A stretch of 64,000 nucleotides of DNA from Argopecten irradians (taxonomy: Eukaryota; Mollusca; Bivalvia; Pectinida; Pectinidae): the NCBI RefSeq assembly GCF_041381155.1, contig NC_091142.1, positions 37,249,604 to 37,313,603 on the forward strand, read 5' to 3'. The notes beneath the pieces are model-generated. The model was not told where the DNA came from. It saw nothing but the letters and a program-made list of their open reading frames with translations, and did not search any database. A program made the translations under genes and the position numbers. Shown here piece after piece: positions 1-64,000 of the stretch. The stretch's first letter is position 1. Each line of letters opens with the position of its first letter.

Positions 1-185
1 CATCCCGAAAAAAATCCGTGGCACAATATCCTATATGGAATGAAGTACTGAATGCGCACGCACCAAAGGCAAAACAGATTATTTTATACTATTTTTTGTG
101 TTAAGTAGACATATATACACGATTAAACACCAATTATTGTTCAAATGATGAATATCATTTATGCTCTGTTGGCGTTAAAGCATCT
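1..185. mobile_element. partial TTAA-type MITE (cut by window start)
   Basis: This segment is an inverted-orientation match to the first half of the MITE at 36508-36864. It shares the stretch from the window start (atcccgaaaaaaatccgtg) through the ATGAATATCATTTATGCTC region to an end reading AAAGCATCT, followed by TTAA at 186-189. The other end lies outside the window. TTAA flanks fit a piggyBac-type target preference. No coding capacity is seen. Confidence 0.7.
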
Positions 186-189
186 TTAA

Positions 190-3100
190 TCAATTTGACC
201 TTTGATCCATATAGCCTATGCACCTAGGTCTAGTAGTAATAACTAAACACGTCTGACACTCGCAGTGTTAGGGTATAGATATGGTCAGTGTAACGACGAG
301 ATTGACGAAAGCAATATAAATAATATTTACACTTATGTAAAAACATCCAAGGGGGTTAGCCTATAGTTGTAATAGCTCGTTTATGTTGTTTTTGAAAATA
401 TTGGAATTCCATACATCGGGCCTCAAGTCATAATCCTTTCCCCAACCCAAAGTATTTAAATGATACATTTTAGGTCCTCTAAACACTGAAGCTTTATATA
501 TTTATTATCTTATGGGAGTGCTCTTGAAATTTCAGTTGAAAATAGGATTCTTGGTTTTACATAATAAAATGATATCATTCATGAGAAAATATTCATTTTT
601 TAAAATTCCAAAATTCCAAACTTTCAAACAAAAATCTTCTTAAACAGTATGTTAGCAAAAATGATATAAACATACCACAAAGAAAACAACATAAAGCTTA
701 CTGACATTCGGACTAACCTAAAACCATATAAAACGATGAGTACAACAGTTAATGATGAGATGGGTGTATATTTCTGTTATACAACATATTTCTATCCTCT
801 TTTCTTGCCAATAACTTTATGGGTTTGACACAAAGGCATACAATTGAAATCTGGCATAATTTGGTTTCAATATGAAGCAACATAGTATGGAATATATATT
901 TCAATTTCCAATCGTAAGATATGATATCCAAATGTATTCAAGCAATATTTTGAAGAATTTTTTTTGTCTTATTGTGTCATCGTAAACGGTAAAAAAGTAA
1001 CAAAATGTGTATAGTTTAAAAACAATTTATCATTGTACATAAGTAAATGTAAAATAGCAACATACCCAACGCTTCCAAGAATTCATCAAAGTTTTCGCTC
1101 CGGTCCAAGGTCCATTTTCCACAGAGTTGGTTTTTTATTTCCTCTAGTGCTTCAGCTGACATTATTTTATACAAACTCTCCAGCTACCCACTTACTTAAG
1201 CAATTAATTAATTCATTGAATAATTATTCAGTAAATTGTTTGTAAGTTGTTGAAATAGACACCAAACTTTGGTTCTAAATGACACAATTCATGAGAAGTT
1301 TTGTTCAGAATGTTTGATGATATTCTCGTCCAGCAAGTTTTCTGGCAGCATTGGGAAACCCTAGACAAAATCAGCGTTAAAATCATCATAAATTATACAA
1401 TTAAATAAAGCCATCGACGAATGGGATAACTTTGAAAACAGAACGGGTTTGAATGTCATGTAAATATTTTATGCAAATTTTGCGTTGAACGTTTGCTACA
1501 GTGCAACATTGATGATAGGGTCCGCTTGTTGCCATAGACTATTGATAACGTTTAATATATTTTTATTGATTCCGTTCTACATCAAACGAATGGGTTGTCA
1601 TGTCTCTCGCCGGTTTGTCAATATTTACCATCAAGATCGGATGCATTAAGAGGAAAGCATGCCTAATAAAACTCCCTATATATACATCACGTATGTAACT
1701 CATTTCATGATAAATCAATAGACATTCAACTAACTAGAGTAAGTTATTTTTTTACAAATTTGTTTTTCACATTTATTCATTGGTAGATCGTTCGTTCACT
1801 CGGTCGGTCGTAAGTGCGATTTTTCATTCTTGTATTCTTCTCAATAACATTTGCAATAATTTCATTCATTCGGTGACATGAAAAATAAACATTGTACGCA
1901 GGCAATGAAATTTTCTTTTCTTATTTCTTTCTTTCTTTCATCTTTCTTTCTTTCTTTCTTTCTTTATATATTTATTTTACTTGTCATGTTCGTTCTCAGT
2001 GACTGGTGGTTTATAATACATCACATAGTTAATTCAATTTTATGTTTGAAAATCTTGTAGGAATCAGCTTTGAATAAACTTGCCTGAAGAGTTAGTTCCT
2101 AATACCGATTCTTAGTTCGAAGAAGTGTTAAAGTGAAGGTCCCACTCAATCGATCTTGGTGTGTCCCGTTGTACATTAGATCACTCGTAACAAGTCTCCA
2201 ATGCCCATGTAGACGAACTCCTAATTCTAAATCACTTTCACTTCTTGGTCGATTGGAACCCACATGGAGTAGTCCCTTAGGTCGTGTGACCGAAGTCGGT
2301 GTTTTTTCGCAGTATATTCTGACTTTTATTTGCTTCATTCATCTGACACGTCTTTAAAGGTAACCGAAATCGTGTCTTGTTTCTGTTTGTCGTACCTAAC
2401 GACGTCTGTTAACAAACACTAGTAATGCAATGAACTTTATGGACGGGCGTGCTGGAGTTGATTAATTATTTAATATGGAGTAGGAATAAATGGTGAATGA
2501 CACCCAATAAAGTTATACAAATTGTAGACATTATTGCATGGTTGGGTTGCTACCGAATTACAACATAACCAACACGAGTATGTCAATCTTCGCACACGGT
2601 TTCCAAAGAAAAAACCGAAAATGTCCCTGGGATGTACGCTACATAATCACTGTCTTCAAACGGGTGTATTATACTTGCATTGTAACACGTTACCATTGGC
2701 AAAATGATATAAGAATAAATATGTGTAATATATAACGTTACATGCATTTCTACTTTGATATGGACTTTAATTTCCATTTGAACTGTTCACTGGCCGTCAA
2801 TGATAAATTATGCGAATGAACGTGGAAAATGTTTTTTTTTGTTTTGTTTTTTTTTGTTTACGTCTCCTGTTACGTATACATTTTCTCTTTAGCAAATTTG
2901 TGGATATGATGGTAAGATAAGACAACAACGTGGTAGTGACGAGATCGAAATGGAGACTTCGAGATCGCGAGTATGCGATATCTGTAGCACTAAACCGGCC
3001 ACCATATACATACCACCAAGCATTAAATACTCGCAGATATAGTGTTGTGGCAGAGTATCCAGAGTTGGTACAAAGCATAAATGTTATCGAAAACAAACGA

Positions 3101-3377
3101 TGATATATGATTAAAGTCGATATGGATATAACCGGGAGACTGATGCAGCTAGATTTGTATAATGTTTGTTTTGCATGTGCAAACTTGAGATCGTCAGACC
3201 AAGCTGTGTCGACCACAGACTGATACCGTCCAATCACGGCCAATTACAGATATCTTGGCTAGGTTGGGATTTTTCAAGTTGTCCTTTTGTCGACTTTTTC
3301 GTATTACGTGAAGAAATCGTCATAAGTCCGATGCGTTCATAACCTGTTAAACACGGCAACCTCGAGCTAAGTCTAGC
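190..3377. other. gene-free stretch
   Basis: No exon, RNA gene or clear transposon was recognised here. Only short frames that cross AT-rich sequence are present, including two overlapping opposite-strand frames near 2100-2360 without recognisable similarity. It includes a TTTC microsatellite, listed separately. Confidence 0.4.
1915..1965. repeat. (TTTC)n microsatellite
   Basis: Imperfect tandem TTTC units, interrupted once by CATC, are directly visible. Confidence 0.9.
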
Positions 3378-3485
3378 CACAGAGGTTTGGCTCTATAGCT
3401 ATTTTTTTTCTAAAAATGTAATTCTATGACACAGTATTACATATCATAGAAAAAAAATATCAATAGAGCCAAACGCCTGTGGTTT
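3378..3485. mobile_element. short palindromic MITE
   Basis: A hairpin about 105 bp long. The left arm starts CCACAGAGGTTTGGCTCTAT; the right arm is its complement, ending GAGCCAAACGCCTGTGG, with AT-rich sequence between. A second, one-armed copy lies at about 5410-5467. It is a non-autonomous inverted-repeat element of unassigned family. Confidence 0.7.
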
Positions 3486-6261
3486 ACACGCCCACGTGCA
3501 ACATACTCAAGTGCATATCGGACAATTGTTAATCATTTAGGCATGCACTACATAACATACTGCACGTGTTGAATCCGTATCGATCAGAGAACTGTGAGAA
3601 CACAAGTAGACAGTCATAATAAAGATAGCTTAATAGCGGGCAGCAAAACACTCGTGTTGAATAATTATTTTTTTCATTTTCGCGCTGATAATGGAAACAG
3701 CTTAACTTTTAAATTACTAATCTCCTATTTCCTGAACATATACAAAATGCTATTTCATTAAAGTACAATATCAAACAGCCTGTTTTGTTGTTTAAAATTA
3801 GTCCCTTGACAACGGAGACAGCAGTCATGACCGACTTTGTTAAAAGACTTGCAGCATGATAGTTACGTAATTCATTCCGTTGAAGTTGGACATCGCTGTA
3901 ATTTCCAAGGGAATCTCCAGTATGCACTATTCTTGTGAATGGTCTATTTTGTCTCCAGTAGATATAACGACAGTGATATTAAACCCTGGGGTATCGCAGA
4001 TGAACTATAACGTGCTTGGCGCGTAGCAACTTACACAATTTGTAACATACTGTATATTGGACGCTCGGCATGGACCTCATTCCGAGTGATTATGTTAATT
4101 ATATTTGTATACCTGTAATTTGGTCATTTTGCTGCTATTTCACTGAAGGTTGTTCAATCGCACTTCCTACATGTATGATATAATCCTTGTATCATTCATG
4201 ATCACTCACTTAAAAATTACATACGGTATTCCTGTTTTAAACTTTCAGCATCAAAAATAAGACAAATGAACATGTTATAATACAGGAACAATTACTTTTA
4301 GAAAACTGAATCTCATTGATAAAATAATTGTATATATTATTAGAAGTTATCTACCTGGTATGTTTCTACTAGCAGTGGTTCTAGAGTAGCTGCAATATTG
4401 TAGCTCAAAAGACATTTAGACAGAAAATGATTGTGAATTTGACGTCTTGTGAGCGGTAGGTACGGTAGATATAAAGAATGGTAGTTATGTTTGTTTTGGA
4501 CAAAAATAATATGTAAATGCATGTATACGCATAAAATAATCAGAAACCTACAAAAAAGTTTAGAAAACTGTGCCCAAGTGATTTTCGGAGGCAGTGCTCC
4601 ACTACGACACATACATGTAGGAACCAATTCGTACCCGGCCGAAAGGTACATGCAAGTAGCTATAGGCAAGGTACGTATATATATATTCTTTCTAGTTTTA
4701 GAGCTACCCATTAGAGCTCTGGCGTGTTTATCGAAGGACACCACAGTGTCCGACCAATTGAAATCTGTCTGTTTTCCGATGTTTCTGGATACGTAGATTG
4801 ACTTTATACGGCAGTAATGTCTTTAGATAGATCTTTTCGCTAAGCCTGCCATTTTTTTTGTCAATATTAGACTTTATATTTGGCAAAAAATAAATAAAAA
4901 GCCTAATAATATAAGCAGGTTTTAGCGGACTATCTAAGTAGAATCTACTCTGTGTCACTATAATTTGCGAGGTGTCACTTTCGATATTTCATCTGTCGTC
5001 CTTTGACTTTGCGTGTCTTTCGTTTTAATATTGTGTCTTAGAAGATTCATATTAACGCATAACGTATATTTCAGTATTATTAATTTTAGATAAATCATCT
5101 ACGTAAACGTTTAGGTTATTTTACTTTGATTTTAATTTACATTCAAGACTTTGACGGATCTACATAGATGTTTTAACTTTACAAGACAATGAGTAACCCA
5201 TACTAGGATTTTTTATGTGCAAGCCCGTGCTTTTTTTTAAAGAGCAAGCTACGCCCCTGATATTGGATCATATACCAAATTAAAGATAAATGATCTGGCT
5301 GTCGATTGAGAGTATTCCCATTGTCACATCTTATACGGTTTGTTAAATAATAATATTTTTTCTGAAATTGGGTGGTGTTATATGGCCGACCGATTGCGAG
5401 TTATAGACCTAGACACAGTATTTCATATATGTAGAGAAAAATGTCTATAGAGCCAAACGCCTGTGGCTGTCTGCTATATAATTACGAGAAGACCAACCAT
5501 GGTAGGATGGGTAGTCTCCCTTTGTTCACTACTGACCAGGAAGCTATATACCTTTTAAGCTTTGTTTTCAAAACATTGGTGAACTAATATGAAATGTATA
5601 ATGCATTTCAATTTCATTTCAATCCATTTTTTAAGAAAATTCATAATTTAAAAACAAATCTACAGTAATATGTTATCATGCATCCACAACATGGATAAAA
5701 ATTTAAACAGCTATACGGTATATATTACAAAAAAGTTTGATAATTATCTTAAGGGTGTCATTTATGTATAAACACAATTTTAAAAATCACAAAAGCTTCG
5801 ATTATTATTTTTTTCAACTTTTATTCTATTTTTAATAGTCATATATACCTGTACATACTTTTTTACATACAGATGTATATCGGTATATCATTTAATTTTA
5901 ATTCCCCCTATTACTTCATATTCATAATCAGACATTAGTTCCAATTACATTGCTTCACTTTCTATTGGATGTTCATAACTATAACATTCAAAATCTAATA
6001 GAAATATTTTTGCAATGCACATATAAAAACCAAATGTTGACCATTTAACCTTGGTTTTTTTTGCAGACATTTTAGGATGGTACCGGTGTAAAACAAATCG
6101 ACGAATATAAAGACAAATTTTAAAAGGACAACTTATTCTTTTAAATTATCACACTTTTAAAAAAAATCACGCATTTCTAATGTTCTACCATAATGCAATT
6201 CCTCCACCACACTTTTACAGTATATTTTCTATCACACTGTAATAAAAACTTTCACAGTATT
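3486..6261. other. gene-free stretch with one MITE fragment
   Basis: No supportable gene. A fragment of the palindromic MITE of 3378-3485 is at 5410-5467 (ends AGCCAAACGCCTGTGG). The overlapping frames at 4340-4796 lie on opposite strands and resemble nothing I know. Confidence 0.4.
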
Positions 6262-6652
6262 TACCCCGTATTCGCCATAATTTGCGCCCCTCTCCCTTTA
6301 AGCACCCCTCTCCACTTCTGGAGAAGGAGTTGAAGTTTTATAAACGCCCCCATCCCATGGATTTAACAATGCTTTACAATATGTGATGCCTCTAACATCA
6401 GCATTGTATTAAACCCATATTACATGAACTTGCAAGACTTTTACATGTGGATCATGACATAATGATTCGTCTCAAAGGTTAAAAGGCATACCGGTATGCA
6501 TGTTTACTGTAACATATCAATGTGTCATGAAGACAGAAAGAACTGATATTTTTCCTGCTCAACTTACATTTTGGTTCATTATATATATTAATAAGTTCCT
6601 CCTTTATTTAATTCTTTATGCGCTCTGGGCACTAATTATGGCGAATACAGTA
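6262..6652. mobile_element. MITE with CGTATTCGCC-type terminal inverted repeats
   Basis: The left end reads TACCCCGTATTCGCCATAAT and the right end is its near complement (TACTGTATTCGCCATAAT on the minus strand). The inverted repeat is about 26 bp, the element about 390 bp, and there is no coding capacity. The terminal sequence resembles that of the element at 27055-28063, so the two may be one superfamily. Confidence 0.7.
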
Positions 6653-7542
6653 TTTACCATGTTCAATTCCATGATCACACTTTTATAACATCTCACACAT
6701 TTCTTGTGTAACAACTCACTATTTAGTTCCCAGACAAACACCCTGTCAAAAGTTGTCTCAAACAAAGAAAGAATATAATGGAGATCTGTTAAATAAGTTA
6801 AAGGAAGTATCTTATAAAATTTATTTCAGTGGCTGAATATTGCAGAACTATCAATAATACCTTGAATTAAAAAGTGACTTTGAGTAAATTTAGTTAATAT
6901 ATATTAAACGTTGACATAGCTTAACTGCATCAAGCCACTGTACATATACAGCAGAAAGCATCATTGGAATGCACATCAAATGGTTCAGATGCATAACGAA
7001 AGTCACTCAATCAATCTCATCATCCTGTTTCAATATATGACATTTCTATGAAAAATCATCAACATTCTTAAACATTTAAAATTGTAAATAGAAACAATAA
7101 ATGTGAGATATAAATACAAGCATTCATATACACTCCATATTATCACAATTTTATAGATATGTTCAATGAAATGTAGGGACCACTTAAAAATAATCTTCAA
7201 ATGATTGTTGTTGTCTTGAAACATCCATGAACAATGCCAGTAGCTGACATTAGAAATGGTATCAATATATGTTATCATTAAATATGTCATTCCAGAAGAA
7301 CATAAGGTACATTTTTATTTTATCAATGAATCCATACTGAAATAATTCATGCCCCTTTTATGGTCATTCTCTCACCATTGCCACTCGTACATTCATGACT
7401 AATATCACATTTTTCATTCCAGATGACTTTCTCCTACAACATCGGGCCATTTTCACTATATGCTACTTCAGTGTCACATAGTTTATTATGTGGGTTTTTT
7501 CATGTAATATCAAATTACACTTGTCTGTTGGAAGGTTGCACA

Positions 7543-8271
7543 TCATGACTTTTCTTTTTCTTTAGAGTCTGTGCCCAGTGGTTTCTTTTCTTTATCTGTA
7601 CCAAGTACATTTTCTTCCAATTCTCCAAGGTCTAAATCTATTTCCTTGGCTGCTTTCTGAAAATAGACAAGAAATGTTAATTGTCATATAATAAGTATTG
7701 TAATTTGTGTATTAGGGATATGATTTCCAGTTTTTAGTTATAAATATTTAGTAACTAAAAACAATCATGTACATTGAAAATACGTAATTTTCTTGATGAT
7801 TACTCCAACGATGTTAGAGGTATAGCACGACGAGACACTTTTTATCATTACGCCGTGTCGATATTGCCCATCAGAAGTTTCTCAATATCGACATCTAATA
7901 TTATTGGATTACTTGATGATGTTATTTTTTTTGTGCGTGTTGCATCATATATATGGTGTAGTGTTTACTGTAGTCTTACTTCCGAGATTGAAATAGAGTA
8001 TGCTACCAATACTCAACAAGGAATGAGCGCCGTCTAAATCAATAATTCTTAACTCAATCGGTACCAGAGTGTAGATTGTGATGTGGATTTGTCGAGTTTG
8101 TTTACATTATTTGAGGGAATCCGTTACCTTCACACAAGCTTGATATTCTTTGAAAATCGGAGCACAAGTATCCTTTTTTGAGCCACGGAGAAATTCTTCA
8201 GGAAACCATTTGTTAAAACAAGTATCGTAAGCCCTTTTCAACTCCAAACAGTCTTCACTTATACTGTCCAT
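7543..8271 (-). CDS. TRIAP1: TRIAP1/Mdm35-like twin CX9C protein
   Basis: Two coding exons on the minus strand, 8271-8128 and 7656-7543, give 85 aa (human about 76). The donor is AAG|gtaacg and the acceptor ttttcag; the phase is 0. Exon 1 begins MDSISEDCLELKRAYDTCFN and has the twin CX9C motif: Cys8-X9-Cys18 and Cys36-X9-Cys46. Exon 2 gives a charged tail (starts KAAKEIDLDLGELEENV). In the family, TRIAP1/Mdm35 folds in the mitochondrial intermembrane space through Mia40-dependent disulfides and partners PRELI/Ups proteins in phospholipid transfer. I chose the ATG at 8271 because upstream in-frame sequence has no other ATG and similarity starts here. It is divergent from GATC across a short shared promoter. 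A MULE-like MITE (7801-7911) sits in its intron. Confidence 0.93.
7801..7911. mobile_element. short MULE-like MITE in TRIAP1 intron
   Basis: An internally deleted relative of the 38392-39207 element: its first 50 bp match that element's left end (GATGTTAGAGGTATAGCACG) and the rest its right end (TCTCAATATCGACATCTAAT). The imperfect ends are inverted (TACTCCAACGATGTTAGA versus TAATCCAATAATATTAGA). A perfect 9-bp direct repeat, CTTGATGAT, flanks it at 7792-7800 and 7912-7920. Target duplications of about 9 bp are usual for Mutator-like elements. Confidence 0.75.
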
Positions 8272-8585
8272 GTCGGCGTGTTTACATCCACGTGTGTGTT
8301 TTGACCTCGTGTGTGTCGCAGTTACCAAACCGGAAATGCCGAGCAGCACCGTGTACTTCCACCGGAAACTGACTTAGAATAAAGTTTCTATATAAACCCT
8401 TTATATTTCAATTGTATGAGACACATTTTCATTCTACTGTTGATAGAAATATATATCATAATACACCTAATAAGCATTGAACTCCTATAATTTAACTATA
8501 TTGTCTTTTGCACAATATTCATACACTACATTCGACCTGTGTGACAAGGGAAATAACTCTAACAGGGGCACCTGCAAATGATAAA
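8272..8585. promoter_or_regulatory. bidirectional TRIAP1/GATC promoter
   Basis: Only 314 bp separate the two divergent start codons. The interval has two CCGGAA cores (8330-8335 and 8362-8367), which fit ETS/GABP (NRF-2) sites, and a CACGTG E-box at 8289-8294. No TATA box is placed sensibly for either gene. GABP-type sites are common in divergent promoters of mitochondrial genes; actual use here is inferred. Confidence 0.6.
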
Positions 8586-11500
8586 ATGGCAATGAACATT
8601 TCAAGAACCATCGCCCGTTTCGGTCATGTCGCCAAACGATGCTTCTCTTCGAAGGTAAGCCATGCTGGTTGCGCTGTAGTAATTGCGTTTGCTGTGTCGG
8701 TGAATTTCATAATCATTCTACTGTTATCACTTGGTTACCTAAAGTCAGTTGAAAGTGGCGTCTTGCAATATTAGTTATCTCCCTTCTACTGGTAAAATCA
8801 CGATTCATATTTCATGTTACACGTAGTCTCTTTGTTGATTTAATAGAACACATAGGAATAAAGTTTTCTCTTGTAAATGTCAGGATGCCTATCGAGATAT
8901 CTAATCAATCAAATTATGTTTAGCTTATATTAATATGCCACATTTTTATTGGAATACTACGATGGCCGACAGCGGCCGGCAAAAAACAACTCCTACAAAA
9001 CGTTTTTCGTTGATATTTAAGTACAACTTTTTAGGTCATCTGACCCAAAGGGTCAGGATGACCTATTGTCATCATGCACCGTCCGTCGTCGTGCGCCGTC
9101 CGCCGTCCGCCGTCCGCCGTCCGTAAACTTTTCATTCAAACGACTTCTTCTCAATAACCGGAAGGCCCAGGGTACTCATATTTGGCCTGTAGGTTGCTGG
9201 GATGAAGGGCTACCAAGTTTGTTCAAATGAATGACCTTGACCTTCATTCAAGGTCACAGGGGTCAAATAGGCTAAAATCTTTAAACGACTTCTTCTCAAA
9301 AACCAGAAGGCCCAGGGTTCTGATATTCAGCCTGTAGGATGCTGGGATGAAGGGCTACCAAGTTTGTTCAAATAAATGATCTTGACCTTCATTTAAGGTC
9401 ACAGGGGTCAAATAGGCTAAAATCCTTTAAACAACTTCTTGTGAATAACTAAGAGGTCTAGAGACCTGATATTAGGCCTGTGGCATGCTGGGATGAAGGG
9501 CTACCAAGTTTGTTCAAATGAATGACCTTGACCTTCATTCAAGGTCAAAGGGGTCAAAAAGGCTAAAATCTGTAAACGACTTCTTCTCAAGAACTACAAG
9601 GCCCAGGGTACTGATATTGGGCCTGTAGGATGCTGGGATGAAGGGCTACCAAGTTTGTTCAAATAAATGACCTTGACCTTCATTCAAGGTCACAGGGGTC
9701 AAATAGGCTAAAATCCTTTAAACAACTTCTTGTGAATAACTAAGAGGCCTAGAGACCTGATATTAGGCCTGTGGCATGCTGGGATGAAGGGCTACCAAGT
9801 TTGTTCAAATGAATGACCTTGACCTTCATTCAAGGTCAAAGGGGTCAAATAGGCTAAAATCCTTTAAACAACTTCTTCTCAAGAACCAGAAGGCCTAGGG
9901 TACTGATATTGGGCCTGTGACATGCTGGGATGAAGGGCTACCAAGTTTGTTCAAATAAATGACCTTGACCTTCATTCAAGGTCACAGGGGTCAAATAGGC
10001 TAAAATCCTTAAAACAACTTCTTGTGAATAACTAAGAGGCCTAGAGACCTGATATTAGGCCTGTGGCATGCTGGGATGAAGGGCTACCAAGTTTGTTCAA
10101 ATGAATGACCTTGACCTTCATTCAAGGTCAAAGGGGTCAAATAGGCTAAAATCCTTTAAACAACTTCTTCTCAAGAACCAGAAGGCCTAGGGTACTGATA
10201 TTGGGCCTGTAGGATGCTGGGATGAAGGGCTACCAAGTTTGTTCAAATAAATGACCTTGACCTTCATTCAAGGTCACAGGGGTCAAATAGGCTAAAATCC
10301 TTTAAACAACTTCTTGTGAATAACTAAGAGGCCTAGAGACCTGATATTAGGCCTGTGGCATGCTGGGATGAAGGGCTACCAAGTTTGTTCAAATGAATGA
10401 CCTTGACCTTCATTCAAGGTCAAAGGGGTCAAATAGGCTAAAATCTTTAAACAACTTCTTCTCAAGAACCAGAAGGCCCAGGGTACTGATATTGGGCCTG
10501 TGATATGCTGGGATGAAGGGCTACCAAGTTTGTTCAAATAAATGACCTTGACCTTCATTCAGGGTCAAAGGGGTCAAAAAGGCTAAAATCTTTAAACGAC
10601 TTCTTCTCAAGAACCAGAAGGCCCAGGGTACTGATATTGGGCCTGTGACATGCTGGGATGAAGGGCTACCAAGTTTGTTCAAATGAATGACCTTGACCTT
10701 CATTCAAGGTCAAAGGGGTCAAATAGGCTAAAATCCTTTAAACAACTTCTTCTCAAGAACCAGAAGGCCTAGGGTACTGATATTGGGCCTGTAGGATGCT
10801 GGGATGAAGGGCTACCAAGTTTGTTCAAATAAATGACCTTGACCTTCATTCAAGGTCACAGGGGTCAAATAGGCTAAAATCCTTTAAACAACTTCTTGTG
10901 AATAACTAAGAGGCCTAGAGACCTGATATTAGGCCTGTGGCATGCTGGGATGAAGGGCTACCAAGTTTGTTCAAATGAATGACCTTGACCTTCATTCAAG
11001 GTCAAAGGGGTCAAATAGGCTAAAATCTTTAAACGACTTCTTCTCAAGAACCAGAAGGCCCAGGGTACTGATATTGGGCCTGTGACATGCTGGGATGAAG
11101 GGCTACCAAGTTTGTTCAAATAAATGACCTTGACCTTCATTCAGGGTCAAAGGGGTCAAAAAGGCTAAAATCTTTAAACGACTTCTTCTCAAGAACCAGA
11201 AGGCCCAGGGTACTGATATTGGGCCTGTGACTTGCTGGGATGAAGGGCTACCAAGTTTGTTCAAATGAATGACCTTGACCTTCATTTAAGGTCAAAGGGG
11301 TCAAATAGGCTAAAATCCTTTAAACAACTTCTTGTGAATAACTAAGAGGCCTAGAGACCTGATATTAGGCCTGTAGAATGCTGGGATGAAGGGCTACCAA
11401 GTTTGTTCAAATAAATGACCTTGACCTTCTTTCAAGGTCATAGGGGTCAAATAGGCTAAAATCTTTAAACGATTTCTTCTCAAGAACCAGAAGGCCTAGG

Positions 11501-14500
11501 GTACTGATATTGGGCCTGCAGGATGCATGGATGAAGGGCTACCAAGTCTGTTCAAATAAATAACCTATGACCTTCATTCAAGGTCACAGGGGTCAAATAG
11601 GCTAAAATCCTTTAAACAACTTCTTGTGAATAACTAAGAGGCCTAGAGACCTGATATTAGGCCTGTAGAATGCTGGGATGAAGGGCTACCAAGTTTGTTC
11701 AAATAAATGACCTTGACCTTCATTCAAGGTCAAAGGGGTCAAATAGGCTAAAATCTTTAAACGACTTCTTCTCAAGAACCAGAAGGCCCAGGGTACTGAT
11801 ATTGGGCCTGTGACTTGCTGGGATGAAGGGCTACCAAGTTTGTTCAAATGAATGACCTTGACCTTCATTTAAGGTCAAAGGGGTCAAATAGGCTAAAATC
11901 CTTTAAACAACTTCTTGTGAATAACTAAGAGGCCTAGAGACCTGATATTAGGCCTGTCGCATGCTGGGATGAAGGGCTACCAATTTTGTTCAAATGAATG
12001 ACCTTGATCTTCATTCAAGGTCATAGGGGTCAAATAGGCTAAAATCTTTAAACGACTATGTTGTATTGTACTATTAGTCAGATGACCGTTAAGGCCCATG
12101 GGCCTCTTGTATTTTCTAAAAATGTTTTTTGTCATGAAAAAATAATTATGTACAAAATTATTATGTACAAAAAATGTTTTCTAAAAATATTTTTTGTATT
12201 TTCTAAAAATATTTTTTGTCGAGTCAAATTATTGTACAAAAAAACAACAGGTCTGATGCTAAACCCTGTATTTAAATGGAATCTTCCTATTCTCAGGTGT
12301 ACAATTAATCTTTCAGATAAGGAATTCAACAATGAATGTTTCATTTGGCTTGCTTAAAACATAGACTGTGTCATAGACAATCAATTATTACTGGTTTCTT
12401 AGTGGACTTTATTTTATCTATATTTGAGAAAGTTCATAAAAGTCGCAGAATGTAAGTGGTAATAAACAGGTCATAATCTCTATTTTTTGCCTTATTATTA
12501 TCCCTTTTATATATCTTTGTATACCAAAGGTTTAAATGTCCATTTACACACCAGATTTTCCTGCAATCATTAGGGTTATAGAACCCCACAAGTATCTGGT
12601 ATGCAGTTAATCTTCGTGATAAGGAGTACGGCTATACCCAAATTGGGGTGGTATTCACAAAATACCGCGTCGCCTTTTGTTTTTCTTTACTGTGACGATA
12701 GTACTGAAAACTACGAATATAAAACCGGTAATGAGTTTTGTTTACAATGTTGAGTTATATACCAATATTAACTTTTAATCCCGATTATCAGGACTACCAT
12801 CAGATTAAGGAATTCGGCCAATGAAGATGACATATGGAGTCTGTACAATGTAAAAATAGTCCAACCTTAGGCGCGTTTGCATTCCTTATCTGAAAGATTA
12901 ATTGAATACCTGAAAATGGGAAGATTCCATTTAAATACAGGGTTTAGCGTCAGACCTGTTGTTTTTTGTACATACTGTAAATATTTGATAAAAATTTGTC
13001 ATGACAAAAAATATTTAAAAAAAAAAAAATTTCTGTACATAATTATTTTGTACATAATTATTTTTCATGACAAAAAATATTTTTAGAAAATAAAAGTTGT
13101 ACTTAAATATCAATGACTATTTAAGTACGAAAAACGTTTTGTAGGAGTTGTTTTTTGCCGGCCGCTGTCGGCCATCGTAGAATACACATGTTTCTGTTAA
13201 AACTAAAAACATTAGAAAAAAAAAGTAGAAATTAAACGAAGTCCTATGTTTCTCATTGGCAATGACACTTAAATTTATTGAAGTACCATGCGTTTTACAC
13301 TGTTGTGGAGCGAAAATACCGTTGCCACCATTTGTAGCGATATCGTAGATGATTCTCAGTGCATATTGTATGATTGATTTTTCCAGGTTCCTGCCGCGCC
13401 CACGTGGGTAGAAATCGACGAGAACAAATTACCAAAGGTAAGCTGCAGCAGCAGAAACCGCACCTTTTTGTTATATAAGCCAGTGAATGTATCGTAGTGA
13501 TTGTCATTGTGACGTCTAACGAAGATGGAGAAAACTTTGCACTCGCCGTTTCTTTGAAATAGGATTGCAGGGACATTGATCTTCACTGCAGCACGTTTAC
13601 GTTTGCTTTACTTCGCATCTTCTTAAACATCCAGAGTGTACCCCTCTATAGCACCTATTGACCGTTAATTACTGGAGTTCCTACTCGTTTATATAGCTTC
13701 TAGGCATGACGTCTTAGCGGCAATGGCGGTTGGAATGGTAATGACACAGGGTGACCACTTCAGTGCCTTTTTTATGTTGCCATTTCTTAAACCATTCAGT
13801 CAAACAATATTAGTATATTTAAGCATTATTCTCAATACCTTTTGGGTTTATAAATGGAAGGACATTCTTCATATTTTAGGTAGCGTCCTTGAAAAAGAAT
13901 GTCCGTCTGTTTTTTGCCAATGACTTCGATTCATTAACCTAAAAACTAATCCTTATATTTAACATTTAGATGCATGTAACTAAATCAAGTACTTTCCGTG
14001 ATTTCACTACTTACTTTTACAAAACGAATTGGGTTGGGATGCATGGATATTTCATGCGATAGTTAAATTTGGCCAATTACAGCGCCGCTTTTAAAATATC
14101 TCGCAATACGTTCTGTATGTGTGACGTCATAATACTTGACTCATAATTCTTTCCGTCAATGGATAAATAACCTTAATACGATGGTCATTTAGGACATCTA
14201 CAATATTATTTTCTATCTGAACTTTTTTGAGTGCTCACCTTACTGCTCTCCACATAATATCTCAGCGCTCAATATAACTGAAATATGTTTTCGGTTGCAG
14301 ACTCCAGAGCTCACAACAGACGACATTGAACTCCTAGAACGTTTGTCACTGGTAGAGTTTAATAACAAAGCTGGTGTGGATCGCCTCACTAAAACCATAC
14401 AGGCTGCCAATAAACTGTATGTGGTGGACACGGACGGGGTAGAACCATTGGATACTGTGCTGGAGGATAGGTACGGCTTACATAGACAGCGAAGTCTTAG

Positions 14501-15643
14501 TCCTATCTGAAAAGTTTGATAAAGTTCTGTAAAGAAAGGATTCTCAATATATGTTTTCTTTTTATGTCGTTTTTAGGGGTAATGACATTCGAGTTAATTG
14601 AATGCATATGTATGAATACAAATTCCAATTCTTTGAATCACTAATATCAACAAAAGCGAAAATTTATAGCCATCAATATTATGATATATCACAAAGTACT
14701 GATTGGGACAACTCAGAACTACAGTATTAATGAAACTAAATATACTGCGTATTTTGAAACGACCGAAATATATGACCACTAAATATGTATGCTTCCATAA
14801 ACTTTCGCTAATTTTAGGAAAATTGCGTCAACACACTTATATTACTTTTATCTTGGATGCCATTTAATAGATCAGACTTTTCTTATCATTAGCTCATAGA
14901 TATCCATGCATTGTTCTTTTTACTGCAGAGTATTGCACCTGAGGACTGATGACGTCACTGACGGATACTACAAGAAAGACATCATCAGTAATGCCAGTAA
15001 GATAGTTGAGGACTATTTCGTGGCCCCTCCCGGTAAGCTATATGCCACAACTGTTTTATTTCTCCTATTACAGGACATCCACACTTAGAAGCATTAGCTG
15101 ATAGAGATTTCCACTTTTTACTTAGTATAATTTCGCTTAATGACTGTAAGGTGATGATCATGGTGGGACATGTATTACAAACACTGTTAAAATGTTATAT
15201 TATAATAATTAATTTCATATGTTACACCCAATTCTATTGGTTAGATCTTTGAGGGTTTTTTTCCACAGACAGAAAGAATTGTACGTCAGCAGTCATGTAT
15301 TATGACCTCATAAATACAAAATGCTTTCGCTGGGAATTTTAAAAGCGGCAGTCATTGGCCAAACTGAATTATTGGATAAGATATCAATGCGCCACAACTC
15401 AATTCGTTTTATTGTAAAGATAAGTAAAATTACGGAAATTTATGCCTCAATTAAATTATAAGCGTTATTATCAATGTCTTTTGGGGTTATGAAGTCTTAG
15501 ACAAAACCGGAAGGACATTCTTCATAGAGGTTATATCATAATGTCAATTTTGTTTGTATTTTACAGGGAATATCCCTTTGATGAAGATAGAGAGAGACTA
15601 CAAACCAAAGCCATCATCAACAGATTCCGACTCCAACACATGA
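8586..15643 (+). CDS. GATC: mitochondrial Glu-tRNA(Gln) amidotransferase subunit C
   Basis: Five exons: 8586-8654, 13387-13437, 14301-14470, 14929-15032 and 15567-15643 (stop TGA). All have GT/AG junctions and compatible phases, giving 156 aa (human 136). Exon 1 encodes a basic, Arg/Lys/Ser-rich presequence (MAMNISRTIARFGHVAKRCF) typical of matrix import. Exon 3 carries LTTDDIELLERLSLVEF and VDTDGVEPLDTVLEDR; exons 4-5 give IVEDYFVAPPGNIPL, the family's C-terminal signature. GatC stabilises GatA-GatB in GatCAB, which converts Glu-tRNA(Gln) to Gln-tRNA(Gln) in mitochondria. Intron 1 is 4.7 kb, almost wholly a foldback element with a Helentron-like insertion. Introns 2 and 4 hold loosely inverted copies of another repeat. 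Confidence 0.95.
9032..12110 (+). mobile_element. Helentron/HINE-like non-autonomous element A
   Basis: The 5' end is a hairpin, AGGTCATCTGACCC-aaa-GGGTCAGGATGACCT. A CGTC/CGCCGTCC-rich tract follows, then about 20 tandem repeats, then a 3' end with GTCAGATGACC (the complement of GGTCATCTGAC at the 5' end) and the palindrome AGGCCCATGGGCCT before CTTGT. There are no target duplications: the intact foldback arm reads CAACTTTTATTTTC where this element splits it. This fits rolling-circle elements of the Helentron/HINE kind that insert at T|T. The family assignment is inferred. Confidence 0.75.
9125..12056. repeat. 145-bp satellite array (~20 units) inside element A
   Basis: About 20 copies of a ~145-bp unit, each with GGGATGAAGGGCTACCAAG. 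Two unit types alternate through much of the array (CTTCTTCTCAAGAACCAGA versus CTTCTTGTGAATAACTAAG), giving a ~290-bp higher-order period. Each unit holds TGACCTTGACCTTCATTCAA followed by GGTCA, that is, several AGGTCA half-sites. Short minus-strand frames of 60 aa recur in it as by-products. Confidence 0.95.
13855..14170. repeat. interspersed repeat in GATC intron 2
   Basis: Related in inverted orientation to 15260-15540 in intron 4. Shared landmarks are TTGGCCAATTACAGCGCCGC here against AAGCGGCAGTCATTGGCC there, plus AATTCGTTTT and ACGGAAA. It also has a small hairpin, GGACATTCTT/AAGAATGTCC (13859-13905). Probably a degenerate MITE. Confidence 0.45.
15260..15540. repeat. interspersed repeat in GATC intron 4
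   Basis: The inverted-orientation relative of 13855-14170; see that entry. Similarity is moderate and interrupted by small gaps, judged by eye. Confidence 0.4.
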
Positions 15644-17422
15644 CAAAACCCTGTTGTTAGTTAAATTTTATATCACAATAATAAATGACATGATACAACA
15701 GAATAGAAATGGTTTATGAAGCATGTGACATCATGTCCTTTAAAACCTGTATGTTTTGCTAACAACAAACAATGTCAAAGTTCAGAAGAGTCATCTCAAT
15801 TATAAATTCTTCAAGTGAGATCAACATCATGAATGTTCTTTTTGTGGTGCAGTGGAGTTGAAAACTCTTGTGTTGTGTATTTCATTGACAGAATAGATGA
15901 TGACCACAGGGGCTTTTCATTCTATACTTATACAGGCATATGTTTAATACAAAATTAGTGTCTGTATACTTATAGAATCAAAAGCCTGTGCCCAAATACT
16001 GTAGCATGCCTCATAGCTTTGAATAAAACTTGTTTGATTAAGTGAAAATGTGTTGAGTTGATTTTGATTAGTCACACGGATTTGATTTTTGTTGAGGGTG
16101 TTACCATGGTCACAGTTGATTATATACATGTACCATAGTTATCATAACATTCCATGTTTGAATATATTCTCATCAAAATATAGTGAAGTTGTCTTATTCT
16201 GTTCAAACGACTATAAGGAAGAGCCCATGATCTTCCACACAAATGTTATATAGATCGTTGTAATACAAAGGTAGTATTCCAGATAATAAATATCACATGG
16301 GTCAGAGAATTAGTTTATATGATAATTATTAATCTATATCAACATTTATATATTCTGTGATAGTAATTCATATCTTCACATAGTTGTTCTATCTAAAATA
16401 TGCTGCTAATTTAGTTTACCATAACATTGTTTTTCGAAATAATAAAGCTCATGGGCTAGTGTTGTTTGCAAGCTGCTTAATTAGAAAAAAAAAAAAAAAA
16501 AAAACATAAATCATATTTGACTTCGAATATTATTGTATTGTATCAATTATATATACGTATAACATGCAATCCAAAGGTTTGTGACATTTAAAAATTTCTC
16601 AGATTATAGTTATTCTATATTTAGACACATTAAGGTAATACTACAATTTACCAAAATTCGGTCTGTCAAATGGAGGTCAATATAAATATTAAAGAGACAG
16701 GTCAAATTTTGATCTTATAGCAGTTTTCAGCTGTTTGAAGTTTTCATACGAATAGGATCACATTAAAGGGACTAAAGTATGAATTGTACAAAATGATATG
16801 AAAATCCATTTACATTTATTTTGCATCCTTAAAAAACAATATTCAATCATATTACCTCGTACCAAACCAGAACCCTATGGTCCTGATGGCATATATATAT
16901 GTTGAGAAATTGGGTCATTTCAAATGAGTTTGGCGGAGGAAACATTGATGGTACATTATGTAACGTATGAAAATCTGCAGGTTCGTCAGGATTTATATTA
17001 ACCAGAGATTTAGATTGATAGAATATTTTACTCCCTTTGGAGTGGACAGGAGTATCTCAACCTGAGAGGTAAGATTCTTGAGTTTCTTGAAGCTTTGCTG
17101 AGTGTTTGACATCTTAAGCATCTTATCCCAAGGGTTGGGATCTACTGTCTCGCCCTAACGAAAGTAAATTCATGATTTCTTTTCTTTTACATTTTTTGTA
17201 CCCTATGTGAGCACATGCAAAGATAGGATGAACACGTTAGGCCTTCTAAACGGTGAACAAAGTCATCAAATCTACACATTTTAAACACATCCTCTGTGCT
17301 AGACTGTCCAAATTGTGGACCCAATCAACTTCTGTAACGCTTTTAATTTCTATGGAAGAGCAAGGATTTATAAGTTAATTTATAGTTTATAAATCATTGG
17401 GAAAGTTTAATGGTTACTGGCC
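15644..17422. other. GATC 3' flank and intergenic sequence
   Basis: AATAAA-like motifs follow the GATC stop (for example near 15680 and 16022), so the 3' UTR probably ends in this stretch. A run of about 20 A residues sits at 16484-16504, with no target duplication that I could find. No other gene is visible. Confidence 0.4.
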
Positions 17423-17439
17423 ACCAAGGACGTCACTTA

Positions 17440-17664
17440 CTCATACTATGTTCAATAATGCAATGATTTATATATTCCAAAAAGTACCAAAATTTCAAAA
17501 ATCTACATAATTATTTTCAATATATTAAAATAATTAGGCTTTGTATATTATATATTCTAAGTGGTCTATAACTATTTGTGTATGAAGTTTAAACTTTGTA
17601 GGCATTTATTGAACATATTATACTATGTTGTAATCATGTTTCTGATTGTATATGTCTGTGTGTG

Positions 17665-17697
<33 letters not shown>

Positions 17698-18160
17698 CTG
17701 TGTATGTGAGATAGTTACATATTGGTGTGTAAAGGTAGAACACTGTGAATGTATATTTCTATGTGAAATCCTATATATGAAATATATGTGTGAGTGTGCG
17801 TTTTGTATATGTAAGTGTGTGTGGATGTGGTCATCTGCTGATGTGTAATATAGGTATATCACTTTATGATATGTATTTCTATTCTCTGTGTATATATATA
17901 AGTCTAAGATGTTTAACAGATGTACATATATTTGATGAGTGTACATGAGTAAGAATGTGTGAGTGTAAATGGCTATTGGATGTGTATACAAATGTGAGTA
18001 TAAGACTATGATATGTGTGTGTGGTTTTGAGAGTTAGTTTCTTTAATGAGGGTTTATATTATGCGTGTTGTGTAATATATGTTTTGTCATGATATATGTT
18101 TAATGAAAACTTGAAAAATAAAAAAATAAATAAAAATTAAAAAAAAAAAAAAAAAAAAAA
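17440..18160 (+). mobile_element. 5'-truncated retroposed insert with poly(A)
   Basis: A 17-bp direct repeat, ACCAAGGACGTCACTTA, lies at 17423-17439 and 18161-18177. The insert ends in AAAATAAAAAAATAAATAAA-type sequence and a ~20-base A run just before the second copy, the hallmark of target-primed reverse transcription. The body is AT-rich with a (TG)n tract at about 17661-17692 and no recognisable coding sequence, so it is most likely a LINE 3' UTR fragment. The frame on the minus strand is a microsatellite artefact. Confidence 0.8.
17661..17692. repeat. (TG)n microsatellite
   Basis: An uninterrupted TG dinucleotide run within the retroposed insert. Confidence 0.9.
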
Positions 18161-18507
18161 ACCAAGGACGTCACTTATAAATCCTTATTGGCCACTAATT
18201 ATGTGATATAAAAAAAATCCAAAAAATACATGTTAGGGCTTCTTGTTGAACTGATCATTTTAACTGATCAAATAAATGTACATTTTCAGAGAGAACAAAA
18301 AATCATTAAGATTTTCTTTGTCAAAACTCCTTTGTAAGCAATACAAAATCGGTAGATCTGCGAGACTAGCACATACTAGTCAAATCGTATTATCAATCTG
18401 TTACCAAAAAGGACTGAAAAGTTTAGTGAATTTGCCGCTCTAAAAATAGTTGTAAGTTTAACGGGTTACCTCCCTTATTCAGCACTCTCCTGTCCTGTAG
18501 GACAAAC

Positions 18508-24146
<5,639 letters not shown>

Positions 24147-24669
24147 ATAGTGCTAGAGACAGACTGTACATATACTTTTATGATAGCTCCTTCCTCGTGA
24201 TTTTACACAGGTTTATATAGAAGGAGGATGCATCTACTGTTTTGATCTAATTGAATGTAAATTAAAAAGTTGGATAAGTAAAAGATTGAAAAAACTTCTT
24301 GAAGTTGTTGTGTCTCATAAGAATTTAATATCATTAGCTGATTCTGCTTTATTCTGTCCATCATTTAACCCACAGAATTTTCCTTGGACTCCAGATTGAA
24401 TATTTGGGCCTGTCAAACAACAAGATGAATGACAGGCCAGGCAATTGTCTTGGATTTATTTCTGCAGATATTTTATTAAGATAAATTTGATATGTAATTT
24501 TGCCTTTGCCTGCTGTAGTAATGCATATTCCTTTAATATTGCATTGTGGGACTGATTAAATAATCAACATGGTCATTCATTGGCGCACACCAAAGAATGA
24601 TCTATGTCTGACAATGGAAATAGGGATCTTTTCTCTGCTTTTCAAACTTTTTCAAACATACTACATATA

Positions 24670-24980
24670 AAATTTGAGACAGATTGCTTCAGTAATTTCT
24701 GAGAAATAGCGGTAACAATCTTCAACTGTCAAAATCCAAAATAGCAACCTGTGGGCCATCTTGTTGACTGATCAGTCCCAAAACGCAATATGCACAATTT
24801 GGGCCCTTGGGGAATTTGGAAATGAAATTTGAGACAGAACCCTTCAGTATTTTCTGAGAAATAGGGATAACAAACTTTCAACTATCAAATTCCAAGATGG
24901 CTACCTGGCAGCCATCTTGTTGACTAATTGGTCCCAAAATGCAATATGCACAACTAATAAACCACCAATCAATATTGTGC
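24670..24980. repeat. 155-bp tandem duplication, two units
   Basis: AAATTTGAGACAGA begins at 24670 and again at 24825. Each unit continues with TTTCTGAGAAATAG, GCCATCTTGTTGAC and CGCAATATGCACAA-like blocks. It looks like a short array of an interspersed satellite-type repeat. Confidence 0.75.
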
Positions 24981-25255
24981 TTCATAGTATGTTGGAGGTT
25001 AGTTATTAGTTTATGCCCCATCAGGAAATCTAACCCATGTCCGTTCTGTCTTAATTTTGTATGGACACGTCTTTGCAGAGATCTTAAAATTGCCGTGTCG
25101 GTCTTGAATGACAATACAGGTACATCTACGCGATTGTTCTTATGCCCAGCCATGAACTGAAATGTCGTGATACAGCGGTGTCTCAACTGGTCCAGGAACA
25201 TTCAGCACAGATATCATAAGCATTAGTTATACAATAATGACTTGTGATACATGCA

Positions 25256-26341
25256 ACAAGAGGCCCATGGGCCTAAATGGTCATCTGAATATTGGCACAA
25301 TACATCATCTCAATTAGTAGTGTGCCAAACAATTAAGGCAATATAAAGAACTCTTTTAATAGAAGAAGTTCAGGTTCTGATATCTTTGTTGAATTAGACC
25401 ATGAATGAAGGTCCCTTGGTCCCCACATTGCTACAAGTCAAATACCCAGTCTCTAGGCCTCTTAGTTATTTACAGGAAGTCGTTTAAAGATTTTAACCTA
25501 TTTGAACAAACTTGGTAGCCCTTCATCTCAGCATGCCACTGGCGCAATGAGTACCCTTGAGCAGAAGTTGTTCAAAGATTCTAGCCTTTTTGACCCCTGT
25601 GACTTTGAATGAAGCTCAAGGTCATTAATTTGAACAAACTTGGTAGCCCTTCATCCCAGCATGTCACAGGCCCAATATCAGGTCTCAAGGCTTCTCAGTT
25701 ATTTAAAAAGAAGTCACTTAAAGATTTTAAGCTATTTGACCCCTGTGACCTTGAATGGTGATCAAAGTCTTTCATTTCAACAAACTTGGTAGCCCAGCAT
25801 GCTGTAGGCCCAATATCAGGTCTCCAGACTTTTTAGTTATTTACAAGAAGTTGTTTAAGATGCCTATTTGACCCCTGTGACCTTGAATGAAGATCATGGT
25901 CATTTATTTAACAAACTTGGTAGCCCTTCATTCCAGCATGTCAGCCCAATAGCAAGTCTCTAGGCCTCTTAATTAATCACAAGAAGTCATTTAAAGAATT
26001 TAGCCTATTTGACCCCTGTGACCTTGAATGAAGGTCAAGATCATTCATTTGAACACACTTGGTAGCCCTTCATCCCAGCATGTCGCAGGCCGAATATGAG
26101 TACCCTGGGCCTCTGGTTCTTGAGAAGAAGTAATTCAAAGATTTAAGCGTTTTTTACACCTGTGACCATGAATGAGGTCAAGGTCATTCATATAAACAAA
26201 CTTAGTAGCCCTTCATCCCAGCATGCTACAGGCCAAATATCAGTACCCTAAGGCTTTCGGTTTTTCAAGAGTTTTTTTGAAAAGTTTACGATGATGCATG
26301 ATGATAACAGGTTATTCTGACCAATCGGGTCAGATGACCTT
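25256..26341 (-). mobile_element. Helentron/HINE-like element B, degenerate
   Basis: Minus-strand copy of the element A subfamily. The 3' end on the minus strand reads TCAGATGACC, then AGGCCCATGGGCCTCTTGT (25256-25290). The 5' end, AGGTCATCTGACCC, is at about 26328-26341. Between them are about 6-7 diverged ~145-bp units (CAAACTTGGTAGCCCTTCAT on the plus strand). It is older than A: units differ in length and the hairpin is partly lost. Confidence 0.75.
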
Positions 26342-27054
26342 ATAAAATATCATTGTTTAATTCAGATTTTCTACATCTAATCTGTGGCCTGTATAATAAT
26401 TGTATTGATTGTTACCAATGTGTATCTGTATATATATATGTAGCTCTAAGAAGTCAAAGGGTTGGGACCAATTCTTCTTAAAATCACGACTAGTCATAAA
26501 AGTACTGAATGTTTCAACAAAAATCAGAGAAATCCAAAGAGGAAGTGGCAGATTTTGGATGAATGGTGACTGCAAGTGCTATAAGAGCATGGCCTAAGTT
26601 AATTATCATTATATTGGCACAGTAGAATTCTAATACTAAATTATCTCCCCCTAGTTTGAAACATTGATTAATTTCTTAGAGGCAAAAATTATCAAGCAAA
26701 ATTTTAATGATACTTCTGATATTTAAGAGACTGGTGGCCAGTCCAAATTTTGTAGAAAAATCACTTGACATTGTTTTTTTTTTATTTGTATCCAATTTGG
26801 CTTTCTCTGTACTTTGCCTAACAATACGTAGGCGAGTGATGCAGACTATTTTGGCCTCTATGTCCTGCATTCCCCCCTCAACAAATAAAAGTGAACAGTC
26901 ATGATCACTTTATTGAATGAAATTTGAAGATGAACCTCATGACTATCAACACCGTATAAAGTCTTGTACACAGGACTATAGATCCGTGGAAGCAGTTAGC
27001 TGTATGAATTGTTACTTACCGAGAGAAAACTATCTTGTTTTCTAACACAGCAAT

Positions 27055-28063
27055 TACTGTATTCTACCACCAATAAGCCCCCTACCCAAGAAATAAATAA
27101 CAGGATATATTTAGGGGAGGGGCCTTATTACTGAATTAAGGCCCATGATTTGTATGTAACTCTCTTAATAATCTATAATATACCGTATTCTACCACCAAT
27201 AAGCCCCCTACCCAAGAAATAAATAACAGGATATATTTAGGTGAGGGGCCTTATTACTGAATTAAGGCCTATGATTTGTATGTAACTCTCTTAATAATCT
27301 ATAATATACCGTATTCTACCACCAATAAGCCCCCTACCCAAGAAATAAATAACAGGATATATTTAGGTGAGGGGCCTTATTACTGAATTAAGGCCTATGA
27401 TTTGTATGTAACTCTCTTAATAATCTATAATATACCGTATTCAACCCAATAAGCCCCCTACCCAAGAAATAAATAACAGGATATATTTAGGTGAGGGGCC
27501 TTATTACTGAATTAAGGCCTATGATTTGTATGTAACTCTCTTAATAATCTATAATATACCGTATTCTACCACCAATAAGCCCCCTACCCAAGAAATAAAT
27601 AACAGGATATATTTAGGGGAGGGGCCTTATTACTGAATTAAGGCCCATGATTTGTATGTAACTCTCTTAATAATCTATAATATACCATATTCTACCACCA
27701 ATAAGCCCCCTACCCAAGAAATAAATAACAGGATATATTTAGGTGAGGGGCCTTATTACTGAATTAAGGCCTATGATTTGTATGTAACTCTCTTAATAAT
27801 CTATAATATACCGTATTCTACCACCAATAAGCCCCCTACCCAAGAAATAAATAACAGGATATTTATACCCAGGGGATGATTTGGGGAATATAATTACCCA
27901 TAGTGTAATGTTTAAAAAAAATACGAAAAATAAAATGAAAAAAAATGGAGATGGTACTTATAAAACAAAATTATTACAAACGTTCTACAGTTTTGGTCTT
28001 TATTTATGCCAAGGTAAATGAAATTGAAAAATGGATGGGGCACTTATTGGGTCGAATGCGGTA
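27055..28063. mobile_element. MITE with internal 126-bp tandem array
   Basis: The left end TACTGTATTCTACCACCAAT and the right end (minus strand TACCGCATTCGACCCAATAA) form inverted termini, followed by AGCCCC / GTGCCCC. About 6.4 tandem units with a 126-bp period (starts at 27061, 27187, 27313, 27439, 27563, 27689, 27815) fill 27055-27865. Each unit is itself foldable: AATAAGCCCC near its start pairs with GGGGCCTTATT. No coding capacity. Confidence 0.75.
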
Positions 28064-30273
28064 TGTATTCTTGCTAACAAGTGTAAGTAACTCCCCACAA
28101 AAATGTAAGATCCCTAAAATTGTGTGATATCAATTATAATAAATGAAAATTGGGAACACCTTATGATATATAAACAGTTTAATCAGTTTTATAATAAATT
28201 ACGATACATCACAGCGGATGATACAATTCCTTAAAATAATTTATTCTACAGATTCTAACAAAAAACCATAACATAAAAAATAACCTCACACAACATGTAA
28301 ATCTTACAGGACTTAGAGTACGTAGAGTACACTCCTAGCATACCATTGATGTAGATTAGGTGCTAAATTTACAACTTGATACCATTTTGTCACTGATGTA
28401 CATTTCATTTAAACTAATCTTACCCATCCTTTCATAATAATAAGTTTGCAAACAAACGTAAAATGAACATTCTGATAAAACAACCTATATTATATACTAC
28501 ACATACATTGTACATTATACTGCCATATCTAGCCAATGCAAACACAACTCTAAAATTACAATTTTTGTTAAAAACAATGATTATATATACAAAGTCTGAA
28601 AAAACTTTATAAATGCTTTTGTTTATTAAATACAATGCAAAATATTAGACATTAAAAATATGTGAATTAATTTCAATATTTTACCATTTTGATCTATCGG
28701 AGTTTACTCTCATTGACCGAATGAAACAAAGGGAAGTAATTCTTAATAGATCAGAATGGTAATATTACTAGAACATCACTAAATTGTTATAGAACATAAT
28801 TTATATGTGGTGATATAAAGATGCCCATTCAAACCATCCTTACCATGCAATGCTTCAGTAGTTTATTTAGTAGAAGTTAATTCACCATATTAAATTTATT
28901 CAGCACAACTACATTATGGCAATTATATACATTGTATCCTATGATACAGCAGCATACATTGTATCCTATGATACCAGCATATTCTTCTGAAAAGGACAAG
29001 GTGAAAGATTCATTTCAATCATTTGAAAGTCTAAATTATCTTCATACAATTACATAAAACCAAAATAATATTGAAAAAAAAGCAAAATAGGTTCACTAGT
29101 ATATGTCTAAAAACAAAGTGTCATTGTCTTGAGATTTCTCCAAAAAGCACCATATTATGGAAATAATGGAAACTCTGATCTTATTGATAATGCACTTCAC
29201 AAAACGTTACAGCTATACTGTAATAACTTAAGCTAAAAACTATAATGAAATGCCTACACTTATCATTATGAAAATTAAGGTGGATTTGTAATTTTAACAT
29301 GTATGCAGCACTATCATATCAATGATTTCTCCAACATGATGCTGTTTCCTATGTACATTCATTGTAAATGAAACACACATGTACTTTGTACATATGTAAT
29401 GCATTGTTTATAAATCTCGATTAATGATTTTATTATTTCATTAGTAATTGAATTTGTTCCTTTATGCCTAGAATCAAAGTTAATCAACAATATTACACTA
29501 AGGTTTGTTTAACCGACCAGAAATCTTCATCAAAGCTCCACATCTCCCAAATTAGAAAACACTGGACTGCTAGCATGCTATCACAGTTCAGAACATGTCT
29601 TCTTATGACTAGATAATAATGGTCAGATAATTTATACACACCAATCAAAGTGATAAATATGATAGATTAGTGATTTTACTTTCAATTGAGATTTTATTTC
29701 AAAGCTAACTTATAACTTTGCTTTAACAAATTGTCCTTCACAAAACTGAACTTCTCTTCATCACAGGTAAAACACCAGATTTGCCTTATTAAATTAACTA
29801 CAGTTTAAGAACAGAACTGATCCTGATAATATACTGAATCACCAGGAGGTTTGATACCGTAGTTGATTATATATACTTAGGCCAAAAAAATTATATGCAT
29901 ATTTCAATTACATCACTGAAAAAAATTGGGTAGGTCGGTCAGGATTTGTTTAACTTAATTTTTTATTTTATTTTTTAGGAGGGGTGAGAGAGGGGTTGAG
30001 TGGCTTTATAACTACATTAAATAATACATGCAAGTTGTCTTTCAGGCTTTAGGCTGGCTAGAAGTCTTTTATTTCTCATTACCGTATTCGTAATTGAACT
30101 TTATCTGGATAAACTTAAAGCATGCGTAAAAATCTAAGTTGAAAACTTCATACACAACATTTTTGTTTTGAAAAGTGTGATAAAATAGCTAGGGTCGGAA
30201 GTAAAAACTAGGGTAGGTAGGGGTACCTGAAACATACATATATTATTTTAGGCCTTAGGTATAGGTGGATTAC
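28064..30273. other. gene-free stretch downstream of the cysteine-rich gene
   Basis: No exon recognised. Part may be the 3' UTR of the minus-strand gene ending at 30274. A short GGTAGGT-rich segment (29925-30235) looks like a decayed interspersed repeat. Confidence 0.35.
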
Positions 30274-33200
30274 TTAGACAGCAGTGGAAGACACAGGTTG
30301 TTTTCTATTAACGCCTGCTGTAGCCGAGCTCCTCTGATATTCAAGGACACTTCTAGTTAATGAAGATCCACTCATTGACATACAGAAACACTGGAAAGCT
30401 CCTAACTTCTTGTTGAAGCCTAAACCTAAATTTAGACACTGAGGTAAATCTTCTTCATCCATATCATCAGGAATCGGGGTTGAGCACCAGGGTTTTTCAC
30501 AACAGTTGCCACAAAGTGCTTGACTGGCACAGCAGTCTGGTGCACACAGCGAAGATAAACATGGGTCGTTACAGCACGGCTTGGACGGATTCAAAAGGTT
30601 CTGCAAAATTGATGTTATTCATTACATTAAATATATAAATATAAATATATCTTAGAAACAATATCAATTGTATCCTTAATGATGTAAATGAAGGAGGTTC
30701 TTTATAGCAAAGTTTCAAAAAAGTTTTTAAAAATAGTAATGACCAAGTTAGGGAAGCAAAACTAAAAAATTTGTTACTGTTGATGAAAAATACATGCATA
30801 TGAATTAGAACTATGCATAGAAGTTTATCAGATTATATCTTATAGAGAAATTCTTAGCTGTAGTATTATGGTTAAAATAATATATAAGCTTGTAAATAGT
30901 CCAAGTATATAACTTACATGAAGAACAATTTACACATAATAACAGTGTTGTAAACAAGTGTCTGAAAAGAACTACAAGATAAATAGATTGATACACATGT
31001 AGTATAAATATTTCTTTTGCACTTGATCAGCAATAAACTTATTGTTTTCTTTAGAATTTCTGTCAAAATTTTCTTTTGAAAGACTAAAAGATCTAACAGT
31101 AATATGAGAGGTTAACATCTTCGCTCGCCAAGGATTTCAATACAATACTCAAGCTCCTATTTGAAGATACTGGATCTGAACCCTTGGTTAAAGCAAACAT
31201 GCGTGCAAAAGATGCTAGTGTTATATTATACAGATTATTCAATCAAGCATGGGAAGGATATGTTATTCTGCATGTGATACATTCAATAGAAGGATAAAAG
31301 TCAAATGTGACTTAATGCTGCCAACCTTTTAAGATTATTAGTAAATATAGTGAGTTTTATGAGCCAACAAACCAGCAAATTGGTATCCCTTCATTCCAAC
31401 ATGCTATAGGCTGACATTGTTATATTAGGTCTCTAGGCCTCATAGTTTAATATTGACAAGAAACATTTTAAAGATTTTAGTCATTTCGGCCCATGCAATC
31501 TTGTAGGAAGGTCAAAGTCATTCCTTTGAACAAACTTGGTAGACCTTCATCTCAGCATGTCACAGGCATAGTATTAGGTCTCTTGTCCTTCATCCCTGCA
31601 TGCTGTAACACACCTAATATGAGTACCCTGGGCCTTTCAATTATTGATCATGATAAGTTATTTTAATGAAAAGTTTGCTGGATGATGCACAATGACTCAG
31701 GTCATCCTCACTTTTCCTAACAAATAAATTTGATTCATTAATATACATGTAGGATGGTATCCCTATAATGCAACCACTTATCATGCCAGTTAGTAATCAA
31801 AGCTGAAAACCAAATCACCAGGAAAGAAGTCCATCAATACTGCAAATCAAACTACTGTAACACAGGAGAGAAATGAAATGTACAAATGTATGTACCATGC
31901 ATATTACTGGTAACTTTCTACAGGATATTTTTGCTAATTCTTTGGTACATTGAAGGATATATAACTATAATGTAGTTGGTTTTTAAATCATATATAGTTG
32001 CAAAACTGAATAGAAAACATTAAAATTGATCAAAATTTGACATTATTTCATTCGAAAAGTTTGACCAGTGAAAAAAACAGCTTTTTACTGTAGATAAAAG
32101 TATACAGAATGAAAACCGACTACTAGGTATATATGACACAGCTAACAAATGTACAATTGTGCAGGATACTCACCAATGTAATATAGTGATTTGTGTTATA
32201 AAGTGAAAGTGGATTATAGCAGATAGCACACACCCAGACTAGAGGCTACGAGGCTTACATACAAGTATAGTGTATACTTACAACTTTCTAATATAAACAT
32301 GAACGGCTGAGTGATTTATAATCACACAGCACTTTGTGACTGAAGAGTTCCACATTCATTGCACCACTATAAGTTGTCAAAAATAACAAATGAATTCAGA
32401 CATAAAGTATACAGTAATCATTTCGATTTTCTTCTGAAGAAAAAGTACTCAGATCATATCAAAATCTCTGGAATACATAATGAATAATGTATGGGATGTT
32501 CAATATAATCAAACAGTTCTTCTTTATGATTTTGATTTTAACTCAATGCAAAAAACTCTAAAAGTCACACCTCACCTTGACCTCTATATACATAAACAAT
32601 AAAGAATCCTTCACATACAACGATACCCAAATACATTTGTGCAGGACTATTGTTTCTATTGGTGATGGAATGATGTCAAAATATGATATTCCGTACTAAC
32701 GTCATATCAGAGGGAAGATCACAAAGAGCAACATTCCATCAACACTGGATATATACTCTTCCCACACAAACGTTATCGTTATGTCTTACATAAATTATTC
32801 CAGCTAGTACAAAACTTTATATAATTACTGATATCGACTTTAGGAGGAGAAATTCAGCCAATAACTACAAGATTTTTTTTATGTATAAATGCTGGTATTG
32901 TGCAAGTTCTCACAACAATCATCATTTGATTTTTGCATATTACTAATAGTATGTGCTTTGTCATTTAGTTCCCTTTCTCAAGTAAACGATACATACTGAC
33001 ACATATCATATGTTTTAATACTGAGTTGGCAATGCTCTAAAAATATTGAAAATGACAATAACCTCTTTAAGGTTTAAATTAATGAAAATTAAAAAAATTA
33101 TAAAAACAAATACAAGATAAACTAGAAATTGTCACCGGGACAATTTGACAGGCTTTTCACCTAAAAAGCTACTCCGTTCAAGGTCATTCATAACACACTT

Positions 33201-36200
33201 GGTAGCGCTTAGTTTCAACGTACCAAAAGTCCAATACCAGGTCTTAGGCCTTTCAGAACTTTACAATAAGTCATTTGGAGATTTTAGGATTGTTAGCCCG
33301 AGTGCCCTTTGATATTTTTCAAGGTCAATCACATTAACAAACTTGGTAGGCATTTATGTCAGCATGCTTCATGCTTAATATTAGGTCTCTAGGCCTTCTA
33401 GAAATTGAGAAGAAGATTTTTTAATGATTTTGTCGAAAAATTGCATTTTGAACTTTGTCCCTTATTTTCTACCGGAAGTTGACGTTTTACAGAAAAGTTG
33501 TCACAAAATGAATTGTTTCATTTTTGATTCTACATAACATATCCAAAAATGAAAGTAATTGGATTTGTGGTTTACGAGCTACGGCTGTCTCAATGAGCTG
33601 ACTTTTCACAGGATTATTTTCATAACTCTACAATCACACGCACTTTGTGACCTTGGATGAAGGTCAAGCTCGTTTATTTTTTCAAACCCGATAGTCAACT
33701 ACCTAAGCTTACTTCATGCAAAACATGAAGCCTCTATACTATGTAGATCTTGAGAAGAAGATTTTTTCGTGATTTTCACCGAAAACGGCGATTTTGCACT
33801 ATGAGTCAATAAACAACCGGAAGTTGACATTTTAGAGAAAAATGTACGATTACAAAGTTTCTCAGTATGCAATTCTACATCACATAAAAAAAATGAAAGA
33901 AATTGGCTCAGTGGTTAACGAGTTAAGGCTGTCTAGGTTAAACCGGAATTGACGTCATTGCGGCCATATTTGAATTTGAATCAACACCATATTAACAAGA
34001 ATTAGTCACGGTAATCAGTTGAAGATCTTGTGTGAGTTTGGGCTTGATCGGACTGGTGGAATCAGAGAAGATGTTTAAAATATAATTGTCGAAATTTGCA
34101 AAAAAATCTTAGAATGTCAAAATATGATATTCCGTACTAACGTCATATCAGAGGGAAGATCACAAAGAGCAACATTCCATCAACACTGGATATATACTCT
34201 TCCATGCAACACAAACGTTATCGTTATGTCTTACATAAATTATTCCAGCTAGTACAAACTTTGACATTAAATGATTACTGATATCAAACTTTAGGAGGAG
34301 AAATTCAGCCAATAACTACAAGATTTTTTTTATGTATAAATGCTGGTATTGTGCAAGTTCTCACAACAATCATCATTTGATTTTTGCATATTACTAATAG
34401 TATGTGCTTTGTCATTTAGTTCCCTTTCTCAAGTAAACGACTACATACTGACACATATCATATGTTTTAATACTGAGTTGGCAATGCTCTAAAAATATTG
34501 AAAATGACAATAACCTCTTTAAGGTTTAAATTAATGAAACTTAAAAAAATTATAAAAACAAATACAAGATAATTAATATTTTAAAATAACAATTCACAGC
34601 ATGCAAATAACTATTAAATCTAACTTATTTCCATATATAACATAAAGAAACAGTCAAATTGGGAAACAGATTTTTAAGCAGTAAACTGTCATAATAATAA
34701 TTTTCTAAATTTGAAAATATCAACACCAAATGACAATTGTAATACTTACATTTGTGAGACAATTCGTTGATCCGAAACACTGGCACAGGAGAATCTCTAC
34801 ACAGCTGAGAGACTGCAAAACAAAGCATATGATCAAATGATCTGTTATTCTAAGGATATAGATTATCTCCCCTTCTTCAAAGCCATGTTTCCAAATATTT
34901 TGAATTGCAAATGCCCATAGAGATATACATGTATTAAATATTTTGAAATTGTTTGAAGACTGTATGATCTCTAAAAATCATTTTGAATTACATGGATAAT
35001 ATAAACAGAATACTACTGGAGTTTACTTTTTTTCAAAATTTGCATTGACTAGAAGTGGATAGATACAATGTAGGCATAATATATTCTTGTAATGAAAAAA
35101 AAAGAGGAAGAGCTTTGTGTATAAACAGATCAATTCAATCCAGCTGGAAACCATTTAAACAAAATAACAATGAAATATTGACAATCCACAACTTGATGGT
35201 GATATACAGTTACTTCTCAGGCTAGATGATCCATAAACACATAATGAAAATTCAACTCTAGCAAGAAATAAAAAAAAAATGTCTGTAGTGAATCTTATCC
35301 CATTCTGTTCTTATAATATAATTTAAACACTTTATATGAATTTCGTATTCAAATGAATGTTTCCCCCTGAATTTGTAATGACCATTTTCAACTAAAAAGT
35401 TGAATCTGGATATTGGTTATCTCCCCTTGTCTGAAAACTGTAGAATCAGAAATATTAAATAGACAAATTATGAAACTGAATTTTGTTGAGAACTTTGATA
35501 TCTTCAGAACTGTGTGGTTCTAAGGTAACTCTGATGATTCCCTTCTTGAAAGATTTCAGATCACAATTATATAAAGATAAGATTCATAAATCAACATCTT
35601 TTTTCAACATTATTACATCGTGATGTGAAAATCGTAAGTTTTACTCACTGATTTAAAGTTATACATACAAAGAAAAAATCTTGGTAAAAGTGTTTAAAAG
35701 ATTGAAAATATAATTAAGATGAAAATAATTACGTACAAGATACAATGTACATGGTCAATTGTCAAATTGTTTAATTCAAGGAAAATTGGCCAACAACACA
35801 ATGGCGGACTGATTTTGCTTTCGATTTTCTACCGGATTGTTATCAAGAAACTTATTTACCAGTGCAACTTATATGTGAATGAAAACTGAAAAAATCATAA
35901 AAAAGTCCCTTGCGACTTACACACAGATGAGACTTATTATCCAGCAAATATAACTTTGACAAAAATGGACTTTAACACAAATGTTGACATCATGCTGTCC
36001 TCAAATTTATTTTATTTTATTTCAAACACATACTAACAGCTGCCTGGTTTCATATGTGATTGCATCTTTGATAAAAGATTTATAGTGGAAAATGACTCAC
36101 TTTTCTATTAGGGCAACATTTATCCAGACAACCTCCAACGGACGGATTACAACAGTTGCAAGACTCTGACATCGCTATACAACAGTCACAACATGGCGGA

Positions 36201-38194
36201 GATTCTTCTGATCCGCAAATAGCACAACCACATCCCGCTTCACACACTCCCCGCGACTGAAACACAACCACCAATATGTGTATACTTGGTACCTACTAAC
36301 ATTTATTTATTACAATCACTTGGCTCCTACATTGGTCCAGGGACTATGTGGTATTTACTTAGACATGACACAGCTCCATCATCCGAATGAAATATAACAA
36401 CTTCTATTTGCATGGAATTTACTTTCATGAATTTCCCAATCGTAGTAAATTCTCGAAAGTTTATCTCAACAAATTGATATCTACCAGCTACATCATCTGA
36501 TCTTTAAAGATGCTCCACCGCCGACAGAGCATAAATGATATTCATTATTTGAACAATAAATGGTGTTTAATCGTGTATAGATATGTGTAATTAACACAAA
36601 AAATAATATAAAATAATCTATTTCGCCTTTGGTGCATGCGCAATCAGTACTTCATTCCATATAGGATATAGTGACACGGATTTTTTTTCGGGATGCAATT
36701 AATTATATTTCATGTTTTTAACTTCAAGTAAAATTAGAAGCTCAAACTTTTCAATGGTGGTAATGGTGTAAAGTAAGTAACTTTTGTAACTGAAGAAAAA
36801 TACTAAATCGTCTGCCACTGTTTTTGATAGTGAAAAAATACCATTTGTCAGCGGTGGAGCAACTTTAATGATAGAAAGTATCATATAATTAAATGGGTGA
36901 TAACTCATCATTTATTATGTACAGCTGTTTCTATATACCGGTAATCTATGAATAATTGTGACAATAGACTTAACAAATTCAATTGAAATCTATTTATTTT
37001 ATGTAAAATCTAGTTTTAAGATATTATATACCGGTATATATCATACAATACATGTAGGTCAAACAAAAGATTCACTTCTACATACGAAGAAATGATATAA
37101 TTAGTATGTAGTAGTTATACGCACCAGTAGGAGTTGTCGAATGCCGAGGATAATGAGGACTAGAGCAGCCCAACACACTATGGCTATAATGATGATGATA
37201 GGTAAATCCAAGGCAAGTTCTGATGACGATGCATTCTGAAAGTAAAATTGACACATGTACGACTTTTACATACCGTATATGTATTCTAATACAGGGGTTT
37301 CGAGATCCCAACACAACGTGAGTAATAATGTAAAATTTACTGTTGATTAGTCCCACCTTTCGGACATTATGACATCAAGAAACTCATCTCAAATAATAAC
37401 GTCATAATCACCAGATGGTGGGACTAAGGTTACTTGGTAATTGGACTATACCCACGTCATTTTGGGATCTCAAAACCCCTGTATTGGAAATCACTGAATG
37501 TAAACCACCAAAACCTTAATTACATTGAGGTATGTACTATTAGCTCCATCAATTAAAGCAACATTTAACAAATTCAGACCATCAAATATCTACACAGTAC
37601 ACTTAAATCCAACATTGCTTGCTGTACCTTATTGTCAGTCTACAGAAATCATCATAAGATGTGAGAAAGATGACTATAAGCTTAGGTAAACTGTATTTAT
37701 ATTCTCCTTGGCTGTGATTACTCACCCCCATGTCTGCTCATCTGTGTAACATCTGTATCCTTAAACAATTGGAAACAAGTACTGCATAATGTAAGCCTTA
37801 CATGTAGGACCTGAGCAAAGTAAATTGATTGAAATTATTATACAATGATATTTAATATATTAATCATTGTAATGTAAATGTATAATAATATGACATGCTT
37901 GACAGCTAATTCTATTATTTTTTGTAAAAAAAAAAATCAGATACATGTATTAGAACACTTCAAACTTCAATATTATGCTAGGTGTGATATAATGAGGACT
38001 TAAGTTGCAAAACAAACAATCTTCCCTATTAGATTTTGTCTCACCTGTCTCCATGTTAATAAAATGCAGAGTACAAGTAACGTTAATATAACAAAATTAC
38101 TGTTCTTATAAATAGAAGTTGTTTTAGGTAGACAAACTATTTTCCTTCTCCAAGGTGGGCCGCGAACGCGATAGAAGAATTCCTCAGTTTCCAT
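30274..38194 (-). CDS. cysteine-rich small membrane protein, unidentified
   Basis: Five exons on the minus strand: 38194-38045, 37235-37125, 36256-36101, 34812-34750 and 30600-30274. All junctions are phase 0 with GT/AG sites; the product is 268 aa. Residues about 33-49 (NFVILTLLVLCILLTW) and 60-86 (LPIIIIIAIVCWAALVLIIL) are hydrophobic and probably span the membrane. Residues 88-200 are very cysteine-rich (CEAGCGCAIC, CCDCCIAMSESCNCC, CCNDPC, CCASQALCGNCC). About 31 cysteines follow the second segment. An acidic patch (DDMDEED) and a Ser/Arg-rich tail end it. An alternative first exon, ATGGGG|gtgagt at 37731-37726, would also join in phase and give a 220-aa single-pass form. There is weak resemblance to the Cys pattern of I-mfa proteins, which I do not treat as identification. 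Function unknown; the exon chain is more certain than the start. Confidence 0.7.
31375..31720 (-). mobile_element. remnant of element A/B-type Helentron-like repeat
   Basis: Diverged units with AACAAACTTGGTAGACCTTC and TACCCTGGGCCT, ending near a decayed AGGATGACCTGAGTCA 5'-hairpin sequence on the minus strand. No 3' palindrome is present. It lies in intron 4 of the cysteine-rich gene. Confidence 0.6.
32673..33120. repeat. ~450-bp direct repeat, left copy
   Basis: Nearly identical to 34114-34572; both run from ATGTCAAAATATGATATTCC to AATACAAGATAA. By eye the copies differ only by several small indels and a few substitutions, so the duplication is recent or allelic in origin. Confidence 0.9.
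33121..34113 (-). mobile_element. Helitron-like non-autonomous element, degenerate
   Basis: On the minus strand the 3' end is AAATTGTCCCGGTGACAATT, closing a hairpin, followed by CTAG and a T: the canonical Helitron 3' layout (hairpin, CTRR, T). Its body has diverged units related to elements A/B (CACACTTGGTAGCGCTTAG). The 5' end is uncertain, perhaps TCTAAG near 34113. Its flanks are the two ~450-bp direct repeats. Confidence 0.55.
34114..34572. repeat. ~450-bp direct repeat, right copy
   Basis: See the left copy at 32673-33120. Unique sequence resumes at 34573 (TTAATATTTTAAAATAAC). Confidence 0.9.
36508..36864. mobile_element. complete TTAA MITE, GATGCTCCACCG family
   Basis: TTAA at 36504-36507 and 36865-36868 flanks inverted ends AGATGCTCCACCGCCGACA and (minus strand) AGTTGCTCCACCGCTGACA. 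357 bp, non-coding, in intron 2 of the cysteine-rich gene. The partial copy at 1-185 is the same family. Confidence 0.85.
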
Positions 38195-38391
38195 GGATTT
38201 TGCGTCATCCACCTGGGGTGAGCTTTGGTTCACTTTCTAATTCTCATTTAGTTAAGCCGTAACAAATTTGTACCATCGAAAATATTAGATTATTCTTTAT
38301 TTTCTTGATGTTCCGAATAATGATTTCTTTGTTTCAAAAGAGTCGAGTCACACAAGGACTGGACAGCATTTGGTATTTGCATCTGGTTTCC

Positions 38392-39207
38392 CCACTCCAA
38401 TAATGTTAGAGGTATAGCATGACGAGACATTTTTGATCATTGTCTTATCTAACTTCTAGCATTCAAGACAGGATTCACATGGTGCAGAATAGGCTCGATA
38501 TAAATTCAAAATTCAAGTTGTGTTTACACTAACCTTTCACATCCTGAAAGAATGATCCAAAATCATGTTGAATCAAACATAAAACGTCACTATTGCATTT
38601 TTATACTGAATTTAGACATATCTTTATCCCCACCACTATTTGTAAGTCTACACGGTCGCCATTTCACTCGGTAGTTATAATTACAAATTACAGAATGGTG
38701 ACAAAAGTAAAAATATCATTATTTACAAAATGTCTTGCAGTATTTCTATACAAACATGTATAAGTTTAGTAAAATTTTCCCAGAATCCATTAAAAGCGAT
38801 AAAAATATTAATTAATACTTTTTATGCATATAAACAACCTTTGTTAATATTAGCTTTCCACTTCATACACCATCATATAATCTGATAAACCGGAAGTGAC
38901 GAAAACTTTTATAGATTTAACCTAAATTATACCGCGCTGGATATGATTGCTATGGGTCCCCTATAAAATGTGTGATTTTGATCATTATTCCGTGGATTTA
39001 TATTGTGTCATACCACTTATTGTAGCAGGATGTGTTCATGGATAAAGTTCTACTCATTCTGGTAACTTTTCACTCCGTTATCAAACGTCAAACTTCCGCC
39101 CTAGTTTGACAGCGGAACTTGCGAAGACTCATATAGGGGTCTGATATAAGATGTCAAGATTGCCCATCAGATGTTTCTCAATATCGACGTCTAATATTAT
39201 GGGATTA
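38392..39207. mobile_element. MULE-like MITE, full-length copy
   Basis: Imperfect inverted ends (CACTCCAATAATGTTAGA against TAATCCCATAATATTAGA) and a perfect 9-bp direct repeat CTGGTTTCC on both sides (38383-38391, 39208-39216). About 816 bp, no coding capacity. The 111-bp copy at 7801-7911 keeps only its ends. It lies about 200 bp upstream of the first exon of the cysteine-rich gene. Confidence 0.75.
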
Positions 39208-39267
39208 CTGGTTTCCCTAGTCGAATAACCTTCTTTGGTCTCCCTTGATTTCCGTTTATCACCTTAA

Positions 39268-40262
39268 GGTTCATGTAATGGCTTTAACCAGTGATATTTT
39301 GCAAGCCTAAAACGCATTACTGTGCTGCAATTGAACAGAACTAATTTCATTAATTGTTGGTATATACCCTGGCTAACTGTCAGTCTTACTGTTGATAAGT
39401 AATTTGTGAAGCTGCTTGTAAATTTCAGTAAAATAAGAGAAAAATGTATATTTCTGGAGAAGACATAGAACTCGTGTGAATTGCATTGATGGCACCAAAT
39501 AAACATGCTATCGTGTTCAGTAGTGACTATGCCAGGTACTCCAACAGTTTGTTTGGCAAAATCGGACCAGCGAATAGCGCAGGAGCCTATTGTTGTAAAT
39601 GCAAATGGCTGCTTTAAATGGCGGATCACAAATATAGCACATAAGAAGACATTTTAATTGATACAAGTGCTCTTATATACACTATAAGGTACTCTGAACA
39701 TGACAAGAAGAATATTTACGGAAAAAAAATAGTTAAAATGTGGACTTTGAGGCTCTTTCCGGAAATTTGCATTTTTCGCCCCAAACAGATTGTTTGAACT
39801 ATTTTTTTCGTGAAGAGTCTTCTTGTTATGTTCAGAGTACCTTATGGTGTCTATAAAAACATTTGTATCAATTGAGATGGCTTCTTATATGCGATATTTT
39901 CGATCCGCCATTTATAGCAGCCATTTGCATTTACTACAATAGGCTCCTGCGCTATTTGCTGGTCCGATTTTGCCAAACAAACTGTTGGAGTACCTGGCAT
40001 ATTCACAACTGAACACGATGGCATGATTATTTGGTTCCATCAATTCAATTCACACGAGTTCTATGTCTTCTCCAGAAATATACATTTTTCTCATATTTTA
40101 CATGTATTTTACATGCAGCTTCACAAATTACATATCAACAGTAAGACTGACAGTTAGCCAGTGTATATACCAACAATTAATGAAATTAGTTCTGTTCAAT
40201 TGCAGCACAGTAATGAGTTTTAGGCTTGCAAAATATCACTGTTTAAAGCCATTACATGAACC
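39268..40262. repeat. ~1-kb long palindrome flanked by TTAA
   Basis: Two arms of about 470-490 bp run in opposite directions from GGTTCATGTAATGGCTTTAA at 39268 to its complement ending 40262, with a centre near 39740-39790. The arms look about 90% identical by eye. TTAA is present at 39264-39267 and 40263-40266, so this is probably a foldback transposon. Frames found in both arms are mirror copies of the same DNA. It lies between the divergent cysteine-rich gene and IFT22. Confidence 0.88.
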
Positions 40263-40944
40263 TTAATTTATATTTAGAATATGGCCTTTTAAGACTTAAT
40301 GATTTAAGTTGAAAGTTTCATGAAACCTATATACATCATGTTGTGTATGTCAGACAATCAAGTAACAAACTGAAAGTACAGATATCTTGGCAGTTTTACA
40401 TTATGCAGCTGTTATGTTCTGCAGTACAGTAGAGAAGTGGCCTGTCTCATTAAACATGGAAACGCTTAAACAAATTGAATTTAAAGTAAAATTATTTTGG
40501 TTTGAATGTCCCATGGCAATTATTTCAAATACTTCAAGATGTTTGTAAAACAAAATACTATTTACAATACGCAGAACACACCGAATAACACTATTTTGAC
40601 ATCTTCTTCTACAAGCTAAGGCATGATTTTGGAACTTCCGCTCAAAATGAAAACCACGTGATCAAACAATACGTAAAATGTACGTGAAAACTATCGTAAA
40701 CATATTATCTTCATCCTTAATTTATATTAATTTTATTAGATCTATTAATGGTTAAATATTGAGATATATTAATCACACATGTTTTAATTATATATATTCA
40801 ATTACATTATATTAACCTGTCTTTTACGACACCAAATTAATTTATTTCCGGTAGGTGGCGTTTTTGAGTTGCTTCCGCTAACAAATTCCTCAAGTTGAGT
40901 TCGGCTGCTAGTTTTTTTATTTGGACGCTTCAAATCTGAATAGA

Positions 40945-43900
40945 ATGTTTAAAGCCAAAGTTTTAGTAGTGGGTCCATGCCAGGTAAGTGGCGTTACCTT
41001 TTAAAGCGTCCTAAATATACGCTGCAGAACAGGGGAAATAACACATTTCTGTCGAGTGTCCCGACCAGGAATCGAACCGTGTCTATTCATTCCTCTGCTA
41101 GGCCTATGGCTTGATAAAACCAACGGCCCTACTGACAGTACCAACTTTGCGGGCAAATACTTCGTCATATCAGGTGATGAGAGACATATAGTATTTGTTT
41201 TGTAGAAGAACAGGTAAATACACATTCTCCGGTATGGAAATGTACGGCTCTAATACACATTCTCCGGTATGGAAATGTACGGCTCTACTAGTATACCGAC
41301 TGAGCCAAAGAAGCAAGCTCCGTCAGTAATTGGGATGTCGACGACGATTGACGTAACTCTGAACGACAGATTTCAGATAGATGGTCATTGGGAACGAAGT
41401 GGAGTTCTAGAAATCGAACTGCGGGAGTCAGGAATAATTGACGAAAAATCGTAATCCACGGCTCACGCTAGTCGTTTTGGTGTATAACTGTGAAGTACAA
41501 TTCATTTTCGGTTAGTCCCACCTTCTGCTGATTTTATACAGTATATAACATCACAAAATTCACAAAAGATGAAGTCATAGATCTTGAAACCACGGTATTG
41601 AATTTGACCTGATCTATGTAGAACGGTTACACACTTGCCTCCCTTTTACAGTCTTCGCCTTGAAGACTCAACACATAAAGCTTATCACAGTTGGTCACAT
41701 GCACCAAATGTAGTAGGAGCAGAAAAATGCACAGCAGACTGGGATTCAAACCCTGGACCCTCTGAATGCTCTACCAATTTAGCTACTTGGTCGCCGTCAA
41801 CCCAATCCAAAACACTTGGCTCTGTCTTTTTTTTTTAAAAGTGATATCCAATATCTCCATGAAACCTCAAACTACATGACTTTGCATTTGGTTATTTAGT
41901 TGAATGCCAGTGTAGAAGAACAGAAAAACACACATTCTCATCAAGTAATCCAAGCAAAATGTAAACATACATAGTACATCTGCGTGGTCTGTTTTATAAA
42001 CCAACAATCCAACAAACTGTAAGCCAAATTGATGCCATGTCTTATACTCTTTAAGTGTCTATAAAAACTATAAAAGTGTTGAGTAAATTATATGTAGGAA
42101 TTCCACTAGTTTGACCAGGGATTAAAGGGACAATTCACTCAGGCTAATTCTTTTACATAACCAAGAAGCAAAATATGATATAAATGTATTGTTCTGCATT
42201 TCTTATGAAAAGTATAACATAAAATATTGACAAATTCCACGTCATTTTTTAGTATTTTAATTGATACCGTTGTAATTACAAATCGTTGATCGATACAATT
42301 AATCAGGTACAATATGTATGCTGTACCCATACCCGAGCCAAAGTCATGCACGTTAAACAAATGGCAATATAACCAATGAGGAGGTGATAAAATGATTTTT
42401 AAGCAAGACAATTCACCTAATAAGGTAAACACACTACTGTCAGAGCGATTGGAGCAGTTCTAGACAAAAGTAGCATTATTCTACGAGCAATACAGTTTAA
42501 TCCTTAATAGTTTTATCCTTTATATCATAAATAGCTTTGTATTTGAGGAAGAAATCTTGATGTGGAGTGAAAGTAAATTTGATTAAGGTGATATCAGTGA
42601 CCATATTTCTCAGTATGAAATCAATTGACTAAAAGCTATGTTGTAAAACAATGTAGATCTGTATTATCAACTTTTGTTCCTTTCATTTCAGAGTGGTAAA
42701 ACAACAGTGTCTAATTTCCTAGCTGACGCTACAGATCAAGCTAGTGGAGAGTATCATCCCACACAAGGTTGTCGAATTGTAGAATTTGAATGTAACACAG
42801 GAGGTCGTCAAAATGTAGAGGTCGAGATGTGGGACTGTAGTGGTGACCGAAGGTTATGTGATAAAAAATGATAATAATCCTGCATGTGTATAAGCACCCA
42901 TCCTCGCCCTGTTTTTTAGGCCTATATTTAATTTACCTTAAATTGAAATCTTTATGGAATGCAAGCTGAAAATATGAACAACATAAAGTGTCTTTATTAT
43001 ATTTCATGACGAGTTGATTTGTAGGTTATTCTGTGCAATATCTTTTATGAAATGACTAAATTTGGACCCACTGAAATGCCCCTCATAGTCACCACCTCAT
43101 ATCTTTAAGCAATACAGGAATTTCCATTTTATATGTTCAGTCTGCCCAACATTGGAGGCTTTTTATCATGCTATTCAGTAAAATTCTCTCTCTACTGTTG
43201 TACTATTAAAACCAGAAATTGGTAACAACATATCATATAAAACACACTTATAACGAACATACTTACAACAAATTCAGGGTTTCTAACATAGTGACTTTCA
43301 TAGTGATTTTGTTGGTCCCCAGATATTTGTGGTAATTGTGTTTTACTGCATAGATGTATGCTCTAAATTATAGCATTACACTTTCATTGTTTATTCAATA
43401 TTCATGACATCAAATTTCTGATCCTTTATTTTAGATTTGAGACCTGTTGGCCAGCCATGGCTAAAGATACAAATGGTGTGCTATTTGTGTTCAATCCTGA
43501 TATGCCAAACCATGACAAAGATATGGAGGGGTGGTAAGTATCTAACCATGACATATATATGGAAGGGCTGTAAGTGTCTAACTATGACAAAGATATGGGT
43601 GGGTGGTAAGTGTCTTACTATGACAAAGATATGGAGGGGTGGTAAGTGTCTAACTATGATAAAGATATGGAGGGGTGGTAAGTGTCTAACTATGATAAAG
43701 ATATGGAGGGGTGGTAAGTGTCTAACTATGATAAAGATATGGAGGGGTGGTAAGTGTCTAAATATGACAAAGATATGGAGGGGTGGTAAGTGTCTTACTA
43801 TGACAAAGATATGGAGGGGTGGTAATGTTGTTTAACTATGATAAAGATGTGGAGGGGTGGTAAGTGTCTAACTATGATAAAGATATGGAGGGGTGGTAAG

Positions 43901-46900
43901 TTTTTTACTATGGCAAAATATATGGAGGGGTGGTAAGTGTGTCTAACTATGACAAAGATATGGAGGGGTGGTAAGTGTCTAACTATGAAAAAGATATGGA
44001 TGGGTGGTAAGTGTCTAACTATGATAAAGATATGGAGGGGTGGTAAGTGTCTAACTATGATAAAGATATGGAGGGGTGGTAAGTGTCTAACTATGATAAA
44101 GATATGGAGGGGTGGTAAGTGTACTATAATACTATGACAAAGAAAAGATTGGGGTGGTAAGTGTCTAACTATGACAAAGATATGGAGGGGTGGTATTAGT
44201 GTCTAACTATGATAAAGATGTGGAGGGGTGGTAAGTGTCTAACTATGACAAAGATATGGAGGGGTGGTAAGTGTCTTACTATGACAAAGATATGGAGGGG
44301 TGGTAAGTGTCTAACTATGATAAAGATGTGGAGGGGTGGTAAGTGTCTAACTATGAAAAAGATATGGAGGGGTGGTAAGTGTCTAACTATGATAAAGATA
44401 TGGAGGGGTGGTAAGTGTTTAACTATGATAAAGATATGGAGGGGTGGTAAGTGTCTAACTATGATAAAGATATGGAGGGGTGGTAAGTGTTTAACTATGA
44501 CAAAGATATGGAGGGGTGGTAAGTGTCTAACTATGACAAAGATATGGAGGGGTGGTAAGTGTCTAACTATGATAAAGATATGGAGGGGTGGTAAGTGTCT
44601 AACTATGACAAAGATATGGAGGGGTGGTAAGTGTCTAACTATGACAAAGATATGGAGGGGTGGTAAGTGTCTAACTATGACAAAGATATATGGTAACTAT
44701 AAAGATAGGAGGGGTGGTAAGTGTCTAACTATGACAAAGATATGGAGGGGTGGTAAGTGTCTAACTATGACAAAGATATGGAGGGGTGGTAAGTGTTTAA
44801 CTATGACAAAGATATGGAGGGGTGGTAAGTGTCTAACTATGACAAAGATATGGAGGGGTGGTAAGTGTCTAACTATGACAAAGATATGGAGGGGTGGTAA
44901 GTGTTCTAACTATGAAAAGATATGGAGGGTGGTAAGTGTCTAACTATGACAAAGATATGGAGGGGTGGTAAGTGTCTAACTATGACAAAGATATGGAGGG
45001 GTGGTAAGTGTCTAACTATGACAAAGATATGGAGGGGTGGTAAGTGTCTAACTATGACAAAGATATGGAGGGGTGGTAAGTGTCTAACTATGACAAAGAT
45101 ATGGAGGGGTGGTAAGTGTCTAACTATGACAAAGATATGGAGGGGTGGTAAGTGTCTAACTATGATAAAGATATGGAGGGGTGGTAAGTGTCTAACTATG
45201 ATAAAGATATGGAGGGGTGGTAAGTGTCTAACTATGATAAAGATATGGAGGGGTGGTAAGTGTCTAACTATGACAAAGATATGGAGGGGTGGTAAGTGTT
45301 TAACTATGATAAAGATATGGAGGGGTGGTAAGTGTCTAACTATGACAAAGATATGGAGGGGTGGTAAGTGTCTAACTATGACAAAGATATGGAGGGGTGG
45401 TAAGTGTCTAACTATGACAAAGATATGGAGGGGTGGTAAGTGTCTAACTATGACAAAGATATGGAGGGGTGGTAAGTGTTTAACTATGATAAAGATATGG
45501 AGGGGTGGTAAGTGTCTAACTATGACAAAGATATGGAGGGGTGGTAAGTGTCTAACTATGATAAAGATATGGAGGGGTGGTAAGTGTCTAACTATGAAAA
45601 GATATGGGGGTGGTAAGTGTCTAACTATGACAAAGATATGGAGGGGTGGTAAGTGTCTAACTATGAAAAGATATGGAGGGGTGGTAGTGTCTACTATGCT
45701 AATATGAAAAGATATGGAGGGGTGGTAAGTGTCTTAACTATGATAAAGATATGGAGGGGTGGTAAGTGTCTAACTATGACAAAGATATGGAGGGGTGGTA
45801 AGTGTCTAACTATGACAAAGATATGGAGGGGTGGTAAGTGTCTAACTATGACAAAGATATGGAGGGTGGTAATGGGTGGTAATTGTAGTAACTATGAAAA
45901 AGATATGGATGGGTGGTAAGTGTCTAACTATGATAAAAGATATGGAGGGGTGGTAAGTGTCTAACTATGAAAAGATATGGAGGGGTGGTAAGTGTCTAAC
46001 TATGACAAAGATATGGAGGGGTGGTAAGTGTCTAATGAAAAGATAGGGGGTAAGTGTCTAACTATGACAAAGATATGGAGGGGTGGTAAGTGTCTAACTA
46101 TGACAAAGATATGGAGGGGTGGTAAGTGTCTAACTATGAAAAGATATGGAGGGGTGGTAAGTGTCTAACTATGATAAAGATATGGAGGGGTGGTAAGTGT
46201 CTAACTATGATAAAGATATGGAGGGGTGGTAAGTGTCTTACTATGGCAAATATATGGATGGGTGGTAAGTGTCTAACTATGATAAAGATATGGAGGGGTG
46301 GTAAGTGTCTAACTATGACAAAGATATGGAGGGGTGGTAAGTGTCTAACTATGATAAAGATATGGAGGGGTGGTAAGTGTCTAACTATGACAAAGATATG
46401 GAGGGGTGGTAAGTGTCTAACTATGACAAAGATATGGAGGGGTGGTAAGTGTCTAACTATGATAAAGATATGGAGGTGAGGGTAAGTGTCTAACTATGAC
46501 AAAGATATGGAGGGGTGGTAAGTGTTTAACTATGATAAAGATATGGAGGGGTGGTAAGTGTCTAACTATGACAAAGATATGGAGGGGTGGTAAGTGTCTA
46601 ACTATGATAAAGATATGGAGGGGTGGTAAGTGTCTAACTATGATAAAGATATGGAGGGGTGGTAAGTGTCTAACTATGACAAAGATATGGAGGGGTGGTA
46701 AGTGTCTAACTATGATAAAGATATGGAGGGGTGGTAAGTGTCTAACTATGATAAAGATGTGGAGGGGTGGTAAGTGTCTAACTATGATAAAGATATGGAG
46801 GGGTGGTAAGTGTCTAACTATGATAAAGATGTGGTTGGGTGGTAAGTATCTAACTTCATACTGTATATGACAAAGATATGGAGGGGTAAACCAATATGTA

Positions 46901-47539
46901 TGTAACCGTGATTTTAAGCATCCTCTTACTTGAAATTATAAACGTGTTTTCTTTCCCATAGGTATGACTATTTTGTGACACAACAAAATTTGAAGGATAG
47001 TCAATGTCTAGTATTTGCTCATCATAAGCCTGGTGCAAATGAAAGAGAAAGATCTCAGCTCAGTAAGTATTTAAGTATCACAATGAAATGCTTGGAATAT
47101 GGGAATGTTCTTGTCCTTCCTTTGGTGATTTAGAGCGGGGAGAGAGCTGAAATCTCGTTTAGTAAAGACGTCATGTAAAACAGTTCATTTTGACCAACTG
47201 CCTTATATTAAACACTAGGTGAACTGAACCTGCCTTTCGACTGTTGGTATTGTCTCTTCTATTTTATTTTGATATAACAAATTGTTCTTACGCATCGACA
47301 TGTCATAGAGATTGATACATATGAATTAATTTGATACAGCGTTAGAAGTTTGTGTTTTACTTGACTGTATCCTAACACTTGTTACAGGTGATACGTTTGC
47401 TAACATACAGATGGTACCTACCAACATTGAAGACGACGCCGATGACGTTAGGAACCACTTCAACAACTATCTCTCTCGTATCATATCTGCATTGTCAGAC
47501 AATCGGGATAAAGAAGAACTCAGTATTATGAATAATTGA
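40945..47539 (+). CDS. IFT22: intraflagellar transport protein 22 / Rab-like 5 GTPase
   Basis: Five exons: 40945-40983, 42692-42852, 43435-43533, 46962-47062 and 47388-47539 (stop TGA). Phases agree and the product is 183 aa (human 185). The P-loop GPCQSGKTTVSNFL spans the exon 1/2 junction; WDCSGD is the G3-like region; exon 3 encodes RFETCWPAMAKDTNGVLFVF; exon 4 encodes CLVFAHHKPG; exon 5 ends NRDKEELSIMNN, family-typical. IFT22 is an atypical small GTPase of the IFT-B complex at the ciliary base and axoneme. The exon 3 donor (GGGGTG|GTAAGTAT) is the founding unit of the 3.4-kb array filling intron 3. A TTTCCGGT (ETS-like) motif lies at about 40848 upstream of the ATG. Confidence 0.96.
41020..41135 (-). 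mobile_element. tRNA-derived SINE fragment in IFT22 intron 1
   Basis: On the minus strand: TAGGCCTAGCAGAGG (A-box-like) followed by CGGTTCGATTCCTGGTC (B box), spaced about as in a tRNA. No tRNA cloverleaf is supported, so it is a SINE head. Confidence 0.6.
41220..41292. repeat. 35-bp direct duplication
   Basis: ACACATTCTCCGGTATGGAA with its following ATGTACGGCTCTA occurs twice in tandem. Confidence 0.9.
41685..41802 (-). mobile_element. tRNA-derived SINE in IFT22 intron 1
   Basis: On the minus strand: TAGCTAAATTGGTAGAGC (A box) and CCAGGGTTTGAATCCCAG (B box). A 3' body of about 80 bp follows to 41640. Interpreted as a SINE rather than a tRNA gene because the stems between the boxes do not pair convincingly. 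Confidence 0.6.
42126..42485. mobile_element. TTAA MITE, AGGGACAATTCA family, copy 3 (truncated)
   Basis: TTAA at 42122-42125, then AGGGACAATTCACTCAGGC and a body aligned to copies 1 and 2. The right terminus is lost. Confidence 0.75.
43509..46880. repeat. 36-bp minisatellite derived from IFT22 exon 3 / splice donor
   Basis: About 93 tandem units of 36 bp. The first unit straddles the exon 3 boundary: AACCATGACAAAGATATGGA then GGGGTG|GTAAGTATCT. It encodes NHDKDMEGW and supplies the true donor. Unit 2 (43545) still has AACCATGAC; later units have AACTATGA(C/T)AAAGATATGG and GGGGTGGTAAGTGT. Each unit also has CTAAC, a good branch-point match. Some units have small indels. Long plus-strand frames (up to 261 codons of a 12-residue repeat) are by-products. 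In the IFT22 frame every retained unit reads TGG TAA, a stop. Confidence 0.97.
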
Positions 47540-48876
47540 TGTTTACTATTTATTTTGAATGACTGATCTATTTATTGTTGTAGTTACAAAATAATTTTTT
47601 TTGTATCCACAAAATAACTAATTTGCCTGCTTTTCAGAAAAGGGAAGATTATCCGTCCATTCTTCATTAGTTATTCAAGGATATAATCTAGGTGATTTCA
47701 CTTGAATTCTCTTGTATGGATTGTCGGCATATAATTCTTTAGTAAAGATATGGAAATTTTGATAACAAACTTGAGTTACTTCCCCTTATCATTTTTTTTT
47801 GTGCTGAAATAATATGAATTGTTATGCCTGTCCTTATTTTGCAAAGCTATGCCTGACTACTGATTTTTTCTGTTCTTATTCAGAACTAAGAGGATATTTC
47901 TCACAGAAATCATTGGTCTTGGAAATGAAAATATTTTAAGTTACTAAATGAAAGGATCACACTCCCCTGTGATCGATCTTAAGATATTATAAGAGAGGCA
48001 GGCATAACAGATATAGATGTATCATTTACATTATAATCAGCATGCATTGCTACACACTTCTATTCTGTTTAGTGGTGTTGTCTTACATGTAGAAAAAAAA
48101 TCATTAATTGTTAGAACAATGGACCAAGAGGGAGAAAAATGTGATTGTAATTTTTGTTTACGTGGTAAGATTGCCTTGTCTGTGAAGGTCTGGAACCTGA
48201 ATACCTAAGAAAATTTTGTCATAATGTTGGTTGTTAAATGATTACTACCTTAACCTATTTGTTATGAGTTGATGTAAATGTAGTTTTCATTTAAAAGGTA
48301 AATAGACTTTGTGATAAACCTGAATGATGTCATACAAGTCTGTTGAATATACCTTTGATAGTAGGAACCATCTATACTTGTTTGGGAGATATCCGTGTGT
48401 TGGGACTTTACACAAAGCCCTAGAAGCCCTCATAGAAAAATCATCATTTTATTTGAAGGCTTTATTAATATTCTTACCTTGAATATTGCCTATAAGAAAA
48501 ATGGTCTGATTCTATATGAATCACAAATTATTATATTAAAATGTGAAAATGATCAAAACTTGTTGATCTTTTTTTCCCTATCACACCTGAATGCTTTCCC
48601 TATAAGTTCCTTGATGCATTTTAAACATTCATCAGTGAGAATAGCTCAGAAGGCTTGCCAATTCATTAAAAAAAGAGCTACAGACTAGTACAAAGTGTGA
48701 AAATATTACTTGTGGCTGCTTTAGTACGAGTTAATATTTTAAACATGAAAATGATTGACAAAGATATAAATGTACATGTATTGGTTTTCTGGGTCATTTT
48801 AGTAGATATTACTTGGTACCAAGGATTTATAAGTGAAATATTCTTGATGGTACCAAAAAAAATGGGTCGATTAGTG
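47540..48876. other. IFT22 3' flank
   Basis: Probably the IFT22 3' UTR and AT-rich intergenic sequence. No second gene is recognised; frames at 48017-48921 show no domain I know. Confidence 0.4.
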
Positions 48877-49874
48877 TTAAAGGCTCACTACCTTTCCAGA
48901 GCAAAACATAAAAGTTTTTAGGTCACCTGAGACGAAGTCTCAAGTGACCTATTCTAATCGCCTTTTGTCCGTCGTCGTGCGTCGTCCGTCGTGCGTCGTG
49001 CGTCGTCCGTCGTATGTCCGTAAACAATTTACATTTTCAACTTCTTCTCCAAAACTGCTGAAGCAATTTCAATGAAATTTTGCACAAACCTTCTAAGGCA
49101 TAAGGCCAATCAAAATTGTGAATTATATGGTCCCCACCCCCCAGGGAGCTATGGGAGGGGCTAAAAGGGGTAAAATTGACTAAAATTTCAAAAATCTTCT
49201 TCTCCACTCACAGATGTGATGGAATTAAATACTCTTCATAGATAGAAAGGTCCTAAGGTCCTTTACAAAAATTGTGAATTATATGACCCTGGGGTCTCAG
49301 GTTTCCCCCTGGGGAGGGGGTTAAGTTTACTATAGTTTATATTGGGAAAACACATTTTTGAGTATTATTTGATCATTTGTAATAGGAAATGAGTCAAATA
49401 TTGTCAGAATTATCCGTATGAGATGGCCATTGAATCCTATTATTTTTTGTAATTTTTTATTTTTTCAAATTTTGTAACACATTTGACATGACAAACGAGG
49501 ACACTTTCATTCTTCACATACACACACATACACCTTATACTATCAAATATACACACAGAGAGACGAAAGACAAAAAAACAACAGAAAAGAAAAACAAAGA
49601 GAAGGGAAAGAAAGATAGAGAGATAGAGAAAAAAAAAGATAGATAAAGGGGAGGGATAGACAGAGAGATGGTATTTAGAGTGGCACGTACAGTAAGTGAA
49701 GATCGAAGAAATAAAAAGTTATATCGGCAAAAACAAAAAAATGATAATAATGAAAAAAAAATAGATAATTAGAAACAAAGAACAAAAAAAAATCTAAATA
49801 TATCCAAAAAAAAATGTATACATCTATGATAATCATATTGCGAGTATTTCAAGGTGAGGTGTACGAATAAAAGA

Positions 49875-52800
49875 TTAAAGTTTAGCTATTTTTTCCCATT
49901 TTTTCCAGTCTTTCTCAAATTTAATTTTTGCTCTTTCTCCTTGGCTGTAAGCTATATATTTCTGAGTATTATAATAATCTTTTAAAATATTGACAAGACC
50001 ATTAGTGCTGAGTGACTTATGGAGACATCTCATTCTATAAATATACTGTTTTATAACTAGCAGAATTTCATTGTCAGCTTTGAAGGAAATGGAGTTGGAG
50101 GAATGTAGACCAAAAATAAAAGTTTGTTTATTGAAACCAAGAGGAATGAATAAAACATCAAGTAGAGCTGTGAAACAATCTAAAAGATTTTGTACTTCTT
50201 TACACTCCCATAAAATATGAGTTATTGTTTCATTTTCAGAATTACATAAATTACAGTAAGGAGAAACAGAAAGATGTGCTTTAAAAAGAAAAGTGTTTGT
50301 TGTTAAGATGTGGTGATTTATTCTGAACTGTAGCCACTGTAACTTTGTGTTCTTAGTAATATGGAATGGAATTTTGTAAATTTGAGACCAAGTTGCATCA
50401 TCAAGATCAAAGTCTTTGTTCCACTTAACTTTACCAGAAGGCACAGCTTCGTTATGTATTAAAATATTATAAAAATCTTTAGTACCTTTTCTTTCCTTTA
50501 GAAAATATTCAACGCTAATTGGTACAAATGGATACTGAAGTTTTGATTGAGGAATTACAGCCGATGATAAGAACTTTTTAACAGCCGATATGATACTATG
50601 ATAATGAAGAAAGTTGGTATTTACATTGTACCTGTGAAGAAACTCATTGAAAGTGTAAAAACTCTTTGTAGTACTGTCTCTTAATAGATCATTGATTGTA
50701 ATAACATTTTTTTCAAAAAGATTTTTATCATAAATGAACTTCTTATCAACAGTTATATTTTTATTAAACCAAATAGGGGTTTTCAGAATAGATACCTCTG
50801 TAGTAGTGTTCTTATCATTCATCTTGATCAGTGCATTCCATGCTTTAAAAACATCAATCCAAAATTTATTGGACATTTTTTTCTGGCAAATTTGTAAATA
50901 TTCATTTCCACCATTAACTAAAATATCTACATTTACCAAACTCTTAAAAACAATTTGCCATTTAGCTGTAGTTTGAAAAAATCTTCGAATCCAACCAAGT
51001 TTTAAAGAACACAAGTAAGCTTTCAAATTAATCATTTTCAGGCCACCATTTAAAAAATCTTTAATAATTACATCCCTTTTAACTTTATCAACCTTGCTGT
51101 TCCATAAAAATTCAAAGATAGTGGTATTCAATTTTGAGATAAATGATTCATCAGGATTTGGCAATGCCATAAACAAATGATTAAATTGTGAGATCAGTAA
51201 GGATTTGATTATCTGAATTCGTCCTATTGGAGTAAGTGATCTTCTTTTCCAAGTTTGTATCAAAGACTTCAGTTTTATCAATTTTTTGTCATAGTTCATT
51301 TTTGGCATCTCATGTAAGTTAACATGGAAGTCAATACCTAATAGAGTAAATCTCTGTTTGCCCCACTGTAAGTTCAACTCTGGGAGATAAGTGTCTTCAG
51401 AGAATTTCTTACTGCCAATCCAAATTACATTTGTTTTAGAGACATTCATTTTTAAACCAGATATTCGTTTATAAAAATTAAGTTCAGTAATGGATTCTTT
51501 TAGTGATTGTTCTGAACCATCAAGAGCGAGAGAAGAATCATCAGCATATTGTGACAGAAGAAGAGGACAATTATTAATTTCAATACCTTTGATATTACTA
51601 TTCTGTCTTAATCTTAAAGCTAAAATTTCAGCACAAAGGATAAAAATGTAAGGTGCAATAGGGTCCCCCTGCCGACAGCCTCTTTGTACCTTAAAAAAAG
51701 TTGAAAGATTTCCACCCTGATTGATTGTTGCACTAACATTACTATGGAAAACTTTTACCCAATTTATAATATCTGAGCCAAAACCAAAAAATTTAAAGAC
51801 CTTTTCAATGAAATTCCAAGACACTGAATCAAAAGCTTTCTCAAAATCAATTAACAAAAGCATTCCAGGAATATTTTTTTCTTCTGTGAATTGCATTAAA
51901 TCATAAATCAGCCTTGTGTTTTCCCCAATAAAACGTCCCGCAAGAAAACCAGTTTGATCTTTATCTATAATCTTATCTAATACAGTTTTTATTCTACGAG
52001 TTATTGTACCTGAGGCAATTTTATAGACAACAGTGAGCAGAGTGATAGGTCTCCAGTTTTTGATGAAGTGTCTTGGTTTATCTCCCTTAGGTATACAAGT
52101 TATAATTCCACGTCGTTGAGAAATAGAAAATTCACCATCATAAAACCCAGAATTGATTGATCTAACAACAAAGTTACCTAAAAATTTCCAAAAACATTTA
52201 AAAAATTCAACTGTAAAACCATCAATACCAGGACTTTTGTTATTTTTCATGTTTTTCAAAGTTACCCCTGCTTCGTGTAAAGTAATTAATCCTTCCAATT
52301 TTTCTGAGTCATTTTTATTAATTTTGCAAACATCATAATCTTTAAATACATCATTTAAATCAATATCTTCCAAATCAAAATCAGGGCTGTAGAGATTTTT
52401 ATAAAAATTTTGAACCTCATGTAGAATTTCTTCTTGCTGTGTAATAACCTTTCCATCATCCAATTGAAGTTTTGGTATTATTTTAGAAGTGTAGTTCCTA
52501 TTTTCTAAGTTAAAAAAATAATTTGTGGGTTTTTCACCTTCCTCAATCCATTTAGCTTTAGATCTTATTAGACTGCCCTTAACTTTTTGTTCTCTTATTT
52601 TCTCTAATTCTTTCTTTTTTGCTTCAAGCTGAACTAAATTAATATTATTTTCCTGCTCAAGTTTCATGATATCATTCTTAAGTTCATCTTCAATTAAATT
52701 TTTCTGTTTTTTCAAGTGAGATGAGTATGATATTGTTTTACCCCTAATGTGTGCAAGCAGAATCTCAAGAAAAGTAGGATCAGAAATAGAAAGTTGAATA

Positions 52801-53690
52801 TTCTTATCTTCTATAATGTTGATGTTATCTAAGTTATAAACTGGAAGACAAAACATTGTCTTATACTCTGTAATACATTCTTTTACTAATTCTAGATAGT
52901 TCAAGTCTTGTAATAAACTATTATTGAATTTCCAAACACCTTTTCCTGCCTTGAAATCTGTTAGTTTTAGAGATATACTAGGGAAAGAGTGGTCTGACCT
53001 GTAGCCAGGCTCAATATTTGACTTAACTACACTGGAGAGAAGATTATCTGAAATGAGGAAAAAATCAAGACGAGCCTGTTTAAGCGGATTACTTTTTCTC
53101 CATGTGTATCTTTTCAAGTTTTCATGATGCTCCCTATAAATATCAATAAGTGCAAAATTCTCTATAATTTCCAATACCTTATCTCTGGCTTTATAATTAT
53201 TAATTTTCTTATAGCTATTATCATAATCTTTTTCTGGATCTAAAACCAAATTGAAATCTCCACAGACAATAACATCGTTATTTCCAAATTCTTCTATAGT
53301 TTCAGTCAAAATATTATAAAAATCTGGATTGTCATCATTGGGACCATACAAGCTGATAAGTGTGACGTTATGAGATTCTAATTGAATTTCAATTGCTATA
53401 AAATTACCATCAGGCTCACCCCCTTTTTTCACTTTGATAACTTTGAACTCAAAATTGTTTCTAAACAAAATGGCCACACCCCTGGAATTGGATTTAAAGG
53501 AATTAAAGAAACACTGAAAACCCCATTCATTTCTAATAACATTTTCATTTTCTTTTGTGAAATGTGTGTCCTGTAAACATATAATGTTAGTTTTCAAAAC
53601 TCTAAAATAAGAGAAAAGATCTTTGCGTTTTAGTTTTTCACCTAAACCACGACAATTTGCCGATATAATAGAAATATTATTATCTGTCAT
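49875..53690 (-). CDS. LINE ORF2: endonuclease, reverse transcriptase, zinc knuckle
   Basis: 1271 aa from the ATG at 53690 (MTDNNISIISANCRGLG), chosen because the endonuclease fold starts there; the frame stays open upstream to 53855. An APE-type endonuclease occupies about residues 1-245: SANCRGL, QDTH (~39), LYGPND, GDFNLVLD (~143), ARLDFFLIS, YRSDHS (~231). The reverse transcriptase spans about 440-800: NNKSPGIDGF, LLIDFEKAFDS (~613), GCRQGDPIAPY and the catalytic QYADDSSL (~715). A CCHC-like knuckle, CNLCNSENETITHILWEC, is near 1143. All expected catalytic residues are visible, so the enzyme is probably functional: target nicking and primed reverse transcription. The clade call (L1/Tx1 group) rests on the two-ORF layout and the QDTH/YADD motifs. 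Confidence 0.93.
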   Translation of the reverse strand: MTDNNISIISANCRGLGEKLKRKDLFSYFRVLKTNIICLQDTHFTKENENVIRNEWGFQCFFNSFKSNSRGVAILFRNNFEFKVIKVKKGGEPDGNFIAIEIQLESHNVTLISLYGPNDDNPDFYNILTETIEEFGNNDVIVCGDFNLVLDPEKDYDNSYKKINNYKARDKVLEIIENFALIDIYREHHENLKRYTWRKSNPLKQARLDFFLISDNLLSSVVKSNIEPGYRSDHSFPSISLKLTDFKAGKGVWKFNNSLLQDLNYLELVKECITEYKTMFCLPVYNLDNINIIEDKNIQLSISDPTFLEILLAHIRGKTISYSSHLKKQKNLIEDELKNDIMKLEQENNINLVQLEAKKKELEKIREQKVKGSLIRSKAKWIEEGEKPTNYFFNLENRNYTSKIIPKLQLDDGKVITQQEEILHEVQNFYKNLYSPDFDLEDIDLNDVFKDYDVCKINKNDSEKLEGLITLHEAGVTLKNMKNNKSPGIDGFTVEFFKCFWKFLGNFVVRSINSGFYDGEFSISQRRGIITCIPKGDKPRHFIKNWRPITLLTVVYKIASGTITRRIKTVLDKIIDKDQTGFLAGRFIGENTRLIYDLMQFTEEKNIPGMLLLIDFEKAFDSVSWNFIEKVFKFFGFGSDIINWVKVFHSNVSATINQGGNLSTFFKVQRGCRQGDPIAPYIFILCAEILALRLRQNSNIKGIEINNCPLLLSQYADDSSLALDGSEQSLKESITELNFYKRISGLKMNVSKTNVIWIGSKKFSEDTYLPELNLQWGKQRFTLLGIDFHVNLHEMPKMNYDKKLIKLKSLIQTWKRRSLTPIGRIQIIKSLLISQFNHLFMALPNPDESFISKLNTTIFEFLWNSKVDKVKRDVIIKDFLNGGLKMINLKAYLCSLKLGWIRRFFQTTAKWQIVFKSLVNVDILVNGGNEYLQICQKKMSNKFWIDVFKAWNALIKMNDKNTTTEVSILKTPIWFNKNITVDKKFIYDKNLFEKNVITINDLLRDSTTKSFYTFNEFLHRYNVNTNFLHYHSIISAVKKFLSSAVIPQSKLQYPFVPISVEYFLKERKGTKDFYNILIHNEAVPSGKVKWNKDFDLDDATWSQIYKIPFHITKNTKLQWLQFRINHHILTTNTFLFKAHLSVSPYCNLCNSENETITHILWECKEVQNLLDCFTALLDVLFIPLGFNKQTFIFGLHSSNSISFKADNEILLVIKQYIYRMRCLHKSLSTNGLVNILKDYYNTQKYIAYSQGERAKIKFEKDWKKWEKIAKL

Positions 53691-54235
53691 AATAAAAATA
53701 GTATGGAGTGAAATAATTGAAGTGTGATAGTACATGTGCCGACTCGAAAAGATAGGAAAGGAGCGGAAAGGAAAGATGTGTAGATAGAAAGAGAGAACAT
53801 TTAAAACAAATAAACATAAGGTCACGATACTCGTGAACACTGTCAACCAGCACACTTACCCTCAAAAACATACCAATGCAGTAATACTGTTATAATAGAA
53901 TATAAACATGCACGAATCTGCAATAATCTCATACCGGAAGTAAAACACAGTAGTATAAGTGATAGATCCATATCCGACCTCAAGATCCGGAATTATATCA
54001 GTATATATATAAAATATGAAGCAACACATGTATACATTGTCTTAGTTTTCTAGTAAGTTAAAAGGTTGCCGAACTGTTGAAATTATAGAAAAGATTTAAT
54101 CATTTGCAGCAGTAATATTATCATATTACATATAGAGTATGTTATAGTAGTTAAGCACGTAGAAAATCGAAAAATTTAATAAATAAATATATTGAACATA
54201 GAGCAGATCAAGTAGTAATGCAGTCATATACAAGT

Positions 54236-54304
54236 ATGAAAATCGAAATAAATAAATAAAAAAATAAATGAATGAAAAAATAAATAAATAAATAAATAAA
54301 TAAA
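54236..54304. repeat. (AAAT)n microsatellite in LINE spacer
   Basis: Imperfect AAAT/AATG units between LINE ORF1 and ORF2. Confidence 0.85.
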
Positions 54305-54508
54305 CTCTTACCTGTAGTATGGAAATATTTAAATCCCCAAAATCACTTTCAATCATGACACTGACACACAAAACGAAGAATTAACACACAGAAAAAAAAC
54401 TCATAATAGTTAAAATTTCGGTATAATCCAGGAAAAAAAATCCTGGTGGCACCATAGTGCCTTGTCACTTTACCGAAATATCAAAAAGCACATTGTCCTA
54501 GAAATTGG

Positions 54509-54725
54509 GGGGCCGCGGTGGCCTAGTGGTTAAGATGTCCCGACATATTACCACAAGCCCTCCACCTCTGGGATGCGGGTTCGAATCCCATGTGGGGCAT
54601 TTGCCAGGTACTGACCGCTGGCCGGTGGTTTTTCTCCGGGTACTCCGGCTTTCCTCCACCAACAAACCTGGCACGTCCTTACATGACCCTGGCTGTTAAT
54701 AGGACGTAAAACTAAACAAACCAAA
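54509..54725 (+). mobile_element. intact tRNA-derived SINE inserted in the LINE
   Basis: A 12-bp target duplication CCTAGAAATTGG at 54497-54508 and 54726-54737. The tRNA-like head has A box TGGCCTAGTGG and B box GGTTCGAATCC, followed by a conserved body (GGTGGTTTTTCTCC, GGCTTTCCTCCACC) and an A-rich end. It lies opposite to the LINE. The TAG stop of LINE ORF1 falls in the duplicated target, so the ORF is unharmed. A decayed relative is at 21141-21300. Confidence 0.92.
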
Positions 54726-54726
54726 C

Positions 54727-55512
54727 CTAGAAATTGGAGTCATTCATCAGGTAATCCTCTGTGAGTGGGGTGTCAAACAATAGTTTTCTCTTTTTACCAT
54801 TGGTAAGAATAGCAAAAAGTTTCCCATCCGTGCTATAGGTATTCTTCACACATGAAAGTTTGTAGGCAACATGGAGTATCCTCTGATTGGCTCTGGTGAG
54901 ATCCTCAAACACAGTAAACTTCGATTTCTTCAGTTTGGAACGGGCTTTGATCACTTCCATCTTCTTACGTCGCCGAACAAACTTAACGATAGTGTTCCTA
55001 GGTTTGTCACTCTTGAAGCGTCCCAGTCTGTGGGCAATGTCGATGTCATCTTTACTTATCTGGACGTCCAGTTTCTCCTTTACAAATTTTACAACTTTGG
55101 AAACACATTCCTCAATCGATTCAGTATCTGTGGGATCATCTAGTCCATTGATCCTAATGGAATTTTTGCGACCATGCTGTTCCAAGTCGTTTTGTGCTGC
55201 CTCAGAAATTACTTTGGTATTCTGCAGGTCACAGAACTGTTCCTCAAGGGATATGACAACTGTTCGTAGTTTGTCATTTTCAGTCTCTAAGTCAAATATC
55301 TTTCCCTTTAATTCCTCAATCAACTGCTGGTTTTCTATTTTGATGTCTTCTTTCAGCTTTCTATTTCTGTCTTCAAGATCTTGCTTAGTGACCACACTTT
55401 CAAGCAAACGTGAAATATAATTCAGTCTTTCATCAATAGATTTTTCGGCAAATCCCAATGATTGAAGTCCTGATTTCTGGCCAATAGATCTTCTTTGCCG
55501 TGCAGGATTCAT
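54727..55512 (-). CDS. LINE ORF1: coiled-coil RNA-binding protein
   Basis: 261 aa from ATG 55512 (MNPARQRRSIGQKSG). Residues about 25-115 form a heptad-rich coiled coil (LEDRNRKLKEDIKIE, LKGKIFDLETENDKL). Then comes an RRM-like region (NSIRINGL, about 135-200, with IDIAHRLGRF and NTIVKFVRRRKKMEV) and a basic C-terminal part (RANQRILHVAYKL). This order matches L1-type ORF1p (Transposase_22-like), which trimerises and coats LINE RNA. It is fully open and sits upstream of ORF2 in the same element. Confidence 0.88.
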   Translation of the reverse strand: MNPARQRRSIGQKSGLQSLGFAEKSIDERLNYISRLLESVVTKQDLEDRNRKLKEDIKIENQQLIEELKGKIFDLETENDKLRTVVISLEEQFCDLQNTKVISEAAQNDLEQHGRKNSIRINGLDDPTDTESIEECVSKVVKFVKEKLDVQISKDDIDIAHRLGRFKSDKPRNTIVKFVRRRKKMEVIKARSKLKKSKFTVFEDLTRANQRILHVAYKLSCVKNTYSTDGKLFAILTNGKKRKLLFDTPLTEDYLMNDSNF

Positions 55513-55826
55513 GATGAATATATAACACTGGCAGTAAGGTATAATATAGTATAGTGAGTACAGTAGGTACAGTCCAGGTAAATTCCAGGTAAGTGTGGTT
55601 AACAGTGTTCACGTGCTGGGTGTCAGTCCATTGTTACAAAACACGGTCCAAAAAACATATTTTCAAAATAAGAATTTCCAAATAGAATTCACTAAAGTCA
55701 CAATCAATCTTCCATAGTGTTGGTTGCCAAAATTTACAAGTGAAATCTTGATAAATCTCATAGAAATAAGCTTTTAAGGTGGAGCTCCTGACACACAACC
55801 ACCCAGGTCCACATGACCTTGACCTC

Positions 55827-57960
55827 CCATTGAATCCTATTAATCAATTTTCCATAACTGACCCCCAGTGGCCTTAGGGGCGGGGTCAAAAGGGGTCAAA
55901 TAGGCTATAACTTCAAAAATCTTCTTCTGAAATCCTGGAAATGGTAGAATCACATACTCTTCGTAGATGGAAAGGTCTTGAGGTCCTTTACAAAAATTGT
56001 GAATTATATGACCCTGGGGTCTCAGGTTTCCCCCTGGGGAGGGGGTTAAGTTTACTATAGTTTATATAGGGAAAACACATTTTTGAGTATTATTTGATCA
56101 TTTGTAATAGGAAATGAGTCAAATATTGTCAGAATTATCCGTATGAGATGGCCATTGAATCCTATTAACCAATTTTCCATAACTGACCCCCAGGGGCCTT
56201 AGGGGCGGGGTCAAAAGGGGTCAAATAGGCTATAACTTCAAAAATCTTCTTCTGAAATCCTGGAAATGGTAGAATCACATACTCTTCGTAGATGGAAAGG
56301 TCTTGAGGTCCTTTACAAAAATTGTGAATTATATGACCCTGGGGTCTCAGGTTTCCCCCTGGGGAGGGGGTTAAGTTTACTATAGTTTATATAGGGAAAA
56401 CACATTTTTGAGTATTATTTGATCATTTGTAATAGGAAATGAGTCAAATATTGTCAGAATTATCCGTATGAGATGGCCATTGAATCCTATTAACCAATTT
56501 TCCATAACTGACCCCCAGGGGCCTTAGGGGCGGGGTCAAAAGGGGTCAAATAGGCTATAACTACAAAAATCTTCTTCTGAAATCCTGGAAATGGTAGAAT
56601 CACATACTCATAGATGGAAAGGTCTTGAGGTCCTTTACAAAAATTGTGAATTATATGACCCTGGGGTCTCACGTTTCCCCCTGGGGAGGGGGTCAAGTTT
56701 ACTAGGGAAAACACATTTATGAGCATTTTTTGCTCAATTTTCATAGGAAATGAGTCGAACTTGTTTAGAATTATTAGCCTGAGATAACATTTTAATATCA
56801 TATCTATATTGGTCCTGGTCAACCCCCTCGGGCAGAGGGGCGGGGCCAAAAGGGGCAAATAGGCTAAAACTTTAAAAAATTTCTTCTTAAATACTGGAAA
56901 TGGTAGAACCAAATACTCTTCTTAGATGGACAGGTCTTAAGGTGTTTTATGAAAATTGTGAATTATATGACCCATCACGTTTTCCCCCTGGGGAGGGGGT
57001 CAAGTTTACTATAGTTTATATAGGGAAAACACATTTATGAGCATTTTTTGCTCAATTTTCATAGGAAATGAGTCAAACTTGTTTAGAATTATTAGCCTGA
57101 GATAACATTTAAATATTATATCTATATTGGTCCTGGTCAACCCCCTCAGGGCAGAGGGGCGGGGCCAAAAGGGGCAAATAGGCTAAAACTTTAAAAATCT
57201 TCTTCTTAAATACTGGAAATGGTAGAATCAAATACTCGTCATAAAAAAGGCAGGTCTTAAGGTGTTTTATGAAAATTGTGAATTATATGACCCTTGGGTC
57301 TCAGGTTACCCCCTGGGGAGGGGGGTAAGTTTACTGTAGTTTATAAAGGGAAAAGACATTTTTGAGCATTATTTAGTCATTATAATAGGAAATTAGTCAA
57401 TTGTAGTCAGAATTATCCCTATGTGATGACCATTGAATCTTATTACCAAATTTTCTTTGACTGATCCCAAGGGGCCTTAGGGGCGGGGCCAAAACGGGTC
57501 AAATAGGCTAAAACTTCAAAAATCTTCTTCTGAAATTCTGGAACTGGTAGAATCAAATACTCTGCATAGATTGAAAGGTCTTAAAGTCCTTTACAAAAAT
57601 TGTGAATAATATGACCCTGGGGTCTCATGTTTCCCTCTGGGGAGGGGGTCAAGTTTACTTTAGTTTATATAGGAAAAACACATTTATAAACATTATTTGC
57701 CTATTTTTCATAGGAAATTAGTCAAACTGGGTTAGAATTATTAGCCTGAGATAGCATTTTAACATCATATCCATATTGGTCCTGGCCGACCCCCAGGGGC
57801 CAGAGGGGTGGGGCCAAAAGGGGTCAAAATGGATAACATTTCAAAAATCTTTCTTCTGATTTCACAGATTTGATGGAACCAAATAATCTTCATAGATTAA
57901 AAAGTCAAATTTATAAAATCACTGACTGACTTCAAGGGCCTGATGGGCAAATATATAGTG
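55827..57960. repeat. ~323-bp tandem array of element C, right part
   Basis: About 6.5 units with a ~323-bp period (CCATTGAATCCTATTA near 55827, 56152 and 56475; CTTCTTCTGAAATCCTGG in most). The first 2-3 units are nearly identical; those towards the 3' end are more diverged. The same array starts at 49020-49442, left of the LINE. Confidence 0.93.
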
Positions 57961-58568
57961 TTTATATGCATGTCTTTGTTTCATTCTGTATCTGAACACA
58001 GGTGACCGTTAAGGCCCATGGGCCTCTTGTTTAAAAACCTCAATAACATCAGAAAATATATACTGATGGCCTAAGATGAGGTTACAACACCAAACATATG
58101 CAAGATTCTCTGAGTAAAATATATATTCAACTATCGCGAGGTATTTAGGACGACGGTGGGAATCATAAGACGACCCGACCCGCATTATAAAAATAAACAT
58201 TTTATTTATTTTTATCAATTTGTTCAGAAGGGTTAGTACATGTAGTATTAACGGTAAGTTAATAACTTTTGTGACTCTACAAAATTATCGATCTCGTTTC
58301 ATATTCCCATTTGAAAAATTAAAAGCATTTTCAGAAGGTAGTGGGCCTTTAAGTAACCCGTCTCGGAGTGAATATGTAGATTTAGCGCTGGTTTTGAGAT
58401 GTAGCCCCGAAAGGAAACAAACAGCATTTCATACTTTTTACTACAGTGTAGGCATTATTTGTAACAGAACAAGGAAAATGTCTAGAGCCAACCTCAGACT
58501 CCTAGCGAGCAGGGAATTCATGGACACAGGGGGCCAACTCAATGAAAATGGATGTTGTCATACATTTT

Positions 58569-60592
58569 TAGCTCACCTGGCCCGAAGGGCCGGTGAGCTT
58601 ATGTCATGGCGCGGCGTCCGTCGTCCATCCGTCCGTTCGTCTGTCCGTCAACATTTCCTTTAAATCGCTACTAGTCGTAGAGTTCTGCATGGATTGTAAC
58701 CAAATTTGACCACAAACATCCTTGGGGAGGGGGAACAGAACTTGTATAAATTTTGGCTCTGACCCCCCCCCCCCCCGGGGGCAGGAGGGGCGGGGCCCAA
58801 TAGGGGAAATAGAGGTAAATCCTTTAAATCGCTATTTGTCCTAGAGTTCTGCATGGATTGTAACCAAAATTAGCCAAAAACATCCTTGGAGGCAGGGGAA
58901 CAGAACTTGTATAAATTTTGGCTCTGATCCCCCAGGGGAGGAGGGGCGGGGCCCAATAGGGGAAATAGTGGTAAATCCTTTAAATCGCTACTAGTCATAG
59001 AGTTATGAGTAGAATGTAACCAAATTTGGCCATAAACATCCTTGGGGGAAGGGGAACAGAACTTGTACAAATTTTGGCTCTAACCCCCCCAGGGGCAGGA
59101 GGGGCGGGGCCCAATAGGGGAAATAGAGGTAATCCTATAAATCGCTGCTTGTCCTAGAGTTCTTCATGGATTGTAACCAAATTTGGCCACAAACATCTTT
59201 GAGGGAGGGGGAACAGAACTTGTATAAATTTTGGCTCTGACCCCCCGGGGGCAGGAGGGGCGGGGCCCAATAGGGGAAATAGAGGTAAATCCTTAAAATC
59301 GCTACTTGTCCTAGAGTTCTTCATTGATTGTAACAAAATTTGGCCACAAACATCTTTGAGGGAGGGGGAACAGAATTTGTATAAATTTTGGCTCTGACCC
59401 CCTGGGGGCAGGAGGGGCGGGGGCCAATAGGGGAAATAGAGGTAAATCCTTTAAATCGCTACTTGTCCTAGAGTTCTGCATGGATTGTAACCAAAATTAG
59501 CCACAAACATCCTTGGGGGAAGGGGAACAGAACTTGTATAAATTTTGGCTCTGATCCCCCAGGGGCAGGAGGGGCAGGGCCCAATAGGGGAAATAGAGGT
59601 AAATCCTTTAAATCGCTACTAGTCATAGAGTTCTACATGGATTGTAACCAAATTTGGCCACAAACATCCTTGGGGGAGGGGGAACAGAACTTGTATAAAT
59701 TTTGGCTCTAACCCCCCAGGGGCAGGAGGGGCGGGGCCCAATAGGGGAAATAGAGGTAAATCCTATAAATCGCTACTTGTCCTAGAGTTCTTCATGGATT
59801 GTAACCAAATTTGGCCACAAACATCTTTGAGGGAGGTGGAACAGGACTTGTATAAATTTTGGCTCTGACCCCCTGGGGGCAGGAGGGGCGGGGGCCAATA
59901 CGGGAAATAGAGGTAAATCCTTTAAATCGCTACTTGTCCTAGATTTCTGCATGGATTGTAACCAAAATTAGCCACATTCATCCTTGGGGGAAGGGGAACA
60001 GAACTTGTATAAATTTTGGCTCTGATCCCCCAGGGGCAGGAGGGGCGGGTGCCGAATAGGGGAAATAGAGGTAAATCCTTTAAATCGCTACTAGTCATAG
60101 AGTTCTGAATAGAATGTAACCAAATGGGCACAAACATCCTTTTTGGAAGGGGAACAGAACTTGTATAAATTTTGGCTCTGGCCTCGCGGGGGCAGGAGGT
60201 GTGGGGCCCAATGGGGGAAATAGAGGTAAATCCTATAAATCGCTACTTAATTGTCCTAGAATTCTGTATGGATTCACAAGTAATCAAATTTGGCCACAAA
60301 CATCCTTGGGGGTAGGAGCACAGAACTTGTATAAATTTTGGCTCTGACACCCCGGGGGCAGGAGAGGTGGGGCCCAATAGAGGAAATAGAGGTAAATCCT
60401 TTAAATCGCTACTAGTCATAGAGTTCTGCATGGAATATAACCAAATTTGGCCACAAACATCTTTTGGGGCCCAATAGGGGATTTAGAGGTTAATATTAAA
60501 ATTCCTTCAGAAAAGAAACAATGAACCTGTATTCAGAACATTACTTGGCATTACAAACCAGGTGAGCGATACAGGCCCTCTGGGCCTCTTGT
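58569..60592 (+). mobile_element. Helentron/HINE-like element D
   Basis: The 5' hairpin is AGCTCACCTGGCCC-gaa-GGGCCGGTGAGCT, followed by a CGTCCGTC-rich tract. The 3' end is CAGGTGAGC (complement of GCTCACCTG at the 5' end), then AGGCCCTCTGGGCCTCTTGT. It holds about 12 tandem units of ~157 bp. The 5' stem and the 3' repeat carry a matched G-to-C change compared with A and C. Confidence 0.78.
58655..60480. repeat. ~157-bp tandem array of element D
   Basis: About 12 units, each with TTTAAATCGCTACT or close, GTAACCAAATTTGGCC and GGGGCGGGGCCCAATAGGGG. GC-rich blocks alternate with AT-rich ones. Repeated short minus-strand frames (DLKDLPLFPLLGP) are by-products. Confidence 0.95.
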
Positions 60593-60879
60593 TTGTATTT
60601 GGTGGAAGGACTGATGAGTATATATGACAGTCATGTGATTTATTTTTTTTTTAAATATGAGATTTGAAAAATTATTCAAAAATCGGGATAACTACTAGAT
60701 TCTATTCTCTGTTTTATAGTAAATGTCCCGATTTTTAAAATAATTTTTCAAATCTCGTACTTTTTGAAAAAAAAGTCATATGAATGTCATATATACTCAT
60801 CAGTCCATCCACCAATACAAATTAGAAAAAATGTATGACAACATCCATTTTCATTGAGTTGGCCCCCTGTGTTCAAGGA

Positions 60880-61130
60880 TGATCTGACCGCAACAACCCG
60901 TGTCCTAGTAAGCTTAAGGTGGATATCGATCTTGACAGCATTAGAGCACATGCCTGACCCTGAAAGAATTAAAACAGCAATTAGATGTTTTTACTACTAA
61001 CATTGGTATGTATTGATTATAACAAGGTGATAATGATAGGTATGCAAACTGACCAAATATACATGTATTCAGGACGTTTAGTGGAGACGAATGGAACAGT
61101 TCTATAGTAGTAGTGATGTTCATTCAGGGG
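60880..61130. other. intergenic, nothing recognised
   Basis: No gene or repeat seen between the hAT-like MITE and the repeat that follows. Confidence 0.3.
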
Positions 61131-61132
61131 AT

Positions 61133-61530
61133 CCTCCTCGATACTCCATGGGTTCCAATCGCTTACGATCACTACACCCCATGTCACATCGATTATGGGG
61201 ATATGGAGACACGAGTTCCACTGTCCAGAACAAACAACCACAGAGTAGGGGATTCATGGATAATCCGATATCACCGCAACAACCATCCCCGATACTCCAG
61301 GGGTTCCGATCACATACAATCTCCTATCTCATAGTAAAACTGAAGGCAGCTCATCAGAGAAAAAAAATCTGAACCAATCACAGGCTAGCAAAAAATTCCT
61401 TTGAAGACTCCAGGGAGAGCGACGCCTAACTTCAAAGCCGCACAGTCGACCACAGTGTACCGTTTTACTATGAGATAGTCCAGGGGTGTAGAGTTCGTAA
61501 GTGATCAGAACCCCTGGAGTATTGATGCGC
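61133..61530. mobile_element. foldback repeats with ACTCCAGGGGTTC ends
   Basis: 61291-61340 (GATACTCCAGGGGTTCCGAT and CTATCTCATAGTAAAAC) is the complement of 61455-61525 (GTTTTACTATGAGATAG and AACCCCTGGAGTATT). A diverged copy of the same end is at 61138-61185. Probably nested MITEs of one family. The frame at 61091-61372 runs through them and is not supported as a gene. Confidence 0.6.
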
Positions 61531-62300
61531 AACAACCCATGTACAAGGTGGATCATCACAACATTAGACAGTATCCTGGGTTAGAATAATATATTTAAGC
61601 CAACCAAACATCCAGATTCTTGTCCTGAAAAAGGGCCGAGTGTCGAGGCAATTGTAAGTTCACCTTCTGTTCCGGGAGAGGACATCGATTGTTGGCAGCT
61701 GTTAAAATAGCAAGTTGTGCCACAAACCCTTTAAGTGTCAAGGGAAATGATATGATAACTTGAATGACTCCCAATAATAACAACAGAGCGACAAGTTGAT
61801 GAAGGACTTAGTAGCACCGACAAGACAGGTGTACCAGGAAAGTTTAAAGCAAGGATATTCAGGCAAGTACTCTAACTATCAACGCGATTCTGATGTGATC
61901 AATAATGGTCACAACCATATTATTATGTTTGAAACCGTAAGTTAACGTACCTTGGATTTAAATCTATGTGAAATTCAGGTCGAAAATATTGTAGTTCTTT
62001 ATCATTTCATTTGCATGTTTATGGGTAATTTAGTTTGTATAATAACTTTTATAAAATTTGGACCATTGTGTCAAACACAATATTTCAATTTTATCACAAG
62101 TTAGAGATTAAAAGTTTAAAGACGAGAAGTCCAATTTAAAATAAGTTTTTGTGCATGACAGGCACATTTATATATGTACTTGTAGATATTGAACGGATAT
62201 TAATACAAAATGTAGTACATGAGATACTACTGTATTTAAAAATGGTATTTGTTTGTATTCATTATACATGTATGGTAATAGAAGCGGAAAGTGTAAGCTT
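61531..62300. other. intergenic, nothing recognised
   Basis: AT-rich sequence without supportable genes. Confidence 0.3.
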
Positions 62301-63350
62301 TATAAAAGAAATGATATTTTTTTGTTAAATGAACTAATATTAATTAAAAGCCTCTTATTGAAAATTCTGAACATTCCTTCCATTTTAACTCTGCTTGGGT
62401 TTCTGTGATAATAGGATGGGACATACTTTAATCTTAGTTGTTTAACATTAATATTATTAAATATAAAAAAAAAAAAATTCATTTCCTATACTCGTATTGC
62501 ATAATGTACATTTTCTACCATTCCTTTGCAACACTCTCCATCTTCCCGTTTCTACTTGTAGTTTCATATAAGAATTTAATTTTTGCAAAGTTTTGAATTT
62601 TAATTTTTCAGCCGTATCAAGTAATCTTCTAAACCAAAATTTTCTTCAAAAAAATTATAAACATGTCAACTTGTCTATCAGTTTTTGTTTAACTTCGTTC
62701 TTTAAAAAGTTAATATATGGTTGACATCTTTGCTGATATAACCAGACATGACTTAAACCTTCATGTACATTATCTAAAGTATTTTTTATAAAGATGATCC
62801 ATTTTAATTGTATTTGTCCTTTTTCAAATCTTGATAATTTATTTTCATTACAAATCAACATATACCAAACATAATTTGACCATTCTTGATCTTATATCAA
62901 CATCTAATGAGTATCTTCCAGATTCTATATATACCATAAAATTTGCCGTGCTTTTCTCAGGCCTAATATTCTCTTGCAAAATTGTAAAAGAAGTAAGAAG
63001 TTTTGTGTTCTCATATTCCCATATTTCACATGAGTATGATAAAATAGGAGTGACTAGTGTATCATATAATTTAAATATCAAGTCAATTGGTAAGTCAATA
63101 CCGGTTATTTCTTATTTTACGATATACAACATAAAGTGCCTTTTGGGCATGTTCAGACCGTCGATTTTTCGCTGCAGTAAAGTTGCCATTGTAAATAAAC
63201 AAAATGAGTGTGTCTTGTATCTCAAGCTTCCCATTATATAATGTGAACTTATTTCCATTGTTATGTTTTCTTTTTGAAAAAAACTACTAGCTTTGTTTTT
63301 AAATTTATTCACTATTACTTTCCAATATTCACTACCAAAGAAACACAATT
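62300..63350 (-). pseudogene. decayed LINE ORF2 C-terminal remnant
   Basis: Minus-strand pieces read LYDTLVTPILSYSCEIWEY, then TANFMVYIESGRYSLDVDIR, and further on FIKNTLDNVHEGLSHVWLYQ. These match the region downstream of the reverse transcriptase in common invertebrate LINE ORF2 proteins. The pieces lie in different frames with stops between them, so the copy is dead. It is a different family from the intact LINE at 49443-55826. Confidence 0.7.
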
Positions 63351-63690
63351 TAACAAAGCATGATAATTTATTGACTCATGCTCACGATCCATGGCACCCA
63401 ATCGCCTAGCCAAACATACCTGCGCCTTCTACCACTGCGCCACCTCGACGTCCCCACAAAAGGACGTTGCTATGATGAAGTGATAGTCGGTTCGATATGC
63501 TGACATGATCACTGTGGAAATTGTCAAATTAAATCTTTGGATCAACAACACAACACGCATATGATACATTGTGTTTAGTAAATATTAGATATCAAAGAAA
63601 TACAATTTAACAAAGCATGACAATTTATTGACTCGTGCCCTATCCGGGCCTCGAGCTCACGATCTACGGCACCCAAATATTCTTGGAACA
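63345..63690 (-). mobile_element. duplicated tRNA-like SINE remnants
   Basis: CAATTTAACAAAGCATGA occurs at about 63345 and 63603, each followed by TTTATTGACTC and CTCACGATC...GGCACCCAA. On the minus strand the first copy has TGGCGCAGTGG (A-box-like). The B box is eroded. Confidence 0.5.
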
Positions 63691-64000
63691 GCATAGGCTG
63701 CAAACCTTCCGGAGTTTCTGACATTAAGACTATCGTCAGCATGTAAAATAATCCCAACACAATTAGTTATAATAAACAGTTAACATTTTTCGACATGAAC
63801 AAAATCTTATAATCGTTAAGATACAATGCAAACAAAAATGTTTCAACCCGATATTACATGTGAACATCGCTGATACTTCATTATCATTTCTAACACATGA
63901 TTTGGTAATTGAATACATATTAAACAAGACTTTTATTTTACCTATAATACTACTTTTAAAAAAATTACTCCACAGTCCAATCCGGTAAACCGAATCAAAT

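Follow-up and report, generated by a model that had tools for sequence, protein, structure and literature searches.

A minisatellite apparently grown from the end of a predicted IFT22 exon multiplies a splice donor and occupies nearly all of the following intron

A mirage in the Adh3 gene of amphioxus was reportedly described by Canestro in 2002, and a human minisatellite with multiple splice donor sites, in the IFI6/G1P3 (6-16) gene, is said to have been described by Turri in 1995. The IFI6 minisatellite has a 12-bp unit in about 26 copies, and its extra units are in frame. In the excerpted text of the main account, amphioxus mirages are minisatellite-like tandem duplications of exon-intron boundaries with units of 10-160 bp (PMC3087553), and they occur in Adh3, the globin genes BflGb6 and BflGb9, and troponin C (PMC3087553, PMC3902484). 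The same excerpts describe a single globin gene in which two haplotypes have clusters of 6 and 3 units, homogenisation of the units within the BflGb6 cluster from which the cluster boundaries are excluded, and length and somatic instability, and they state that regular splicing is not impaired by mirages (PMC3087553). In the excerpted part of a second account, the Adh and troponin C mirages yield no aberrant mRNAs, and PGBD5 repeats of 2-7 units are likened to mirages (PMC3902484). As for the human minisatellite, an excerpt states that two downstream units serve as donors, giving three mRNA species with isoform-coding variants (PMC4526556), and excerpts of two further papers also cite it for its multiple donors (PMC2572611, PMC2915984). 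Boundary minisatellites of human duplicated genes (average 30-bp units, four times repeated, in recent paralogues) are described in another excerpt as altering splicing (PMC2812944), and according to the excerpted AGGT model, applied to potato RdRp, tandem duplication copies splice signals and leads to intron gain (PMC4974935).

The array examined here lies in a window of 64,000 nt, the whole stretch of DNA that was analysed, and within a predicted gene of five exons which join to a 183-aa ORF across GT-AG introns. The gene model, built on homology and splice consensus, lies on the + strand. Exon 1 (MFKAKVLVVGPCQ; 40945-40983) was predicted by pattern search and joined translation and has the donor CAG/GTAAGTGG (a slash marks the exon end); exon 2 (42692-42852; donor AAG/GTTATG) is predicted from the joined ORF, and exon 3 (43435-43533; 99 nt) from the joined ORF and IFT22 homology. 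The predicted true 5' splice site of exon 3, GTAAGTAT (43534-43541), is in phase 2 and falls inside the codon for Trp100, and the model is completed by exon 4 (46962-47062; acceptor TTTCTTTCCCATAG) and exon 5, which includes the stop codon (47388-47539). A PDB sequence search with a 170-aa query, exon 1 being left out, returned IFT22/RABL5 as the best 3 of 41 matches (E 2e-18 to 4e-16), well ahead of Rab7 (3e-6), and the residues NHDKDMEGWYDYF, which span the exon 3/4 junction, are covered by the alignment to each of the three IFT22 chains. Pfam assigned only general Roc, Arf, and Ras domains to the predicted protein. By sequence similarity, the protein is nearer to IFT22 than to Rab, Ras, or Arf proteins, which bears out the identity proposed in an initial annotation of this DNA.

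TRF placed a tandem array at 43508-46855 with a period of 36, 90% matches, and 92.1 copies, a copy number which is that of the assembly. Wrap-around alignment of 43509-46895 to the consensus gave 95 rows: the exon copy (row 0), intronic units (rows 1-92; 43545-46852 on the + strand, some of them fragments of the 36-bp unit), and a degenerate tail (rows 93-94). The founder copy (43509-43544, + strand) joins the last 25 nt of exon 3 (43509-43533) to the first 11 nt of intron 3 (43534-43544), as the initial annotation had read it and the alignment corroborates. The motif GTAAGT occurs 88 times in 43509-46895, namely in the true donor and in 87 of the 92 intronic rows (it is missing from rows 8, 18, 32, 60, and 65), and the + strand of the window has 27 more copies of it outside this region; for CTAAC, the array region contains 74 occurrences. 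The initial annotation had stated that every unit repeats a strong donor and CTAAC; the duplication of some 90 donors stands, but neither motif is present in every unit. Row 93 of the tail, without GTAAGT, lies at 46853-46890 on the + strand. With its degenerate tail, the array takes up 3,357 of the 3,428 nt of intron 3 (98%), and 71 nt separate it from the exon 4 acceptor, so that the intron minus the array equals a very short intron.

The array is far above chance expectation. A 28-mer taken from the unit, with up to 3 mismatches, matched 82 times, always within 43514-46813, against 0.00 matches expected from 100 shuffles. Outside the array, the best ungapped matches of the full 36-mer in the same window were 20/36 on the + strand and 21/36 on the - strand, which is no better than what 20 shuffled versions of the sequence outside the array gave (best match 21.65 on average, 23 at most); neither the 28-mer nor the 36-mer search found a further copy of the unit elsewhere in the 64,000 nt. 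The 25-nt unit pattern had no exact match in viral_contigs, nor was an IFT22 relative found there, where the search for one had two stretches matching a pattern and neither being confirmed. In genome_contigs there were 14 pattern matches with one hit, which on 301 bases was judged by eye to be a chance match in a Bacteroidales MAG; Rfam at gathering thresholds gave no match in the window. TRF also reports other large arrays in the window besides the 36-bp one.

The exon copy and the array consensus disagree at 2 of 36 positions, and both exon-specific bases are confined to the edges of the array. Of the 95 rows, only rows 0 and 1 carry the founder's C (unit position 3), and only rows 0 and 92 carry its A (unit position 32). 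An array that grew from the exon boundary would be expected to retain exon-specific bases in this way, just at its two ends and around an otherwise uniform interior. Since the exon end also codes for IFT22-like sequence, the end of exon 3 is the likely founder of the array, a well-supported conclusion on sequence grounds and one in which we concur with the initial annotation. Between the edges, 30 of 89 rows equal the consensus, 22 of 89 differ from it solely by C-to-T at unit position 8, and substitutions amount to 1.5% when this variable position is excluded (the column statistics cover 89 of the 95 rows, with rows 0, 32, 33, 70, 93, and 94 left out). The interior is therefore largely uniform, which is indicative that the array is either young or homogenised by exchange. 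A short-range higher-order periodicity was rejected: for the state of position 8 in rows 1-92 at lags 1-10, omitting row pairs with a gap or an A at that position, the smallest P values were 0.031 (lag 10) and 0.036 (lag 5), uncorrected for the ten lags and unconvincing once these are considered.

In anatomy, the IFT22 array is a mirage, a kind of repeat which is rarely noticed and has already been described. As in amphioxus, the units straddle an exon-intron boundary (here a predicted one), with 92 further intronic rows, and duplicate a splice signal, which is GTAAGT in 87 of those rows. The restriction of founder bases to rows 1 and 92 beyond the exon copy, together with the 30 of 89 rows that equal the consensus, resembles BflGb6, a likeness which is not strictly defining. 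What stands out is the scale, the near-entire occupation of the intron, and the donor-only duplication: the excerpts on amphioxus state 2-7 copies, the PGBD5 repeats included, whereas the IFT22 array has about 92 intronic units, covers 98% of its intron, and repeats the donor side alone. The predicted donors borne by its units recall those of IFI6/G1P3; unlike the isoform-coding variants which the excerpt gives for that gene, all 87 later donors of IFT22 would lead to a stop after residue 100. The human boundary repeats are tied to new introns in the excerpt, whereas the IFT22 array enlarges an existing one. Tandem duplication has copied splice signals in IFT22 as in the AGGT model and potato RdRp, but the IFT22 unit supplies a donor and no good acceptor, and because of this a new intron is not to be supposed. 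Among the matches listed from the open-licence literature, no bivalve or mollusc mirage was recognised by title or by the start of the abstract. A mollusc source would put mirages beyond cephalochordates, with a copy number far above the amphioxus values given in those excerpts.

We therefore consider it probable that the array is a mirage minisatellite which was born at the exon-intron boundary and is most likely a by-product tolerated through exon definition. A 36-bp segment that took in the last part of IFT22 exon 3 and the first part of intron 3 would have been duplicated in tandem; rounds of unequal exchange or slippage may then have amplified a master variant to about 92 intronic units, so that an intron with a non-array remainder of 71 nt grew to 3.4 kb. 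During splicing, U1 could bind many of the donors while the first would normally be chosen, because it is transcribed first and, paired with the exon 3 acceptor, delimits a compact exon of 99 nt. The three AGs in each unit have 3-8 pyrimidines among the 15 upstream positions against 10-13 of 15 for the four predicted real acceptors, a comparison by simple pyrimidine count and not by a trained splice model. By this count, the array supplies donors without good acceptors, so new exons would be unlikely to form; the units were accordingly rejected as micro-exons or recursive splice points. The later donors would be used at most at a low level, yielding truncated, decay-prone transcripts. If this account is right, a boundary minisatellite can fill nearly a whole intron while the protein is unaffected.

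The choice of the first donor would not be explained by its strength. We computed U1 duplex energies with an 11-nt U1 5' end without pseudouridines. The true donor GTAAGTAT and the commonest unit donor GTAAGTGT, found at 82 of the 88 sites, both came out at -11.0 kcal/mol; four outlier donors, of one site each, gave -7.3, -9.1, -11.9, and -12.2 kcal/mol. The true donor does have one more match to the U1 consensus, as the initial annotation had noted, but the extra match leaves the duplex energy unchanged. The last full unit (46817-46852, + strand) carries the true donor's GTAAGTAT, and its donor at 46842, 120 nt before the acceptor, is identical to the true donor in its 11-nt context. With equal energy for the commonest donor, an identical last unit, and two internal donors (-12.2 and -11.9) which pair more strongly than the true one, donor strength is therefore not decisive, and the suggestion that the true donor stands out by a better U1 match fails. 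Masking of the decoys by RNA structure was rejected as well, as no consistent difference appeared in three folded stretches of about 500-660 nt: the predicted unpaired probability of the true donor was 0.41 and 0.39 in two folds, and that of other donors there ranged over 0.17-0.76.

The cues left for the choice of the true donor would be positional, namely the 99-nt exon, its good upstream acceptor, the order of transcription, and a weak first competitor. The internal donors span 36 to 3,308 nt downstream of the true donor, and the first of them lies in the unit at 43545-43580 (+ strand), which shares with the exon the C of unit position 3 and has the weakened donor GCT/GTAAGTGT at -7.3 kcal/mol. 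This weakening would fit selection on competition; it concerns, however, a single unit. According to an excerpt on multiple U1 binding, several bound U1s affect the choice of site and not the efficiency of splicing unless the sites are very close (PMC5389562), and the 36-nt spacing of the units might be near that limit of closeness for multiple occupancy. Intron definition, on the other hand, might favour the last donor, with its 120-nt intron and its 11-nt context, which counts against the tolerated by-product. For the choice of 5' splice sites, IFT22 intron 3 is a natural experiment in which a single predicted real donor faces 87 further ones, mostly near-identical. If the first donor is almost always used, exon definition and transcription order outweigh donor strength and acceptor proximity; if it is not, the number of repeats amounts to a dosage control.

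The latter case corresponds to the alternative that the array regulates IFT22: with the internal donors as competitors of the true one, some transcripts would stop at TGG TAA and decay, and the number of repeats would set the output. The TGG TAA stop foreseen in the initial annotation was recovered for every later donor, as joining any of the 87 to exon 4 gives the same 100-residue product, which ends in EGW before TAA, and places the premature stop 133 nt or more ahead of the exon 4/5 junction. By the rule known from vertebrates, exon-junction-dependent decay would recognise a stop at such a distance. Any phase-2 exon end with GTAA after it will read xxG TAA, however, so the stop is generic and not designed into the repeat. 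Competition would be eased by the energies, 83 of the 87 internal donors equalling the true donor and 2 surpassing it, and by the last donor being only 120 nt from the acceptor; for human IFI6, the excerpt likewise has two downstream repeat units employed as donors (PMC4526556). Against this, amphioxus mirages are reported, in the excerpts cited, as leaving splicing undisturbed (PMC3087553, PMC3902484), and the donor columns lean toward conservation without significance: 1 of 25 distinct substitutions fell in the GTAAGT columns against 4.2 expected (P = 0.06, 89 rows), and these columns have one deletion and four insertions. They are thus not clearly conserved, strong purifying selection on the internal donors was rejected, and their functional maintenance is not established. 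Regulation of IFT22 by the array is unlikely in our view. A splice-competition rheostat, in which a variable count of near-identical donors, the last at short-intron distance, tunes the amount of truncated IFT22 mRNA, strikes us as doubtful, and we would hold just as little expectation that the dosage of a cilia gene differs between individuals on this account. Length-dependent IFT22 output and nonsense-mediated decay are possible, and these regulatory readings are unsupported so far. The abundance of U1 makes its sequestration by the array look implausible.

Conversely, the array might aid the true donor. G-runs act as splicing enhancers, and U1 suppresses polyadenylation, so G-runs and bound U1 could enhance splicing and shield a long intron from premature polyadenylation. 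The pattern GG[ACT]GGGG[ACT]GG occurs 80 times in 43509-46895 against 8 times on the + strand elsewhere in the window, and intron 3 has neither AATAAA nor ATTAAA where about 8 would be expected from the window density; the suppression of polyadenylation by U1 is also mentioned in the excerpt of PMC5389562. Nevertheless, both the G-runs and the missing poly(A) signals are a trivial consequence of the founder-unit sequence, and we regard this aid to splicing as improbable. An ordinary satellite adjoining exon 3 with only a secondary likeness to the exon, or a copy number produced by the assembly, could be imagined from the other large arrays present, and is very improbable given that the exon end is IFT22 coding sequence, that exon-specific bases lie at the array edges, that the unit is found nowhere else in the window, and that indels and variants are scattered along the array in a manner which simple assembly stutter does not explain.

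The 36-bp minisatellite that fills most of IFT22 intron 3 is open over long stretches on both strands (43422-46935), since its unit length of 36 is divisible by 3, and the longest frames across it reach 263 aa on the + strand and 275 aa on the - strand. Such ORFs could mislead gene predictors. The window also contains three other large arrays, at 27055-27862 (period 126 bp), 55827-57859 (period 325 bp), and 58656-60469 (period 157 bp); the donor hexamer GTAAGT or its reverse complement ACTTAC occurs just once in all three combined, which indicates that they are not donor arrays. A further satellite at 9138-12057, with periods of 146/291 bp (∼20 copies of the 146-bp period), is rich in TGACCT (n = 37) and AGGTCA (n = 18), which are nuclear-receptor-like half sites.

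Whereas the predicted exon 3 donor of IFT22 is strong (computed U1 pairing of -11.0 kcal/mol), the predicted donor of intron 2 (AAG|GTTATG, 42848-42860) is weak-looking, with a computed pairing of -2.7 kcal/mol. Predicted intron 1 carries a perfect 35-bp tandem duplication (41217-41287), and ∼700 bp upstream of predicted exon 1 lies a large foldback element (39264-40266) in which one inverted-repeat pair (300 nt, 91%) and another (164 nt, 96%) are nested, the inner arms being separated by 74 nt.

A LINE-like element on the - strand (49875-55608) has two long uninterrupted frames. The upstream frame of 293 aa had no match in Pfam and is ORF1-like by position. In the 1,326-aa frame, Pfam identifies a reverse transcriptase, an endonuclease, and a zf-RVT domain. 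The element is possibly a recent copy.
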